Shown here piece after piece: positions 1 to 64,000 of a stretch of DNA of 64,000 nt. Origin of the DNA: Hymenobacter aranciens (GTDB taxonomy: Bacteria > Bacteroidota > Bacteroidia > Cytophagales > Hymenobacteraceae); assembly GCF_030580865.1 (NCBI RefSeq), contig NZ_JAUQSY010000015.1, positions 1-64,000 on the forward strand. Reading direction: 5' to 3'. The notes under the pieces were generated by a model. That model did no database searches. It was given only the letters and a program-made list of their open reading frames with translations, and was not told the DNA's origin. Numbering within the stretch: the stretch's first letter is position 1; the number at the start of each line of letters is the position of its first letter. The translations under genes were made by a program, and so were the position numbers.

Positions 1-1145
1 TCCTGGCCGTAGCCGAAGCTGTAGGCGCCCTCCAGGGCCAGCTTCGGGGCGAGCTGGTACACGAGGCCCAGCGAGCCGCCGATGCGGTTGGCATCCACAA
101 ACTCGGGGGTGATATACTCGTCGCGCACCGGCGATTCGTCGTAGTACACGCCGCCCAGAATGGTGAGCTTGGTGCCCGCCTGGTATTCGGCCCCGATGCG
201 GAAGGCCAGGGCGTCTTCGTAGCCGCGCTTGGCTACTACGCGGCTGGCGGGCACGGTGCCGCTGGCGGCAATGTCGAGGTTGAGCGAGTCGAGGGTGCTC
301 CAGCCGCTGAGGGTGAAGTCGAAGGTGAGCAGCAGGTTTTTGGTGATTTTATCCGACAAGCCCACCGAGAGCTGGCTGGGCAGCGTGAGGCGGGTGCTGA
401 GGCCGGCGCTGGCGGGGTAGAGGGCCGCGTCGCGGGCCGGGATGTTGGCGTAGGTGGCCGTGCCGCCGTCCATCTTCAGCTTCACCGGCGAGCGGAAGCT
501 GATGCCGAAAGCCAGATTGTCGCCGGTGCGGCCGTAGATGCCGCCCGTGAACCCCAGGCCCGAGCCCGAGGATTTGTAGTGGGCCTGGGCGCTGCGGTCG
601 TCGAACTGGCCCAAGGCGCGCGTCTGCTCGTAGCGGCCGTAGGTGTAGACGAGGCCCGCGCCGATGCTGAAGTTGTCGCCCAGCTTATAGGCCACCGTGG
701 GCTGCGCCGAGTAAGTGCTGAGCTGGCTTTCCTGCACCACCGAGCGGCCGTCCCAGGTGCTGGGCCACTGGGTGTGGTAGCCGTAGGGGGTGTTGAGGGC
801 CAGGCCCACGGCTAGCTTTTTGCTGATGGTGTGGGTAGCGTAGAGGTAGCCGCCGGGCTGAATGCTTAGCTCCTGGTCGGTGCGCCCGAAAGATTCGAGG
901 CTCACGAACGACGAGCGGCGCGACTGCGCCAGCCCGCCCAGGCTGAAGTGGGTGCGCTGCACCGTGTCGGCCCACTGGCCCAGCAGGCCGGGGTTAGTGT
1001 AGATGGCGGCAATGCTGCCGGCGTAGGCCGTGCTGGCGCCGCCCAGGCCCAGAATGCGGGCGCCCTGCGCACCATTGTCGAAGCCGCTGGCCGCGGCGGC
1101 CAACGAAGAGGAAACGAGGGAAAGAACGAGAAAAGAACGACGCAT
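1..1145 (-). CDS. FadL/OmpP1-type outer membrane porin (3' end outside window)
   Basis: Reading from the ATG at 1145 toward the window start gives an uninterrupted frame of 381 codons with no stop, so the C-terminus lies outside. Residues 1-20 are a signal peptide (MRRSFLVLSLVSSSLAAAAS). They are followed by DNGAQGARILGLGGA, which matches the N-terminal plug region of the OmpP1/FadL/TodX family. Further on, YGRTGDNLAFGISFRSPV and a strand-rich C-terminal half fit a 14-strand barrel that moves long-chain or hydrophobic molecules across the outer membrane. The substrate cannot be told from sequence. The neighbour on the other side is unrelated. Family assignment is fairly sure; the transport role is inferred from the family. 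Confidence 0.85.
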   Translation of the reverse strand, partial: MRRSFLVLSLVSSSLAAAASGFDNGAQGARILGLGGASTAYAGSIAAIYTNPGLLGQWADTVQRTHFSLGGLAQSRRSSFVSLESFGRTDQELSIQPGGYLYATHTISKKLAVGLALNTPYGYHTQWPSTWDGRSVVQESQLSTYSAQPTVAYKLGDNFSIGAGLVYTYGRYEQTRALGQFDDRSAQAHYKSSGSGLGFTGGIYGRTGDNLAFGISFRSPVKLKMDGGTATYANIPARDAALYPASAGLSTRLTLPSQLSVGLSDKITKNLLLTFDFTLSGWSTLDSLNLDIAASGTVPASRVVAKRGYEDALAFRIGAEYQAGTKLTILGGVYYDESPVRDEYITPEFVDANRIGGSLGLVYQLAPKLALEGAYSFGYGQ

Positions 1146-1171
1146 AAAAGCAGTATGGCGGAAACAGAAGA

Positions 1172-1179
1172 CAAAAGTA
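1172..1179 (-). promoter_or_regulatory. candidate -7 element for the FadL-type gene
   Basis: On the minus strand this reads TACTTTTG, a full match to the Bacteroidetes -7 consensus TAnnTTTG, about 26 bases upstream of the ATG at 1145. No well-spaced -33 TTTG was found, so support is moderate. Confidence 0.4.
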
Positions 1180-1213
1180 CGCACGCGGCGGCTAGGGTCA
1201 GGGTTATCAATGC

Positions 1214-1411
1214 GTGAAGTGGGCAGGAGAAAGGAAAAAAGTGAAAGGGCAGGCCCACTGCAAGGCCCTGGGCGAGTACTGGGCCACGCCGGAGCAGGCC
1301 CGGGCGTATTTTAATTATGCGCTGATACCGGTGCGCAACGCTACGCGAGCCGAGAAACGGGCGGCTAAGAATAAGTCAGCTGACACTGGCTCGACCGATG
1401 CGAATGCCTAA
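1214..1411 (+). CDS. small hypothetical protein (65 aa), doubtful
   Basis: A 65-codon frame in the gap between the FadL-type gene and the T9SS protein. The product is basic and hydrophilic, with the stretch YWATPEQARAYFNYALIPVR and a Lys/Ala-rich tail. There is no signal peptide or membrane segment and I recognise no family. It stops just before the 42-bp palindrome array. Composition is like the local coding DNA, but no ribosome site is evident. It may be a gene, a remnant or chance. Confidence 0.25.
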   Translation: MKWAGERKKVKGQAHCKALGEYWATPEQARAYFNYALIPVRNATRAEKRAAKNKSADTGSTDANA

Positions 1412-1417
1412 AGTGCC

Positions 1418-1597
1418 GGCACCGGTGCCGACGGCTTACAGAACGTTTGGTAGTGGCCCGGCACCGGTGCCGATGACCTGCGGAATGTTCGGTAGTGGCC
1501 CGGCACCGGTGCCAAGCACTTACAGAATGTTCGGTAGTGGCCCGGCACCGGTGCCACTGCTATTCCGACCGTTCTGCAATGTCTGGGCACCGGTACC
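1418..1597. repeat. 42-bp tandem array of five GGCACCGGTGCC palindromes
   Basis: The 12-bp palindrome GGCACCGGTGCC occurs at 1418, 1460, 1502 and 1544, and a one-base variant (GGCACCGGTACC) at 1586. Every step is exactly 42 bp. The spacers are also similar (ACAGAATGTTCGGTAGTGG-like). The array ends 61 bases before the start of the T9SS gene at 1659. A 42-bp period is close to four helical turns, so all palindromes would face one side of the DNA. This could be an operator array or a selfish repeat; function unknown. Confidence 0.85.
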
Positions 1598-1658
1598 GGC
1601 ACAATTTCCAAAACCCTATTATCTTGCCCACTCATTCTCACCTTACTTCCTCTTACTC

Positions 1659-4600
1659 ATGTCAAACTTCTACTCTACGATGCCGCGCGGCTGGCGGGCC
1701 CTGGGCCTGCTTTGCCTGCTGCTACTGGCGCACGCCGGCCGGGCGCAGGTCAACCGCTATACCTTCAGCCAGGCGCCGGGCACCTACGTGCCGCTGGGCG
1801 CGGGGCGCACCGTGGCCATCGACGGCCAGCAGGTAACGGGTACGATTTTCCGGCTGCCCGCAGGCGCTATTCCGTTTCCGTTTCCGTACAACGGGCGCCG
1901 TTATACCAATGGCTACCTGCACCTGAAGGGCTACCTCACGCTCGGGCTGGTGCCACCCGTGCTAGACACGCCCCCGCTGCCCTTTGACCCCCTCTCGGAG
2001 CCCACGCCCTACGATGGGGCCATTGCGCCCCTGGCCAGCAACCTGGCCGCCGGGGCGACGCAAAGCGGGCCCTGGGCCGAGGTGAGCTACCAGACGCTGG
2101 GCACGGCCCCGGCCCGCACCTTTGTGGTGCAGTGGGACCGGATGTACAACGCTTCGTCGGGGCCCTTCGCCTTCCAGCTGCGGCTGCACGAAACCACTGG
2201 CGTCATTGAGTTTGCCTACGGGGCCTTTGCCTACACGAACATTGTGCCGGGCACCTGGGACCGGGCGCAGGTGGGGCTGCGCGGCACCACGCCCCAGGAT
2301 TTTGCCAACCGCACCGGCACCTGGGCCGCCAGCCGGGCCGGCACCAGCCCCCTCGACGAGCTGCTGCCGCAGGCCGGCAACAGTCCGGCCGGGCTGGTAT
2401 ATACCTACACGCCGCCAGCCCCCGAGCCCTGCCCGCGGCCCTTCGCCCTGGTGGCCGACAGCCTGGAGCCCACCAGCGCCCGCCTGAGCTGGCGCGTGGC
2501 CGGCGGCACCGGGCCCTACACCCTGCGCTACGGCCCCCTGGGCTTCGACCCCAGCGTGGCCACGGCGGGCGTCACGGTGAGCGTGCCGGCCGGCGACTCG
2601 ACCTACCACCTCACGGGACTGAGCAGCTTTACCAACTACGACTTTTACTTGCAGCAAAACTGCGGCGGCGCGGTCGGCACCTCGGTGTTTTCGAACCCCA
2701 AAGGCACCTTCCGCACGCTGCTGGTGAACGACAACCCCAGCGGGGCCATTGCCCTGCCGCTAGGCGCCACCTGCGTGCCCACGGCCGGCGACAACACCGA
2801 GGCCACCAACACCACGCCCAACGGCTGGGCCCCCGGCAACACCCCCAACCCCAACAACTGCAACAACCCCGGCAACTACGTCTTCGACCTCTGGTATAGC
2901 TTCACCACCGATGCCACTGGGCCGGGCAGCCAGACGGTGCGGCTGCAGGCCAGCGGCACCGGCGCCGCGCGGCTGAGCGTGCTGGCGGCCGGCCCCGCCG
3001 GGGGCGCCGGCCCCCTCCAGATGCTGGCCTGCACCACCACCGGCAGCTCGCGCAACCTCGTCATGGGCAACCTCACGGCCAGCACCACCTATTACGTGCG
3101 CATTGCCGCCGGCACCTCCAATAAGGGCGCCTTCACGGTGTGCGCCAGCGTGCCGGCGGGCTGCGGCGACCCGCTGAACCCGAACGTGGTCAACATCACG
3201 CCCACCACGGCCAGCCTCAGCTTCACGCCCAGCACCGGCAGCCCCGCCAGCTACACCGTCACGCTCACGCCCGACGGCGGCCCCACCACTACGCTCACGC
3301 CCGCGCCCACCAGCGCGCCCATTGCTCTCACCGGCCTCACGCCCGGCACCCGCTACACCGCCACGCTGCAGGCCAACTGCGGCAGCACCGGCCAGAGCGC
3401 TGTGCTGCGCCGCGTGTTCGTGACGGGTATTTTCAACGACGAGCCCGCCACGGCCCAGGCCCTGCCAGTGAACCCCACCTGCCAGCCCACCGCCGGCACC
3501 ACCCTCGGCGCCTCCGACTCGAATATCCGCGTGACCTCGCCGTGTACCAACTCGCGCAATGAGGATGCCTGGTACACCTTCACCACGGCCGCCACCGGCC
3601 CCACCAGCACCGCCGTGCGCCTCACCATAAACAGCGCCGAAGGCTATAACCTGCTGGTGATGCGCTCGGCCGGCGGAGCGGCCGGCCCCTTCACCTTCGA
3701 GAACTGTAACCCGAATACCCGCACCGTGCCGTTTCTGGACGTGACAAGCCTCAGCCCCAGCACCACTTACTACGTGCAGGTGCGCTTCTACACGGGGAAT
3801 ATCTCGGGCAACTACACCATTTGCGCCACGGCGGTGCCCATCATCACCTGCGATGCGCCGACGGGCCTCACGGCCACTGCCATCACCACCACTGGCGCCA
3901 CCATCAACTGGCTCAACCCTGGCCTCAACGGCACCCCCCAGAACTACGAGCTGGTGTACACCGCCCAGGGCGGCCCCCGCCAAACCCTGACGCCGGCCCC
4001 CGCCGCCAGCCCCGCCACGCTCACGGGCCTCACGCCCGCCACCTACTACACTGTGCGCCTGCGCACCAACTGCGCCGGCACCGCTGGCTCCAGCACCCCC
4101 GACAGCCTGCGCTTCCGCACCGCCGGCGCCCCCGCCAACGACCTTTGCGCCAACGCCCAGCTCCTGAGCTGCGGCCAGAGCGTGCTGGGCAGCTGCGTGG
4201 GCGCCACCAGCATCGGCGAAGCCACCACCTGCCCCAACGTGCGCCGCGCCGGCCCCGGCGTGTGGTACCGCATTGCCGGCACCGGCGACCAGATGACCGT
4301 GCGCACCTGCAACACCTTCGCCGACCCGCAGTTTCAGGACCAGATTCAGCTGCTGGTCTTCAGCGGCACCTGCGGGACCATGCAGTGCCACGCCCAGGGC
4401 GGCATCGACCCCGCCTGCCTGGGCCAGGCCTTCCACACGGTCACCTTCCCCACGCAGGCAGGGCAGAGCTACTACCTGCTGGTCAACAGCCCTGGCCTGG
4501 GCACACCCGACTTTATCCTGAACACCAGCTGCATATTGGCTACGCAGTCCAGCCTGGCCACCCAGGTGCTGCTGTACCCCAACCCCGCCCACGCCAGCGC

Positions 4601-4802
4601 CACCCTGGAGTTGCCCGCCGACCTCCGCGCCGCCGGCCCGCTGGTGATTTACAACGCCCTGGGGCAGCCCGTGCGGCAGCAGCCGCTGTCCGCCAGTGCC
4701 CACCGCGCCGAGCTGGCCCTGAGCGGCCTGCCGGCGGGCGTGTACAGCCTGCACCTGCGCACGGCGCAGGGGGCGCTGGTGAAGCGCCTGGTGGTGGAGT
4801 AA
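1659..4802 (+). CDS. T9SS type A cargo protein with fibronectin III-like modules (paralogue 1)
   Basis: 1047 residues. The start at 1659 (or ATG 1680) is chosen because it places a signal peptide (LGLLCLLLLAHAGRAQ) at the N-terminus; upstream codons lie in the palindrome array. After the signal comes a domain of about 200 residues starting RYTFSQAPGTYVPLGAG. Then a fibronectin III-like module (EPCPRPFALVADSLEPTSAR), two ND(N/E)P modules each followed by an FN3-like segment, and an NDLCANA module. The C-terminus is a type A sorting domain (LLYPNPAHASATLEL to GVYSLHLRTAQGALVKRLVV) that directs export through the type IX system and surface anchoring or release. Sequence and module order match the proteins at 8338 and 11775. 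Adhesion or surface binding is likely, ligand unknown. Confidence 0.9.
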   Translation: MSNFYSTMPRGWRALGLLCLLLLAHAGRAQVNRYTFSQAPGTYVPLGAGRTVAIDGQQVTGTIFRLPAGAIPFPFPYNGRRYTNGYLHLKGYLTLGLVPPVLDTPPLPFDPLSEPTPYDGAIAPLASNLAAGATQSGPWAEVSYQTLGTAPARTFVVQWDRMYNASSGPFAFQLRLHETTGVIEFAYGAFAYTNIVPGTWDRAQVGLRGTTPQDFANRTGTWAASRAGTSPLDELLPQAGNSPAGLVYTYTPPAPEPCPRPFALVADSLEPTSARLSWRVAGGTGPYTLRYGPLGFDPSVATAGVTVSVPAGDSTYHLTGLSSFTNYDFYLQQNCGGAVGTSVFSNPKGTFRTLLVNDNPSGAIALPLGATCVPTAGDNTEATNTTPNGWAPGNTPNPNNCNNPGNYVFDLWYSFTTDATGPGSQTVRLQASGTGAARLSVLAAGPAGGAGPLQMLACTTTGSSRNLVMGNLTASTTYYVRIAAGTSNKGAFTVCASVPAGCGDPLNPNVVNITPTTASLSFTPSTGSPASYTVTLTPDGGPTTTLTPAPTSAPIALTGLTPGTRYTATLQANCGSTGQSAVLRRVFVTGIFNDEPATAQALPVNPTCQPTAGTTLGASDSNIRVTSPCTNSRNEDAWYTFTTAATGPTSTAVRLTINSAEGYNLLVMRSAGGAAGPFTFENCNPNTRTVPFLDVTSLSPSTTYYVQVRFYTGNISGNYTICATAVPIITCDAPTGLTATAITTTGATINWLNPGLNGTPQNYELVYTAQGGPRQTLTPAPAASPATLTGLTPATYYTVRLRTNCAGTAGSSTPDSLRFRTAGAPANDLCANAQLLSCGQSVLGSCVGATSIGEATTCPNVRRAGPGVWYRIAGTGDQMTVRTCNTFADPQFQDQIQLLVFSGTCGTMQCHAQGGIDPACLGQAFHTVTFPTQAGQSYYLLVNSPGLGTPDFILNTSCILATQSSLATQVLLYPNPAHASATLELPADLRAAGPLVIYNALGQPVRQQPLSASAHRAELALSGLPAGVYSLHLRTAQGALVKRLVVE

Positions 4803-4879
4803 TCCGCCGTGCTACATGCTGTCCAAACACCCCGCTGCCCAGGCAGCAGCGAGTCATTTATTTCATCTCTACTGGGCTT

Positions 4880-5527
4880 ATGAAATACTTTTCTCGGTGG
4901 TACTGGCGGCCCTGCTCCTGAGGCTGGGGCTGGCCCTGCCCGTCCGCGCCCAGGTAACGCGTTAGCCTTTGCGCAAAGCCAGGGCACCTGTGCCGCTGGG
5001 CTCCGGCAGCACGCCGGTGGCGCTAAGCTCGCTGAACAACAGCGCCGTCGGCTGGGCCTTTTGGCTGGCCGGCGGCGCTGTTTCCTTCCGCTTTCAATTC
5101 GGAGCCCTGCCCACGGCCTTTCAGCCTGGCGGCCTACAGCATCAGTAACCATTCGGCCCACCTGAGCTGGCGCGTGGTGGGCGGGCGCGGGCCATTTGTG
5201 CTGTGCTGCAGCACCGCTCCCAGTATCGCCGCCAAGCCTGCCTCAACCCGGCCAAAAACGCGGACGACCAAAGCAGGCCTCTTGCAGCTAGCAGCGGTAC
5301 CGAACCCGGCCACAGTTAAAGTCACACTACGCGTCACGGGGACGATACCTGCGGGTACGCAGGTGGAGTTGGTGGAGGTAGCTACCGGCCGACCGATACG
5401 TACTTCTGCCCTGGCGGGCAGCGAGTGGCGTAGCTCAGTAGCCGAACTAGCCGCTGGCGTATCCGTGGCCCGCCTGCTGCACCAACAGCAATTGTTAGGC
5501 GTGATGAAAGTCGTCGTGCTGCACTAA
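4880..5527 (+). pseudogene. decayed, internally deleted copy of the T9SS paralogue family
   Basis: The ATG at 4880 opens MKYFSRWYWRPCS and then stops. The remains of the family follow in shifting frames: a signal-peptide end and RAQVTR, a piece like TLVALSSLPNS of the 8338 protein, then EPCPRPFSLAAYSISN and LSWRVVGGRGPFVL, which match EPCPRPFSLQADSISN and LSWRVAGGQGPFTL of that protein. The tail (AVPNPATVKVTLRV to GVSVARLLHQQQLLGVMKVV) looks like a diverged sorting domain with the PNP motif. More than 800 codons are missing in the middle. Stops and frameshifts make it non-functional; it sits directly behind paralogue 1. Confidence 0.75.
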
Positions 5528-6199
5528 ACCAGGTTGCGGGCCAGCATTCTGCGCCATTGTCAGGGGTGTCAGCGCGCGAGGGCTGGGCGGAAAATTTGAC
5601 GCCTACGACCCTGCGGCCACAGAAAAGCCCCGAAAACCCTGTGAAAGCGTTGTGGAAAAAATCCTAAACGCATTTGCGAAAAAGCAGAAAGCTGATTTTA
5701 CCCCCTGTAAATATCCTTGCGGGTAACCGGGTGCCCTGCCTGATTAGGCAGCCAGGGCACTTTGGGCTAGCCAGCAAACAAAAAAAACGGGCCTCCGCTG
5801 TCGCTTTATTCGTTTTTTCTGCAAAAACTTGGGAAGAGCAAAGTGCCCTGGCAGTATCGTCAGGGTACTTTTGGTTATGGGATTATTCTTAAAATGATAC
5901 TAAAAGCCGTGATAGTACTTGTCTCATTTGTGGCCGAAGTTTCCTTTTTCTGGCGACGAAACGGGTGGAACCTTGCATTGCTTTCGGGCCCGATGTTGTA
6001 GCAGCCTTGTCCATCTCGTGGCGGAATGGGCGGTGGTTGCTGCGGGTAACGGCCTGCAATGGTTTTATTCTAATTTGTTTGCCAATGATGTAGTCCCAAC
6101 AGGCGCGGCAGGGCCCGCGAGCCACCCCGGCGATACGCTTCGCCCCGGCTCCAAAAAGCCATTTCGTTGAATCCAGGAATTTCTCACCAAACCAACTTC
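5528..6199. other. 672-bp gap, no convincing gene
   Basis: AT-richer than the surroundings. Short frames at 5674-5892 and 5919-6170 have no recognisable features and are not called. The only structure seen is the palindrome pair at 5731-5873. The 5' leader of the T9SS gene at 6200 must lie here, but I could not identify a convincing promoter. Confidence 0.6.
5731..5873. repeat. two related palindromes in inverted orientation
   Basis: Hairpin 1 pairs GTGCCCTG (5731-5738) with CAGGGCAC (5753-5760) around an inner GCCTGATTAGGC. Hairpin 2 pairs AAAGTGCCCTG (5840-5850) with CAGGGTACTTT (5861-5871), one mismatch. The 13-mer CCAGGGCACTTTG at 5752-5764 recurs inverted at 5839-5851. The arrangement looks like the ends of a small palindromic element of about 140 bp or paired binding sites. 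Confidence 0.6.
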
Positions 6200-8053
6200 A
6201 TGAAAAAGTCTTTTACTTACTGCCTGTTAGGGGCAGCATTGCTCTCATTGGCAGGAACTGCCCCGGCCTGGGCCCAGATTCCGGTCGGAATTTATGCCAC
6301 TACTCCCGACCAACAGCCGGATAATGGTGCCCCCGCCAATGCAACGTATGTGCATACCGGCACGGATGCCATCATCGAGCGCAACTCAGGCGATATACTG
6401 CAGGCAATGACCTGGGACGATGCCGTCGGGAACGTCACCCTGTCGTGGAGCGACCCTAACTTCGGCGTCCACGGTACCACGCCGCTGCCGGGCTCCCTGT
6501 CGGACCCGGACGTTGTGATGGCGTATCGGGGCGACCGGTTGTTTGCCAACGTCGTTTGCATCAGCAACGCGCTGGGGAATGGTGGCCAGACGGTGCTGTT
6601 TATTTTCGAGTGGGACGGGGCGAGTGATTTCAACCTGGTGAGTGGGCCCCTGCCACTGGGCAGCCCGAACCGGCGGCATACCTCGCCCAATATCGACGCC
6701 AACGAGCTCGGCATGACAGCCATCGTGTGGCAGCAAAGCCAGGACAGCCAGACCACGGTGACGGTTAGCTCGGCCGATTTTCCGACCTACAGCTTTACGC
6801 AAACGGTTACCTTCGGGCGCTCGTATCTGGCAGGCAGCTGGATTAATACCGGCATCATCGGTAAGTGCTATTACTCCCCCGAGCCCCAGCTAGGCACCCA
6901 GACCGGGGTGCCGGTTATCGACCCGCCGACGGGCTTGTTTGAGCAGACGCTGCGCCCCGACGTGGCTATTTCCGAAACCGAAGACGCCGAGCGGAACCCG
7001 CCCATCGTATCTACCACCTTCATCCGCCACTTCGTGGACGGGCGTGGCAACTTCAGCATCGTGGATAGCCTCGACGTCATTCAGACGCAGTACAACGTGT
7101 GCAAAGAGCGCGGCGAAGGCAGGGTTCCGGAGCTGGTGCGGGTAGATGCGAAGGAGTGGAGCCTGAACCCCTCGCTCTCGTGGCGGGGCTCGCCGCGCAT
7201 TGCCGCCATCCCCAACCTCGACAACACGCGGTGGGAGGATGTAGAAGTGGTGCTGGATATGCACAGCTACGGGTGCTTCGAGAACATGTACGAAGTGCGT
7301 AACTACGGCAAGGATAACGGGCAGTTCCGGCAGGGCTCTACCCTCGTCAGCCTGCCCGACCAGAATTTTTACGTTGGGGGTTGCCAGTCGTACACGAACT
7401 TGCGGAAGCGGGTAGCCAAGGAGCCCGTGGTAAGCTACTTCGCTGAGGAAATGGGCAAAGAAGGCCACTACGTGGTGAGCTGGACCGGGCTTAACTACCA
7501 CAAAATTACTTCGGGCGGCCTCGGTGGCGACGGGGAGGAGGATGTGTGGGCCAACACGCTGATTGGGGGCAAACCCATTACGCCCTTCGGCGGCACGAGC
7601 ATCGCACAGGCCTACAACTCGGTTAACCGGCAATTTGTGGGTAACCAGCACACGCCCAGCATTGCTGGCCGCCACTTGGCCAAAACGTATCTGACCCACC
7701 TTTTTGTGGACGATAAAGCCAGCCAGCTGTCGTTTAAGCTGACCAAAGAAGTGCCGGGCAATGTGGGCTTCACGCCGCTGCGCCCAGCCGCCACGTCGCA
7801 GCCGCTGCAGGCCTACCCCAACCCCTCGGCAGAGGCCGTGACGGTGGAGCTGCAGCTGCACAAGGGCGAAGCCGCCCGGCAGCTGCAGGTAGTAGACCCG
7901 CTGGGCCGCACAATTGACGAGCTGCCCGTGAATAAAGGTGCCGAAAAACAGACCGTTACCTGGAAGCCCCGCCCGCAGCTCCCCAGCGGTATCTATACCC
8001 TGAAGCTAGTGACTTCGGAGCGTACCGTCAACCAGAAAATCTCCCGAAACTAA
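6200..8053 (+). CDS. T9SS type A cargo protein of unknown function
   Basis: 617 residues. The ATG at 6200 is chosen because it starts a signal peptide (KKSFTYCLLGAALLSLAGTA, cut after AWAQ). The mature part (about 25-540) contains repeated acidic, Trp/Tyr-rich stretches such as DVVMAYRGDRLFANVV, IVWQQSQDSQTTVTVS and VVSWTGLNYHKITSGG, which could be strands of a propeller; I do not recognise the family. The last 85 residues are a sorting domain (LQAYPNPSAEAVTVEL, then LPSGIYTLKLVTSERTVNQK). It is unrelated in sequence to the flanking paralogues but travels by the same secretion route. A terminator follows. Confidence 0.85.
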   Translation: MKKSFTYCLLGAALLSLAGTAPAWAQIPVGIYATTPDQQPDNGAPANATYVHTGTDAIIERNSGDILQAMTWDDAVGNVTLSWSDPNFGVHGTTPLPGSLSDPDVVMAYRGDRLFANVVCISNALGNGGQTVLFIFEWDGASDFNLVSGPLPLGSPNRRHTSPNIDANELGMTAIVWQQSQDSQTTVTVSSADFPTYSFTQTVTFGRSYLAGSWINTGIIGKCYYSPEPQLGTQTGVPVIDPPTGLFEQTLRPDVAISETEDAERNPPIVSTTFIRHFVDGRGNFSIVDSLDVIQTQYNVCKERGEGRVPELVRVDAKEWSLNPSLSWRGSPRIAAIPNLDNTRWEDVEVVLDMHSYGCFENMYEVRNYGKDNGQFRQGSTLVSLPDQNFYVGGCQSYTNLRKRVAKEPVVSYFAEEMGKEGHYVVSWTGLNYHKITSGGLGGDGEEDVWANTLIGGKPITPFGGTSIAQAYNSVNRQFVGNQHTPSIAGRHLAKTYLTHLFVDDKASQLSFKLTKEVPGNVGFTPLRPAATSQPLQAYPNPSAEAVTVELQLHKGEAARQLQVVDPLGRTIDELPVNKGAEKQTVTWKPRPQLPSGIYTLKLVTSERTVNQKISRN

Positions 8054-8071
8054 CCTCGGAGCTACCCTGCA

Positions 8072-8103
8072 AAAGCTGCCGGCCCCTGGCCGGCAGCTTT
8101 TTG
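8072..8103 (+). terminator. intrinsic terminator after the 6200-8053 gene
   Basis: The stem AAGCTGCCGGCC pairs with GGCCGGCAGCTT around CCT and is followed by a short T run, 19 bases after the stop codon. Confidence 0.85.
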
Positions 8104-8337
8104 CTGGTTCTGGTGGGAGCGTTGTTGCTTCTTCGGCCCCAGCAGCTCCTGTGCCGCCGGCCCAATGTGCTGGCCGCCCGCCCCGCCGCTACCACTGCGC
8201 TGGGATAGAATATTGCTGCTAAGCGCCGATGGCCGCGGGCGGACGCCCGCCGGATGGTTGGCTTTTACAATTTAGGCGCTAGCTTGCGCCGGCTGGGCAA
8301 AAAGTGCCCGGCCTGGAATCTTTCATCTGCTTGCTAT

Positions 8338-11300
8338 ATGAAACAACTACTACCCAAGCTGCTGCGGCGCGGCTGGCACCTGAGCTGGGTGCTGCTGCTG
8401 CTGCTGGCTCACGCCGGGCGGGCCCAGGTGGCCCGCTACACCTTCAGCCAGCGCACGGGCACTTATGCGCCCCTGGGCGCGGGCAGCACGCTGGTGGCCC
8501 TGAGCTCGCTGCCTAACAGCACCGGCGGCAAGGCCTTCCGCCTGGCCGATGGCACCATTCCATTTCCCTTTGTATTCAATGCCCGCACCTATACTGGGTG
8601 TTACATGCACAACAGCGGCTACCTCACCTTCGGGCCGGTGCCGCCGCTGCAGTACCAGGTGGGCGGCACCTACCCGCCCTGGTGGTACGACCCCATTTCG
8701 GAGCCCACGGCCTACGATGGCGCGGTGGCCCCAATGGCTACTAATCTGGGTGGGGGGGCCAGCTTCACCGGTCCCTGGGCCGAGCTGCGCTACCAAACCC
8801 TGGGCACGGCGCCCAACCGCACATTTGTGCTGCAATGGAAAGACATGTACAACGCTGATGGCGCCGGGATGTCTAACTTCCAGGTGTGGCTGCACGAGAC
8901 GACCAACGTCATCGACTTCGTGTACGGCAGCTGCCAGTCGCCCAACAATTCCTCGGCGCAGGTAGGGCTGCGGGGCTCTTCCAACACTGATTTTGTGAAC
9001 CGCACGGGGTTCTGGAACACCACCACGGCCGGTACTTCGCGGCTGGCTGAGGTGCTGCTGCAAAGCAACAGCGCTCCGGCCAACGGCTTGGTGTTTACGT
9101 ACTCGCCGCCCACGCCGGAGCCTTGCCCGCGGCCGTTCAGCCTGCAGGCCGACAGCATCAGCAACAGCTCGGCGCGTCTGAGCTGGCGGGTGGCCGGGGG
9201 GCAGGGGCCGTTCACGCTGCGCTACGGCCCGGCGGGCTTCAACCCAGCGGTGCCCACGGCCGGCACCACGGTGAGCGTGCCGGCCGGCGATACCACGTTC
9301 ACGGTGCGCGGCCTGCTGGCTTTCAGTGAGTACGATTATTACCTGACCCAGAACTGCGGCGGCGCGGCCGGCAACTCGGTTATCTCCGACCCCAAGGGGA
9401 CGTTCCGGACGCTGCTGGTGAACGACGACCCGGTAGGCGCCGTAGCCATCCCCCTGAGTGCCACCTGCACGCCTACCGCCGGCACCACTCTGGGCGCCAC
9501 CAACACCACGCCCAACGGCTGGGCTCCGCAAACCGGCATAACCAGCTGCAACAACGTGCCGCTGACCAATGACGTGTGGTATACCTTCACCACCGCTGCC
9601 ACCGGCCCCGGCAGCCAGACCGTGCGCCTGCTGGCCACGGGCGGCGGGGCGCGCAAGCTGATGCTGTTCAGTGCCGCCAATGGGGCGGCGGGGCCGCTGA
9701 CCACACTGGCCTGCGTGTCCAGTTTCAGCGGGGGCTCGCTGGTGCCGCTGAACTACGGGGGCCTGACGCCCGGCACCACCTACTACGTGCGGGTGGCCGG
9801 CAGCACGGCCGCCGCGCCGTTTACCATCTGCGCCACGTACCCCAGCGGCTGTGGCGACCCGCTGAACGTGGCCGTGGGCAGCCTGACCGCCACTTCGGCC
9901 AGCCTGAGCTTTACGGCCAGCACCGGCAGCCCCGGGAGCTACCTCGTGACGCTGACGCCCGCCGGTGGCCCCACCACCACCATTGCGCCCGCGCCTACGG
10001 CCTCGCCGGTGCCACTAACCAACCTCATACCGGGCACCACCTACACCCTTACGCTGCAGGCCAGTTGCGGCGCGGCGGGGCAGAGTGCGGTTATCACCCG
10101 CACCTTCACCACCCGGGTGCCAAACGATGAGCCTGCCGGCGCCATCACCCTGCCCCTTACGGCCACCTGCCAGCCCACGGCCGGCACCAGCAACGGCGCC
10201 ACGGCCTCGGCCGCGGCCCTCACGTCGGTGTGCGTCAGCAACTCTACTTTGCCCGATGTGTGGTACCAGTTTACCACTGCGGCTACCGGGCCCGGCAGCA
10301 CCGCTGCCCGCCTCACGCTGAACGGCGCGGGCGGCTTTGTGGTGGTGGTAGCCAGTTCGGCCGGTGGGGCGGCGGGGCCGTTCACGTTCGTGAGCTGCTC
10401 GCCCAACACCCGCACCAGCCCGCACCTCGACCTGGCGGGCCTGCTGGCCAGCACCACTTACTATGTGCGCGTGCGGCAGGAGTTTAGTAGCACCGACCCG
10501 CTCTTTACCATTTGCGTCAGTCACCCGCCGCTTATCACCTGCGACCAGCCCGTGAGCCTGAGCGTGGCCAACCTCACCACCACTACCGCCAGCCTGAGCT
10601 GGCGGGTGCCGGGCCTCAGTGGCACCCCCGCGAGCTACGAAGTAAGCTACTATGCCCCCGGGGTGCCCCTGCAGGTGTGGACGCCCGCGCCTACGGCCTC
10701 GCCCGTGACGCTGACCGGCCTGCGGCCGGCCACCAACTACACCGTGCGCATTCGTAGCAACTGCGGCGCCAGCGGCTACAGCCTGCCCGACAGCCTGCGC
10801 TTCCGCACGGCCGGCCCGCCGCCCAACGACCTGTGCGCCGGGGCCCTGCCGCTGCCCTGTGGGCAGTCGCTGACGGGCACCCTCACCGCCGCCACCACCA
10901 CCGGCGAACCGGCCACGGCCTGCGCCGGGGGCCAGCTGGGCGGGGCCGGCGTGTGGTACGTGGTGCAGGGCACCAACCAGCTGGTAACGGTGCGCTCCTG
11001 CCACACCCTCACCGGGCCGCAGTACATGAGCATTCAGCTGGCGGCCTTCACGGGCAGCTGCGGCGCGCTAAGCTGCCTGGCTGTGAGTGCCGTGGATGCG
11101 GCGTGTACGGGTCAGGCTTATGAGGCTGTCACGTTTGCCGCGCAGCAGGGGCAGACTTACTACGTGCTGGTGAATAGCCGCTCCGGCTTCCTGCCCGACT
11201 TTGTGCTCACCACTAGCTGCGGGCCGCTGACCACCGCGCCGCCCAGCCTGGCGGCGCAGGTGCAACTCTATCCCAACCCCGCCCACGCCACGGCCACCCT

Positions 11301-11496
11301 GGAGCTGCCCGCCGCCCTGCGCGGCCCCGGCACCAGCTGCGGGCTCCGCAACAGCCTGGGGCAGGTGGTGCAGCAGCCCGCCCTGGGCACTGCCGCCCGC
11401 ACCGAGCTGGACCTGCGGGGGCTGGCGGCAGGCGTGTATAGCCTGCAGGTGCGCACGGCGGCCGGCACGGTCACCAAGCGCCTGGTTATTGAGTAA
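8338..11496 (+). CDS. T9SS type A cargo protein with fibronectin III-like modules (paralogue 2)
   Basis: 1052 residues. The ATG at 8338 starts MKQLLPKLLRRGWHLSWVLL, a signal peptide ending HAGRAQ as in paralogue 1; the open frame back to 8254 has no such feature. Module order is the same as at 1659: an RYTFSQRTGTYAPLGAG domain, an FN3-like EPCPRPFSLQADSISNSSAR segment, two NDDP/NDEP modules with FN3-like linkers, an NDLCAGALPL module, and a sorting domain (VQLYPNPAHATATLEL to GVYSLQVRTAAGTVTKRLVI). Repeated Trp-Tyr motifs (DVWYTFTTAATGPGSQ, DVWYQFTTAATGPGST) mark the modules. Likely surface-exposed adhesin or matrix protein. Tandem duplication with its neighbours is clear. Confidence 0.9.
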   Translation: MKQLLPKLLRRGWHLSWVLLLLLAHAGRAQVARYTFSQRTGTYAPLGAGSTLVALSSLPNSTGGKAFRLADGTIPFPFVFNARTYTGCYMHNSGYLTFGPVPPLQYQVGGTYPPWWYDPISEPTAYDGAVAPMATNLGGGASFTGPWAELRYQTLGTAPNRTFVLQWKDMYNADGAGMSNFQVWLHETTNVIDFVYGSCQSPNNSSAQVGLRGSSNTDFVNRTGFWNTTTAGTSRLAEVLLQSNSAPANGLVFTYSPPTPEPCPRPFSLQADSISNSSARLSWRVAGGQGPFTLRYGPAGFNPAVPTAGTTVSVPAGDTTFTVRGLLAFSEYDYYLTQNCGGAAGNSVISDPKGTFRTLLVNDDPVGAVAIPLSATCTPTAGTTLGATNTTPNGWAPQTGITSCNNVPLTNDVWYTFTTAATGPGSQTVRLLATGGGARKLMLFSAANGAAGPLTTLACVSSFSGGSLVPLNYGGLTPGTTYYVRVAGSTAAAPFTICATYPSGCGDPLNVAVGSLTATSASLSFTASTGSPGSYLVTLTPAGGPTTTIAPAPTASPVPLTNLIPGTTYTLTLQASCGAAGQSAVITRTFTTRVPNDEPAGAITLPLTATCQPTAGTSNGATASAAALTSVCVSNSTLPDVWYQFTTAATGPGSTAARLTLNGAGGFVVVVASSAGGAAGPFTFVSCSPNTRTSPHLDLAGLLASTTYYVRVRQEFSSTDPLFTICVSHPPLITCDQPVSLSVANLTTTTASLSWRVPGLSGTPASYEVSYYAPGVPLQVWTPAPTASPVTLTGLRPATNYTVRIRSNCGASGYSLPDSLRFRTAGPPPNDLCAGALPLPCGQSLTGTLTAATTTGEPATACAGGQLGGAGVWYVVQGTNQLVTVRSCHTLTGPQYMSIQLAAFTGSCGALSCLAVSAVDAACTGQAYEAVTFAAQQGQTYYVLVNSRSGFLPDFVLTTSCGPLTTAPPSLAAQVQLYPNPAHATATLELPAALRGPGTSCGLRNSLGQVVQQPALGTAARTELDLRGLAAGVYSLQVRTAAGTVTKRLVIE

Positions 11497-11774
11497 TGGG
11501 GGTGCTGGTTGAAGCAGCAATCGGCGCCCCTAATTCAATCTACTAATTGATTGCTAGATTTTAGAGGTGGCTCCGGACGTTCCTGTACGTTTGGGCGAAT
11601 CTCCGAAAACCTGTTGCCGTGGGAGCTGGAATCCCGGGACTAAGTGAGGCTATTTTTTTTGACTGTGAGAATTTTCCTACTAGCTTGCGTTGCGACATTG
11701 CTTACGCCAACCCGATGCTACAACTACTTGGTTTAGAGTATGCGTAGAATTTGTTTCTCCCGCCACTCTCATTT
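11497..11774. other. 278-bp gap between T9SS paralogues 2 and 3
   Basis: No gene or clear terminator. A small nested inverted repeat (CAATC/GATTG and AATCTA/TAGATT) lies near 11535-11562. Nothing else stands out. Confidence 0.4.
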
Positions 11775-14700
11775 ATGAAACACCGCTATTCACTCCAACT
11801 TTGGTGGGGCCGTTGGCTGGGTGGCCTGCTCACGCTGGCGCTGCTGCTGGTTCGGCCCGCCGTGGCTCAGGTGGCCGAGTACACCTTCAGCCAAAGCAGC
11901 CGGCCCTACGTCCCGCTGACCGGCGGCACGGTGGTAGGCACGGCCACTTACAACGCCCTCTTCGGGGCCGCCACGCTCGACGACGCGGCTTGGCGGCTGC
12001 CGGCGGGCACCATCCCGTTTCCGTTCAGCATCAACGGCACTGCCTACACGGGCTTCGTGCTGAACTGCAACGGCTACCTCAGCTTTGCCGACCCCGACGG
12101 CAACAACCGGCTGGTGCTGACTTCGACCACGCCGTTTGCGGCGGCCCTGGCCGCCATCGGGGCCGACCTGCAGGGCAATACCCACGACCCTGGCTACCTG
12201 GCCGAATTGCGCTACCAGACGCTGGGCACCGCCCCCAGCCGGGAGTTTGTGGTGCAGTGGAAAAACTTTCACTTTTACAACGAAACCGGCCGGCACCTCA
12301 ACTTCCAGCTGCGCCTGCACGAGGGCAGCAGTGCCGTGGAGTACCACTACCAGTGCGCCCCCGCCAACCGCATTGTGACGGCGGGCGTGCAGGTGGGCCT
12401 GCGCGGGCCCAATGGCAACGACTTTGTGAACCGCACCGGCACCTGGCCGGCCAGCACTCCCGGCCTCAGCAACGCCGCCACCCTGCCCTACGACAACCTG
12501 ACGGCCCCGCCGCTGGGCCTGGTATATACCTTCACGCCGGGTGCGCCGCGCACCTGCGCCACGCCCTACGGCCTCCAGGCCACGCGCCTGACGGGCACCA
12601 CCGGCCAGCTCAGCTGGTTTGCGAACCAGGCGGCGCCCGGCAGCTACACCGTGCAGGTGGGCCCGGCCGGCTTCGACCCCACGCAGCCCAGCGCGGGCGC
12701 GAACACCTACCAGACCCTGCCGGCCACCGGCCGCTCGGTGCCGGTGAGCGGCCTGACGGCCTACACCAACTACGACTTTTACGTGACCCAGGACTGCGGC
12801 GCGACCGGTGCCTCGGTGCGCTCGGTGAAGGGCAGGTTCATCACCACGCTGCTCAACGACGACCCCGCCGGGGCCTTCGCCGTTCCCATCAACGCCACCT
12901 GCCAGCCGTTTGCGGCCACCGCCCTCGGGGCCATCAATTCGGAATACTGGAACCTGGGCTTCGCGCAGCTCAGCCCCACCTGCGGCGGCTATCCCCGCAA
13001 CATGGTTGATGTGTGGTACAAGTTCACGACCCCGGCCACGGGCCTGAGCAGCACAGCCGTGCAGCTCACCCTCGACGGGGCCGGGGCCTCGATGGCGCGG
13101 GTGTTTGCCGGCGTGCCCACCGGGCCGCTGCAGGAGTTGCGCTGCCTGCCCGTGGCCAACGTGCCCACGGCCACGAAGCCGCCCATCATCGTCACCGGGC
13201 TCACGCCCGCCACCACCTACTACGTGCAGGTGCAGGCCTTTCCTGATTACGGCGTTACGCCGGGCCCCTTCACGCTCTGCCTCAGCGAGCCCCCGGCCTG
13301 CAGCAACCCCACCAGCGTGCGGGTGCAGGCCACGTCGTCTACCAGCGGCGAGCTCACGTTTGTGCCCGGCAGCGGCGCCGTGAGCAACTATACCGTGACC
13401 CTGACGCCCAGCGGCGGCCCGGCCACCACGTTCACCCCCACGGCCTCGCCGGTGCCGTTTACGGGCCTCACGCCGGGCACTTAATACCGCGTCACGCTGC
13501 AGGCCAACTGCAGCAGCACCCAAAGCGCGCAGCTGAGCTACACGTTCTTCACGCCGCAACTCAACGACAACCCGGCCGGGGCCGTGCAGCTGCCCATTGG
13601 CCCCACCTGCACGCCCGTCACGGGCACCACCGAAGCCACCACGGTCAGCCTGCCGGCCTACACCAGCGGCAGTTGCGTGCCGTCGGTCACGGCCTTTGGC
13701 TTCGACGTGTGGTACCGCTTCACTACGCCCGGCACCGCCGGCCCGCACAGCCTGCGCCTCACTACTACCGGCCTGGCTGCCGGCCGCCTGCTCGTGTACA
13801 GCGGAACCAGCCCTGGGGTGGTGGGCGCCCTCGTGGGCTGCATCCGCGCGCCGGCCCCCGGCAGCCTGACGCCGCCGCTCGACTTGACCGGTCTGCCGCC
13901 CGCCACCAGCTACCTGGTGCGTGTCGATGACCAGGCGTACTACGGCAATAATTATTACCGGACGTTTACCATCTGCGCCGCCGCCATCCCCGGCTGCCTC
14001 GAGCCCACGGCCGTGAGCATAACCGGCCGCACCACCACCAGCGCCGTGCTCAACGCCACCCTGCGCCCCAACCAAACCGCCTTGCGCGTTACCTACACGG
14101 CCCAGGGCAGCGCCCCCCAAACCGTGACCATCCCGGCCGCCAGCCTGCCCTACACCTTCACCGGCCTGCTGCCCGGCCGCCCCTACACCCTGAGCCTGAC
14201 CGGCGACTGCGGCGGCAGCTTCAGCCCGCCGCTGGTGCTGAGGTTTGAAACGCTCATTACCAACGACGAGCCCGCCGGGGCGCTGCCGCTCACGCTGGCC
14301 GCCACCTGCACCGAGGTGAGCGGCCTCATCGGCTTGGCCACCCGCAGCCCGCTCAATGGCTGGCCCGCCTACGTATGCGGCACCGGAAACGGCTTCCTGC
14401 GCGACGTATGGTACACCTTCACCACCCCGGCCAGCGGCCCCGGCAGCACCGCCGCCCGCCTCACGCTCACCAGCACGGAGTATGGCGTGCTGCAAGTGCT
14501 GCGCAGTTCCACCGGCGTGGCTGGTCCCTTCAGTATCGTGGGCTGTGCCTACGGCGACAACAGCCAGACCCTGGTGCTCGACCTAGCTGCCCTGACGCCC
14601 AGCACCCAGTACTACGTGCAGGTGGGCCGCGCCAATGGGCCTTCGTATCCTGTACAGCCGCCCATGAACCAGTTTACGCTTTGCCTCACCAGCACGCCCA

Positions 14701-15971
14701 GCTGCCCCCAGCCCACCAACCTGACCATCCGCACCACCGATACAGAGGCTGAAATCAACTTTGTGCCCACTCCCGGCGCCGGCAGCTACAGCGTGGCCTA
14801 CGGCCCGCTCACGGGCTCCCTCACGGTACTCACGCCGGCGCCCGCCACGGCACCCATTCTGCTGCGCAATTTGTTTCCGAACACCACCTACCAGGTGCTC
14901 CTCAGTGCCGACTGCGGCAACGGCGACGGCAGCATCACCCAGAGCCGCACCTTCACTACCAATAACCTGCTGCCCCCGGCCAACGACCGCTGTACCAACG
15001 CCGTGCCCGTGGGCTGCGGCCAGACCGTGCTGGGCACGAACACCCTCGGAGCCACCGGCATCGGCGCGCCCCTGAACGGGCCTACCTGCGGCTCGGCCCC
15101 GCTGAGCATTGGGATAGCCGGGCAGGGCGGGCCAGTGTACTACCGCCTTACGGGCACCGGCGACAGCGTGGTGGTGAGCACCTGCCACCCCCATACCGTC
15201 GTCAACAACTCGACTGCCATTCATGTGTACATGGGCCGTTGCGACAGTCTGGTGTGCGTAGGCAGCCGGGCCTACACTGCGAATCAGACCATCTGCCCGG
15301 GTAGCTACGGCACCACGGTAGGCTTCCGCAGCGTGGCCGACTCGACGTACTACATCCTCATCAGCCCCACCAGCCGCAACCGGCTCGACCAGTATGGGCT
15401 GACTATCGGCTGCGTGGCGCTGCCCTGCCTGCCTCCCCAGCAGCTGGCCGTAGTGCCCCGCGCCGATTCGACGGCCACCGTGAGCTTCGTGCTGCCGGCC
15501 GCCGCCGTGGCTACGGGCTCGTTTACGGCCACGGCCACGCCCGTGGGGGGCACCGGGGCCCTGAGCACGGTCACGGGCAGCACCTCGCCGCTCACGCTGG
15601 CTGGCCTCACGCCCGGCACCGCCTATACCGTGACGGTTACCTCGAACTGCCCGGCCGGCACGGCCACGTCGGCCAGCACGGCCTTCAGCACGCCGCTGGC
15701 CAGCCGCGCCGCGCTCAGTGCCCAAGTGCAACTGTTTCCGAACCCGGCCCACGCCACCGCCACGCTGCTGGTGCCCGCCGGGCTGAGCCGCCAGGGCAGC
15801 ACGCTGCTGCTTTACAATAGTCTGGGCCAGCTGGTGCGCCAGCAGGCGCTACCCGCCGCTGCCAGCACCACCCACGCCGAGCTGCGCCTGCTGGGCCTGC
15901 CCACCGGCGTGTACACGCTGCGCCTGGCTACCAGCCAGGGCACTATCCTCAAGCGCCTCGTGGTGGAATAA
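11775..15971 (+). pseudogene. T9SS cargo paralogue 3 interrupted by one in-frame TAA at 13482
   Basis: The frame starting MKHRYSLQLWWGRWLGGLL (signal peptide to PAVAQ) runs 569 codons to a TAA at 13482-13484. It then continues in the same frame to 15971, giving 1398 positions in all. The stop falls inside a conserved segment: LTPGT-stop-YRVTLQANC here, LTPGTRYTATLQANC and IPGTTYTLTLQASC in paralogues 1 and 2. No insertion or deletion is present, so one base change such as AAA or CAA to TAA explains it. The C-terminal half keeps intact modules, including NDEPAGALPLTLAATC and NDRCTNAVPVGCG, and a sorting domain (VQLFPNPAHATATLLV to LKRLVVE). Without readthrough the made product (569 residues) would lack the sorting domain and stay unanchored. 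A sequencing error is possible. Confidence 0.8.
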
Positions 15972-16003
15972 GGCCCCGGCCACGCCCCGCTAAAGCGCCC
16001 CTG

Positions 16004-16037
16004 AAGGCCCGTTGCCCGCCTGGGCGACGGGCCTTTT
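16004..16037. terminator. bidirectional terminator between T9SS paralogue 3 and mltG
   Basis: AAGGCCCGT-GCCC pairs with GGGC-ACGGGCCTT, with A and T runs outside the stem. It lies between convergent genes ending at 15971 and 16046. Confidence 0.85.
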
Positions 16038-16045
16038 AGCGGGCC

Positions 16046-17083
16046 TTAGCGCTTAATTTTCAAACTGTCGAGGTAGTGCCAGTAGCGCCGGGCGTTCTGC
16101 TTGTGCTCCTTGTACGTCTCGGCAAAATCGGAAAAGCCGCTGCCATCGGGCCGGGCGCAGAAGAAGAGGTCGTTGGACCGGGCCGGACGCAGCACCGCGT
16201 CGAGGCTGCCGGGGAAGGGCGTGGTGATGGGGCCGGGCGGCAGGCCCTTGTGCCGGTAGGTGTTGTAGGGCGAATCGACTTTTTTGTCCACGTTGAGCAC
16301 GCGCTTGCGGGTGCCCAGGCCGTGCAGGGGCCAGAGCAGCGTGGGGTCGGCCTGCAGGGGCTGGCCGCGCCGCAGGCGGTTGAGGTACACGGCCGCAATG
16401 CGGGGCTTGTCGGCAGGCTGGGCCGTTTCGCGCTGCACGATGCTGGCCAGCACGCTCACCTGCACCGGCGTGAGGCCCACGGAGTCGGCCTGCTGCCGGC
16501 GCCGGCTGCTCCAGAAGCGGCGGTGCCGGGAGGCCACCGAATCGAGCAGCTGCCGGGCCGAGGTATTCCACAGCAGCCGGTATTGGCCGGGGATGAACAT
16601 CGTGCGCACCGTGGCCGTGTCGAGGCCGTAGCGGGCGCGCAGGCCGGCATTGTCATCCAGCAACAGCTGCAGCTTAAATGAGTCGGTTTCGAGCTGCCGG
16701 CTCACGCGGCGGGGCAGGTCTTCGAGGTAGTGAAAGGGCTTGAGCTCGAAGCGCACGGTGTCCTGGCGGCCGGCTTCGAGCATTTTCAGTAGGTCGAGGT
16801 TGCCCAGGCCGGGGTCGAGGCGGTAGCGGCCGGGCTTGAGGTGCTGCGGGTAGTCGCGCCAGGCGGCCACTGTTTCGAAGGTGCCTGGGCGCTGCAGCAG
16901 CCCGTGGCGCGCCAGCGAGTCCTGCACTGCCCTGAAGCCCGTGCCGGTGCGGATGTAGAGGTAGGCCGGGCCTTCGGGCAGTTCGGCCACGTTGGCCCGG
17001 TACAGCAGGTGCCAAGTGGCGAAGCTAATGGCGCCTAATAGTACCAAAAATATGGCCCCAAGTGGGAGGAGGAAGCGGGGCAT
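16046..17083 (-). CDS. mltG: endolytic murein transglycosylase MltG (YceG family)
   Basis: 345 residues from the ATG at 17083, chosen because it opens a membrane anchor (LLPLGAIFLVLLGAISF) at the N-terminus; further upstream the frame runs into a palindrome. A LysM-like part (about 40-120) is followed by the YceG domain. The catalytic glutamate sits in LASIVQRET (about residue 219). The family signatures DPTLLWPL, SPYNTYRHKGLPPGPI and DLFFCARPDGSGFSDF are present. MltG is an inner-membrane enzyme that cleaves nascent peptidoglycan strands and sets glycan chain length. The RNase D gene lies upstream on the same strand, with a heptad palindrome element in the gap. Confidence 0.95.
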   Translation of the reverse strand: MPRFLLPLGAIFLVLLGAISFATWHLLYRANVAELPEGPAYLYIRTGTGFRAVQDSLARHGLLQRPGTFETVAAWRDYPQHLKPGRYRLDPGLGNLDLLKMLEAGRQDTVRFELKPFHYLEDLPRRVSRQLETDSFKLQLLLDDNAGLRARYGLDTATVRTMFIPGQYRLLWNTSARQLLDSVASRHRRFWSSRRRQQADSVGLTPVQVSVLASIVQRETAQPADKPRIAAVYLNRLRRGQPLQADPTLLWPLHGLGTRKRVLNVDKKVDSPYNTYRHKGLPPGPITTPFPGSLDAVLRPARSNDLFFCARPDGSGFSDFAETYKEHKQNARRYWHYLDSLKIKR

Positions 17084-17114
17084 AGTGGGATGTTGCGCAG
17101 CGGTTTTACTGAAA

Positions 17115-17203
17115 TTGGGTATTTGGTGTTGGGTTTTAGGTGTTCGGTGTTGGGATTGTTTATCCTGACACCGAACACCTAAAACCCAACACCAAATACC
17201 CAA
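17115..17203. repeat. heptad-repeat palindrome A (rnd-mltG gap)
   Basis: Perfect 36-bp inverted repeat: arm 17115-17150 is the exact reverse complement of 17168-17203, with a 17-base loop. Each arm is five consecutive 7-bp units with consensus TTNGGTG (for example TTTGGTG, TTAGGTG, TTCGGTG). There is no T run, so it is not a simple terminator. It lies in the 154-bp gap between two co-directional minus-strand genes and would form a long hairpin in a joint transcript. Confidence 0.95.
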
Positions 17204-17237
17204 CTCCGCCACAAGCTAAAGCTAGCCTCAGATAGTC

Positions 17238-18413
17238 TTACGCAAACGGCGCCCGCACCGACCCGTAATCCACGCCGTGGTTGTCGGCCGTGTGACTGAT
17301 GAGCTGCTGCTGCCAGGGCCGCAGCACCGCATCGGCGCCCTGCTCGATGATTTCGGCAATAATACGGTTACTGAGCACCATGTTAGCCATCACCGGGCCG
17401 TGGTCGGTGGCGAGGTGGGTTTTGAGGGCCAGCAGCAGGGTTTCGCGAGCCTCGGCACGGGCCGCCGCCGGGCCATGCAGCCGGCGACGGAACGGGAAGC
17501 GGCGCTGCTCGGGCGGCAGCGGCGGCTCGGGGTCGTGGTCGACGTTGGTGATGTCCAGGAACTGCGCGGCGTAGGGCGCGCGCTTCAGCTCGGGGTGCAG
17601 GCCATTAGCGGCCCGCAGCTGGTTGGCGGTGGTGATGGGGTGGCGCGCCAGCTCGGCCAGCTTGTCGTTGCTGATGACGTGGTAGGGCGGGCGGTCGATT
17701 TCCTTGGCCAGCTTCTCGCGCAGCTTGTACAGCTCGCGGTAGAGGGGCAATTCGTCGGGGGTGATTTTGAATTTCGTGGCGTTGCGCGTCCAGGGGCGCA
17801 GGTCGTCGCGGCCGTAGCGCACGTCTTCCAGGGCCTGGTTTTCCTGCTCGGCCCAGTGCACGCGGTTCAGCTCGGTGAGGCGGGCCGTCAGCTTGTCGGT
17901 CAGCTCGAAGAGGTAGAGCACGTCGTTGGCGGCGTATTCCTTCTGCGCTTCGGTCAGCGGGCGCTTCAGCCAGTTCGATTTCTGCTCGCCCTTGTCCACC
18001 TCGAAGCCCATTTCGGAGCTGATAAGCCGGCCCAGCGAGATGTTGTTGTCCTCGGCCGCCAGCATCGTAAACTGCACGCTAGTGTCCACGATATTGCGGC
18101 AATGCACGCCAAACAGCTCGTCGAGCAGCAGAATATCCGACTTGCAGGAGTGAAACACCTTAGCCACGGCCGGGTCGCGCAGCACCTTGAACAGCGGCTC
18201 CAGCCCCTCGGCCATGTGCGGCTCCAGCGGCAGCGGGTCAATCAGATACACCTCGCGCCCGTCGAACACCTGCACCAAAGCCAAGTGCCGCCCGTAGCGG
18301 TAGCGCATGTCGTCAAACTCCAAATCGATGCCGATGCGCGGCAGAGTGGCAAAGTGGGCAGCCGCCTCGGCAATAGCGGCGGCCGTAGTGAGGTAATGGA
18401 TGGTAGGCTTCAT
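17238..18413 (-). CDS. rnd: ribonuclease D-like 3'-5' exonuclease with HRDC domain
   Basis: 391 residues. The DEDD exonuclease fold occupies roughly 1-190: Exo I GIDLEFDDM (D30, E32), Exo II around VFHSCKSDILLLDELFG, and Exo III KEYAANDVLYLFE with the catalytic Tyr/Asp pair. An HRDC-type helical domain follows (ELYKLREKLAKEIDRPPYHV, then LAELARHPITTANQLRAANG). The family trims the 3' ends of tRNA and other small RNAs. A TACCTTTA motif (18421-18428, minus strand) lies only 7 bases before the ATG, so the transcript may have almost no leader. mltG is next in the same direction. Confidence 0.93.
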   Translation of the reverse strand: MKPTIHYLTTAAAIAEAAAHFATLPRIGIDLEFDDMRYRYGRHLALVQVFDGREVYLIDPLPLEPHMAEGLEPLFKVLRDPAVAKVFHSCKSDILLLDELFGVHCRNIVDTSVQFTMLAAEDNNISLGRLISSEMGFEVDKGEQKSNWLKRPLTEAQKEYAANDVLYLFELTDKLTARLTELNRVHWAEQENQALEDVRYGRDDLRPWTRNATKFKITPDELPLYRELYKLREKLAKEIDRPPYHVISNDKLAELARHPITTANQLRAANGLHPELKRAPYAAQFLDITNVDHDPEPPLPPEQRRFPFRRRLHGPAAARAEARETLLLALKTHLATDHGPVMANMVLSNRIIAEIIEQGADAVLRPWQQQLISHTADNHGVDYGSVRAPFA

Positions 18414-18683
18414 GCGGGTGTAAAGGTAGGAGCGGAAGGGGAAGTAAGGGCGTGAGGGTAGGCGGGGAAGTTGAACGAAAAACTCCCCTCCTTGGAAAGA
18501 AGGAGATGTTTTGCCGCAGGCAAAACGGGGGTGATTGAAGTCGTCCGCGCCGGTTGGGCTTTCGAGTAAGCGAATTACCGCGTCGTTCTATCGGCGCGAC
18601 CGGGCGAACCACCCCCGTTCGCGCCTCTTCGGCGCTCACATCCCCTCCTTTCCAAGGAGGGTAGTTTCGCCCTCCCCGGCTGC
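18414..18683. other. 270-bp gap filled by a palindromic element
   Basis: Lies between rnd and the gene at 18684-19151. Apart from the -7-like motif near rnd it is occupied by the inverted-repeat element at 18481-18666. Confidence 0.6.
18481..18666. mobile_element. MITE-like palindromic element with nested hairpins
   Basis: The left arm (18481-18536) and right arm (18607-18666) are inverted copies. Both share CCCTCCTTGGAAAG and CGGGGGTG blocks. Between these blocks the left arm carries TTTTGCCGCAGGCAAAA and the right arm an unrelated hairpin around GCGCCGAAGAGGCGC. No coding sequence is present. This is typical of non-autonomous miniature elements; no target duplication was recognised. Confidence 0.7.
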
Positions 18684-19151
18684 TTATTCTTCGTCCTCCT
18701 CCCGCGTAAAATCGAGCGTGCGCGCCAGCGCCACGCCCTCCAGCGCTATTTCTTCCAGCACCTGCGGGGCATCGGCCTCCAGCGTACGGCCGAAGAGGTT
18801 CATCAGCTCCTCGCCCTCGTCGTTCACGTACAGATTGTCATACAGCCGGTCAAACAGCCTGGCCTCGCGGCCAATGATGCGGTCGATGTCTTCGGGCGAG
18901 TTGCTGTCGTTGAGGGCGCGGTGCAGCACGTCGAGCAGGGCGCGGGCGTCGTGGTTGTCGCCGAGGTCGGAGAAGAGCTTGAGCAAGCTAAGCGCCAGCC
19001 CCAGCCGCACCTGCTCGAAGTAAAACGGCTGCTCGGGCCGCGGCGCCCGCCGAAACCGGTCGTAGGCCTGCCGGGCCGGGGGCGTGAGGTAGTAGCGCAC
19101 GTCGTTGGGCGCGTGAAAGGCCAGGTGCAACAGCTGTTCGTAGGGCGACAT
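18684..19151 (-). CDS. conserved-looking hypothetical protein (155 aa)
   Basis: Acidic, helical, soluble protein with no signal peptide or membrane segment. Features are YEQLLHLAFHAPNDVRYYL at the N-terminus, a leucine-rich middle (VRLGLALSLLKLFSDLGDN) and a very acidic C-terminus (TREEDEE). I do not recognise the family. It stands alone, with a palindromic element downstream and a 180-bp divergent gap to the gene at 19332. Codon use matches its neighbours, so it is probably real. Confidence 0.65.
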   Translation of the reverse strand: MSPYEQLLHLAFHAPNDVRYYLTPPARQAYDRFRRAPRPEQPFYFEQVRLGLALSLLKLFSDLGDNHDARALLDVLHRALNDSNSPEDIDRIIGREARLFDRLYDNLYVNDEGEELMNLFGRTLEADAPQVLEEIALEGVALARTLDFTREEDEE

Positions 19152-19331
19152 AATAAAATTATGGGATTAAAGCACGGCGCGGGAGAGGGGCGGCGCAGCA
19201 AAGCAACTCATTCTCAACTCAGGCATTAGCAACCGCCGGGCGGTCCGCCCGGTTATAGCTGCGCCGCAACCCGTCCGTCAAAAATACGGTAGCATCTTTA
19301 CCCCATCATTCTATTTCCCCGCTCCCCCGTT

Positions 19332-19610
19332 ATGACGCACAAAACCAAATGGCTGATTTTTGCCCCGGCGGGCCTGGTGCTCGTGGGCACCGGGGCCAGC
19401 ATGGTCCATTGGGCCGGCTCGCTCAAAGACCGGGGCCGCCCCACCCGCGAGTGGCTGGGCGCCGGCACCCTGGCCCTGGCCGTGCTCAATGCCGGCCTGA
19501 GCATCTTCGGCCACGGCGTGGCCGAAAAGGTACTGCATGAACTGCACGAGAAACCGCTGGAAACCGAGCCCAATTGGGAGCTGGAGGCAGGGAATATCGG
19601 GCTGCTGTAA
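19332..19610 (+). CDS. small membrane protein, unknown function (92 aa)
   Basis: Two predicted membrane segments: WLIFAPAGLVLVGTGASMVH (about 7-26) and TLALAVLNAGLSIFGHGV (about 46-63). They are joined by a basic loop, and the tail is acidic. No known family motif. The protein would be inserted in the inner membrane with both ends on one side. It is followed by a bidirectional terminator. Confidence 0.65.
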   Translation: MTHKTKWLIFAPAGLVLVGTGASMVHWAGSLKDRGRPTREWLGAGTLALAVLNAGLSIFGHGVAEKVLHELHEKPLETEPNWELEAGNIGLL

Positions 19611-19633
19611 GCTCCGGTTATTTGAAAAAACAG

Positions 19634-19663
19634 AAAAGCCTCGCCGAAATCGGCGAGGCTTTT
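19634..19663. terminator. bidirectional intrinsic terminator
   Basis: AAAAGCCTCGCCGA pairs with TCGGCGAGGCTTTT around a two-base loop. It lies between convergent genes ending at 19610 and 19692. Confidence 0.9.
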
Positions 19664-19691
19664 GGGCTGGAATGGAAAGGAAGGAGGAATT

Positions 19692-20009
19692 CTAGTCAGC
19701 TACGTCTTTCGCCTTTTCGGCTACTTTGTTCGAGCCGCGCTGCACGGCGGTTTTGGTTTTGCGGGCGCCTTTTTTCACGGCGCTGCCGGTTTTGCGGGCG
19801 GCTTTCTTGGTGCCGCGCTCGCCGGCTGCAATTACTTCGCCGGTGTTGGTGCGGCCCGATTTCACGGTCACTTCCGAGCCGTCGGGGTTGGTGGTGGTCG
19901 TTTTAACGGTGCCGTTGGCGCGGCGGTCTACGTCCGTGGTGGGCGTGGTTTGGGCGTTGGCGGCAAAGGCGAAAGCGCAAAGGGCGAGGAGCAGAGTTGC
20001 TTTTTTCAT
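19692..20009 (-). CDS. secreted small basic protein with Lys/Ala-rich tail (105 aa)
   Basis: Signal peptide MKKATLLLALCAFAFAANAQ, then a hydrophilic middle (ANGTVKTTTTNPDGSEVTVK) and a highly basic tail (GTKKAARKTGSAVKKGARK and similar) that resembles histone H1-type tails. It should be exported to the periplasm. Function unknown; binding of nucleic acid or polyanions is only a guess from charge. Confidence 0.7.
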   Translation of the reverse strand: MKKATLLLALCAFAFAANAQTTPTTDVDRRANGTVKTTTTNPDGSEVTVKSGRTNTGEVIAAGERGTKKAARKTGSAVKKGARKTKTAVQRGSNKVAEKAKDVAD

Positions 20010-20088
20010 GATTTCAGAGGGAAAATTCTTCGGAAAGGATGCGCCTTGTACGCGCCGACTCGTGCCGGGTTGTGCGAAAGTATAATCA

Positions 20089-21333
20089 TCAGGGCAGCAG
20101 CAGTGAGCTGTCGCCGTAGCTCAGGAAGCGGTAGCCCCGCGCCAGTGCGTGCTCATAGATGCCGCGCCAGCCCGGGCCTACCAGGGCGGCCACCAGCAGC
20201 AGCAGGGTGCTTTCGGGCTGGTGGAAGTTGGTGACCAGCCCCGTAACCACCCGGAAGTGGTAGCCGGGCGCAATGAGCAGCTGCGTGGTGGCGTGCAATT
20301 CGTCGTCGGTAGCCAGCAGCTCCAGGTAGCGCAACAGGGCCTCCAGCGCCTCGGTGGTGGGCACGTCGGCAGTGGTTTCGTAGGGCTGCCACTGCGCTAC
20401 ATGCAGCAGTTCGAAGTGGAACGTGTCTTCCTCAAACTGGTGCAGCACATACACGCCCAGCCAGTACAGACTTTCCAGCGTGCGCAAACTGGTGGTGCCC
20501 ACCGCAATGATGGGCTGCCCGGCCCGGTGCTGCGCCAGCAGTTGCCGCAGTAGCGCGGCCGTCACCACGAACGGCTCGCCGTGCATGGCGTGGCCGGCCA
20601 TCTGGTCGGCCTTCACCGGCTGGAAGGTGCCGGCGCCCACGTGCAGCGTGACGTGGCCGGTCTGGAAGCCCTTATCCGCTAGTTCGGTCAGGATTTCGGG
20701 AGTGAAGTGCAGGCCGGCGGTGGGGGCAGCCACGGCGCCCTCGTGGGCAGCATACACGGTCTGGTAGCGCACGGCGTCCACGTCGGTATCGGCGCGGTTG
20801 AGATAGGGGGGGAGGGGCAGGTGGCCGGCGCCGCGCAGCACCTCGGCAAAGGGCAGCGCGGCGGGCTCCCAGCGGAAGCGGATAAGCGAAAAGCCCTCGC
20901 CCTGCTCCAGCCGCTCGGCCGTGAGGGTGGCGGGCTGGCCTTGGGCTTTGAAGTCCAGCAGCACCGGGCCGCTTTTCCAGCGCTTGCCGTTGCCCACGAG
21001 GCATTTCCAGACGCACTCGCCGGTTTGCTGCATGGCGGGCTCGATGGCGCGGTGCGGCGCCACCGGCTCCAGGCAGAACAACTCGACTTGCCCGCCGCTG
21101 GGGCGGCGCGTGAGCAGCCGGGCGCGCACCACCCTGGTATCGTTGAAGATGAGCAGGGCACCGGCGGGCAGCTCGGCGGGCAGCTCCCGGAAGCTTTTAT
21201 CGGTGATGGCGCCGTGGCGGCTCACCAGCAGGCGGCTGGCGGCGCGGTCGGGCAGCGGTTCGGGGGCAATGCGCTCCGCGGGGAGGTCGTAGGTGAAATC
21301 GTGGATAGAAAGCTGGCGCGGGTCGGGGTTCAT
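20089..21333 (-). CDS. queA: S-adenosylmethionine:tRNA ribosyltransferase-isomerase QueA
   Basis: 414 residues over the full family length. Signatures are FTYDLPAERIAPEPLPDRAASRLLV near the N-terminus (shown here as spanning residues 12-36), ALLIFNDTRVVRARL, YQTVYAAHEGAVAAPTAGLHFT, the LHVGAGTFQPVKAD block and HFRVVTGLVTNFHQPESTLL. QueA transfers and isomerises the ribosyl group of SAM onto 7-aminomethyl-7-deazaguanine at tRNA position 34, giving epoxyqueuosine. The other queuosine genes are not in the window. The gene stands 33 bases downstream of the methyltransferase gene and may share its transcript. Confidence 0.96.
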   Translation of the reverse strand: MNPDPRQLSIHDFTYDLPAERIAPEPLPDRAASRLLVSRHGAITDKSFRELPAELPAGALLIFNDTRVVRARLLTRRPSGGQVELFCLEPVAPHRAIEPAMQQTGECVWKCLVGNGKRWKSGPVLLDFKAQGQPATLTAERLEQGEGFSLIRFRWEPAALPFAEVLRGAGHLPLPPYLNRADTDVDAVRYQTVYAAHEGAVAAPTAGLHFTPEILTELADKGFQTGHVTLHVGAGTFQPVKADQMAGHAMHGEPFVVTAALLRQLLAQHRAGQPIIAVGTTSLRTLESLYWLGVYVLHQFEEDTFHFELLHVAQWQPYETTADVPTTEALEALLRYLELLATDDELHATTQLLIAPGYHFRVVTGLVTNFHQPESTLLLLVAALVGPGWRGIYEHALARGYRFLSYGDSSLLLP

Positions 21334-21366
21334 GCCCGCAAAGGTCGGGTAGAAGCCGCGCTTGGC

Positions 21367-22155
21367 TTACTTCCTTTTAAACAACAGCAAGTGCTGCTGC
21401 GGCAGTGAGCTCACATTCTGCACCAATTCCAGCCCGATGGCGGTCATTTCCTTCTGCACCTGGGCCACGCTCATCTTGTGGATGCGCTTGATGGGCACGT
21501 TCATATCCTCGGCGCGGTACTCGACCAGGGCGAGGCGGCCGGTGCCGGGCTTCAGGGCCCGGGCGATGGCCTGGCCCATCTCGCGGGGGTGGTCAAACTC
21601 GTGGTAGGCGTCGACGATGAGCACCAAATCGACGCTGTCGGCGGGGAGGTGCGGGTCGGTGGTGGTGCCGAGCACGGGGCGCACGTTGGGGGCTTTGCGT
21701 TTGGCCTTGTTAGCGCTGAGGGCGGCAATCATCTCGGGCTGAATGTCCACGGCCAGCACCTGGCCCTGGGGGACTTTCTGGGCCAGCTGGAAGGAGAAGA
21801 AGCCGGTGCCCGCGCCAATGTCGGCCACCACGTCGGTGGGCTTGAGCTTGAGCTCCTTGATAAGCAGGTCGGTGCCTTCCTCCTGGCGGCGGCCGTTGCG
21901 TTCGAGCCAGTCGGCCCCCTCGTGGCCCATCACGTGGGCAATCTGCCGGCCCTGGTAGTAGCGGGCGATGCCGTTGGGGTCGCGGGGCGGGGCGTCGAGG
22001 TAGCCGGCGCTATCGGGCAAGGCCCGGCGGGCCATGCGGCCCTCCGCCAGGGGCGAAGGGCGGGTTTCGGTGGGTATCTGGGTGCAGTTGCTGGCCAGGA
22101 AAGCCATGCCGCCACAGGCCGCCGCCACGCTCCAGGTCCGAAGAGATACTATCAT
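21367..22155 (-). CDS. class I SAM-dependent methyltransferase, exported or lipoprotein-like
   Basis: 262 residues from the ATG at 22155 (an ATG at 22176 is also possible). The N-terminus (VAAACGGMAFLASNCTQ) looks like a signal peptide with an imperfect lipobox. The methyltransferase core has motif I ADIGAGTGFFSFQLAQ, the acidic end of strand 2 (VLAVDIQPEMI), and VDLVLIVDAYHEFDHPREMG. An export signal on a methyltransferase is uncommon because SAM is cytoplasmic; the fold may have been reused. Substrate unknown. queA follows on the same strand. Confidence 0.8.
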   Translation of the reverse strand: MIVSLRTWSVAAACGGMAFLASNCTQIPTETRPSPLAEGRMARRALPDSAGYLDAPPRDPNGIARYYQGRQIAHVMGHEGADWLERNGRRQEEGTDLLIKELKLKPTDVVADIGAGTGFFSFQLAQKVPQGQVLAVDIQPEMIAALSANKAKRKAPNVRPVLGTTTDPHLPADSVDLVLIVDAYHEFDHPREMGQAIARALKPGTGRLALVEYRAEDMNVPIKRIHKMSVAQVQKEMTAIGLELVQNVSSLPQQHLLLFKRK

Positions 22156-22354
22156 AGGGGTTGCAAGTACGCACATCTGGCGGGTTTAACAACAATAGGG
22201 CGCCCCGCGTTCAGCCCCGCGCCCGGCAAAGATGCGGGCCGCGCCGCCATTGCCAAAACCGCATCAGACATAAAAAAATAGCCAAATGTTCGCTCCCGTC
22301 GCGTTTCTGCCGTAGATGCTCCTGTTTTACTTACCCACTTACCTCATCTCGCCG

Positions 22355-22993
22355 ATGAAAAACCTGTTTTCCTCCTTCTCCTCGCTGCTCGTAGCGGCGG
22401 CCTGCGCCCTCACCCTGGGCAGCTGCAACCGCGCTGAGTACGCCATGCTGCCGCAAGGCGCCTCCTACCTGGGCAGCACCCGCGTAGCCACGCCCGCCCC
22501 GGCCCCCAAGCCGGCCGTTGCGCCCACTGAGGTGGCCGCTGCCCCCACCGAGGCCGCCGTTGCCGCTCCCAAACCCGCCGTAGCAGCGGCCCCGGCCGAG
22601 GCTACGCCCTCTACTTCGAACGTAGCCGAAGTATCGTCGCCCGCCGCGACTATCCCGGCAGCCACGGCCGCCGCCCCGGCAGCGCTGGGCAGCACTGCCG
22701 CCATCAGCACGCCCACGGCGCCCGCCAAGATGACCCGCGTGCAGCGCTTCGCGGCCAGCAAAGCCATCAAAATGATGAGCAAAGCCAGCGGCGTTACCCA
22801 ATTTAAGGAGAAGCTGGACGTGGCCAAGACCCAGAAGGTGAGCGGCAACCTGCGCACCGGCATCATCCTCATTCTGATTGGCCTCATCATCTCGCTCTTT
22901 AGCCGGGTAAACAGCATCTTCGGGCTCATTGGCGCCATCATCGCCATCATTGGCCTCATCTTCATCGTGCTGTGGCTGCTCGATAACATCTAG
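22355..22993 (+). CDS. putative lipoprotein with Ala/Pro linker and C-terminal membrane segments
   Basis: 212 residues from the ATG at 22355. The lipobox LTLGSC predicts lipidation at about residue 28. Residues about 45-125 are low-complexity Ala/Pro/Thr-rich sequence. A basic helical stretch (RVQRFAASKAIKMMSK) follows, then two hydrophobic segments (TGIILILIGLIISLF and GLIGAIIAIIGLIFIVLWLL). A lipid anchor plus C-terminal membrane hairpin is an unusual combination. Similar short two-helix tails are common in Bacteroidetes proteins of unknown function. A terminator follows. Confidence 0.7.
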   Translation: MKNLFSSFSSLLVAAACALTLGSCNRAEYAMLPQGASYLGSTRVATPAPAPKPAVAPTEVAAAPTEAAVAAPKPAVAAAPAEATPSTSNVAEVSSPAATIPAATAAAPAALGSTAAISTPTAPAKMTRVQRFAASKAIKMMSKASGVTQFKEKLDVAKTQKVSGNLRTGIILILIGLIISLFSRVNSIFGLIGAIIAIIGLIFIVLWLLDNI

Positions 22994-23015
22994 GCTGCCC
23001 TCGTTAGCTACCAAA

Positions 23016-23050
23016 AATCCCCGGCTGCGCTTGCGGCCGGGGATTTTTTT
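23016..23050 (+). terminator. intrinsic terminator after the 22355 gene
   Basis: AATCCCCGGC pairs with GCCGGGGATT and is followed by seven T. It also separates this gene from the convergent priA. Confidence 0.9.
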
Positions 23051-23071
23051 GTGAAGCGCCGCGCGGGTGGG

Positions 23072-25615
23072 CTACATGGGGTCCACGTCGGGCACGAGGC
23101 GGGCCTGGCGGAACTCCTTCTGGTCCTTCACGGCGTCCATGGCTTCGGTAATCATCAGCTTGGCGTGCTTGAGCACGGTGTGGGCGCGGTCGAGCTTGAT
23201 GGTGATTTCCTGGATGTAGAAGTTGCGGATGCGGAAGATGTAGGGGGCTTCGGGGCCGAGCACGGCGGCGCGGCCGAGGCGGTCGACGAGCTCGCCGGTG
23301 AGGGCGATGGCGGCTTGCTCGCAGAGGCCCTGCTCCATGTGCTTCACCGTCATTTTGATGATGCGCATGAAGGGCGGGTAGCCGTGCTCCTGCCGCTGCA
23401 TGATTTCGTAGTTGTAGAACTCGAGGTAGTCGTTGCGGATGACTTTGTCGAAGATGACCTGCGTGGGGTCGGAGGTTTGGATGAGCACCTTGCCCTTTTT
23501 GCCTTTGCGGCCCGCCCGGCCGCTCACTTGCACAAACATCTGGTAGGCCCGCTCGTGCGCGCGGAAGTCGGGGTAGTGAATAATGCTGTCGGCGTTGATG
23601 ATGCCGACGAGGCTGACGTTGGCGAAGTCGAGGCCCTTGGTCACCATCTGGGTGCCGACCAGCACGTTGGTCACCTGCTTCTCGAAGTCGCTGATGATTT
23701 GCTGGTAGGCGTTTTTGGCGCGGGTGGTGTCGAGGTCCATGCGCTGCACGCTGGCTTGCGGGAGCATGATTTTGAGGTCGTCCTCAATCTTTTCGGTGCC
23801 GAAGCCCACCGTTTTCACGGCGCGGGAGCCGCAGGCGGGGCATTTGGTCACCATGCTTTCGTGGTAGCCGCAGTAGTGGCAGCGTAGCTCGTGCGAGTGC
23901 TTGTGATAGGAGAGGCTGACGGCGCAGTTGTTGCACTTGGGAATCCAGCCGCAGTCCTGGCAGGCCACCACGGGGGCGTAGCCGCGGCGGTTCTGGAACA
24001 AAATGACCTGTTCCTTGGCCCCGAGCTTGCGCTCAATCTCCCCGAGCAAATCGGCGGAGAAATGGTTGTGCATCGTCTTCTGCTCGCGCTGCTTGCGGGT
24101 GTCGATGAGCTCGATGTCGGGCATGCCGGCTTCGCCGAAGCGCTTGCTGAGCGTGACGAGGCCGTAGCGGCCCTGTTTGGCCTGGTAGTAGGTTTCGACG
24201 GCGGGGGTGGCCGAGCCCAGCAGCACCTTGGCGCCCTGGAAATTGCCCATCATCAGGGCCACTTCGCGGGCATTGTAGCGGGGGGCGGGCTCGTATTGCT
24301 TGTAGGAGGACTCGTGTTCCTCGTCCACGATAAGCAAGCCCAGGTTATCGAACGGCAGGAACACCGCCGAGCGTACCCCAATTACCACCTGGAACCGCCC
24401 GGAGAGCACGCCGTTCCACACTTCCACGCGCTCATTGTCCGAGAACTTGGAGTGGTAGATGCCCAGGCGCGAGCCGAACACCCGGAGCAGGCGGGTGACT
24501 ATCTGGGTGGTGAGGGCGATTTCGGGCAGCAGGTACAGCACCTGCCCGCCGCCGTCGAGGGCCTGCCTTATCAGGTCGATGTAAATCTCGGTTTTGCCGG
24601 AGCCCGTCACGCCATGCAACAGGACGATATCCTTCTCGCCGAAGTAGGTCATTATCTCGTCGCGGGCCGCGGTCTGGCTTTCGCTGAGCTCAAACTGGAT
24701 GTGCGCGATGGGGTTTTCGTCCATCGGGAACCTACTTACTATCTGGTCGAACTGCTCGAGGATGCCGTTCTTGATGAGGGTGTTGACGGCCGAGGGCGAG
24801 AGGTGCGGACTGCTCGTGAGGTAGGCTTTTTCGAGGCCCCGGTGGTTGGCATGCTCGTCCTGATACACGGGCACGCGCTGGAGGTACTTCATGAGCACGT
24901 CCAATTGCTTGGGCTTCGACGTCAAATCCTCAAACAGGCGCTCCAGATTGCTTTCGGTGAGGTGCCGGCCGTGCAGGCGCACCTTCTTGAGCACCTTGGG
25001 CGAGTACTTATCGGCGGTGTGCTCGAAGAGGAAGATGGCTTCCTTGTGCATCAGCGACTTGATGACCTTGTGGAAGGAGGCCACGCCCAGCAGGTCGCCG
25101 ACTTCGGTAAACGTGAGCGACTTGGCGTCCTCCAAAGCGCCCAGCGCGTCCAGGATTTTGTCTTCCTGGCTGGTCATGGGGTACTCATTGGTGTCCCTTT
25201 CGAAGGCCGGGTGCAGCTGGATGCGGCTTTCGGAGCTAAGCTTGAGGGCTGAGGGCAGGGCGGCGTTGATGACCTCGCCGAGGGTACACAGATAATACTC
25301 CGCCATCCAGCGGAAGAGCTTGAGCTGGGGCTGGGTGACGACCGGGGCGTCGTCGATAAACTCCAGAATGTACTTGGCCTGGTACTCTTTGGGCGCCTGC
25401 TCGTGCACGGCAGCCACAATGCAGCTCAGGGTTTTCTTGGCGCCAAACTGCACGATGACCCGGCCCCCGATGACGACTCTATCGTTCAGCTCGAAGGGCA
25501 CGCGGTAGGTGTAGAGGCGGGGCAGGGGCAGCGGTAGAATGACATCGACAAACAGCGTGACGCGGTCGGCGGTGGGCGTCTGCTGGTCGGAGATAAAATC
25601 GAGGGCGAGGGTCAA
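23072..25615 (-). CDS. priA: primosomal replication helicase PriA (primosomal protein N')
   Basis: 847 residues with a TTG start at 25615. The frame stays open to an ATG at 25720, but that part spans a terminator palindrome (25667-25692), and a TATCTTTA promoter-like motif lies at 25639-25646, so the later start is preferred. The N-terminal DNA-binding part starts VTLFVDVILPLPLPRLYTYR. Walker A GVTGSGKTE is at about 335-343 and the DEEH box (VDEEHESSYKQ) near 430. Zinc-binding cysteines are in CQDCGWIPKCNNC and CHYCGYHESMVTKCPACGS (about 550-595), followed by the C-terminal helicase lobe with VSGRAGR. It restarts stalled forks by loading the replicative helicase. Confidence 0.95.
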   Translation of the reverse strand: MTLALDFISDQQTPTADRVTLFVDVILPLPLPRLYTYRVPFELNDRVVIGGRVIVQFGAKKTLSCIVAAVHEQAPKEYQAKYILEFIDDAPVVTQPQLKLFRWMAEYYLCTLGEVINAALPSALKLSSESRIQLHPAFERDTNEYPMTSQEDKILDALGALEDAKSLTFTEVGDLLGVASFHKVIKSLMHKEAIFLFEHTADKYSPKVLKKVRLHGRHLTESNLERLFEDLTSKPKQLDVLMKYLQRVPVYQDEHANHRGLEKAYLTSSPHLSPSAVNTLIKNGILEQFDQIVSRFPMDENPIAHIQFELSESQTAARDEIMTYFGEKDIVLLHGVTGSGKTEIYIDLIRQALDGGGQVLYLLPEIALTTQIVTRLLRVFGSRLGIYHSKFSDNERVEVWNGVLSGRFQVVIGVRSAVFLPFDNLGLLIVDEEHESSYKQYEPAPRYNAREVALMMGNFQGAKVLLGSATPAVETYYQAKQGRYGLVTLSKRFGEAGMPDIELIDTRKQREQKTMHNHFSADLLGEIERKLGAKEQVILFQNRRGYAPVVACQDCGWIPKCNNCAVSLSYHKHSHELRCHYCGYHESMVTKCPACGSRAVKTVGFGTEKIEDDLKIMLPQASVQRMDLDTTRAKNAYQQIISDFEKQVTNVLVGTQMVTKGLDFANVSLVGIINADSIIHYPDFRAHERAYQMFVQVSGRAGRKGKKGKVLIQTSDPTQVIFDKVIRNDYLEFYNYEIMQRQEHGYPPFMRIIKMTVKHMEQGLCEQAAIALTGELVDRLGRAAVLGPEAPYIFRIRNFYIQEITIKLDRAHTVLKHAKLMITEAMDAVKDQKEFRQARLVPDVDPM

Positions 25616-25638
25616 AACGCGGGGGCAAGTAGGAATAG

Positions 25639-25646
25639 TAAAGATA
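25639..25646 (-). promoter_or_regulatory. candidate -7 element for priA
   Basis: Minus strand TATCTTTA, 7 of 8 matches to TAnnTTTG, about 23 bases before the proposed TTG start at 25615. No strong -33 box. Confidence 0.35.
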
Positions 25647-25666
25647 CGTCTGGCGGCGGGGCCACG

Positions 25667-25692
25667 AAAAAGCCCCGCCGGGGCGGGGCTTT
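25667..25692. terminator. GC-rich bidirectional terminator hairpin
   Basis: AAAAGCCCCGCC pairs with GGCGGGGCTTTT, with A and T runs outside. It would end minus-strand transcription coming from the gene at 25874-26860. Confidence 0.8.
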
Positions 25693-25708
25693 TAGCCGCG
25701 AGGGGCAC

Positions 25709-25860
25709 GGTGCCGCGCACCCCACCCCCCGGCCCCCTCCCCTTTGGGAGAGGGGGAGCCTATCGGTTGCCGACAGGGGCCTGCCTGCCGGCCATAGGCG
25801 CCACCCTGGCTCCCCCTCTCCCGAAGGGGAGGAGGCCAGGGGGGGGGGCGCACGGCACCG
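25709..25860. mobile_element. GC-rich palindromic element with 52-bp inverted arms
   Basis: Arms 25709-25760 and 25808-25860 are imperfect inverted copies starting CGGTGCCG and ending in CTCCCC-TT-GGGAGAGGGGGAGCC blocks, which are themselves small hairpins. The centre (TATCGG to CCATAG) continues the symmetry. There is no coding content. Probably a REP/MITE-like repeat of this genome. Confidence 0.7.
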
Positions 25861-25873
25861 CGCCGGTAACTTG

Positions 25874-26860
25874 CTACTCACCCACCTCCAGCACCCGGAT
25901 TTTGAGGCACACTTTGGCGGCAGTGTCGTTGATAACCACCAGCTCCTGGTCGCCGGCCTGCACCCAGCCCAGGCTGGCGGCCTTGCAGCGGTGCGGCTTG
26001 TTCTTGTCGGTGGCGGCGAGGGCGGTGCCGCCGTCGGGCGAGTAGGGCATGGCCGGGTTGTGCAGCAGCACGCGCACCGGGCCGCCGGGCGCCTCGATGG
26101 TGATGCTCAGGCGGCGGCCGGCCGAGAGCATGCTATCGAGCACGAGGGCCTTGATGGTGGGGGCGGCCCCGGTGCCGGGCTGCAGGGTGAGGCTGCGCTC
26201 CTCGGGGCCGTCGGGGTAGAGCAGAAACAGGCGGCGCTGCACGGCATCGGTGCGGTAGGCCACCACGGCGGCCTCGGCCACGAGGCGGCAGAGGTTCCAG
26301 AGCTCCTCAAATTCGCGGCCCGTGTTGCTGGTAGCCACGCTGGTGGTGCCTTCGGCCACGCGCTGGCTGGTGGTGTCGGTCTGGGCCAGCCCGGTGAGCC
26401 CTATCAGGCGGTCGAGCTTCTCTTTCGCCATGCCCCCGTTCAGCAGCGCGTCGTAGCGGGTGGTCAGGGCGGCCACGGCGCTTTGCATCACCTTCAGCAC
26501 CTCCACGGGGTTGGAGCCCGCCCGGGTGTACTTGCTGTGGCCGAAGTATTCGTCGGGGGCAGTGTCCTGCGGATAGGCCTTTTTGGCGTAGTAAAACAGG
26601 TCCTGCATCAGCCCCCGGGCCTCCTTGATGTGGGCGTTGCGCTGCACGGTAAACTGCGAGTCGGCCGCGCGCAGCTGGGCGTAGCTGGGCAGCAGCACCG
26701 CCGCATCGGTCTTGGTTTTGAGGTCTGCAAACCAGCCCATGGTGAGCTGGTTGTCGGCCCCGGCCAGCGTGGTCTGCCGCAGCACGCCCAGGGCGTAGAA
26801 GTCGTAGGCCCGCTGCACGATAACATCGTGCGGTATGGTGGTAGTAGTGGTGGTACTCAT
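25874..26860 (-). CDS. hypothetical protein (328 aa)
   Basis: Starts at the ATG at 26860 with an unusual run of six threonines after MS (codons are acc/act repeats). The frame continues upstream to 27280 only through the 21-bp repeat array. The soluble protein has a helical first half (DVIVQRAYDFYALGVLRQTT, then RNAHIKEARGLMQDLFYYAK) and a strand-rich second half ending KAASLGWVQAGDQELVVIND. There is no signal peptide and I recognise no family. It stands alone between a repeat-rich gap and priA. Confidence 0.7.
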   Translation of the reverse strand: MSTTTTTTIPHDVIVQRAYDFYALGVLRQTTLAGADNQLTMGWFADLKTKTDAAVLLPSYAQLRAADSQFTVQRNAHIKEARGLMQDLFYYAKKAYPQDTAPDEYFGHSKYTRAGSNPVEVLKVMQSAVAALTTRYDALLNGGMAKEKLDRLIGLTGLAQTDTTSQRVAEGTTSVATSNTGREFEELWNLCRLVAEAAVVAYRTDAVQRRLFLLYPDGPEERSLTLQPGTGAAPTIKALVLDSMLSAGRRLSITIEAPGGPVRVLLHNPAMPYSPDGGTALAATDKNKPHRCKAASLGWVQAGDQELVVINDTAAKVCLKIRVLEVGE

Positions 26861-27634
26861 AAACTGAAAAAAAATTGGTGAGCTGCAAAGCAAAGACAGG
26901 TTTCTTAAAAATACCCCCGTAAAAACACCTGTTTTCAAATTATTTTTAGCCGAAAACCCACTTTTTTTCGCTGATTGGCGCAAAATGCCACTCCGCGGAG
27001 GCCAACATGCCATCCGCGGAGGCCAACACGCCACCCGCGGAGGCCAACACGCCACCCGCGGAGGCCAACACGGTACCCGCGGAGGCCAACACGCCACCCG
27101 CGGCGGATAACACGGCACCCGCGGAGAATAACACGGCAGCCGCGGCGGCCAACATGCCACCCGCGAAGCCTGCGTTGTGCGGCGCGGTGGCCAGTAACCG
27201 GAGCCGGGTGGGCGCCCTGCCGCTACGGGAGGAAGGAAAGCCGGGCGCGGGGGGCTGCAACGCCGGGCGCCGCCCCGCACAACGCTGCGGGGAGCGCGCG
27301 CCGCGCCGCCTGCGGCCTGCCGGGGCCGCCCTGGGGGAGGCTAAGCGGCAGAAGGGGGGGGCACCGGGCGTAGGGATGCGGGCATAGCCTGAACACGCGG
27401 GGACACCCGGGGGAAAGCAGGGGCGCAGGGGCAGGCAGATGCGGCCGGCGCGGGGCCGGCCGTACATTATTTTGGTAATTGGGGCTGAGTGGGGAACTTT
27501 TTGGGAGAAGACGAAAAAAAGCGGGAAGAATGGCGGTGTTTTTGCTGGGTGCAAAAGGTCGTTTTGGCTGCCTATCTGCTTGAGTGGTAGCCGGGCGAAG
27601 CGTGCTTTCTTCTTACCTAAACCCTCTTTTTCAC
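26861..27634. other. 774-bp divergent gap, repeat-rich
   Basis: Lies between the divergent genes at 26860 and 27635. It contains an AT-rich leader (26861-26985), the 21-bp palindrome array (26987-27168), a GC-rich block with an 11-bp inverted repeat (GCGTTGTGCGG at 27172-27182 and its complement at 27275-27285) and an unremarkable stretch to 27634. Frames through the array encode only repeats (EANTPPA) and are not called. Confidence 0.6.
26987..27168. repeat. 21-bp tandem array of CCGCGG-centred units
   Basis: CCGCGG recurs at 26993, 27014, 27035, 27056, 27077, 27098, 27119 and 27140, every step exactly 21 bp. A degraded ninth copy lies near 27161. The unit is close to CCGCGGAGGCCAACACGCCAC. 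The 21-bp period is two helical turns, half that of the 1418-1597 array. Confidence 0.9.
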
Positions 27635-30600
27635 ATGCAGCAACTCTTACCTACTGTTCAACGCTGGGCGGGCGCCGGCAAGCGCTGGCTGGGCCTGCTA
27701 CTACTCCTTAGTAGTAGTGCCGCCTGGGCCCAAACCAACGACGACTGCGCCCAGGCCGTGCCCGTGGCCGTGAGTGCCAACTGTGCCATCCCCGTAAACG
27801 GCAGCGTGGCCGGCGCTACCCAGAGCGTGGCCCCCACCACGGGCTGCGGCTTCAACGTGACGGCGGCCAACGACGTGTGGTACTCCTTTGTGGCCACCGG
27901 GGCCAGCCAGCTCATCACCCTGGCGCCGCGCTTTGCGGCCATCATGGACATTCGCTCGGGCGACTGTGCCGCCACCACCAGCGTGTTCTGCGCCCAGGTG
28001 TTTCAGGGCAACACCAACCCCACCACGGTGCCCGGCCTCACGGTAGGGCAGTCGTATCTGCTGCGCGTGTATGCCACGGCGGCCACCCCGCCCGCGGGCA
28101 TCAACAGCACCTTTGCCCTGTGCATTGCGCCGGGGGCCAGCACGGCCGTGCCGGTGAATGATGATTGCGCCGGGGCTATCGACGTGCCGGTGCAGGCCAA
28201 CGGCATGTGCGGCGCCCTGACCGTGGGCGACAACACCGGCGCCGGGGCCAGCGCCGGGGTGCCCGTGCCGGGCTGCGGCCAGTATGTGGGCGGCGATATC
28301 TGGTTTAAAGTGACCGTGCCGGCCTCCGGCAGCGTGACCGTGCAGACCGTGGCGCCCGCCTCGGGCAGCCCCATTAACGATACGGGCCTCGCCGTGTACA
28401 GCGGCAGCTGCGCTAACCTGAGCCTGGTGGGCTGCGACGACGACGGCGGGGGCGGCACCGGCTACTCCCTGTACACGGCCACCGGGCGCACGCCCGGCGA
28501 GGTGCTGTATGTGCGCGTGTGGGAGTTTGGGGGCAACGTGGTGGGGCCCATTGGCCTCTGTGCCCGCACCCCGCTGGCCCCGGCCAACGACGAGTGTGCC
28601 GGAGCCCGCCCCCTGCTGGTGAGTGCCACCTGCAACCCCATGGGCGGCTCCCTCGAAAACGCCACCCAGAGCCTGGCCCCCACCACGGGCTGCGGCACGC
28701 TGGCCACCGTCACCGATGTGTGGTACAGCTTCGTGGCCACGGGCGCTACCCAGCTGCTAACCACCACGGCCAACTTCCAGCTGGCGGTGGATGTGCGCGC
28801 CGGCACCTGCGCCAGCAGCACCAGCGTGTATTGTGCGGTGGGCTTCGGCAACCAGCCGCGCATCATCAGCGGCCTCACGGCCGGGCAGCCGTACTACCTG
28901 CGGGTGTATGCCAGCGGCCAGCAGCCCACGGGCGCCAACAGCGGCTTTACGCTGTGCCTGGGCCCGCCCCCGGTGGGCCCGGCCAACGACAACTGCGCCC
29001 AGGCCGTGCCTTTGGCGGTGGGGGCCACCTGCGGCACGCCCACGGCCGGCACCGTGGCCAATGCCTCGCAAAGCCTGGCGGCCGTGACGGGCTGCGGCAA
29101 CGTGGCCACGGCCAACGATGTGTGGTATAGCTTCGTGGCCAATGGCGCAACGCAGAACCTGGCCTTCACGGGCCTGTTTGTGGCGGTGCTGGAAGTGCGC
29201 TCGGGCACTTGTGCCAGCTCCAGCAGCGTGTCGTGCACCACGGTGTTTAATAACCAGACGGCCGTGCTGACCGGCCTGACGAGCGGGCAGACCTACTTCC
29301 TGCGCTTGTACGCCAACAGCGCTGCCACGCCCCCCACGCCCACCTTCACGGTGTGCCTGAGCACCGGCCCCACGCCCCCCACCAACGACGAGTGCGCCGG
29401 CGCCATTGCCCTGCCGGTGAGCAGCACCTGCGCCAACCCCACCGCCGGCACCTACCTCACCGTGGGCCAGAGCCTGCCGCCCACCACGGGCTGCGGCAAC
29501 GTCACCATTGCCCGCGACGTGTGGTATGCCTTTGTGGCCACGGGCGCCACCCAGACCGTGAACCTGGCTTCGACCTTCGGGGGGGTGGTAGATGTGCGCT
29601 CGGGCAGCTGTGCCAGCTCCAGCAGCGTGTTCTGCGGCACCGTGTTTACCAATACGCCGCTGGTGGTGACCGGCCTGAGCACCGGGCAGGCCTACTACCT
29701 GCGCCTCTACCCCAGCACCAACATTCAGCCCACCGGCACGCAGGCCAACTTCACCATTTGCCTGACGGCGGGCCCCGTGGCGGCGGCCAACGACGAGTGT
29801 GCCACGGCCGTGCCGGTGCCGGTGGTGCAAAGCTGTGCCACTTCGACCAACGGCACGGTGGCCGGCGCCACCCAGAGCCTGCCCGGCACGGCCGGCTGCG
29901 GCGGTGGCACGGCCGCGGCCAACGATGTGTGGTATAGTTTCGTGGCGGCGGCCCCGGCGCAGCTCATCACGCTCACCTCGCGGTTTGCAGCCGTGCTGGA
30001 GGTGCGCAGCGGCACCTGCGCCAGCTCCAGCAGCGTGTTCTGCAACTTCATTCAGGCCAACGCGGCCACCGGCACGGTGGCCGGGGGCCTCACCACCGGC
30101 CAGACGTACTACATCCGCATCTACTCGGGCACTAATAACCCGCCCACGACGGCCAATTCGACCTTCACGCTGTGCATCAACCCGGCCCCCACGCCCCCGG
30201 CCAACGACGAGTGCGCCCAGGCCGTGCCCGTGCCCGTGACCACCAGCTGCGCCAGCCCCGTGAGCGGCACCGTGGAGGCCGCCTCGCAAAGCCTGAGCCC
30301 CAGCGCCAACTGCGGCAACGCCGTGCTGGCCCAGGATGTGTGGTATCGCTTCGTGGCGAGTGGCGTGACGCAGCTCGTGACCCTGAATGCCCGCTTTATG
30401 GCCGTGCTCGACGTGCGCACCGGCCCCTGCGGCGGAGGCGGCAGCCTCGTGTGCACCGCCATGAACATGACCCCAAACAACACCGTGCTGGTGGGCGGCC
30501 TCACGGTGGGCAACACCTACTACATGCGGGTGTATTCGAGCTCCAACGTGCAGCCGGCGCCCCTCAATGCCACCTTCACGCTGTGCGTGCAGCCCGGCCC

Positions 30601-32743
30601 CGTGCCCCCCGCCAACGATGAGTGCGCCGCCGCCGTGCCGCTGGCCGTGGGGGCCACTTGCACGCCCACCGCGGGCACGCTGGCCAACGCCACGCAGAGC
30701 CTGGCGCCCAGCAGCACCTGCGTCGGCGGCAACGGCAACGCCCCCGATGTGTGGTATAGCTTCGTGGCCGGCGGCACCAGCCAGAACGTGACGGTAGAGG
30801 CCCGCCTCGCGGCCACCGTGGAGGTGCTGAGCGGCACCTGCGGCACCCTCAGCACCATCTTCTGCAACTTGCAGCGCAGCCCCACGCCCGTGACGCACCT
30901 GGTGGGCGGCCTCACCGCCGGCCAGACCTACTACGTGCGGGTGTACGGGGTCGACCTGGCCCCCCCGACGGGCGCGCAGGCGGCCATCACCATCTGCGTG
31001 ACGCCCGCGCCCCCCGCCCCCGCCAACGACAACTGCGCCGGGGCCATTGAGGTGCCCGTGCAATACGGCAGCACCTGCACCAGCCCCGCCACGGGCAGCA
31101 ACCTGGGCGCCACGGCCAGCCCCGGCGTGCCCGCGCCGGGCTGCGCCGTCTACACCGGCGGCGACATCTGGTTTAAAACCACCGTGCCGGCCTCGGGCAC
31201 CCTCACGGTGCAAACCGTGCTGGCCGCCACCAACGACGTGGGCGACACCGGCCTGGCCGTGTATGCCGGCACCTGCGCCAGCCTGAGCCTGGTGAACTGC
31301 AACGACGACGGCGGCGGCAACCTGAAGTCGCTGCTGCAGCTCACGGGCCGCACGCCGGGCGAGGTGCTCTACATTCGGGTGTGGAGCCTGAACAACCGCA
31401 CGACCGGCAACCTCGCCGTGTGCGTGACGTCGCCCATGCCCACCTGCGCCGACCCCACGGCCCTGACCACGGCCAACATCACCCCCGGCGGGGCCGACCT
31501 GAGCTGGACGCCCGGGGGCACGCCGCCCACCGGGGCCACCTACACAGTGGTGTACGGGCCGCAGGGCTTCGACCCGCTGACTGCCGGCACGTACATCGTG
31601 GGCCTCATCTCGCCCACTGTGACGCTCGCCAGCCTCACGCCGGGCACCAACTACTGCTTCTACGTGCAGCAGCTGTGCCCCGTGGCCGGCAATACCAGCG
31701 CGCTGGTGGGGCCGGTGTGCTTTACGACCACGGCCGCCGTGGGGTGCCCCGTGCCCACGGCCGTGACCACCGGGGCCGTCACGGCCACCACCGCCGCCCT
31801 CCGCTGGACGCCGGGCGGCGCCCCGCTCATCGGCACTACCTACGACGTGGAGTATGGCGCGGCGGGCTTCACGCTGGGCACCGGCACCGTGGTGGCCGGC
31901 CTCAGTGGCCCCGCCACCACGCTCGGCGGCCTCACGCCCGCTACCAGCTACTGCTACTACGTGCGCCAGGTGTGCCCTGCCCCCGTGGGCGGCAGCAGTG
32001 CCTGGGTGGGCCCGGAGTGCTTCACTACGGGCACCGTGCCGCCCGTGCCGGCCAACGATGAGCCCTGTGGGGCCACCGTGCTGCCGATATCGCCCAATAC
32101 GCAGCCTCTCATCGTAATAAATGGCACCAATGTGGGGGCCACTACCAGCACCCAGCCGGGCGTGGGGGGGGCTGGCTGCTCGCCAGCCACTGCTCTGCAG
32201 GATGTGTGGTTTACGGTGGACTATGCGGGCGGCCTGCTTCGCTTTGTCGTGACGGGTGCAGCCGCCGGCATGGTGCGCATCTTCTCGGCCCCCGACTGTG
32301 CGGCCGGCCCGTTCACGCTTGTGCATTGCGAAGGCAGTGGGGCGGCCAATACGGTTGTTGCGCCCTTTAGCGTGCCGAACCTTATTCCCGGCCAGCGCTA
32401 CTATGTGGCCGTGAGTGGCTACGCCACGGGCGATACGCCGGGCACCTTCGGCCTCTCGTTCTACGATGTGATGCTCGGCACCCGCCACACCCTGGCTGCC
32501 GACGTCCTGCACCTCTTCCCCAACCCCAGCCACGGCGCCCCGCTGACTATGCGCCTGAGCAGCCTGCCCACCCACGGCACCGCGGTGCTCCTCAACGCCC
32601 TGGGGCAGGAGGTACTGCACACGGCGGTGCCCGCCGGCAGCTCCGAGCAGCGCCTGCCCACCGAAAAGCTGGCCGCCGGCCTCTACACCTTGCGCATCGT
32701 GGCGGGCGCGGGCGTGGTGAGCCGCAAAGTGGTGCTTGATTAA
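27635..32743 (+). CDS. giant modular T9SS type A cargo protein (ten ND-x-C modules)
   Basis: 1702 residues from the ATG at 27635, which starts a signal peptide (WLGLLLLLSSSAAWAQ). Ten modules of about 130 residues follow. Seven are of one type (NDECAGA, a TTGCGN-type turn, DVWYSFVATGATQ, VRSGTCASSSSVFC, then YYLRVY). Modules 2 and 9 are of a second type (GGDIWFKVTVPASG, then DDGGG). Two FN3-like segments (LSWTPGG, LRWTPGG) precede a final divergent NDEPCGA module, and a sorting domain closes the protein (LHLFPNPSHGAPLTMRL, then LAAGLYTLRIV). Conserved Cys pairs suggest disulfides. Recent internal duplication is visible at DNA level. Probably a long surface adhesin or stalk protein. Confidence 0.92.
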   Translation: MQQLLPTVQRWAGAGKRWLGLLLLLSSSAAWAQTNDDCAQAVPVAVSANCAIPVNGSVAGATQSVAPTTGCGFNVTAANDVWYSFVATGASQLITLAPRFAAIMDIRSGDCAATTSVFCAQVFQGNTNPTTVPGLTVGQSYLLRVYATAATPPAGINSTFALCIAPGASTAVPVNDDCAGAIDVPVQANGMCGALTVGDNTGAGASAGVPVPGCGQYVGGDIWFKVTVPASGSVTVQTVAPASGSPINDTGLAVYSGSCANLSLVGCDDDGGGGTGYSLYTATGRTPGEVLYVRVWEFGGNVVGPIGLCARTPLAPANDECAGARPLLVSATCNPMGGSLENATQSLAPTTGCGTLATVTDVWYSFVATGATQLLTTTANFQLAVDVRAGTCASSTSVYCAVGFGNQPRIISGLTAGQPYYLRVYASGQQPTGANSGFTLCLGPPPVGPANDNCAQAVPLAVGATCGTPTAGTVANASQSLAAVTGCGNVATANDVWYSFVANGATQNLAFTGLFVAVLEVRSGTCASSSSVSCTTVFNNQTAVLTGLTSGQTYFLRLYANSAATPPTPTFTVCLSTGPTPPTNDECAGAIALPVSSTCANPTAGTYLTVGQSLPPTTGCGNVTIARDVWYAFVATGATQTVNLASTFGGVVDVRSGSCASSSSVFCGTVFTNTPLVVTGLSTGQAYYLRLYPSTNIQPTGTQANFTICLTAGPVAAANDECATAVPVPVVQSCATSTNGTVAGATQSLPGTAGCGGGTAAANDVWYSFVAAAPAQLITLTSRFAAVLEVRSGTCASSSSVFCNFIQANAATGTVAGGLTTGQTYYIRIYSGTNNPPTTANSTFTLCINPAPTPPANDECAQAVPVPVTTSCASPVSGTVEAASQSLSPSANCGNAVLAQDVWYRFVASGVTQLVTLNARFMAVLDVRTGPCGGGGSLVCTAMNMTPNNTVLVGGLTVGNTYYMRVYSSSNVQPAPLNATFTLCVQPGPVPPANDECAAAVPLAVGATCTPTAGTLANATQSLAPSSTCVGGNGNAPDVWYSFVAGGTSQNVTVEARLAATVEVLSGTCGTLSTIFCNLQRSPTPVTHLVGGLTAGQTYYVRVYGVDLAPPTGAQAAITICVTPAPPAPANDNCAGAIEVPVQYGSTCTSPATGSNLGATASPGVPAPGCAVYTGGDIWFKTTVPASGTLTVQTVLAATNDVGDTGLAVYAGTCASLSLVNCNDDGGGNLKSLLQLTGRTPGEVLYIRVWSLNNRTTGNLAVCVTSPMPTCADPTALTTANITPGGADLSWTPGGTPPTGATYTVVYGPQGFDPLTAGTYIVGLISPTVTLASLTPGTNYCFYVQQLCPVAGNTSALVGPVCFTTTAAVGCPVPTAVTTGAVTATTAALRWTPGGAPLIGTTYDVEYGAAGFTLGTGTVVAGLSGPATTLGGLTPATSYCYYVRQVCPAPVGGSSAWVGPECFTTGTVPPVPANDEPCGATVLPISPNTQPLIVINGTNVGATTSTQPGVGGAGCSPATALQDVWFTVDYAGGLLRFVVTGAAAGMVRIFSAPDCAAGPFTLVHCEGSGAANTVVAPFSVPNLIPGQRYYVAVSGYATGDTPGTFGLSFYDVMLGTRHTLAADVLHLFPNPSHGAPLTMRLSSLPTHGTAVLLNALGQEVLHTAVPAGSSEQRLPTEKLAAGLYTLRIVAGAGVVSRKVVLD

Positions 32744-32766
32744 GATTTAACTGTTGCAACTCATGG

Positions 32767-32798
32767 AAAGGAGCCGGGCAATGCCCGGCTCTTTTTTG
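32767..32798. terminator. terminator after the giant T9SS gene
   Basis: AGGAGCCGGGCA pairs imperfectly with TGCCCGGCTC and is followed by six T. It lies between convergent genes (ends 32743 and 32825). Confidence 0.85.
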
Positions 32799-32824
32799 TT
32801 GAGAAGCCCGTACGGAAGGCCGTT

Positions 32825-34891
32825 TTAGAGGGCGGCCAGGGCCTCGGCGGCGGTATGCACCGGGGCGAGGCAGGCGTGGTGTCGGCACACGTGGATGGCG
32901 GTGCGATTATCCGCCGGCAGACGGTGCAGGCGCAGCAGGGGCAGGTCGCTGCCGGTTTCGGTGCCCGCGAGCACGGCGTCGGGCAGGAAGCGCTGGCTGA
33001 TGTCGGCCCGGAGCTCATCGGCCTCGGGGCCGACGATGGCAATTTCGGCCCCGGGGCGCAGCACGGCGGCGTAGAGCGAGGCCCAGTTGCTGAGGTGCTG
33101 CGGCTCTTTGACCACAAGCGGGCGCACCCGGGCCAGCATGGCCAGGGCGAGGTCGCGGTATTCCGCGTTTTCGAAGTGGCGGCCGAGGCGGTGGAGGTTG
33201 TGCGCCATCACCGAGTTGGAGCTGGGGATGACGTTGTCGAACAGCTCCTTCTTGCGGGCAATGAGCGGCTCGGCGCTGGCGTCGGTGAAGAAGAATTGCT
33301 GCTCGGCGGGGTCGAAGAAGTGGGCCAGCACGTAGTCCGTCAGGGCGCGCGCCTCGTGCAGGTAGCTGTCGTTGAAGCTAACCTCGTACAAGCTCACGAA
33401 CGCCTGGATAACCAGCGCGTAATCTTCCAGGAAGCCGCTGATACTGGCCTTGCCATTCTTGGCGGTGCGGTAAAGCTGGGGGCCATTGCGCAGGGTGCGT
33501 TGGATAAAGCGCGCGTTGCGCTCGGCCATCACCAGAAACTCCGGCTCGTTGAAGGCGCGGTAGGCGTCGCAGAGACCCTGCAGCATGAGGGCGTTCCAGC
33601 CGGTCAGGATTTTGTCGTCGAGCCCTGGCCGGATGCGGCCCACGCGGGCCAGCATGATGTGGTGCTTCCAGTTTTCGACCAGCGCGGGCACGGCCTCGGG
33701 GCTGAGCTGGTGGGCGGCGGCAAAGTCGGCGTCGGTTTGGCGGCGGTGCAGGATGTTGCGGCCGTGCTCCCAGTTGCCGGCAGCCGTGCAGTTGTAATAA
33801 TCACTGAACAAGGGCTCCTCATCCCCCAGGATTTCGCGCAATTCGGCCTTGGTGAAGACGTAAAACTTGCCCTCTTCACCCTCACTGTCGGCATCGAGCG
33901 AGGAATAGAAGCCGCCCTCCGCATTGGTCAGCTCCAGGCGGACGAATTCAATGGTATCGTACACCACGTCCCGGAACAACTGCTCGCCGGTCACCTGAAA
34001 AGCCTCCGCGTAGAGGCTGATGAGCTGGCCGTTGTCGTAGAGCATCTTCTCAAAGTGGGGCACCAGCCATTCCTCATCCACCGCGTAGCGGGCAAAGCCG
34101 CCATGCGCCTGGTCGTAGATGCCGCCCCAGGCTATTTCGCGCAGCGTGAGCACGGTTTGCTCCAGCAAACGCGGGCTACCACTGATGGCATGGCCGCGCA
34201 GCAAAAACTTCCAGATGCTGGGCATGGGAAACTTCGGCGCCCGGTCCATGCCGCCAAACTGCCGGTCGAACTTCACCCCGAGGTTGTAGACGAGGAGCCT
34301 GAATTCTTCATCGCTCACGCCGGCCGGGCCAGCATCGGCGGTGGTTTGTGGCGTGTCATCCAGCTTCACATGCCCGCTATACTTCTCCAGCTCGCTGCGC
34401 CCCACAGCCTGGGCGAAGCGCTCCGCCGATTGGAGAAGCTCGGCGCGGTGCTCGCCGGCATAAGCCTGGCCGATGTTTTCGAGCAGCTTGGTCCAGTTGC
34501 CCTGGGGGAAATAAGTGCCGCCGTAAAACGGCTTGGCCTCGGCGGTGAGAAAGACATTGAGCGGCCAGCCCCCGCCCACGCCCATGGCCTGCACGGCATC
34601 CATGTAAACCTGGTCCACGTCGGGCCGCTCCTCCCGGTCCACCTTGATGCAGACGAAGTATTCATTCATCACCGCCGCCACGGCAGCGTTCTCAAACGAC
34701 TCGCGCTCCATGACGTGGCACCAGTGGCAGGCGGCATAGCCGATACTCACGAGGATAGGCTTCTGCTCGTCCCTGGCGCGGGCCAACGCCTCCTCGCCCC
34801 AGGGGTACCAGTCGACAGGATTGTGGGCGTGCTGGAGCAAGTAGGGGCTGGTTTCGTTTGCCAGGCGGTTGGGGTGCATGTCGGAGGCCAT
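32825..34891 (-). CDS. DUF255 thioredoxin-domain protein (YyaL/spermatogenesis-associated 20 family)
   Basis: 688 residues from the ATG at 34891 (ATG 34879 also possible; the frame upstream runs through a terminator hairpin). The N-terminal thioredoxin-like domain starts [20 protein letters not shown] and has the active-site-like [25 protein letters not shown] and [20 protein letters not shown] are family hallmarks. The rest is an (alpha/alpha)6 barrel like N-acylglucosamine 2-epimerases ([20 protein letters not shown]). The biochemical role of the family is not established. The full family length is present. It is a single gene downstream of the GSCFA gene's terminator. Confidence 0.93.
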
Positions 34892-34920
34892 AAGGGCAAG
34901 GTGATGTGGAGCGGAAACAA

Positions 34921-34947
34921 GAAACCCGGCCACATCGGCCGGGTTTC
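34921..34947 (-). terminator. terminator after the GSCFA gene
   Basis: GAAACCCGGC pairs with GCCGGGTTTC around CACATCG, 13 bases beyond the stop codon of the GSCFA gene on the minus strand. Confidence 0.8.
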
Positions 34948-34959
34948 GGTATAAGTTGA

Positions 34960-37539
34960 TTACGCTTTTTTGGTTGTCTTGCCAGCCGGTTTGGGCTTCG
35001 TCGCGACTGGCTTGGTAGCGGCCGATGTTTTCGGCGCTACTTTGGCCCTGGGTTTGGCCGGGGCCTCTATAGCTGGCTCTATTGGTGACGCTACTGCCGG
35101 TTTGGCCGCCCGGCTGCGGCTGGGGCGGGCCGGGGCAGCCGGCAGGGGAGGGGCGGCGGGCTCCGTTGCTACCGGTTCGGCCGGGGTGGCGGACACTGCC
35201 TGCACCTTGCTGCGTGAGGGCCGCACCCTGGCGGGCTTGGCGGCCGGCATTTCCGCTGCTGGTGCAGGCGTTGTGTTCACTGGGGCGGGCGTTGCTGCTG
35301 TGGCTGGCTCGGGCGCTGGCGCAGCGGCTACTGCGGGAGCTACCGGGACAGCTGGTTTCTTCGGGGCCTTGCGCCGGGTTGCTGCCGGGGCGGGGGGGGC
35401 GGCGTTGTCGCCGGGCTTCGGGCTTGCCGGAGTCTCTAGGAAGGCCGGCGTGGCTGGCGGCGTGTCCGTTACCGCTACGGTTGCGGCGGCTGCTTCCGGC
35501 ACTGCCGTTGCCACGGCGGGCTTGTTGCCCTTGCCCCGGTTACGGTTGCGGCTTTTCTGGGCAGTGGGGGGCGCTACGGTCGCTGGTGCAGCACCGCCCA
35601 GGGCCTCCGTCTCTGTCACACTCATTTCGATAACCGGCAGCTCCGGCGTCGCCACTATCGTGGGCACTGCGGGCAATTCCGGCAGCGGCGGTGCTACTAC
35701 TGGCGCCGCCTCTACTATTGAGCTATCCGCCACTGCCGGCGTATTGAACAGCACGCGCCGTCCGCCCCGTTTCACGGGCGTCGATTTCTGAATAACCGTC
35801 GACTTTTTACCCTCCCGGCGGCTGTTCCACTGCGGATTAGCATCCGGTATGCCAATCGTAGTGGTCGGCACTTCGGGCAGCGTCTCCGCCACCGTCGTCA
35901 CCGATTGCGCCGCCTCCGGCAGTTCCACAGCCGCTACCGGCTCCACCATCTCAATTGCTGAAGTCGGGGTAGCAAAATCCACAACTTCCTCAGTTGTTCC
36001 AACTACCGTTGCGTCCGCCACGATGCCATCGGCCGGTATGCCTTCTGCCGCCAAGCGAGCCGCATGCTTGCGGGCTGTGCGCTTGGCCCCGCCGCGGCTG
36101 CGCCGCTTTTTCTTCTTCGGCTGGTTGTCCGGCAATACCGGGCTGGCATCTACCGTCGTCTGGGCTGCACTCGGCATGCCCAGGCCGAGCACCTGGAAAG
36201 CCGAAGCAGTGTCTTCCGCTAATTCCAGTGGCTGGGTAGTTTCAACTGCTTCTTCCTCTACTTCAAATTGTGCCGAAGCAACTTCTGCGGCTTCAACGGC
36301 AGGCGTAGGCTGTAGTGCCCGCTCGTCGCGATTGCGCCGGTCGTTGCGCCCACGCCGGTCACGGTCGCGGTTGCGCTGGCTGCGGAATTCTTCCGGCGAC
36401 AAGCGGGCCGGCGGCGTTGCAGCCACTACCGTTTCAGTCGCCACCTGCAGTGTCGCATCAGCCTCCGTCGCTATTTCCCGCGCCGTTTCCACGCCGCCCA
36501 CGTCAATCCGCTCCTCGCCGTCGTCCTCAATTTCCGGCTCCACAATCACCAGCGGCACCGGCAAAGCCGCAATGCGCTGCTCCACGTCCTGCAATTCCGC
36601 CGCCACATCCACCTGCTGCCCGGCCAGCCGCTGCAGCCGCTCGCGCGTAGCCTCCAGAAACTGCCGGTGCTCCGGCGCGCCGTCGTGCAAAGGCCGGTGC
36701 GTCAGCGACTGCCGTACCGACGCCCACTCCTTGCGAAAACGCCCAAAGTCCACGTCGAAATACGTCCGCGCAAACTTGTCCCAGATGTAGTCCTCCGCCA
36801 CTTCCGATGGATGCAGCATGTCCGAGGCATAAAAGCGGTAGTCCCGCAAGTCGTCCATCAGCAGCTCAAACGCCGGGAAATACGCCACGCCCGGCAGCAG
36901 CTCGCTCAAATAATGACAAGCCACCCGCAGCACCGACTTGCTCACCGCATTCAGCGGCAGCGTGTCCTTAATATGCCGCACCGGGCTTATCGTCAGCACA
37001 AATTTTAGCTCCGGATTAATACGCCGCAAGTAAGCGTGCGTCTCGGCCAGCGCATTGATAATCTCATCGGGCGTCAATAATTCCTTATGAAATAAGTCAG
37101 CCGGCTGCTTGTGGCAATTATTCACCAGCTCACCGGTTTCGCGCAGGCGGTAGGCCCAGGCCGTGCCCAGCGTCAGCACCACCAAGTCGGCCCGGCGCAC
37201 AAAGTCGCCCACCTGCTGCGCCAGCTGCTGAATGTACTGCAACAACTCCACCGGCGAAGCCGCTCCGATGCTACTGTGCAAATCGTAGCTCTGCCAGCGC
37301 CCGCGCGCCTCGGTAATGTGCTGCTGCCAATCCATTTCCTCCCCGGCGGCGGCCCGTAGCAACTGCCCCAGTATCAACGGCTGAAACACCGTGCCAAACG
37401 GGTTAGCCAGCGTTTCTACCTTATTAGCCGCTAGGCGGGCGCCAATGCTCTCCGCAAAGCAGGAACCTATAGTCAGCACGCGGGCCGTGCGCGAAAATTG
37501 CTGCGCCGAAGGCGCAATCGTAAGCTCAGTTCTAAACAT
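34960..37539 (-). CDS. GSCFA-domain protein with very long low-complexity tail
   Basis: 859 residues from the ATG at 37539. The N-terminal 320 or so residues are the GSCFA domain, named for the motif seen here in [16 protein letters not shown], followed by [13 protein letters not shown] and [18 protein letters not shown]; this is a GDSL-like hydrolase/esterase fold. The remaining 500 or more residues are disordered. They comprise acidic stretches, Arg-rich segments ([17 protein letters not shown] and [19 protein letters not shown]), long Ala/Pro/Val/Thr runs and a Lys-rich end ([12 protein letters not shown]). GSCFA proteins are normally about a third of this length. The basic tail could bind RNA, DNA or other polyanions; this is inference. 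Confidence 0.85.
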
Positions 37540-37544
37540 CAGGG

Positions 37545-37552
37545 CAAAAATA
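37545..37552 (-). promoter_or_regulatory. -7 element five bases before the GSCFA start codon
   Basis: Minus strand TATTTTTG fits TAnnTTTG fully, with a TTGG about 22 bases further upstream. It ends only 5 bases before the ATG at 37539, so the mRNA would be leaderless or nearly so. Its -33 side lies next to the rplI terminator. Confidence 0.5.
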
Positions 37553-37583
37553 GCCGCCAGCGCGGCGGCAACGCCAATAAAGC

Positions 37584-37613
37584 AAAAAGCCCTACCAGCA
37601 GGCAGGGCTTTTT
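37584..37613. terminator. terminator after rplI
   Basis: AAAAAGCCCT pairs with AGGGCTTTTT around ACCAGCAGGC, 22 bases beyond the stop codon of rplI. It ends the ribosomal operon. Confidence 0.9.
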
Positions 37614-37635
37614 GTAACATCAAGTGCAGCGAAAA

Positions 37636-38079
37636 CTACTCGCCTACCACGCGGAAATTAACCGTGTGTTTCACTTCTTTGTGCAGCTGCGCCGTAGCGG
37701 TGTAGTCGCCGGCAGCCGAAGGCTCCTGGTCAAACGACAGACGCTTGCGGTCCACCTCCACGCCTTTGGCTTTCAGAGCCTCAGCGAGTTGCAGCGTGGT
37801 CACGCGGCCGAAAATTTTGCCGCTTTCGCCTACTTTGGCGCGCAGCTCCAGCACCATGTCACCGATTTGGTCGGCAATGGCTTGGGCGTCGCCTTTGATT
37901 TTATCTGCCTTGTGAGCGGCTTGACGCACGTTCTCGGCTACGATTTTCTTGTTCGTTTTGTCGGCCAGCATCGCCAGGCCTTGCGGCAACAGGTAGTTGC
38001 GGCCGTAGCCCGGCTTCACCGTCACCTGGTCGTTTTTGAACCCGAGGTTCTTAACGTCGTCTTTGAGGATAACTTCCAT
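37636..38079 (-). CDS. rplI: 50S ribosomal protein L9
   Basis: 147 residues at full family length. The N-terminal RNA-binding domain has VILKDDVKNLGFKND and VKPGYGRNYLLPQGLAMLA, the family signature. A long connecting helix (KKIVAENVRQAAHKADKIK) and the C-terminal domain (GKIFGRVTTLQLAEALKAKG) follow. It binds 23S rRNA at the base of the L1 stalk. It is the last gene of the rpsF-rpsR-rplI operon, separated from rpsR by a 93-bp gap filled with a heptad palindrome. Confidence 0.98.
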   Translation of the reverse strand: MEVILKDDVKNLGFKNDQVTVKPGYGRNYLLPQGLAMLADKTNKKIVAENVRQAAHKADKIKGDAQAIADQIGDMVLELRAKVGESGKIFGRVTTLQLAEALKAKGVEVDRKRLSFDQEPSAAGDYTATAQLHKEVKHTVNFRVVGE

Positions 38080-38090
38080 GTCTGTAGGGG

Positions 38091-38173
38091 AATTATGAGT
38101 TTTGAATTATGAATTATGAATTAGAAAGCCCGTCTAAACGAGACTTTTAACTCAAAAGTCAAAATTCATAATT
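38091..38173. repeat. heptad-repeat palindrome B (rpsR-rplI gap)
   Basis: The left arm has five consecutive 7-bp units from 38091 to 38125 (AATTATG, AGTTTTG, AATTATG, AATTATG, AATTAGA). The right arm, read inverted from 38173, has AATTATG, AATTTTG, ACTTTTG. An inner stem pairs AAAG-GTCT with AGAC-TTTT. The element fills nearly the whole gap; its last base is the first base of the rpsR stop codon on the plus strand. It is much AT-richer than the surroundings. Confidence 0.9.
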
Positions 38174-38448
38174 TATTTCAGAGCGTCGGTTACGTACGGC
38201 ATCAGTGCTAGGTGGCGGGCTTTGGCCACGGCCTGGGTCACTTTGCGCTGGAACTTCAGGCTGGTGCCCGTCAGGCGACGGGGCAGCACGCGGCCTTGCT
38301 CGTTCACGAACTTCAGCAGGAAGTTCGGGTCTTTGTAATCCACGTACTTGATGCCGTTTTTCTTGAAGCGGCAGTACTTCTTGCGCGTGTCCACCGGCTT
38401 GTTGCCAGCGTTGCGGTCGTTGTTGTTGCGGTTGTTAGTAGTTGCCAT
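38173..38448 (-). CDS. rpsR: 30S ribosomal protein S18
   Basis: 91 residues. The core YCRFKKNGIKYVDYKDPNFL and the RNA-contacting GRVLPRRLTGTSLKFQRKVT match S18. The N-terminus is Asn/Arg-rich (TTNNRNNNDRNAGNKP), as in Bacteroidetes homologues. S18 pairs with S6 on the 30S platform, and rpsF is immediately upstream with an 11-base gap. Confidence 0.98.
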   Translation of the reverse strand: MATTNNRNNNDRNAGNKPVDTRKKYCRFKKNGIKYVDYKDPNFLLKFVNEQGRVLPRRLTGTSLKFQRKVTQAVAKARHLALMPYVTDALK

Positions 38449-38459
38449 GTCAGAATAGA

Positions 38460-38837
38460 TTATTGAGCTACGGCCTCTTCTTTCGCAGCTTTCTGCTGAT
38501 TCATTTCGCCGTTGCGACGACGCTGGTTGTAGGCCACTGCGTGTTTGTCGAGCACCGTGGTCAGGAAGCGGATAACCCGCTCGTCACGACGGAACGCGAG
38601 CTCCAGCGTGTTGATAACGGCACCACTTTCGGCGGTAAACTCGACTACGAAGTAGTAGCCAGTGGATTTCTTCTGAATCGGGTAAGCCAGCTTGCGCAGG
38701 CCCCAAGCCTCAGTAGAAAGAATGTCGGCGCTATTTTCCTTAAGCACCTGGGTGAACTTCTCGACCGTCTCTTGCACTTGGCTCTCGTTCAACACGGGAG
38801 TCAGAATGAAGACCGTCTCGTAATTTCTTACTTCCAT
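38460..38837 (-). CDS. rpsF: 30S ribosomal protein S6
   Basis: 125 residues from the ATG at 38837 ([16 protein letters not shown]). An upstream in-frame extension to 38939 is rejected because the promoter lies inside it. Further S6 motifs are [17 protein letters not shown] and [14 protein letters not shown]; the tail is basic and then Glu-rich. It is the first gene of the operon and forms a heterodimer with S18. Confidence 0.98.
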
Positions 38838-38881
38838 TACGACGGGGTGAAAATATGGGGGTGAAAAATTTGATTGGGGCG

Positions 38882-38914
38882 CAAAGGTACTGACTTTCGG
38901 GCAGATTGCCAAGT
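38882..38914 (-). promoter_or_regulatory. promoter of the rpsF-rpsR-rplI operon
   Basis: On the minus strand CTTG (38911-38914), 21 bases, then TACCTTTG (38882-38889), a full match to the Bacteroidetes -7 element. It is 44 bases upstream of the rpsF start codon. Confidence 0.75.
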
Positions 38915-39067
38915 CCTGATTAGATATTAGTCCGTACACGGCTTTCCCGGCGCCGCTACCGCCTCCGCAACCCCCTTAGCCTAAGTGCCACCGACGTTAT
39001 TTTTCAGGTCTCTGCAGCCATATACTAAGGAGTAAACTGGCCGCATGAGGCTGAACATAGCTTTTGC

Positions 39068-39094
39068 GCTTATTTATCCTTTTTCTAAATAAGC
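39068..39094. promoter_or_regulatory. inverted repeat upstream of the Act operon promoter
   Basis: Perfect 9-bp arms GCTTATTTA and TAAATAAGC separated by 9 bases. It is AT-rich in a GC-rich genome and placed upstream of the respiratory operon promoter. A regulator binding site is possible but unproven. Confidence 0.4.
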
Positions 39095-39134
39095 CCCGCA
39101 GAGCCATTAGAGTGCCAAAAAAGCCTCCTCCGCT

Positions 39135-39165
39135 TTTGCTGCCCGCGATTCCTGCCCTACATTTG
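39135..39165 (+). promoter_or_regulatory. promoter of the alternative complex III operon
   Basis: TTTG (39135-39138), a 19-base spacer, then TACATTTG (39158-39165), an exact match to the Bacteroidetes primary sigma consensus. It is 47 bases upstream of the actA ATG at 39213 and excludes an earlier start. Confidence 0.85.
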
Positions 39166-39212
39166 TGGCCTTGAAATACCCCTGCGTTCTGTTTTCCCTG
39201 TCTGTTTCGACT

Positions 39213-40511
39213 ATGAGTAGCCCTCGACTCCGCGTACTACCTCATCTGTTACTAGCCCTGTTTCTGACCTTTGCCGGCACCTATCAGGCCTCGGCCCAGG
39301 ATGCGCAGGCCGTAAGCAAAGAAGGTGTTACCCCCGGTGCCACGGATGGCGCTGCGCCCGCTACGGGTGGTGGCGATGCCGCCGCCATTTCGGCCGGCGA
39401 TGCCCTTTTCAAGGGCAACTGCGCCCAGTGCCACGCGGTGAATGATAAAGTGGTGGGGCCTGCCCTCGCCGGCGTTGAAAAGCGCCGTCCTATCTCCTGG
39501 CTCATCCCTTGGGTGAAGAACTCGAGCAAAGTAGTTGCCAGCGGCGACGCTTATGCTGTGAAACTTTTCAATGAGTACCAGAAGCAGCAGATGCCCAGCT
39601 TCGCCCTCACGGACAAGGAGATTACCAGCATTTTCGCTTATGTCAAATCGGCAGAAGGCGGCACTAAACAAGCTGAAACGCCTGGCGGTGTTACCACCGA
39701 AAACAGCCCTAAAGCCGACGAAGGCGGCGCTGCCAAATACGTTGACATCCTCCTCATCGTCCTCGTAGTAGTGCTGATTGTGCTGGTTGTGACCCTCGTC
39801 ATCATCGGCAACCTGATGCGCGACGTGCTGCGTGGTCGCAAAGACCTCAACGGCCGCGACGTGGAAGTGCTGGAGCAGCGCACCGACTGGAGCAAAATCT
39901 ACCGCTCGCCCGTGTTGCGCGGCATCGTGGGTACCGTGTTTGCGCTGGTGCTGCTCTATGAAGGCGTACAACAAGTAATGGCCGTGGGCCTGACCCAGGG
40001 TTACCAACCCACCCAGCCGATTGCCTTCTCGCACAAGCTGCACGCCGGCGAGCATCAAATCAATTGCGCCTATTGCCACACTTCGGTGTACAAGAGCAAG
40101 TCGGCCAACATTCCCTCGGCCAACATCTGTATGAACTGCCACTCGCAGATTAAGACGGAGTCGCCCGAAATCAAGAAAATCTACCGCGCCATCGAGCGCA
40201 AGCAGCCGGTGCAGTGGGTACGTATCCACAACCTGCCCGACCTCGCTTACTTCAACCACTCGCAGCACACCCAGGTGGGCGGTCTCGAGTGCCAGACCTG
40301 CCACGGTCCCATCGAGAAAATGGACGTGGTGTACCAATACTCGGCCCTCACCATGGGCTGGTGCATCAACTGCCACCGCGAAACACCGCTCAACACTAAA
40401 GGCAACGGCTACTACGATGCCCTCGTGAAGCTGCACGACTCGAAAAATGCCGGTGCTCCCTTCACCGTATCGTCGAACGGCGGTACCGAGTGCTCGAAGT
40501 GCCACTACTAA
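39213..40511 (+). CDS. actA: alternative complex III multihaem cytochrome c subunit ActA
   Basis: 432 residues. A signal peptide (LLLALFLTFAGTYQASAQ) is followed by a monohaem cytochrome c domain with CAQCH (about 70) and MPSF as the possible Met ligand, then a membrane helix (about 178-200, IVLVVVLIVLVVTLVII). The multihaem domain has CAYCH (285), CMNCH (306), CQTCH (360), CINCH (384) and CSKCH (427). That gives six haem sites, one more than the five of the core ActA domain, because of the N-terminal cytochrome fusion. ActA passes electrons from the complex to the oxidase on the periplasmic side. First gene of the operon. Confidence 0.93.
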   Translation: MSSPRLRVLPHLLLALFLTFAGTYQASAQDAQAVSKEGVTPGATDGAAPATGGGDAAAISAGDALFKGNCAQCHAVNDKVVGPALAGVEKRRPISWLIPWVKNSSKVVASGDAYAVKLFNEYQKQQMPSFALTDKEITSIFAYVKSAEGGTKQAETPGGVTTENSPKADEGGAAKYVDILLIVLVVVLIVLVVTLVIIGNLMRDVLRGRKDLNGRDVEVLEQRTDWSKIYRSPVLRGIVGTVFALVLLYEGVQQVMAVGLTQGYQPTQPIAFSHKLHAGEHQINCAYCHTSVYKSKSANIPSANICMNCHSQIKTESPEIKKIYRAIERKQPVQWVRIHNLPDLAYFNHSQHTQVGGLECQTCHGPIEKMDVVYQYSALTMGWCINCHRETPLNTKGNGYYDALVKLHDSKNAGAPFTVSSNGGTECSKCHY

Positions 40512-40526
40512 ACGGTTAGGACTTCC

Positions 40527-40569
40527 GAAAACGAAGCGCCTGCCGGTCACCCGATAACGCTTCGTTTTC
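40527..40569 (+). terminator. terminator-like hairpin between actA and actB
   Basis: Perfect 12-bp arms GAAAACGAAGCG and CGCTTCGTTTTC with a 19-base loop, 15 bases after actA. The T stretch is short. Partial termination or a 3' stabilising hairpin would make ActA more abundant than the other subunits. Inference only. Confidence 0.5.
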
Positions 40570-40676
40570 AACCTTACCACCCTCTTTGCAAAAGTTTTAG
40601 CCTACTTATATTACTTATGGGCCGCGCGCCCTGGCCTTGCCAGCGCGAAAGCACCCAAGTCCCTAAGTCCCCGACA

Positions 40677-43676
40677 ATGAAGTACTGGAAAGGAATTGAG
40701 GAGCTGGAGAATTCACCGGAATTTCTGCAAACTGCCTTCTCGGAGTTTGCACCGATGAAGGACCTGCATCCCAGCAGCGACCCGACGGCAGCCCCGCGCC
40801 GCGACTTCCTGAAGCTGATGGGTTTTGGCGTCGCCGCCGCCGCGCTGGCTTCCTGCGAAGCCCCCGTGCGCAAGGCCATTCCGTACCTCAACAAGCCGGA
40901 AGAAGTTGACCCGTCCATCGCCAACTTCTACGCCTCGACGTACTTCAACGGCGCCGACTACAACGCCGTGCTGGTGAAAAACCGCGACGGTCGGCCCATC
41001 AAGCTGGAGGGTAACCCCGAGTCGCCCATCACCCGCGGTGGCCTCTCGGCCCGCGCCCAGGCCGCCGTGCTGAACCTGTACGATGGTGGCCGTTTGCAGC
41101 ATTTCGCCATCAAAGGGCAGAAATCGACGCCGGAAGCGCTTGACCGTGAAGTAATGAGCAAACTGGGTAGCGCTGGCCGTATTGCCATCGTGTCGCCCAC
41201 CATCATCAGCCCGAGCACCAAACGCGCCATCGCCGAGTTTGCCAACCGCTACCCCGGCACCTCGCACGTCATGTACGATGCGCAATCGGCTAGCGGCCTG
41301 CTGCAAGCCAACAGCGGCGTGCTGCCGAGCTACAACTTCGAGCGCGCCAACGTCATCGTAAGCCTCGGCGCCGACTTCCTCGGCACCTGGATTTCGCCGG
41401 TGGAGTTTGCCCGTCAGTACGCTACCACCCGCAAGGTGAGCAGCGAGAAGCGGACCATGTCGCGCCACTACCAGTTTGAAACCGCTATGTCGCTTACCGG
41501 CTCCAACGCCGACGTGCGCGTGCCGGTGAAGCCTTCGGAGCTGGGTGCTGTGGCTGCTGCATTGTACAATGGCATCGCCGGTGGCGGCTCAAGCAGCTAT
41601 AGCAACCCCAAGCTGACCAAGGCCATCAGCGACCTGCAAGCCAATCGCGGCGCCAGCCTCGTGGTTTCGGGCTCGAACGACCCGGCCGTGCAAACACTGG
41701 TAGCCGCTATCAACCAGACGCTGGGCAACGTAGGCACCACCGTAGACCTGGCCGCGCCGAGCATGGTGCGTCAGGGTGACGACGCCCGCATGAATGCGCT
41801 GGTAGAAGATATCATCGGCGGCCGTATCGGCGGCGTGATTTTTTACCACGCCAACCCAGTGTTCAGCCACCCGATGGGGGAGAAGCTGAAAGCCGCCATC
41901 CCGAAACTGGGTCTGTCCATCTCGTTCAACGACCGGCTGGACGAAACCGGCAGCCTCTGCCAGTACGCCGCTCCCGACCATCACTGGCTGGAGTCGTGGA
42001 ATGACTTCGAGCCCAAGCGCGGCTTTCTGAGCCTCGCGCAGCCCGCCATCACCCCGCTGTTCTCGACCCGCCAAGCGCAGGAAACCCTGCTCCGCTGGGC
42101 CGGCAACAATACGACGTATTACAACTACGTGCGTAACGGCTGGCGCAATGTGCTGGGCGGCAATTTCAATGCCGCCTGGGACAAAGCCGTACACGACGGC
42201 GTAGCAATGGGCACGGCCCTGGCCGCCGCTCCCGCTCCGAGCGCCGCCGCTATGAGCGCTGCCGAAGCACTGGGCCAACTGGGCAGTGCCAAAGGCAGTG
42301 GCATTGAACTAACTGTTTATGAGAAAGTAGGCCTTGGTGCCGCGGGCTTCGAGTCGAACAACCCTTTCCTGCAAGAGCTGCCCGACCCGGTATCGAAAGC
42401 TACTTGGGGCAACTACCTCGCCGTGCCGCGCAAAATGGCCGTTGAGCAGAAGTGGGAGCAGGGCGACGTAATTAAGGTAACGGGCAATGGTAAGACCATC
42501 GAGCTGCCCGTCCTGATTCAGCCCGGCCAGGCCAATGGCACCGTCAGCATCGCCCTCGGCTACGGCCGTGAGATGGCAGGTAAAGTAGGCGACAAAGTGG
42601 GCGCTAATGCTGCCCCGTTCATGGGTATTGCTACGGTGACGCTGGACAAAACCGGCGCCAACTCACCCATTGCCCAGACGCAGACGCACCACACCATCAT
42701 GGACCGGAGCCAGGTGGTGCAGGAAAACTCGCTGGCGAATTACATTAAAGACCCCAAAAAGGTCACGGAGTACGAGACGATTGTCACGCCGGACGGCGCG
42801 GAGAAACCCAGCAAGGTTTCGCTGTGGCAAGACTATCAGTACAACAACCACCACTGGGGTATGGCCATTGACCTCAATTCGTGCATTGGCTGCGGCTCGT
42901 GCGTGATTGGGTGCCAGACCGAGAATAACGTGGCCGTAGTGGGCAAGCAGGAGGTTATCAACCGCCGCGAGATGCACTGGATGCGCATCGACCGCTACTA
43001 TTCCTCGGATGCTCACCGCACCGACTTCGACGAAAAAGGCAAGCTGGCGACCTACGCCGCCATGGAAGACCCCTCGGAAAATCCGCAGGTTATCTTCCAG
43101 CCGATGATGTGCCAGCACTGCAACCACGCGCCCTGCGAAACGGTGTGCCCGGTACTGGCTACCACGCACAGCTCGGAAGGTCTGAACCAGATGACCTACA
43201 ACCGTTGCGTGGGTACCCGCTACTGCGCCAACAACTGCCCGTACAAAGTGCGTCGCTTCAACTGGTTCTCGTACTACTCGAACGAGAAGTTTGAGAACGT
43301 GAACGGCCACATGTTCACCGACCTCGGCCGCATGGTGCTGAACCCGGACGTGACGGTGCGCGCCCGCGGCGTGATGGAAAAATGCTCGATGTGCGTGCAG
43401 CGCATTCAGCTCGGCAAGCTCGAAGCCAAGAAGCAGAAGCGTCGTCCGATGGATGGTGAAGTGGTGACGGCCTGCGCTCAGTCGTGCCCCACCGAAGCCA
43501 TCGTGTTTGGCGATATGCGCGACCCCGAGAGCCGCATCAGCAAGCTGCTGAAGCGCGAGGACGGCGAGCGCGCCTTCCACGCCCTCGACACCATCAACGT
43601 GCAGCCGAACATCACGTATCTGACCAAGATTCGTAACGCCGCATCCGAGTTTTTCCCCGAAGAAAAAGAAGCTTAA
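40677..43676 (+). CDS. actB: alternative complex III iron-sulfur/molybdopterin-like subunit ActB
   Basis: 999 residues from the ATG at 40677 (MKYWKGIEELENSPEFLQ). A TAT-type signal RRDFLKLMGFGVAAAALASC lies at about residue 41. The large middle part (about 70-700) is homologous to molybdopterin oxidoreductases but in this family carries no cofactor. The C-terminal ferredoxin domain binds the clusters: CIGCGSCVIGC (736), CQHCNHAPCETVCP (812), CVGTRYCANNCPYKVRRFNW (843), CSMC (903) and CAQSCPTEA (933). These are the expected 4Fe-4S/3Fe-4S sites that take electrons from quinol. It works with ActC. Confidence 0.95.
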   Translation: MKYWKGIEELENSPEFLQTAFSEFAPMKDLHPSSDPTAAPRRDFLKLMGFGVAAAALASCEAPVRKAIPYLNKPEEVDPSIANFYASTYFNGADYNAVLVKNRDGRPIKLEGNPESPITRGGLSARAQAAVLNLYDGGRLQHFAIKGQKSTPEALDREVMSKLGSAGRIAIVSPTIISPSTKRAIAEFANRYPGTSHVMYDAQSASGLLQANSGVLPSYNFERANVIVSLGADFLGTWISPVEFARQYATTRKVSSEKRTMSRHYQFETAMSLTGSNADVRVPVKPSELGAVAAALYNGIAGGGSSSYSNPKLTKAISDLQANRGASLVVSGSNDPAVQTLVAAINQTLGNVGTTVDLAAPSMVRQGDDARMNALVEDIIGGRIGGVIFYHANPVFSHPMGEKLKAAIPKLGLSISFNDRLDETGSLCQYAAPDHHWLESWNDFEPKRGFLSLAQPAITPLFSTRQAQETLLRWAGNNTTYYNYVRNGWRNVLGGNFNAAWDKAVHDGVAMGTALAAAPAPSAAAMSAAEALGQLGSAKGSGIELTVYEKVGLGAAGFESNNPFLQELPDPVSKATWGNYLAVPRKMAVEQKWEQGDVIKVTGNGKTIELPVLIQPGQANGTVSIALGYGREMAGKVGDKVGANAAPFMGIATVTLDKTGANSPIAQTQTHHTIMDRSQVVQENSLANYIKDPKKVTEYETIVTPDGAEKPSKVSLWQDYQYNNHHWGMAIDLNSCIGCGSCVIGCQTENNVAVVGKQEVINRREMHWMRIDRYYSSDAHRTDFDEKGKLATYAAMEDPSENPQVIFQPMMCQHCNHAPCETVCPVLATTHSSEGLNQMTYNRCVGTRYCANNCPYKVRRFNWFSYYSNEKFENVNGHMFTDLGRMVLNPDVTVRARGVMEKCSMCVQRIQLGKLEAKKQKRRPMDGEVVTACAQSCPTEAIVFGDMRDPESRISKLLKREDGERAFHALDTINVQPNITYLTKIRNAASEFFPEEKEA

Positions 43677-43737
43677 TCAATAAGTTAGGAAGGCAGGGCC
43701 GCCCACGTCCCAAGCACCCACGACTTTAGTAGTTCTT

Positions 43738-45201
43738 ATGCAACACATATCAGCCGTACGTGAGCCGCTCGTAACCGGGGGCAAAACGTACCACGACGTA
43801 ACCGCGGATATCTGCTACCAGGTAGAAGCCAAGCCGAACATCCGCTGGATGATGGCTTTCGGCGTGGCCTTGTTTTTCCTTGGTGTTTTCTTCTACTCAG
43901 TGTACCGCACGCTGTGGTACGGCATCGGCGAGTGGGGCCTGAACAAAACCGTAGGCTGGGCCTGGGACATCACCAACTTCGTGTGGTGGGTCGGTATCGG
44001 TCACGCCGGTACGCTCATCTCGGCCGTACTGCTGCTGTTCCGTCAGAAATGGCGGAGCTCCATCAACCGGGCAGCTGAGGCCATGACCATCTTCGCCGTA
44101 ATCTGCGCCGCCATGTTCCCGGTGCTGCACATGGGCCGCCCCTGGATGGCCTTCTGGGTATTGCCGCTGCAAAACACCTACGGCTCGCTCTGGGCTAACT
44201 TCAACTCGCCCCTGCTCTGGGACGTGTTCGCCATCTCGACCTACTTCTCGGTATCGCTGGTTTTCTGGTACATCGGCCTTGTGCCCGACTTCGCCACCAT
44301 CCGCGACCGTGCCAAGGGCCCCATCGCCAAAGTGGCTTACTCGATGCTCAGCCTGGGCTGGAAAGGCTCAGCCAAAGCCTGGTCGCGCTACGAAACTGTG
44401 TCGCTGATTCTGGCCGGCGTTTCGACCCCGCTGGTACTCTCGGTACACACCATCGTATCGATGGACTTTGCCACCTCGGTGGTACCGGGCTGGCACACCA
44501 CCATCTTCCCGCCCTACTTCGTGGCCGGTGCTATCTTTTCAGGCTTCGCCATGGTACTGACGTTGATGCTTATCACCCGCGTCGTGTTCCGCCTCGAAGA
44601 CTACATCACGCTGGAGCACATCGCGCTGATGAACAAAATCATGATGATTACCGGCTCCATCGTGGGCGTGGCTTACATCACGGAGTTCTTTATCGCCTGG
44701 TACTCGCAGGTAGAGTTCGAGCAGTACGCCTTTATCAACCGCGCGACCGGCCCGTACTGGTGGGCGTACGCCTCGATGATGACCTGCAACGTGATTACGC
44801 CGCAGCTGGTGTGGTTCCGCCGCGTGCGCTACAGCATTCCGCTCACGTTCATCCTGTCGATTATCGTGAACATCGGGATGTGGTTCGAGCGCTTTGTAAT
44901 CATCGTGACTTCGCTGCACCGCGAATACATTCCGTCGGGCTGGGTGATGTTCTCGCCTTCCATCATCGACATCGGCATCTACGTGGGTACGCTGGGGCTA
45001 TTCTTCACCCTGTTCCTGCTCTTCGCCAAGTTCTTCCCCGTGATTAACATGGCCGAAGTGAAGACCATCCTGAAATACACCGTGGACAATGGCCCGACCT
45101 ATACCGGCGGCCATGGTCACGGGCACGGCCACGCGCCGGCTCATCCTGTCACCCCCGGTGTTCCTGCCTCGGCTCCCGTAACCTACAACCAGCATGACTA
45201 A
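43738..45201 (+). CDS. actC: alternative complex III quinol-binding membrane subunit ActC (NrfD/PsrC family)
   Basis: 487 residues with about ten membrane helices, for example [33 protein letters not shown] and [38 protein letters not shown] and [10 protein letters not shown] are typical of NrfD-like quinol-binding subunits. The tail is His-rich ([14 protein letters not shown]) and could bind metal. It is thought to be the quinol site that feeds the ActB clusters. Its end overlaps actD by 8 bases, implying translational coupling. Confidence 0.95.
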
Positions 45202-45718
45202 GCGCTATGCCCTCGGCATCTTCGAGGACGAAGATGTTCTTCTGCACGCCATCGAAAACATTCGCGCTGCCGGCGTGAAAATCTACGATGTGTTTTCGCC
45301 CTATCCCGTCCACGGGATTGACGACGCGCTGGGCATTGAACGCTCGCGCCTGCCCATCGCCGCCTTCTTCTACGGCCTCACCGGCCTGAGCTTCGCGCTG
45401 TGGATGCAGATTTACATGCTGGGCTTCGACTGGCCGATGATTATCGGTGGTAAGCCGCACATCGCGCTGCCCGCCTTCATCCCGGTGTCGTTCGAGCTGA
45501 CGGTGTTCTTCACCTGCCACGGCATGTCGTTTACGTTCTTCCTCATCACCAGCCTGTACCCGCGCTGGAAAACCAAGGTGATGGACGTGCGCGCTACCGA
45601 CGACAAGTTCGTTATGGCCATCGAGCTGGACGAAACCAGCTCGCAACTCCCCCGGCTGACTCAACTGCTGCGCGATAACGGCGCTTCGGAGGTCAACCAA
45701 AAAGAAATGACCGAATAG
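45194..45718 (+). CDS. actD: alternative complex III membrane subunit ActD (DUF3341)
   Basis: 174 residues. The opening [39 protein letters not shown] and two membrane segments ([20 protein letters not shown] and [18 protein letters not shown]) match the DUF3341 family found only in Act operons. No cofactor motif. A structural subunit. The start overlaps the end of actC. Confidence 0.95.
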
Positions 45719-45720
45719 TA

Positions 45721-46461
45721 ATGATGCATCCGCTGAACCTGAGTTTGCGCGTGTCGGCGCTGCTGCTGTCCCTCGGACTGGCTTCGTCCTGTACGCGGGA
45801 CCAAAACGACCCCGGCCTGGAATACGCGCCGGAGATGTACGAGTCTATCCCGTACGAGCCGCTGCGTCAGACCGGCTACAATACCATTAACGCCTTCGGC
45901 ATCAACCAGCGCACGCCGGCTACCGGCACCGTGCCGCGTGGTAAGCTCAACTACTACACGCACATTCCTAAGGACAGCGTGAAAATTGCCGAGCGCGTGC
46001 TGCGTCAGCCTTACGCCTATTCAAAGGATAATCTGGAAGAAGGTAAGCTGCTCTACTCGCGCTACTGCCAGCACTGCCACGGTGAAGCTGGGGATGGCCA
46101 GGGTGCAGTAGGGGCGAAGTTCAAGGGGGTGCCGAACTATTCGACCGGTGCCTACAAAACCATGAACGACGGCCACATCTACCACGTTATTCAGTGGGGC
46201 AAAGGCCGCATGATGCCGCATGGCTCGCAGGTGAACCCCAACGAGCGCTGGAAAATTGCCATGTACGTGCGCGCTCTGCAATTGGGCAAAGGCGCTGATG
46301 GCGTGGCAGACATGATTAAAGCCGGGCCTACGACTACGGCCAGCGACACCGCCAGCACCGCTAGCAATGGCCTGACGCCGACCAGCCAAGCTGGCGCAAA
46401 TACGGCTTCCGAAACGCCCGGTCAGGGCAATACCAAAGGACACAACGGCACCGCGAACTAA
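45721..46461 (+). CDS. actE: alternative complex III monohaem cytochrome c subunit ActE
   Basis: 246 residues. A lipoprotein-type signal ends LASSC (about residue 22). The cytochrome c domain has CQHCHGEAGDGQGAVG as haem site and MMPHG as a likely Met ligand (KGRMMPHGSQVNPNERWKIA). The tail is low-complexity Thr/Ser/Ala. It is anchored by lipid on the periplasmic face and passes electrons within the Act complex or to the oxidase. The ATG follows actD by two bases. Confidence 0.93.
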   Translation: MMHPLNLSLRVSALLLSLGLASSCTRDQNDPGLEYAPEMYESIPYEPLRQTGYNTINAFGINQRTPATGTVPRGKLNYYTHIPKDSVKIAERVLRQPYAYSKDNLEEGKLLYSRYCQHCHGEAGDGQGAVGAKFKGVPNYSTGAYKTMNDGHIYHVIQWGKGRMMPHGSQVNPNERWKIAMYVRALQLGKGADGVADMIKAGPTTTASDTASTASNGLTPTSQAGANTASETPGQGNTKGHNGTAN

Positions 46462-46464
46462 ACT

Positions 46465-47775
46465 ATGGCAACTCTAACGCATCACGAAAGCGCGACGGCT
46501 GAGCACCTGGTAGTAACCGACGGCGCGCGTAAAACCTTCTTTACCATTATCGGAGCCGGTGTACTGGTGCTGATTCTGGGCCTCGTCGCCTCCTTCATGG
46601 GCTGGGGCGAGGAACACCATGCGGCGGCTGGCCATGCTGCTGCGGCTGCTCACGGCGGCGCTCATCATGAGGGCAACCCCATCTGGGTGAAACGTGTGCT
46701 GGTTAGCCTCTGGCACAGCAACCTATACCTGGTTGGTATCTCGGTAGTTGGTACCGTATTCCTCGCAATTCAATACGTAGCCTACGCTGGCTGGTCGGTG
46801 CTGGTGAAGCGCATTGCTTCGGCATTTAGTGCCTGGTTGCTGCCCGGTGCGGTTATCATGCTGATTGTGTTCTTCGTTGGCAAGGCTGATATTTTCCACT
46901 GGACCCACGAGGGTATCATGGACAAAGGAAGCCCGAACTACGACCACATCATTGCCGGTAAAAGCGGCTTCCTGAACCTGCCGTTCTACCTGATTCGCAT
47001 GGTGGTTTATCTGGCCATCTGGTGGTTCTTCTCGGAGCGTCTGCGTAAGATTTCGCTGGCCGAAGACCTGAATGGTGGTACGGCTTACTTCCACAAAAGC
47101 ATTACTGTAGCTGCACTTTTCCTTGTGCTGTTCGCCGTGACTTCGTCGATGGCCGCCTGGGACTGGGTAATGTCGGTTGACACGCACTGGTACAGCACCA
47201 TGTTCGGCTGGTACGTATTCGCCTCGTGGTGGGTCTCTGGCATTGCCGGTATCACGCTGACGGCCATTTTCCTGAAGCAGAACGGCTACCTGAAGTTTTT
47301 GTCGGCCGGGCACTTCCACGACCTCGGCAAGCTGATGTTTGGTTTCAGCATCTTCTGGACCTACGTATGGTTCGCCCAGTTCATGCTGATTTGGTACGCC
47401 AACCTGCCTGAGGAAGCAGTGTACTTCAACCAGCGCCTCGGCGGCTACAATGGCCACTATACCGGCCTATTCTTCTTCAACCTCATCATCAACTTCGTGT
47501 TTCCCTTCCTCGCGCTGATGACGCGCGATGCGAAGCGCCAGATGATTATGCTGAAGATTGTCTGCATCGCCATTCTGCTGGGCCACTGGTCGGACTTCTA
47601 CCTGATGCTGATGCCTGCCACGCTGCAAGGCAACAGCGGCTTCCTCATCGAAATTGGCATCTTTGCCATCTTCGCTGGTAGCTTCATGCTGCTGATGACG
47701 CGTCGTCTGGCTGCCGCCTCGCTGGTTCCGATTCATCACCCCTTCCTGGACGAGAGCGTCCACCACACTACGTAA
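46465..47775 (+). CDS. actF: alternative complex III membrane subunit ActF (NrfD-like)
   Basis: 436 residues, a paralogue of ActC with about ten membrane helices (FTIIGAGVLVLILGLVASFM, WLLPGAVIMLIVFFVGKADI, LFLVLFAVTSSMAAWDWVMS). AAWDWVMSVDTHWYSTMFGW and FGFSIFWTYVWFAQFMLIWY are typical of ActF. The N-terminal part has a His/Ala-rich insert. Last gene of the Act group; the oxidase genes follow after a 93-bp gap occupied by a heptad palindrome. Confidence 0.94.
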   Translation: MATLTHHESATAEHLVVTDGARKTFFTIIGAGVLVLILGLVASFMGWGEEHHAAAGHAAAAAHGGAHHEGNPIWVKRVLVSLWHSNLYLVGISVVGTVFLAIQYVAYAGWSVLVKRIASAFSAWLLPGAVIMLIVFFVGKADIFHWTHEGIMDKGSPNYDHIIAGKSGFLNLPFYLIRMVVYLAIWWFFSERLRKISLAEDLNGGTAYFHKSITVAALFLVLFAVTSSMAAWDWVMSVDTHWYSTMFGWYVFASWWVSGIAGITLTAIFLKQNGYLKFLSAGHFHDLGKLMFGFSIFWTYVWFAQFMLIWYANLPEEAVYFNQRLGGYNGHYTGLFFFNLIINFVFPFLALMTRDAKRQMIMLKIVCIAILLGHWSDFYLMLMPATLQGNSGFLIEIGIFAIFAGSFMLLMTRRLAAASLVPIHHPFLDESVHHTT

Positions 47776-47780
47776 TTCAA

Positions 47781-47856
47781 TTAGTGCCTGGTGCTTGGTG
47801 CATAGCGGCTGATAACCATCAGCGGTAAGCGCCAAGCACTAAGCATCAAGCACTAA
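47781..47856. repeat. heptad-repeat palindrome C (actF-coxB gap)
   Basis: Left arm of four 7-bp units at 47781-47808 (TTAGTGC, CTGGTGC, TTGGTGC, ATAGCGG), then CTGAT. The right arm, read inverted, has five units at 47822-47856 (TTAGTGC, TTGATGC, TTAGTGC, TTGGCGC, TTACCGC). One arm is exactly one heptad longer. The element fills most of the 93-bp gap, starting five bases after the actF stop codon. Confidence 0.92.
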
Positions 47857-47868
47857 ACTTAATACAAG

Positions 47869-48942
47869 ATGACTGCTCTTACCATTGTACTGGTGTTGGT
47901 GTTACTGCTGGTCGTATTCGGCCTGCTGTTTCGCCTGCAAACCCTGACTTCCATTTTTTCCGGTTCGTTTACCCGCGATATCGGCATGAGCAACAGCGTA
48001 AACGCTGTATTGTTCATTGTGTTTCTCGTGGGCGGCGGCGCGTGGTTCGCCTACTCGTTTGCTGAGAACTTCAACAAGATGAATCCCCCCATTGCCTCCA
48101 TCCACGGCCACGCCATGGAGCGGATGTTCTGGATTACGATGGCGGTGATTGGTGTGGCTTTTGTGATTACCCAAGCCCTGCTATTCTGGTATTCGTATAA
48201 ATATCAGCATAAAGAAGGCCGTCGTGCTTACTTCTTCTCGCACAACAACACGATTGAGGTGGTGTGGACTATCATCCCGGCCGTCGTAATGGCCGCGCTG
48301 ATTTTCGCTGGTTGGAAAGCCTGGACCCGCATCACTGGCCCGGCCCCCAAAGAGTCGGTTGTGCTGGAAGTGATGGGCAAGCAGTTCAACTGGCTGGTGC
48401 GCTACCCCGGCCGCGACATGAAACTGGGCGTAGTAAACTACCGCCTTATTGACGCCACCAATGAATTCGGCTTCGACCTAACTGATAAGTCAGCCCTCGA
48501 TGACTTTACTGCTGGTGAAGTACACGTTCCGAAAGGCGTGCCGGTGCTCATCAAAATCCGCTCGCGCGACGTACTGCACGCCGTGTACATGCCGCACTTC
48601 CGGGTGCAGATGTACGCCGTGCCGGGCATGCCGACCCGCTTCTGGTTCACCCCGACTACGACGACCGACGAGATGCGCGCCAAGCTGGGCAACCCCAAGT
48701 TCGACTATGAGCTGGCCTGCAACCAGATATGCGGCCGCGGTCACTTCGCCATGAAACTGAAAATCGTGGTGGATGAGCCGGATGACTACCAAAACTGGTA
48801 CGCCGCCCAGAAGTCTTTCTCGGAACAAAACCCCGACGTGCTGGCGTCTTTCAAGAACAAGCCCGCCACGATGGCTCCCGCCGCGGCTCAGGTAGAAGCG
48901 GCTGAACAGCCGGCGGCTCCGCTGGCCAGCATGTCTCACTAA
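47869..48942 (+). CDS. coxB: cytochrome c oxidase subunit II
   Basis: 357 residues. Two or three membrane helices: ALTIVLVLVLLLVVFGLLF, NAVLFIVFLVGGGAWFAYSF, and a later one near VVWTIIPAVVMAALIFAGW. The cupredoxin domain carries the CuA site: the His in HAVYMPHFRVQMYAVPGM and the ELACNQICGRGHFAMK block (about 282-298) supply Cys, Cys, His and Met. It accepts electrons from the Act cytochromes or a soluble cytochrome. The tail is Ala/Pro-rich without a cytochrome c domain. Confidence 0.95.
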   Translation: MTALTIVLVLVLLLVVFGLLFRLQTLTSIFSGSFTRDIGMSNSVNAVLFIVFLVGGGAWFAYSFAENFNKMNPPIASIHGHAMERMFWITMAVIGVAFVITQALLFWYSYKYQHKEGRRAYFFSHNNTIEVVWTIIPAVVMAALIFAGWKAWTRITGPAPKESVVLEVMGKQFNWLVRYPGRDMKLGVVNYRLIDATNEFGFDLTDKSALDDFTAGEVHVPKGVPVLIKIRSRDVLHAVYMPHFRVQMYAVPGMPTRFWFTPTTTTDEMRAKLGNPKFDYELACNQICGRGHFAMKLKIVVDEPDDYQNWYAAQKSFSEQNPDVLASFKNKPATMAPAAAQVEAAEQPAAPLASMSH

Positions 48943-48970
48943 GGGAATTTAACGCGCAATTAAGGTAGAT

Positions 48971-50857
48971 ATGGACACTAATAAACCCAATCTTTCGCCC
49001 GCGGTAGATGCCCAGGGTGGTATTGGAGCGGTACCCGTGCCTCACACCGAGCACGCCGACCACCTGCACCACGACGAGCACGACCACGAGCACCACGACC
49101 AGCACTGGCTGTGGAAGTACGTTTTCAGCCAGGACCACAAAATGATTGCCCGGCAGTTCCTCATCACGGGGATGCTGTGGGCCATCATCGGCGGTACGCT
49201 GTCGAGCCTGTTCCGTCTGCAGCTCGGCTGGCCCGAGGCCACGCTGGACTGGCTCAAACCGCTGCTCGGCCACTGGATTGACGCCGGCAAGCTGAACCCC
49301 GAGTTTTACCTCGCGCTGGTGACGATGCACGGCACCATCATGGTGTTCTTCGTGCTGACGGCTGGTCTGTCGGGGACGTTCTCGAACTTCCTGATTCCGT
49401 TGCAGGTAGGAGCGCGCGATATGGCTTCGGGCTTCATGAACATGCTTTCGTACTGGTTCTTCTTCCTGTCGAGCGTGGTGATGTTCTGGTCGCTGTTTCT
49501 CGAAACCGGCCCGGCTTCGGCTGGCTGGACGATTTACCCGCCACTGTCGGCTCTGCCACAAGCCATGCCCGGCTCGGGCGCCGGCATGACGATGTGGCTC
49601 GTGAGTATGGCGCTGTTTATCGTGTCGCAGCTGCTGGGTGGCGTGAACTACGTGACTACGGTTATCAACTTGCGCACCCGCGGCATGAGCATGAGCAAGT
49701 TGCCGCTCACCATCTGGGCCTTCTTCCTGACGGCTATCCTCGGCATTCTGTCGTTCCCGGTATTGTTCTCGGCCGCGCTACTGCTGATTTTCGACCGCTC
49801 GTTCGGTACCTCGTTCTTCCTGTCGGACATCTATATTGCCGGGCAGGCGCTGAGCAACCAGGGCGGTTCGCCGGTCTTGTTCCAGCACTTGTTCTGGTTC
49901 CTGGGTCACCCGGAGGTATACATCGTAATTATGCCCGCCATGGGTATGGTGTCGGAAGTACTGGCTACCAACGCCCGCAAGCCCATCTTCGGTTACCGCG
50001 CCATGATTGGCTCACTGATTGGCATCTCGCTGCTGTCGTTCGTTGTGTGGGCTCACCACATGTTCGTGACCGGCATGAACCCCTTCCTCGGCTCGGTCTT
50101 CATGTTCCTGACGCTTATTATCGCCGTGCCTTCGGGCGTGAAGGTGTTCAACTGGCTGGCCACTCTCTGGCGCGGTAACATCCGCTTCTCGGCCGCCATG
50201 CTGTTCGCCATCGGCTTCGTGTCGCTGTTCATTTCGGGTGGTCTGACGGGGATTATCCTCGGCAACGCTACGCTGGACATTCAGATGCACAACACCTACT
50301 TCGTGGTAGCTCACTTCCACTTAGTAATGGGTAGCTCGGCCTTCTTCGGTCTGTTCTGCGGCGTGTATCACTGGTTCCCGAAGATGTTCGGCCGCATGAT
50401 GGACGAGAAGCTCGGCTACATCCACTTCTGGCTGACGTTCGCGGGTGTGTACCTCGTGTTTATGCCGATGCACTACGTGGGTATCGCCGGTTTCCCCCGC
50501 CGCTACTACGCCTGGACGGGCTTCGACGCCTTCTCGCAATTTGCTGATATGAACAAGTTCATCTCGGTGGCCGCCATCCTGGCGTTCTTCGCGCAGTTCG
50601 TGTTCGTGTTCAACTTCTTCTACAGCATCTTCCGTGGCCGTCGTGCCACCGAGAACCCCTGGAACTCGACCACGCTGGAGTGGACCACGCCCATCGAGCC
50701 CGGCCACGGCAACTGGCCCGGCGAAATCCCCGCCGTGTACCGCTGGCCCTACGACTACAGCAAGCCCGGTTCGGAAGCGGATTTCATCCCGCAAACCGTC
50801 CCGTATTCGCAAACGCAGTCGTCGAACCTGCCCTACGAGCAGGAAGTGGTTGACTAA
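48971..50857 (+). CDS. coxA: cytochrome c oxidase subunit I (haem-copper oxidase)
   Basis: 628 residues with about twelve membrane helices. The N-terminus has a His/Asp-rich stretch (HLHHDEHDHEHHDQHWLW). Catalytic core motifs are VTMHGTIMVFF (low-spin haem ligand), WFLGHPEVYIVIMPAMG (CuB His and crosslinked Tyr), VWAHHMFVTGMN (CuB His pair) and HNTYFVVAHFHLVMGSSA (haem ligands). It reduces oxygen to water and pumps protons. 28 bases after coxB. Confidence 0.97.
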   Translation: MDTNKPNLSPAVDAQGGIGAVPVPHTEHADHLHHDEHDHEHHDQHWLWKYVFSQDHKMIARQFLITGMLWAIIGGTLSSLFRLQLGWPEATLDWLKPLLGHWIDAGKLNPEFYLALVTMHGTIMVFFVLTAGLSGTFSNFLIPLQVGARDMASGFMNMLSYWFFFLSSVVMFWSLFLETGPASAGWTIYPPLSALPQAMPGSGAGMTMWLVSMALFIVSQLLGGVNYVTTVINLRTRGMSMSKLPLTIWAFFLTAILGILSFPVLFSAALLLIFDRSFGTSFFLSDIYIAGQALSNQGGSPVLFQHLFWFLGHPEVYIVIMPAMGMVSEVLATNARKPIFGYRAMIGSLIGISLLSFVVWAHHMFVTGMNPFLGSVFMFLTLIIAVPSGVKVFNWLATLWRGNIRFSAAMLFAIGFVSLFISGGLTGIILGNATLDIQMHNTYFVVAHFHLVMGSSAFFGLFCGVYHWFPKMFGRMMDEKLGYIHFWLTFAGVYLVFMPMHYVGIAGFPRRYYAWTGFDAFSQFADMNKFISVAAILAFFAQFVFVFNFFYSIFRGRRATENPWNSTTLEWTTPIEPGHGNWPGEIPAVYRWPYDYSKPGSEADFIPQTVPYSQTQSSNLPYEQEVVD

Positions 50858-50881
50858 GTAATTGCCTGACAAAGTCCCGAA

Positions 50882-50906
50882 GCGGGCCGCCTGACCGGCG
50901 GCCCGC
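50882..50906 (+). terminator. strong hairpin after coxA
   Basis: GCGGGCCGC pairs with GCGGCCCGC and is followed by TTTCATTT, 24 bases after the coxA stop. A probable full or partial terminator between coxBA and ctaA. Confidence 0.7.
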
Positions 50907-50959
50907 TTTCATTTACTACCCGGCGGTTTTGTAGCCAACACCGCCTTTTTTGAAGAACA

Positions 50960-52078
50960 ATGCAAGACGCTGCTGTTCGACGTTTCCGCTTCGTGGGCCT
51001 GCTGACGGTCGGGGCGGTTTACCTTCTAATCCTGGTCGGCGGCATCGTGCGCAGCACCGGCTCCGGCATGGGCTGCCCCGACTGGCCCAAGTGCTTCGGC
51101 ACCTGGGTGCCGCCCACGCACATCAGCCAGCTACCGGCCAACTACAAGGAAGTATACACCGCCCAGCGCGTGGCCAAAAACCAGAAGCTGGCGCGCACCC
51201 TGCAAAAGCTCGGCTTCAAGCAGGTGGCGGGCGAGATTTTTAATCACCCCACGCAGTACATCGAAACCGACTTCAACCCCGTCAAAACTTGGATTGAATA
51301 CGTGAACCGACTGCTGGGCGCGCTGATTGGGATTTTCGTGTTTCTGACCGTTGTGTTTGCCTTGCCGTACTGGCGGCGCGACGCGACGATTTTCTGGCTG
51401 GCCTTTGCCTCGTTCATTTTGACGGGTGTGCAGGGCTGGCTGGGCTCATTGGTAGTATCAACCAACCTGCTGCCGGTGATGGTGACCATTCACATGGCGC
51501 TGGCCTTGGTGATTGTGGCCATCCTGCTCTACGCGGTAGACCGGGCGCGGTGTGGGAGAGGAAATACTGTGCCCGCTTTTCAGCCATCAATACCGGCCCA
51601 TGCGCCCCAATCCTACACCGGTCTGCAATTCGGCATCTGGGTGCTGCTGCTGCTGACTTTCGTGCAGATTCTGCTCGGTACGCAGGTGCGGGAAGAAATC
51701 GACATGGTGTCGGCGGCGGTGGGCTACACTGGCCGCGAAAACTGGATTGCCCGCCTGGGCCACGTATTCAACTGGCACCGTACCTTCTCGGCCATTGTGC
51801 TGCTGGCAAACGTGTACGTCGGCTACCAGGTGTGGCAACTGGCCCAACGGCGTCTGCAGCGACTGGTTGGAGCTACTATGAGCCTTATTGCGCTGGAAAT
51901 CCTCGCCGGTTTCATCCTGGCTGGGTTCGCCCTGCCCGCAGCCGTACAGCCCATTCACCTCACGCTAGCCACCATCATTTTCGGTACGCAGTTCCTGCTG
52001 CTGCTGGGCGTGGGTGAGCTGCGAAAAGCCTCACAAATGCCCGATTCGCAGGGTGCCCCCCAACGCGTTGTTGCGTAA
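50960..52078 (+). CDS. ctaA: haem A synthase (COX15/CtaA family)
   Basis: 372 residues, eight membrane helices. Key motifs are GGIVRSTGSGMGCPDWPKCF with the two-cysteine loop, KTWIEYVNRLLGALIGIFVF, QGWLGSLVVSTNLLPVMVTIHM, and HVFNWHRTFSAIVLLANVYV with conserved His ligands. It oxidises haem O to haem A for the oxidase encoded next to it. Compared with short forms it has an extra loop (about 50-100). Confidence 0.94.
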   Translation: MQDAAVRRFRFVGLLTVGAVYLLILVGGIVRSTGSGMGCPDWPKCFGTWVPPTHISQLPANYKEVYTAQRVAKNQKLARTLQKLGFKQVAGEIFNHPTQYIETDFNPVKTWIEYVNRLLGALIGIFVFLTVVFALPYWRRDATIFWLAFASFILTGVQGWLGSLVVSTNLLPVMVTIHMALALVIVAILLYAVDRARCGRGNTVPAFQPSIPAHAPQSYTGLQFGIWVLLLLTFVQILLGTQVREEIDMVSAAVGYTGRENWIARLGHVFNWHRTFSAIVLLANVYVGYQVWQLAQRRLQRLVGATMSLIALEILAGFILAGFALPAAVQPIHLTLATIIFGTQFLLLLGVGELRKASQMPDSQGAPQRVVA

Positions 52079-52131
52079 CTTTGCAGCCCGGTTTGGCCCT
52101 GGCCCAATTGATTTCCCTAGCCCCATCCTTG

Positions 52132-52983
52132 ATGAGTAAGGCCCGCGCCTATTTTCAGCTGCTTAAATTCCGGCTTTCGCTCACGGTGGCGTTTTCCAGC
52201 GCCATCGGCTACATGCTCGGGGCGCGGGATTTCAGCTGGCTGCAGGCGGCGTTGGTGCTGATAGGTGGCTTGCTCGTAACGGGCTCGGCCAACATCATCA
52301 ACCAAATCCACGAAAAGGAGCTGGATAAGCTGATGAACCGCACCGCCAGGCGTCCGCTGCCGCTCGGTATCATCTCGCCCGCCGAAGCCTGGGTTTTTTG
52401 CGTGCTTTTGGGGGTAACGGGCCTGGCTTTGCTGGCTTACTGTTTCAACCCGCTCACTGCCGCGCTGTCGCTGCTGTCGCTTATTCTCTACGGCTTCATT
52501 TACACGCCGCTCAAGACGATTTCGCCCGTTTGCGTGGCCGTCGGGGCCATTCCGGGCGGGCTACCGCCGCTGATTGGCTGGGTAGCAGCCATGGGCTACA
52601 TCGGCGTGGAGGCCTGGGTGCTGTTCGGCATTCAGTTTATGTGGCAGTTTCCGCACTTCTGGGCCATTGCCTGGGTAGCCGACGAGGACTATAAGCGGGC
52701 GGGCTTCAAAATGCTGCCCTCGCCGGGGAACCGTGACCTGCGCACGGCGTTTCAAATAATGACTTATACGCTGCTGCTCATTCCGCTCAGCCTGCTGCCG
52801 CTGGTGTTCAACATTTCCGGCAAATGGTCGGCGCTGGTGGCGGTGGTGTGCGGCGTGCTGTTTTTCCTGCTCACGGTGCAGCTCATGCGGCGGCAGTCGC
52901 GCAAGGCGGCACTGAGTATCATGTTTGCCTCTTTTTTGTATCTGCCGATTGTGCAGATTGCGCTGGTGCTGGATAAGTTATAA
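52132..52983 (+). CDS. ctaB: protohaem IX farnesyltransferase (haem O synthase)
   Basis: 283 residues from the ATG at 52132 (MSKARAYFQLLKFRLSLTVA). UbiA-type prenyltransferase: NIINQIHEKELDKLMNRTAR holds the Asp-rich substrate site, YTPLKTISPVCVAVGAIPGG the second conserved region, and FPHFWAIAWVADEDYKRAGF the third. Seven to nine membrane helices. It adds farnesyl to haem B to give haem O, the substrate of CtaA. A heptad palindrome starts directly after its stop codon. Confidence 0.95.
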   Translation: MSKARAYFQLLKFRLSLTVAFSSAIGYMLGARDFSWLQAALVLIGGLLVTGSANIINQIHEKELDKLMNRTARRPLPLGIISPAEAWVFCVLLGVTGLALLAYCFNPLTAALSLLSLILYGFIYTPLKTISPVCVAVGAIPGGLPPLIGWVAAMGYIGVEAWVLFGIQFMWQFPHFWAIAWVADEDYKRAGFKMLPSPGNRDLRTAFQIMTYTLLLIPLSLLPLVFNISGKWSALVAVVCGVLFFLLTVQLMRRQSRKAALSIMFASFLYLPIVQIALVLDKL

Positions 52984-52985
52984 TC

Positions 52986-53071
52986 AATGAGTAATGAACA
53001 ATTGGCAATAAGTATTCTTTTGTTTCAACGCCTCCCGTTCATTGCTCATTGCCAGTTGTTCATTACTCATT
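52986..53071. repeat. heptad-repeat palindrome D (ctaB-coxC gap)
   Basis: Left arm of four 7-bp units at 52986-53013 (AATGAGT, AATGAAC, AATTGGC, AATAAGT). The right arm, read inverted, has five units at 53037-53071 (AATGAGT, AATGAAC, AACTGGC, AATGAGC, AATGAAC). The loop is 23 bases. The element starts two bases after the ctaB stop codon and ends 10 bases before the next gene's ATG. Confidence 0.93.
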
Positions 53072-53081
53072 TGACTATCCT

Positions 53082-53666
53082 ATGAATCCCGAAATCCTGT
53101 CCGAAAAAGAAGTCGGCCTTGGCTGGCACCCGAAGCGCGTTATCCTGATTCTACTCATCTTCAGCATCGTGATGATGTTTGCTGCCTTCACCAGCGGCTA
53201 CATTGTGCGGCGCGACGAGGGCAACTGGCGCGAGTTCGACCTGCCGGCCTCGCTGCTCATCAATTCCATCATCATTGCCCTGAGCAGCGCCACCATGCAG
53301 TGGGCCTGGTTTTCGGCCAAAAAAGACGAGCTGAGCCGCGTAAAAATCGGCCTTATGCTGACCTTGGCGTTGGGCCTGGCCTTCCTCGCCGGGCAGTTTA
53401 TCAGTTGGGGTGACTTGGTGGCCGGGCGCACCTTTTTCGGCGGCGCCGATGCCAATCCTTCCGGCTCTTTCGTATACGTGCTCATGGGCGTGCACGCTTT
53501 TCACCTGATTACGGGACTGGTTTTTGTGGCCGTTGTGCTGCTGCGTACCGTTAAGTATCAGGTGCATTCGCGTGCCATGCTCTCCATTGGCAACGCTACC
53601 TTGTACTGGCACTTCCTGGGCGGCCTTTGGTTGTACCTGTATTTGTTCCTACTTTTGAACCACTAA
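53082..53666 (+). CDS. cytochrome c oxidase subunit III-like protein (short paralogue)
   Basis: 194 residues from the ATG at 53082 (MNPEILSEKEVGLGWHPKRV). Five membrane helices, for example VILILLIFSIVMMFAAFTSGYIV and FVYVLMGVHAFHLITGLVFV. GVHAFHLITG and ATLYWHFLGGLWLYLYLFLL are subunit III signatures. It is followed after 21 bases by a second, longer subunit III, as is usual in Bacteroidetes cox operons. Supports subunit I; no redox centre. Confidence 0.92.
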   Translation: MNPEILSEKEVGLGWHPKRVILILLIFSIVMMFAAFTSGYIVRRDEGNWREFDLPASLLINSIIIALSSATMQWAWFSAKKDELSRVKIGLMLTLALGLAFLAGQFISWGDLVAGRTFFGGADANPSGSFVYVLMGVHAFHLITGLVFVAVVLLRTVKYQVHSRAMLSIGNATLYWHFLGGLWLYLYLFLLLNH

Positions 53667-53687
53667 AACGCCCTTTTGCTGTCTTCT

Positions 53688-54446
53688 ATGGCCCACCACG
53701 CCCCCTCTGCTACCGCTACCCTCGATGCGCCGCGCACCGGCACCTGGGACGGCGGCAACGAACCCTTCAAAGCGAGCTACGGCAAGCTCATGATGTGGTT
53801 CTTCCTGCTCTCGGATGCCTTCACCTTCGCCGCCTTCCTGACTACCTACGGCTTCATCCGCCACAAGCACGAAGTGTTTGCCGGTCCCGGTAAGTTCTTC
53901 GCTAGCACGCGCTGGTGGCCCGTGCCCGACCAGGTTTTCAATGCTTTCCCCGGCCTGCACGGCGTCGATTTGCCGCTGGCATTCGTGGCCTTGATGACGA
54001 TGATTCTCATTTTCAGCTCGGTAACCATGGTGCTGGCCGTAGAAGCCGGCCACCGCATGGACAAAGCCGACGTACAGAAATGGCTGCTCTGGACCATCCT
54101 CTTCGGCGCTACCTTCCTCGGTAGCCAGGCCTGGGAGTGGACCCACTTCATCCACGGTACCGAGAAAGGCCTGACGATGGCCGACGGCTCCGTGGTTCAC
54201 GGCGCCAATCTGGCCGTAAATCAGTACGGCCCGGTGCTCTTCGCCGACCTGTTCTTCTTCATCACTGGTTTCCACGGCACGCACGTATTCTCGGGCGTCT
54301 GCCTGCTCATCTGGTGCTTCATCGCCACCACCAACGGCACTTTCCACAAGCGCGGCCACTACGAAATGGTTGAGAAAATCGGCCTCTACTGGCACTTTGT
54401 GGACCTGGTGTGGGTGTTCGTGTTCACCTTCTTCTACTTGGTTTAA
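53688..54446 (+). CDS. coxC: cytochrome c oxidase subunit III (long paralogue)
   Basis: 252 residues from the ATG at 53688. After a hydrophilic start, five or more membrane helices: MMWFFLLSDAFTFAAFLTTY, LAFVALMTMILIFSSVTMVL, and ADLFFFITGFHGTHVFSGVCLLI. The conserved FHGTHVFSG and GLYWHFVDLVWVFVFTFFYL match COX3. A longer periplasmic loop (about 55-90) distinguishes it from the 53082 paralogue. An IR element separates it from the subunit IV gene. Confidence 0.94.
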   Translation: MAHHAPSATATLDAPRTGTWDGGNEPFKASYGKLMMWFFLLSDAFTFAAFLTTYGFIRHKHEVFAGPGKFFASTRWWPVPDQVFNAFPGLHGVDLPLAFVALMTMILIFSSVTMVLAVEAGHRMDKADVQKWLLWTILFGATFLGSQAWEWTHFIHGTEKGLTMADGSVVHGANLAVNQYGPVLFADLFFFITGFHGTHVFSGVCLLIWCFIATTNGTFHKRGHYEMVEKIGLYWHFVDLVWVFVFTFFYLV

Positions 54447-54449
54447 TCC

Positions 54450-54554
54450 TGTCATGCTGAGGAACGAAGCATCTTATCACGCTCCGATATTTCAGCTCAA
54501 CTAACCTCTAACGGCGCAAACGGGATTAGATTCTTCGCTGCGCTCAGAATGACA
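54450..54554. mobile_element. 105-bp palindromic repeat inside the cox operon
   Basis: The left end TGTCATGCTGAGGAACGAAG (54450-54469, continuing CATCT) and the right end AGATTCTTCGCTGCGCTCAG (54528-54547, continuing to TGACA) are imperfect inverted copies. This TGTCAT-CTGAG-GAAG-ATCT type of palindrome is a recurrent intergenic repeat in many bacterial genomes. It fills the coxC to subunit IV gap without disrupting a gene and carries no gene itself. Confidence 0.75.
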
Positions 54555-54559
54555 TTTTT

Positions 54560-54904
54560 ATGGCTGCTCACGCAACTACTGACCACGACCTCGCCCCTGG
54601 CGAAATCGCCAAACCCAACACCGGCTGGATTTGGAAAACTTTCTGGGTGCTGGTGGGCATCACGGCCCTGGAGTTCGTGTTCGTGTTCTTCATGAACGCG
54701 GGCACGGCTCGCAATACCATCTTCATCATCCTCACCATCTTCAAGGCCTTCTTCATCGTGGCCGAGTTCATGCACTTGAAGCATGAGACGAAGGGGCTCA
54801 TCTGGACCATTTTGGTGCCTACCTCGCTGCTGATATGGCTGCTGGTAGCCCTCATCACCGAAGGCTCGGCCATCGGCGAGGTGCTGGCCCACATGTTTAG
54901 CTAA
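54560..54904 (+). CDS. cytochrome c oxidase subunit IV (prokaryotic COX4 type)
   Basis: 114 residues with three membrane helices: IWKTFWVLVGITALEFVFVFF, TIFIILTIFKAFFIVAEFMHLK and WTILVPTSLLIWLLVALITEG. EFMHLKHETKG between helices 2 and 3 is typical of bacterial subunit IV. Small structural subunit of the oxidase. The start is taken as the ATG at 54560, directly after the palindromic element, whose right end contributes the leader. Confidence 0.9.
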   Translation: MAAHATTDHDLAPGEIAKPNTGWIWKTFWVLVGITALEFVFVFFMNAGTARNTIFIILTIFKAFFIVAEFMHLKHETKGLIWTILVPTSLLIWLLVALITEGSAIGEVLAHMFS

Positions 54905-54907
54905 TCG

Positions 54908-55576
54908 ATGCGGCCCCGCCAAACCCTGTTGCTGGGCCTTTTGCTACTGGTGCCGGTACTGGCCTTTTTGTTCCTGTACCGCTTTGGCACAAACCGTTAC
55001 GCGCTGCCCACTTACCTGCCCGACCGCGTCGATTCGACGCAAGTGGTGGGTAAGTGGCGGCGCGATACTGTTTTTCACCAGGTCGCCCCGTTTCGGCTGC
55101 GCTCCTCCGCCGGCCGGGCCGTGAGCAGCGACGAGTTGGGCCGCGGCCTCTACGTGGCCCAGTTCTACAGCGACGATGCGGCCAGCCCTTTGGTAGCGCG
55201 CGAGCTGCTGCGGGTGCAGGAGAAATTCCGCCACGAGCCGGAAGTGCGCCTCGTCACTTTCGTGACCACCGCCCCGCCTGCTACTGCGCTCACCAAGCTG
55301 GCCGAGCAGTATGGTACCATCGCGGGCAAGTGGTTTTTCCTTACCGCCAATGCTGATACCCTGCAGCAGCTGCTGAAACAGGAGTTCCGCCTCACTGCCG
55401 ACCCCAAGCGCCTGCCTGGTGCCGTGTACACCGCCAACGTGCCCGCCGGCCGCCTGCTGCTGGTCGACCGCCAGCGCCGGGTGCGCGGCATCTACGACGG
55501 CCGCGACGGCCGTGATATCGACCGGCTGCTAACTGAAATTACTGTGCAACTCTACGATTATGAGCACCCCCACTGA
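54908..55576 (+). CDS. SCO1/SenC-like protein lacking copper ligands
   Basis: 222 residues with an N-terminal membrane anchor (TLLLGLLLLVPVLAFLFLY). The thioredoxin-like fold of SCO proteins is recognisable: PFRLRSSAGRAVSSDELGRG, then YVAQFYSDDAASPLVARELL where SCO has its CxxxC copper site, and KWFFLTANADTLQQLL. The cysteine pair is absent (replaced in SDDAASP), and the distal His is also missing (GAVYTANVPAGRLLLVD). It therefore should not bind copper the usual way. Position (after subunit IV, overlapping the DUF420 gene by 17 bases) is normal for SCO. A true copper chaperone may be encoded elsewhere. Confidence 0.8.
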   Translation: MRPRQTLLLGLLLLVPVLAFLFLYRFGTNRYALPTYLPDRVDSTQVVGKWRRDTVFHQVAPFRLRSSAGRAVSSDELGRGLYVAQFYSDDAASPLVARELLRVQEKFRHEPEVRLVTFVTTAPPATALTKLAEQYGTIAGKWFFLTANADTLQQLLKQEFRLTADPKRLPGAVYTANVPAGRLLLVDRQRRVRGIYDGRDGRDIDRLLTEITVQLYDYEHPH

Positions 55577-56129
55577 ACAACTGCGCCCGCCGGTACTGGA
55601 CCCGGCCGATTATACCCGCTACAAAATCATTATGGGCGTGCTGGGCGCGGTGGTGCCGCTGCTGGTGGCCGTGCTTTACTATTTCCCCGAAACCTTCCGC
55701 ATTCCGGGAGCACAGGTGAAGTTTCTGCCGGCTGTGAATGCCGTACTCAATTCGCTGACTGCTGTGTGCCTGCTGACGGGTTTCTATTTCATCAGGCAGA
55801 AAAATGTGCTGGCACACCGTGCCATGATGGGCACAGCTTTCGCCTTTGGCGCGCTTTTCCTGCTGTCGTACGTGGCCTACCATTCGCAAGTACCTAGCAC
55901 TCATTTTGGCGGCGTTGGCACCATCCGGTTGGTCTATTTCTTTCTACTGCTGACGCACATCAGCCTGGCAGTGGTAACGGTAGCACTGGTGCTTTTTACG
56001 CTATACTTCGCCCTTACCGGCCAGTACACCAAGCATAAACGCATTGCCCGCTGGACCTTTCCGGTGTGGCTCTATGTGTCGGTGACTGGGGTTATCGTGT
56101 ACTTTATGATTTCGCCCTACTACACTTAA
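55560..56129 (+). CDS. DUF420 family membrane protein (CtaM-like oxidase assembly factor)
   Basis: 189 residues, five membrane helices: IIMGVLGAVVPLLVAVLYYF, VNAVLNSLTAVCLLTGFYFI, MMGTAFAFGALFLLSYVAYH, LTHISLAVVTVALVLFTLYF and WLYVSVTGVIVYFMISPYY. Conserved histidines occur in AHRAMMG, TKHKRIARWTFPVWL and others. DUF420 proteins lie in cox operons and the Staphylococcus homologue CtaM is needed for haem A oxidase assembly. Overlap with the SCO-like gene suggests coupled translation. Confidence 0.88.
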   Translation: MSTPTEQLRPPVLDPADYTRYKIIMGVLGAVVPLLVAVLYYFPETFRIPGAQVKFLPAVNAVLNSLTAVCLLTGFYFIRQKNVLAHRAMMGTAFAFGALFLLSYVAYHSQVPSTHFGGVGTIRLVYFFLLLTHISLAVVTVALVLFTLYFALTGQYTKHKRIARWTFPVWLYVSVTGVIVYFMISPYYT

Positions 56130-56167
56130 GCGGCGAACTTAACCACTTAAAACGTGTTCCATTACCT

Positions 56168-56422
56168 ATGAAAAAGCACACGCTCCTCGGATTTTTTACT
56201 CTGGCTATTGCTCTGCTGCTCAGCCTGCTGCCAATGGCTTCGCAAGCCCAGTGCGTGATGTGCAAGACGCAAGTGGAAGCTGCCCGCGCCGAAAAGGACG
56301 ACTACGACGTAACCGGCCTCAACAAGGGTATTCTCTATATGATGAGCATTCCGTATGTGCTGATGGGCGCAGTGGGCTATTTCTGGTATCGTCGCACGCA
56401 CCCGAAAACGGCGAAAGCCTAA
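56168..56422 (+). CDS. small CxxC membrane protein at the end of the oxidase cluster (84 aa)
   Basis: A signal peptide (LLGFFTLAIALLLSLLPMA, cut near SQAQ) is followed by CVMCKTQVEAARAEKDDYD and a membrane helix (GILYMMSIPYVLMGAVGYFWY) with a basic end. A CxxC in the periplasm next to the membrane fits a redox or copper-handling role. The position after the SCO-like and DUF420 genes fits oxidase assembly. Similar small proteins occur at this place in other Bacteroidetes; no assigned function. The frame upstream to 56066 overlaps the DUF420 gene and is not used. Confidence 0.8.
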   Translation: MKKHTLLGFFTLAIALLLSLLPMASQAQCVMCKTQVEAARAEKDDYDVTGLNKGILYMMSIPYVLMGAVGYFWYRRTHPKTAKA

Positions 56423-56457
56423 CCGTCGGCCCGCAGAATAATTCGGCAAAAAGCCGC

Positions 56458-56483
56458 AAATGCCGCCAATTGGCGGCATTTTT
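56458..56483 (+). terminator. terminator of the respiratory cluster
   Basis: AAATGCCGCCAA pairs with TTGGCGGCATTT, followed by TTTG. It is 36 bases after the CxxC gene. Confidence 0.85.
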
Positions 56484-56500
56484 GTTGCGCTTCAGTTTAC

Positions 56501-59500
56501 GTGTTTCGAGTGAGCGACCTACTACCTGCGCGGCGTTGGGGACCATTAGCCTTGCTGATGGCCGCTTTGCTATGCTTCGCCGGTGGTTATCTCACCGGCC
56601 GCTACGGCCAGAACCCGGGCGTGGTGCAGCGCACCGACGTGACGCGCCTGCAACAGCTGGTGCGCACTGCCGAAGCCACCGCCCGCCGCGATGCCGATAC
56701 CGTGGCCGCCCAGCTAGCCCAGGGTAAGTACGCTTTTGGCCCGCTGCTGGCCCGTAGTACCTACCCCACGTTCGTATTCGAAAACGGGCAGTTGCGCTAT
56801 TGGTCTGATGCTACGCTGCGGCCGGAGAACGACGCTACCAGCGGCCCGGCGGCTGAGCGGATGGTGAAAAATGCCTTCGGGGAATTTCTGTTGTTGCGGC
56901 GCATGGCCGGGCGCTACCTGGTGCTGACGTACGTGCCGCTGAAGCGGCACTACGGCATCAACAACCGCTACCTGCGCGATGGTGGGGCCGAGTCGCTGTT
57001 TCGCGGCCTGGAATTGAAAGTGGTAACCGACAGCGCCGCCCGTAACTTACCGCGCTTCGAAGCCGCCGATGGGCGCTACCTGTTTTCCATCAGGCGCTTG
57101 CAGCCTAACCCGCTGACCGGGCAATACGTGCCGCTGGCGCTGCTGGTGCTGGGGATAGTGCTGTATGCAGCCGGCTGGCTGCTGCTGGCGCGCCGCTGGT
57201 GGCTGGCTGGTCGGGGAGTAGCAGCCGTGGCGGCGCTGGTGCTGCCCTTGGGGCTGCTTCGAGGAGTGCTGCTGTATCTGGGGCTACCGTACTCATTTAT
57301 CGAGCTGCCGCTGTTTGACCCCCGGGTGTATGCGGTTTCGTTGTGGGCGCCGTCGCTGGGCGACTTACTGCTAAACTCCTTGCTAGCCCTACTGCTGGCG
57401 TATGGACTGGTGCTGCTGTGGGGGCATTTTCGCGTGCTGGCCCGGGTGCGGGCACCGCGTACGTTGCCGGGGCAGGCCTTGGCATTGGTAGGTATCGGCG
57501 CTGCATTTTGCGGATTACTGGCCTCGTTGTTTTCGTATTATTCCGACGCCTTCAGCAGCACGCAGCTTAGCCTGGACGTGACGCGCAGCATTCAGGTAAC
57601 GGGCTTTCGGCTGGGGCTGGCCCTGGCGGTGCTGCTGCATACCGGGGCGTATCTAACAGCCTTATTTCTATTAACTCAACTGACGGGTGCGGTGCTGCAG
57701 CATTTGTCGCGCCGGGCACTGCTGCTGGGACCAGGGCTGGCGGCGCTGCTGGCGCTGGCGCTGGGCCTCACCCTAGGGCAGCCGTGGGTATTGCTGCTGG
57801 GGGTGTTGCTGTTGTTTGCGGCGCTGGTACGGGCTGTGGGGCTGCAAGCGGCCCCCACGGCGGGCAATTACCAGACGTCGGTGCTGCTGGTGCTGCTGTT
57901 GGCGCTGGCCTCGGCCACGGGGGCGCTGGCGCTGTACGGGCACTTTGAAAAGCAGCTGCTGCTCGATAAGCAGCAAATTGCCAGTAACTTGTTGGTTGAT
58001 AATGACCTCCAGGGCGAGTTTCTGCTGGGCGAGCGAATTCAGGAAATTGCCGCTGACCCGTTTGTTCGGCGTTCCTTGCTCAGCGCGTTCAGCCAACCGG
58101 AGAATATCCGGCGGCGCGTGGCCCGGCAGTACCTCGGCGCTTATTTCGACAAATACGAAAGCAGCATCAGCCTCTACGATGCGGCCGGCCAACCCCTTGG
58201 TCGTGGTGAGCGCACCCCCTCGCTGGCGGCCTTGCAGGCTTATTTGCAAAAAAATGCCACCCAAACTGACCAGCCCGGCATCTACCTGCTACGCTCGGCT
58301 AATTCGTTTAGCTCGCGGCGCTACCTGGCGCTGGCCACGGTGGGGGCCCCGGCGGGCGGCGTCGGTCCGGTGCTGGGCACGGTGCGCGTGGAGTTGACTC
58401 TGAAGAAGCTAAGCGCTTACAGCGTATTGCCGGAATTGTTGGTTGACCAAAAGTTCTCCGAACCCGGCATGGCTACCCAGCTCAGCTACGCGGGCTACGA
58501 CCACGGCCAGCTGGTGTACAGCGAAGGCGATTTCGATTACGGTAATGACTTTATGCCGGCGCGCTTGCAGGAGCCGCGCCTCTACAGTGGCGGCGTGGTG
58601 GTAAATGGCTTCCATCACCTGGCCGTGCGCGGCTCGGCCGGCCGCACGGTGGTGGTGACGACGGCCACTTACTCTTTGGCGGATTGGCTGGCCAATTTTT
58701 CCTTCCAGTTTCTGTCGGGGGCAATTTTCTGGCTGCTGCTGAGCAGCTTGTATCTGCTGGTGCGCGGCTCGGAAGCCCGGCGGCTCCGGCTCAATTTCAG
58801 CACCCGTATTCAGCTGCTGCTCAACGCGGGCATTGTGATTCCGCTACTGGTGGTGAGCGTGGCCACGGCCAGCCAGCTTATTGCCGCCTACCAGCGCGAC
58901 TTGGCCAAAGCCTACGAGCGCCGCGGCCAGTTGGCCCTCGAAAGCCTGCGCCGCCGCCAGAACCTGCTGGGCGACTCGACCCGCCAGTCGCGCCTGTTGA
59001 GCGTGGTGCGCAACGTGGCCACACTCACCGAGACCGACCTGAACTTATACGATGCGCGCGGCGAACTCCTGGCCAGCAGCCAGCCGCTCATTTTCGAGGC
59101 GGGCCTGCTGGGGCCGCTGCTAAACCCTCAGGCCGTGGTGGCCCTGCGCGAGCGCGGCCAGCAGCGGGCCCTGCTCACGGAGCAGGCGGGTTCTTTGTCA
59201 TTCAATGCCTTGTACCTGCCGCTTCGTGCCTCCAGCGGCAGCGTGGCGGGGCTGATTCGCGGACAGTCGGGCGGTGCCGCCGCAGCGGCCGATTCAAGCA
59301 CTGCCGCTGTGCTGGCCGAGCTGCCCGGCACTGCCGACGAGTCGGCGGCCGCTACTGGCCCCATTGTCGGCTACGTGGGGATTCCGTTTTTCGACTCGGA
59401 GAAAGAGTTGAATACCAAGCTGACGGAACTGTTTACGACTATTCTTAACATCTTCACACTGCTGTTTCTGCTGTTCCTGGGGCTGGCTTTTGTGGCGGCC

Positions 59501-60367
59501 CGGCAGCTCACGGCCCCCCTCAAGCTCATCGCCGAGAAGCTGACCCACACCACCCTAACGGGCGAAAACGAGCTGTTGACCTACCAATCCTCCGATGACG
59601 AAATCGGCCTGCTGGTGCGCGAGTACAATACTATGCTTACCAAGCTCGAGGCCAGCAAGCAAGAGCTGGCCGCCCAGGAAAAAGAAGCTGCCTGGCGCGA
59701 AATGGCCCGGCAGGTAGCCCACGAAATCAAGAATCCGCTCACGCCCATGAAGCTGAGCCTCCAGTTCTTACAGAAAGCCATCAACGAGCGCCGCCCCAAC
59801 GCCGAGGAGCTCATCGGCCGCATTTCTCAAACGCTCATCACCCAAATCGACGTGCTGAGCGACATTGCCACCAGCTTCAGCACCTTCACCAACCTGCCCA
59901 CCATGCGTCCCGAGCGCCTCGACGTGGCGCCCATCCTGCGGCGCTGCACCGGCCTGCACCAGCCCGACGCCGCCGACGGCTCCCTGGATTTGAGCCTGCC
60001 CGACGATGCCGATACCTGCCGCTACGTCGTCTTTGCTGATGAAAACCTGCTGGTGCGCACTTTCAACAACCTGCTTATCAATGCCCGGCAGGCCGTGCCC
60101 GCCGACCGGATTCCGCACATTGCGGTGGCGCTGGAGACGGTGGGCGCGGGCAGTGTGCGCGTCACCATCCGCGACAACGGCGCCGGCATTCCCGAGGAAG
60201 TGCAGGAAAAAGTATTCGTGCCCAATTTCACCACCAAGGAAAGCGGCTCCGGCATCGGGCTGGCGGTGGCCAAGCGCGGCATCGAAAGCGCCGGCGGCAA
60301 AATATGGTTTGAGACGGTAGTGGGGGAGGGGACGACGTTTTTTATTGAGCTGCCGCTGGCAGGATAA
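56501..60367 (+). CDS. NtrY-like sensor histidine kinase, very large (1288 aa)
   Basis: GTG start at 56501 (a second GTG at 56510 is possible). The N-terminal membrane anchor (LALLMAALLCFAGGYLTG) is followed by a soluble domain, then a block of about seven hydrophobic segments (about 205-480), a second extracytoplasmic region, another membrane helix, and HAMP (about 990-1040, FVAARQLTAPLKLIAEKL). The kinase part has the H box QVAHEIKNPLTPMKLSLQF (His about 1074), N box NNLLINARQAVP, DNGAGIPEEV and SGSGIGLAVAKRGIESAGG. No receiver domain is attached and no response regulator lies in the window. It probably senses an envelope signal; the stimulus is unknown. Confidence 0.88.
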   Translation: MFRVSDLLPARRWGPLALLMAALLCFAGGYLTGRYGQNPGVVQRTDVTRLQQLVRTAEATARRDADTVAAQLAQGKYAFGPLLARSTYPTFVFENGQLRYWSDATLRPENDATSGPAAERMVKNAFGEFLLLRRMAGRYLVLTYVPLKRHYGINNRYLRDGGAESLFRGLELKVVTDSAARNLPRFEAADGRYLFSIRRLQPNPLTGQYVPLALLVLGIVLYAAGWLLLARRWWLAGRGVAAVAALVLPLGLLRGVLLYLGLPYSFIELPLFDPRVYAVSLWAPSLGDLLLNSLLALLLAYGLVLLWGHFRVLARVRAPRTLPGQALALVGIGAAFCGLLASLFSYYSDAFSSTQLSLDVTRSIQVTGFRLGLALAVLLHTGAYLTALFLLTQLTGAVLQHLSRRALLLGPGLAALLALALGLTLGQPWVLLLGVLLLFAALVRAVGLQAAPTAGNYQTSVLLVLLLALASATGALALYGHFEKQLLLDKQQIASNLLVDNDLQGEFLLGERIQEIAADPFVRRSLLSAFSQPENIRRRVARQYLGAYFDKYESSISLYDAAGQPLGRGERTPSLAALQAYLQKNATQTDQPGIYLLRSANSFSSRRYLALATVGAPAGGVGPVLGTVRVELTLKKLSAYSVLPELLVDQKFSEPGMATQLSYAGYDHGQLVYSEGDFDYGNDFMPARLQEPRLYSGGVVVNGFHHLAVRGSAGRTVVVTTATYSLADWLANFSFQFLSGAIFWLLLSSLYLLVRGSEARRLRLNFSTRIQLLLNAGIVIPLLVVSVATASQLIAAYQRDLAKAYERRGQLALESLRRRQNLLGDSTRQSRLLSVVRNVATLTETDLNLYDARGELLASSQPLIFEAGLLGPLLNPQAVVALRERGQQRALLTEQAGSLSFNALYLPLRASSGSVAGLIRGQSGGAAAAADSSTAAVLAELPGTADESAAATGPIVGYVGIPFFDSEKELNTKLTELFTTILNIFTLLFLLFLGLAFVAARQLTAPLKLIAEKLTHTTLTGENELLTYQSSDDEIGLLVREYNTMLTKLEASKQELAAQEKEAAWREMARQVAHEIKNPLTPMKLSLQFLQKAINERRPNAEELIGRISQTLITQIDVLSDIATSFSTFTNLPTMRPERLDVAPILRRCTGLHQPDAADGSLDLSLPDDADTCRYVVFADENLLVRTFNNLLINARQAVPADRIPHIAVALETVGAGSVRVTIRDNGAGIPEEVQEKVFVPNFTTKESGSGIGLAVAKRGIESAGGKIWFETVVGEGTTFFIELPLAG

Positions 60368-60371
60368 GGCC

Positions 60372-60902
60372 TTATTCAGCAAATATTTCTTCCCATTCCA
60401 GCGCCAGACCTGGCAGCGTAGCCACGGGCACCGGGCCGGGCTCAGCGTACTCGGCCGATAGACGGTATTGCCCATTGTCAAGTACGTAAATGGCCACCGA
60501 TTTTAAGCCCGGATACACTATCCAGTATTCGCTTACGCCGCTTTCCTCATAGAGGTCGAACTTAGTTTTGGTATCGCGGCTGGTATTGCCCGGCGACACG
60601 ATTTCTACAATCCAGTCGGGCGCACCCAGGCAGCCACGGTCGTCAAGCTTGCTGCGGTCGCACACTACGAAAATGTCAGGTTGCACGACGGTGGTAATCT
60701 GCTGGTCGCTGTTGCCGCCGTTGGTGGTCAGGCGTACATCGAAGGGAGCAACAAATGCCTGACCGATACTGCCCTTAAGATACTGGCGTATGATATTGGT
60801 AATAGTTGACAACACCACCTGGTGCAACTGTTGCCACTTTAGCATGTTGGCATAAGAGAAAGTCCGGTCTAAGTCGAACTGACGACGGGTAGCGACTGTC
60901 AT
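60372..60902 (-). CDS. Uma2/DUF820 family putative restriction endonuclease-fold protein
   Basis: 176 residues. The PD-(D/E)xK-type core is visible: VQPDIFVVCDRSKL (Asp), APDWIVEIVSPGNTSRDTKT (Glu and downstream Lys), and KFDLYEESGVSEYWIVYP. This is the Uma2 signature. The family is abundant in cyanobacteria and Bacteroidetes, and cellular function is unknown. It is convergent with the kinase gene, only 4 bases between the stop codons. A TAACTTTA motif lies about 20 bases upstream of the ATG. Confidence 0.85.
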   Translation of the reverse strand: MTVATRRQFDLDRTFSYANMLKWQQLHQVVLSTITNIIRQYLKGSIGQAFVAPFDVRLTTNGGNSDQQITTVVQPDIFVVCDRSKLDDRGCLGAPDWIVEIVSPGNTSRDTKTKFDLYEESGVSEYWIVYPGLKSVAIYVLDNGQYRLSAEYAEPGPVPVATLPGLALEWEEIFAE

Positions 60903-61010
60903 AGCAAACGGCTAGGGTGATACGTAAAGTTAACCCCCGGCCCACTAATTGCGCGGGCACGAAAAGCCCCTTCGCTGCGTTGTGGCCCTGCCGTTCCCGA
61001 CCTTTACTGC

Positions 61011-64000
61011 ATGATTCGTCGCTACCGTCTGTGCTTCCCCTTCGTGGGCCTGCTCATCGCGGCACTGACGATGCTAGCCGAACCAGCCCGGGCGCAGCAG
61101 AAACCCGCCGCCTTGGCCGAAACCGCGCCGCCCAGCACCCGTCGCTGCCGCTACCTGCGCCTGACGCCCGGCCGTGACACCACCAGCTTTGCCCTCACCG
61201 ATTCCCTGACCATCGTGCCCTCGTCGGTGACGGCCAATGGCCGCTCGGTGGCTTACGACCCGCGCACCGACCGCTACCAGTTCCTGCGCAACGGCGATAA
61301 AATTGATTCGGTACTGCTCTGCTACCGGGTGCTGCCTCTGCGCCTCACCGCTCCACGCTACCGCCGGCCCCAGAGTCTGATTGACAGCCTCGACTTCGGC
61401 CGACGCGTGTTTACGATGGAAGATTTCTCGGTAAAGGAGCAGATTCTGAGCACGCCGGGCATCAGCAAAACGGGTAACCTGGCGCGGGGCATCAGCTTCG
61501 GCAATACGCAGAACGTGTTCGTGAACTCGGCCCTGAACCTGCAGCTGGAGGGCAAGCTCTCGGATAACATCCAGCTCACGGCGGCTATTTCGGACCAGAG
61601 CGTGCCCTTCCAGCCGGAGGGCAATACCCAGAGCCTGCAGCAGTTCGATAGAATATATATCACGCTCATCAACCCGACCTGGAACCTGACGGCCGGCGAC
61701 GTGGTGCTGCGCAACAAGCCCGACTACTTCCTGCGCTATTACAAAAACATCCAGGGCGCGGCGGCCGAGGCCAACTTCGGGCCGCCCATCCTGGGCCTGG
61801 GCGGAGGCGCTACGCAGGGCGTAGCGAACAACACGTTCCTGCAAAACGGCCTGGTGATGACGCCCGGCAGCACCACCGCGCCCTCGTCGCTGAACCCGCC
61901 CGCCGTGAGCCAGCCCCAGCTCACGGACCCCAACCGCCCCCTGGGCGGCACCGGCGGCCTAGGCGAAAAAAGCGAAACCAGCGCCGCCGTGCCCGGTGCC
62001 GCCGGGGCGGGCGCGCCGCTGCGCAGCAACACCATCAACTCGGTGTTCGGCAAATGGCGCTCCTCCACCACGGTGGCGGGCGGCGTGGCCAAGGGCAAGT
62101 TTGCCAGCATCGACATTGCGCCCATCGAGAACGTGCAGGGGCCCTACCGCCTGACCGGGCCCAATGGCGAGCAGTTTATCATCGTGCTGGCCAACTCGGA
62201 GAAGGTGTACCTCGACGGCCGCCTGCAAACCCGGGGCTTCGACGCCGACTACACCATCGACTACAACCTGGCCGAGGTGACCTTCACGCCGCGCCACCTC
62301 ATCACCCGCAACTCGCGCCTGAAGGTCGATTTCGAGTATTCCGACCTCAACTACGCCCGCTCGCTCTACGCCATCAGCCACTACCAGCAGCAGAACCGGC
62401 TGAGCGTGCGCGCCAATTTCTACCAGGAGGCCGACAACCCCGACAACGCCACCAACCTCAACCTCAACGACACCGACCGCGTGGTGCTGCGCCGGGCCGG
62501 CAACGTGGGCGTGGCCGAAACGGCCGGTGGCGAGCTGGGCGCTTATAACCGCACCGTAGTGCAGTATAACCAGGACCCGGTCACGAAGGCTTTCACCTAC
62601 CCGCCCGACTCGACGCGGGACGTCTACAACGTGCGCTTCACCGACGTGGGGCAGGGCCTGGGCGACTACGAGCTAAGCACGACCGAGCTGAACGTGAACG
62701 GCCGCGTGTACAGCTACGTGGGCCCCAACCTGGGCCGCTACCGGCCGGTGCGCCGCATCCCCACGCCGCTGCTCAAGCGCATGGTGGCGGGCGGCGTGAG
62801 CTTCCGGGTAGACAGCAGCACGACGGTATTCGTGGATGCGGCCGGCTCGCGGCTGGAGCGCAACCGGTTTTCGGACGCTGCCGACCAGGGCAGCGCCGTG
62901 CGCGTGGGCTATGCCATGCAGGATAGGCGCATCCGCGGCATCGGCCTGCTGAAAAACTACCGCCTGCGCTCGACGCTCGATTACGAGTACACGACCGAAA
63001 AATTCGCGCCCATCGACCGTTACCGCGACATCGAATTCGACCGCAACTGGAGCACGACCAGCACCACCACCGGCACCACCGCCCGCGAAGACAATATCCT
63101 AAACTTCAGCGTGGGCGTGGTAAAGGATGCCAACAACAGTTTCAACTACCGCCTGAGCCGCCGCTTCCGCCCCGGCGAGGTAAACGGCCTGCAGCACTGG
63201 CTCGACGGCGCCCAGAAGCTGGGCAACCTGGAGCTGCGCGGCTCGCTGTTTCTGCTCAATTCGGAGGCCGGACGCTTCCACTCCGACTGGGCCCGGGGCG
63301 AGGCCACCGGCCGCTTCGTGAGCGGCCGCATCGTGCCCGGCTACACCTACCGCTTCGACAAAAACCGCGTGCAGGCTGCCCGCAGCGACACCGTGCGCTC
63401 GGCCAATTACTTCGACGAGCACAACGTGTTCATCGAAAGCCGCGACTCGGCCCGCACCAGCTTCCGCCTCGATTACAGCTACCGCCGCGACCAGGCCCCC
63501 ACCGCCGAGCAAACCGCCCTGGCCCTGCGCGGCGAGGCCCAGACCTGGCAGGGTACCCTGGCCTCGCGCATCGGCAAAACCCAGGATATTCGCCTGCTGG
63601 CCACTTACCGCGACCTCGCGGCCCGCGACTCGGCCCGCGCCCGCACCGTGCTCGGCCAACTTAGCTACAACGTGGGGCTGCTGCAAAACCAGATTCGCTC
63701 GGAGCTGACCTACAGCGTGGCCACCGGCCGCGAGCAAAAGCGCGACTACTCCTTCCTGGCCGTGCCCGCCGGCCAGGGCACCCACTACTACGTGGACACC
63801 AACGGCGACGGCCGCCAGCAAAAAGAAGAGTTCTTCGAGGCCCAAACCGCTGACGCGCAGTTCCGCACCTACATCAAAGTGTACCTCACCACCGCCGATT
63901 ACGTGCTGGCCTTCACCAACCGCCTCAGCTACCGCCTCACCACGGCCGCCCCGCGCGGCTGGCGCGAAGCCGGGGGCTGGAAGGCCGCCGCCTCGCGCTT
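61011..64000 (+). CDS. very large secreted or outer-membrane protein, 3' end outside window
   Basis: 996 codons open to the window end. A signal peptide (GLLIAALTMLAEPARAQ) is followed by repeated strand-rich, Arg/Tyr/Asp-rich sequence. Distinct motifs are ARGISFGNTQNVFVNSALNL, ISDQSVPFQPEGNTQSLQQF and TAGDVVLRNKPDYFLRYYKN, with FDADYTIDYNLAEVTFTPRH and a later HYYVDTNGDGRQQKEEF. I have seen these in unnamed large Bacteroidetes surface proteins but cannot attach a function. The T9SS translocon SprA was considered because of size and style, but the motifs I know for it are not seen in this part. A GACCTTTA motif ends 4 bases before the ATG. Confidence 0.75.
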   Translation, partial: MIRRYRLCFPFVGLLIAALTMLAEPARAQQKPAALAETAPPSTRRCRYLRLTPGRDTTSFALTDSLTIVPSSVTANGRSVAYDPRTDRYQFLRNGDKIDSVLLCYRVLPLRLTAPRYRRPQSLIDSLDFGRRVFTMEDFSVKEQILSTPGISKTGNLARGISFGNTQNVFVNSALNLQLEGKLSDNIQLTAAISDQSVPFQPEGNTQSLQQFDRIYITLINPTWNLTAGDVVLRNKPDYFLRYYKNIQGAAAEANFGPPILGLGGGATQGVANNTFLQNGLVMTPGSTTAPSSLNPPAVSQPQLTDPNRPLGGTGGLGEKSETSAAVPGAAGAGAPLRSNTINSVFGKWRSSTTVAGGVAKGKFASIDIAPIENVQGPYRLTGPNGEQFIIVLANSEKVYLDGRLQTRGFDADYTIDYNLAEVTFTPRHLITRNSRLKVDFEYSDLNYARSLYAISHYQQQNRLSVRANFYQEADNPDNATNLNLNDTDRVVLRRAGNVGVAETAGGELGAYNRTVVQYNQDPVTKAFTYPPDSTRDVYNVRFTDVGQGLGDYELSTTELNVNGRVYSYVGPNLGRYRPVRRIPTPLLKRMVAGGVSFRVDSSTTVFVDAAGSRLERNRFSDAADQGSAVRVGYAMQDRRIRGIGLLKNYRLRSTLDYEYTTEKFAPIDRYRDIEFDRNWSTTSTTTGTTAREDNILNFSVGVVKDANNSFNYRLSRRFRPGEVNGLQHWLDGAQKLGNLELRGSLFLLNSEAGRFHSDWARGEATGRFVSGRIVPGYTYRFDKNRVQAARSDTVRSANYFDEHNVFIESRDSARTSFRLDYSYRRDQAPTAEQTALALRGEAQTWQGTLASRIGKTQDIRLLATYRDLAARDSARARTVLGQLSYNVGLLQNQIRSELTYSVATGREQKRDYSFLAVPAGQGTHYYVDTNGDGRQQKEEFFEAQTADAQFRTYIKVYLTTADYVLAFTNRLSYRLTTAAPRGWREAGGWKAAASR

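Follow-up and report, generated by a model that had tools for sequence, protein, structure and literature searches.

What can a protein of the SCO family do in a cytochrome c oxidase operon once the residues that bind copper have been lost? In the available part of PMC9145763, the motif CXXXCXnH is given as the definition of an SCO protein, the family is debated both as copper carrier and as thiol reductase, and CtaM/DUF420 is assigned a role in assembly. The question is raised by a gene at 54908-55576 on the forward strand of a 64,000-nucleotide stretch of Hymenobacter aranciens DNA (contig NZ_JAUQSY010000015.1), referred to here as the window. We describe the operon and the protein, the distribution of the ligand loss in Hymenobacter and in other Bacteroidia, and an RNA hairpin within the coding sequence.

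The oxidase operon

The gene order is COX2-COX1-COX15-CtaB-COX3-COX3-COX4-SCO-DUF420-CxxC, with all genes on the forward strand. COX2 (47869-48942), with an intact CuA motif (CNQICGRGHFAM), is followed by COX1 (48971-50857), the COX15/CtaA haem A synthase (50960-52078), a UbiA-family prenyltransferase that by its position would be the CtaB/CyoE haem O synthase (52081-52983), two COX3-family subunits spanning 53049-54446 (53049-53666 and 53676-54446) and cytochrome c oxidase subunit IV (COX4_pro, 54560-54904). Downstream of the SCO gene lies the DUF420 (CtaM-type) assembly factor (55560-56129), whose first ATG overlaps the 3' end of the SCO gene by 17 nt. The placement of the gene between subunit IV and DUF420 by a first-pass annotation was therefore correct. 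The large genes upstream of COX2, at 39165-47775, presumably encode an alternative complex III, which they resemble. The CuA motif of COX2, C..[IVLMA]CG..H..M, is kept in each of the 77 loci where COX2 is present, so that a CuA site is still expected in the oxidase.

The last gene (56168-56422) encodes an 84-residue CxxC protein, which had been suggested as the source of the missing cysteines. It has no match in Pfam, NCBIfam or the PDB, and nothing useful was found when solved structures were sought for it and for COX4. The suggestion is not borne out by its distribution: the protein is present with its CxxC in all 101 loci, other genera of the family included, and is a constant neighbor of ligand-bearing and ligand-less SCO genes alike, with no association between it and the ligand-less state.

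An SCO fold without the copper site

The called open reading frame coincides exactly with 54908-55576 (+), and its product of 222 residues contains no cysteine. The AlphaFold model (pLDDT 80.3) predicts a hydrophobic N-terminal helix at residues 3-30, a putative membrane anchor, followed by a linker (residues 31-57) and a thioredoxin-like domain from about residue 58. The linker is predicted to be disordered, with pLDDT <50 at residues 29-38 and 40-54. The top Foldseek matches of the model are the Bacillus SCO structures 1xzo and 4hde (E 3.4e-11 and 5.9e-11), with structural Z scores of 19.3 and 18.3 compared to about 16 for the next non-SCO proteins of thioredoxin fold. A profile of 55 orthologues searched against the PDB matched BsSco at E 5.9e-25. 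The earlier claim that the fold is kept thus holds for the predicted model. On its own, the sequence reaches 15.8 bits against the Pfam SCO1-SenC family (PF02630), under the cut-off of 22.8.

In the alignments, residues 86-95 (FYSDDAASPL; 55163-55192, +) occupy the slot of the canonical F..CPxxCP, with a shorter loop and no cysteine pair, and residues 172-181 (AVYTANVPAG; 55421-55450, +) cover the region of the distal copper-binding histidine. Against the canonical SCO found elsewhere in this genome, the protein aligns with Ala/Ser or a gap at the two cysteine positions and with proline at the position of the histidine. The reported loss of CxxxC and of the distal histidine is borne out, and no cysteine pair is found elsewhere in the protein. 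With the fold of the family and a predicted anchor, and with the CXXXC, the distal histidine and the Pfam gathering score all lacking, the protein is, as judged from its sequence, a member of the SCO fold family that lacks the ligands (hereafter pseudo-SCO) and not an SCO copper chaperone.

A second, canonical SCO

Searching the H. aranciens genome (6.02 Mb, 29 contigs, 99% complete) with PF02630 gave one match above the cut-off, on contig C2, along with three weak matches (E 0.19-0.47). The window gene is missing from these matches, which indicates that PF02630 misses ligand-less SCOs. The match above the cut-off (L001 1402-2046, reverse strand; E 5.6e-21; FFFATCPGICPKM...GGFAHNG) has both its CxxxC and its histidine and adjoins a small cytochrome c gene; the genome search proposed by the first-pass annotation, for an SCO with CxxxC, was thereby answered. 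PCuAC was not found in this genome, the best match having an E of 0.2, below the cut-off. Of the two possibilities that had been offered, the evidence favors maturation of CuA by another chaperone, for which the candidate is a second canonical SCO rather than a protein of a new kind.

An SCO gene away from the operon was also present in all 77 further Hymenobacter-type genomes searched (39/39 and 38/38), bringing the number of genomes that retain the canonical SCO to 78 of 78. Among the 82 non-operonic sequences, which include four extra copies, CxxxC is found in 82 and the histidine in 82, that of L159 and L161 being assigned by eye. The motif reads CPGICP in the full-loss clade described below (L001, L135-L161, L164, L195-L200, L202-L204) and mostly CPSICP elsewhere in the genus, including L162/L163, from the genomes of L128/L132. 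This split involves one clade and is possibly a coincidence. In the Hymenobacter artigasi genome (L205), one contig bears another two SCO-like genes separated by about 7 kb; each has CxxxC and the histidine and lacks the DPxxD motif.

Ligand loss within Hymenobacter

We compared 80 operons, namely that of the window and those of 79 of 80 fetched loci (L060 was dropped for a stop codon). One of these loci is titled Hymenobacteraceae, and the others apart from the window are titled Hymenobacter. The fetched loci were the 80 most similar to the window protein among 101, and the ligand-less clade is therefore over-represented in the resulting counts of 27 intact operonic SCOs, 9 with CxxxC and no histidine, and 44 with the cysteine pair lost or broken, 40 of the latter being full losses. 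In the family sample, whose 43 Hymenobacter genomes were chosen independently of ligand state, the corresponding numbers are 17, 3 and 23. A loss specific to this strain, which would have undercut the first-pass annotation, was rejected on the basis of both sets (40/80 and 23/43).

In a tree built from eight neighbor genes with the SCO gene excluded, the 39 full-loss rows (one of the 40 loci is absent from the tree) form one clade with a support of 100. The operonic site was lost completely in the ancestor of this single clade. Partial stages are seen as well. The pair L128/L132, which joins the full-loss clade in this tree, reads C-S-Gln, and in 9 of the 80 operons the histidine alone is lost. 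Separate from the full-loss clade are L083/L086, where both cysteines are lost, and L098, L105 and the H. aerophilus group, where the histidine is lost. The SCO of H. elongatus (L105) keeps CxxxC, has glutamine in place of the histidine, and has lost the DP of DPxxD; it is apparently an intermediate of erosion.

Selection on the ligand-less protein

Values of dN/dS were obtained by a counting method for pairs with dS of 0.1-1.5. The full-loss group (40 loci, 575 pairs) has a dN/dS of 0.19, compared to 0.17 for the intact orthologues (27 loci, 207 pairs). A pseudogene was rejected on account of this purifying selection. The constraint is distributed differently in the two groups: the domain core (residues 58-182) is relaxed in the full-loss group (0.21 versus 0.14 in the intact genes), whereas the C-terminal strand and helix (residues 183-214) are held more tightly (0.14 versus 0.25). 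The operon neighbors in the same full-loss species, at 0.05-0.13, lie below the 0.19 of the ligand-less gene. This pattern is not one of decay, and it would fit a protein surface that is still used without the active site. The other possibility offered, that of a putative structural or thiol-independent factor, is compatible with purifying selection. The sole in-frame stop among the fetched Hymenobacter copies is at codon 14 in the MAG contig L060, and is either real or an assembly error.

Eroded operonic SCOs in other Bacteroidia

A class sample of 99 Bacteroidia genomes contains 93 with DUF420 and 95 with a PF02630 match. The neighborhood of DUF420 was examined in 90 of them, excluding two Hymenobacter and G244 (not fetched). 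An SCO gene lies beside DUF420 in 76, of which 54 are intact and 22 eroded; none was detected in the other 14 (L231, L238, L241, L244, L249, L254, L257, L259, L261, L262, L282, L287, L292 and L343). All 22 genomes with an eroded operonic SCO have another PF02630 match elsewhere in the genome, which in G252 is on the same contig, 28 kb off. This other SCO carries CxxxC and the histidine in all 20 that were fetched. Hence an eroded operonic SCO accompanied by another SCO elsewhere recurs in other families of Bacteroidia.

The converse was seen in the 34 genomes with a sole SCO, where the operonic copy is always intact (class sample, 13 of 13; family sample, 8 of 8; order sample, 13 of 13). In G346 of the order sample, the position of the single match is inferred. 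Outside Hymenobacter the family sample has 77 genomes, of which we read 23: the complete set of 8 genomes with a single SCO match, and 15 of the 69 with several. Seven of the 143 genomes in the order sample, all of one family and 1-2 Mb in size, have no PF02630 match and no DUF420 either. In the class sample, G244 has DUF420 and no PF02630 match; this genome is 91% complete and its DUF420 gene lies at a contig edge. Eleven of 27 operonic SCOs in the order set are eroded, which is not a frequency because the set was selected by the number of PF02630 matches; for this reason it was kept out of the tests below.

In raw counts from the class and family samples, erosion was found in 0 of 21 genomes with a sole SCO and in 56 of 121 with a second SCO (Fisher p 1.2e-5). 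The operonic copy is intact despite a second SCO in the remaining 65 of 121, so redundancy permits the loss and does not force it. A pair test controlled for relatedness, with 6 supported independent pairs and 200 random pairings, gave on average 2.3 pairs in the expected direction, 0.0 in the opposite direction and 3.7 with no difference, which is not significant (median p 0.5). For this test the 80 named loci were substituted for the 43 genomes, and the tree was made from DUF420 only, its 28 state changes being inflated by tree error. The association of erosion with a second SCO is consistent, with no opposing pair, and its independence from common descent is not established.

An RNA hairpin in codons 31-53

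Silent variation is low at the start of the SCO gene. Diversity at four-fold sites is 0.26-0.30 in codons 1-57 and 0.43-0.65 in later codons of the full-loss genes, and 0.29-0.42 and 0.57-0.67, respectively, in the intact genes, with an edge at codon 58. Low silent diversity at gene starts is somewhat general, as illustrated by codons 20-38 of COX3 in the full-loss species (0.23). In codons 31-53 at least, one reason for it is an RNA hairpin at 55000-55064 (+), identified by folding and covariation. A second, overlapping reading frame was rejected as a reason for the low silent variation, since none of the other frames is open in every one of the 76 genes.

The outer stem of the hairpin pairs 55000-55008 with 55056-55064, and the inner helix pairs 55026-55031 with 55035-55040. 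It is followed at 55065-55076 (+) by a conserved A/U-rich tail, ATACTGTTTTTC, in which several silent positions are invariant or nearly so. The minimum free energy is -45.9 kcal/mol over 81 nt (z -5.81), and none of 200 shuffled sequences is equally stable. In an alignment of 75 sequences, 97.8% of the 1500 cells pair (shuffled 92.1, slid 33-56), and the covariation score is 0.261 (shuffled 0.147, sd 0.005; slid 0.058-0.069). Changes on both sides occur in 8 of the 20 pairs, compared to 5.5 after shuffling, where 16 of 500 shuffles reach that number; these counts come from related coding sequences, in which 6 of 14 outer-stem pairs and 1 of 6 inner pairs are invariant. At the silent third codon positions of Val41 and Ser43, all four Watson-Crick combinations occur (GTC-TCG, GTG-TCC, GTT-TCA and GTA-TCT). 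This position is paired in 71 of the 75 sequences, with 25 joint changes by parsimony, a number that may be inflated by tree error. The excess of G-U pairs (108) over A-C mismatches (17) points to a sense-strand RNA rather than a DNA palindrome.

A model of the hairpin matched one site in its own genome (a second match is the reverse strand of the same site). It also matched all 43 Hymenobacter genomes, all 8 genomes of g5, the nearest genus, and, weakly, 2 of the 69 other genomes of the family. Ligand-less and intact SCO genes have the hairpin in common, and it is about equally stable in the ligand-bearing or histidine-less genes that were folded, L085 and L129, as in others. At 19 loci of other genera of the family (L037-L043, L045-L054, L339 and L345), 10 match at E up to 5, the best being L037 (1e-4) and L042 (1e-3), and 9 are unmatched. 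Thirteen of these loci were folded, with positions partly approximate: z lies between -0.64 and 0.61 in 10 and is -1.95 in L048, -2.03 in L038 and -2.45 in L037. The best E among 92 class and order loci, ligand-less SCOs of other families included, was 0.15. An Rfam search of 53500-57000 gave four matches up to E 1, none of which overlaps 54990-55086 or passes its gathering score, and a terminator scan restricted to loops of 3-8 listed no site at the hairpin.

Proposed roles and alternative explanations

The best explanation overall, which we consider probable, combines a copper-free pseudo-SCO in the cox operon, another SCO that does the copper or thiol chemistry, and a hairpin in the mRNA. 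The operonic SCO is a genuine family member, and its copper/thiol site disappeared in the ancestor of one clade. The non-operonic SCO would load copper into the CuA site, or reduce that site, and the operonic protein may act as a metal- and thiol-free, membrane-anchored assembly or scaffold factor holding COX2 or partners such as DUF420 and COX4. The donor role of the other SCO is the more secure half of this proposal, and the scaffold function is our best guess. The hairpin would act in the mRNA on operon expression, possibly as a partial terminator, a pause, or a processing or stability signal between the subunit and assembly genes, and could explain much of the conservation of the linker and account for part of the retention of the gene. 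Given that the hairpin lies in the linker codons, the conserved disordered linker need not mean protein contact. A more specific version is tentative, and we hold it possible rather than probable: in Hymenobacter and its nearest genus the sco gene would be dual-purpose, its 5' hairpin setting the ratio of the upstream oxidase subunits to the downstream assembly factors by partial termination, pausing or mRNA processing, and its protein, freed by the second SCO, becoming a metal-free pseudo-SCO scaffold, the latter repeatedly across Bacteroidia.

A reading in which the gene is retained mainly for its RNA, with the hairpin and the translational overlap with DUF420 controlling the operon and the protein dispensable, has in its favor the covarying hairpin of all 43 Hymenobacter and 8 g5 genomes, the four-fold-site diversity of codons 1-57 at about half that of the rest, and the 17-nt overlap. 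However, residues 58-182 and 183-214, outside both RNA features, are under purifying selection (0.21 and 0.14), the hairpin is about as stable in L085 and L129 as in the other genes folded, and nothing better than E 0.15 was found in the 92 class and order loci, ligand-less SCOs among them, which makes this reading unlikely. It is likewise doubtful that the protein belongs to the aa3 oxidase, or to its supercomplex, as a stoichiometric accessory subunit instead of acting as a transient assembly factor. Its constant place in the oxidase operon, the predicted transmembrane anchor and the conserved linker and C-terminal helix would suit a subunit, but assembly factors elsewhere can occupy such positions, according to the available part of PMC9145763.

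Two further alternatives concern copper itself. It is improbable that CuA is matured by the neighboring CxxC protein or by some chaperone outside the SCO family, with neither SCO of importance for the site: the CxxC neighbor is conserved, yet it does not track ligand loss, PCuAC was not found in the H. aranciens genome (best E 0.2), and a canonical SCO is kept in all 78 Hymenobacter-type genomes searched. It is more improbable still that the pseudo-SCO binds copper through other residues, such as His57, invariant in 30 Hymenobacter orthologues, or the C-terminal His-Pro-His, common in the clade. His57 is also found in ligand-bearing orthologues and, in a wider set of 55 orthologues, is not one of the positions conserved at the 90% level, while the His-Pro-His lies within the DUF420 overlap and is constrained by it.

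Comparison with known systems

The pseudo-SCO shares its predicted fold and membrane anchor and its link to cox genes with the bacterial SCO proteins BsSco/YpmQ, ScoI and PrrC/SenC (PF02630), as far as these are covered in the available part of PMC9145763, and differs from them in lacking CXXXCXnH and in scoring under the Pfam cut-off. The same source describes two SCO paralogues in one bacterium, ScoA and ScoB of Paracoccus, whose functions seem to overlap; in Hymenobacter one paralogue is without the site. A closer parallel in ligand state is HCC2, a plant SCO paralogue from Arabidopsis that lacks both cysteines and the histidine and exists beside the canonical HCC1, its knockout having normal COX activity (PMC3971200, available part). 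HCC2 is a mitochondrial plant protein with five other cysteines and a link to the UV-B response (same source), whereas the pseudo-SCO is bacterial, is encoded in a cox operon, has no cysteine and arose by loss within one bacterial genus. This loss within Hymenobacter argues for an origin separate from that of HCC2. A literature search that included the available parts of PMC9145763, PMC3971200, PMC7414715 and PMC9232578 returned no bacterial ligand-less SCO and no RNA of this kind.

Copper delivery cannot be deduced from the presence of an SCO gene in a cox operon. Intact, half-lost (C-S-Gln, or histidine only) and fully lost sites in one operon slot constitute a natural experiment, which separates metal or thiol chemistry from a possible scaffold role. 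The embedded hairpin is in turn a testable candidate regulatory element of a respiratory operon. A GC-rich hairpin followed by an A/U-rich run is the general form of intrinsic terminators, attenuators and mRNA-stabilizing hairpins. The SCO hairpin has this form, but unlike them it lies inside a coding sequence, and its U run starts 6 nt past the main stem, or nearer if two extra pairs of the fold are counted. The string GATACTGTTTT(T/C)CA, which follows the hairpin and encodes DTVFH, recurs without the hairpin in other families (L371 2476-2569, reverse strand; L224 780-849, forward strand), and the tail may predate the stem.
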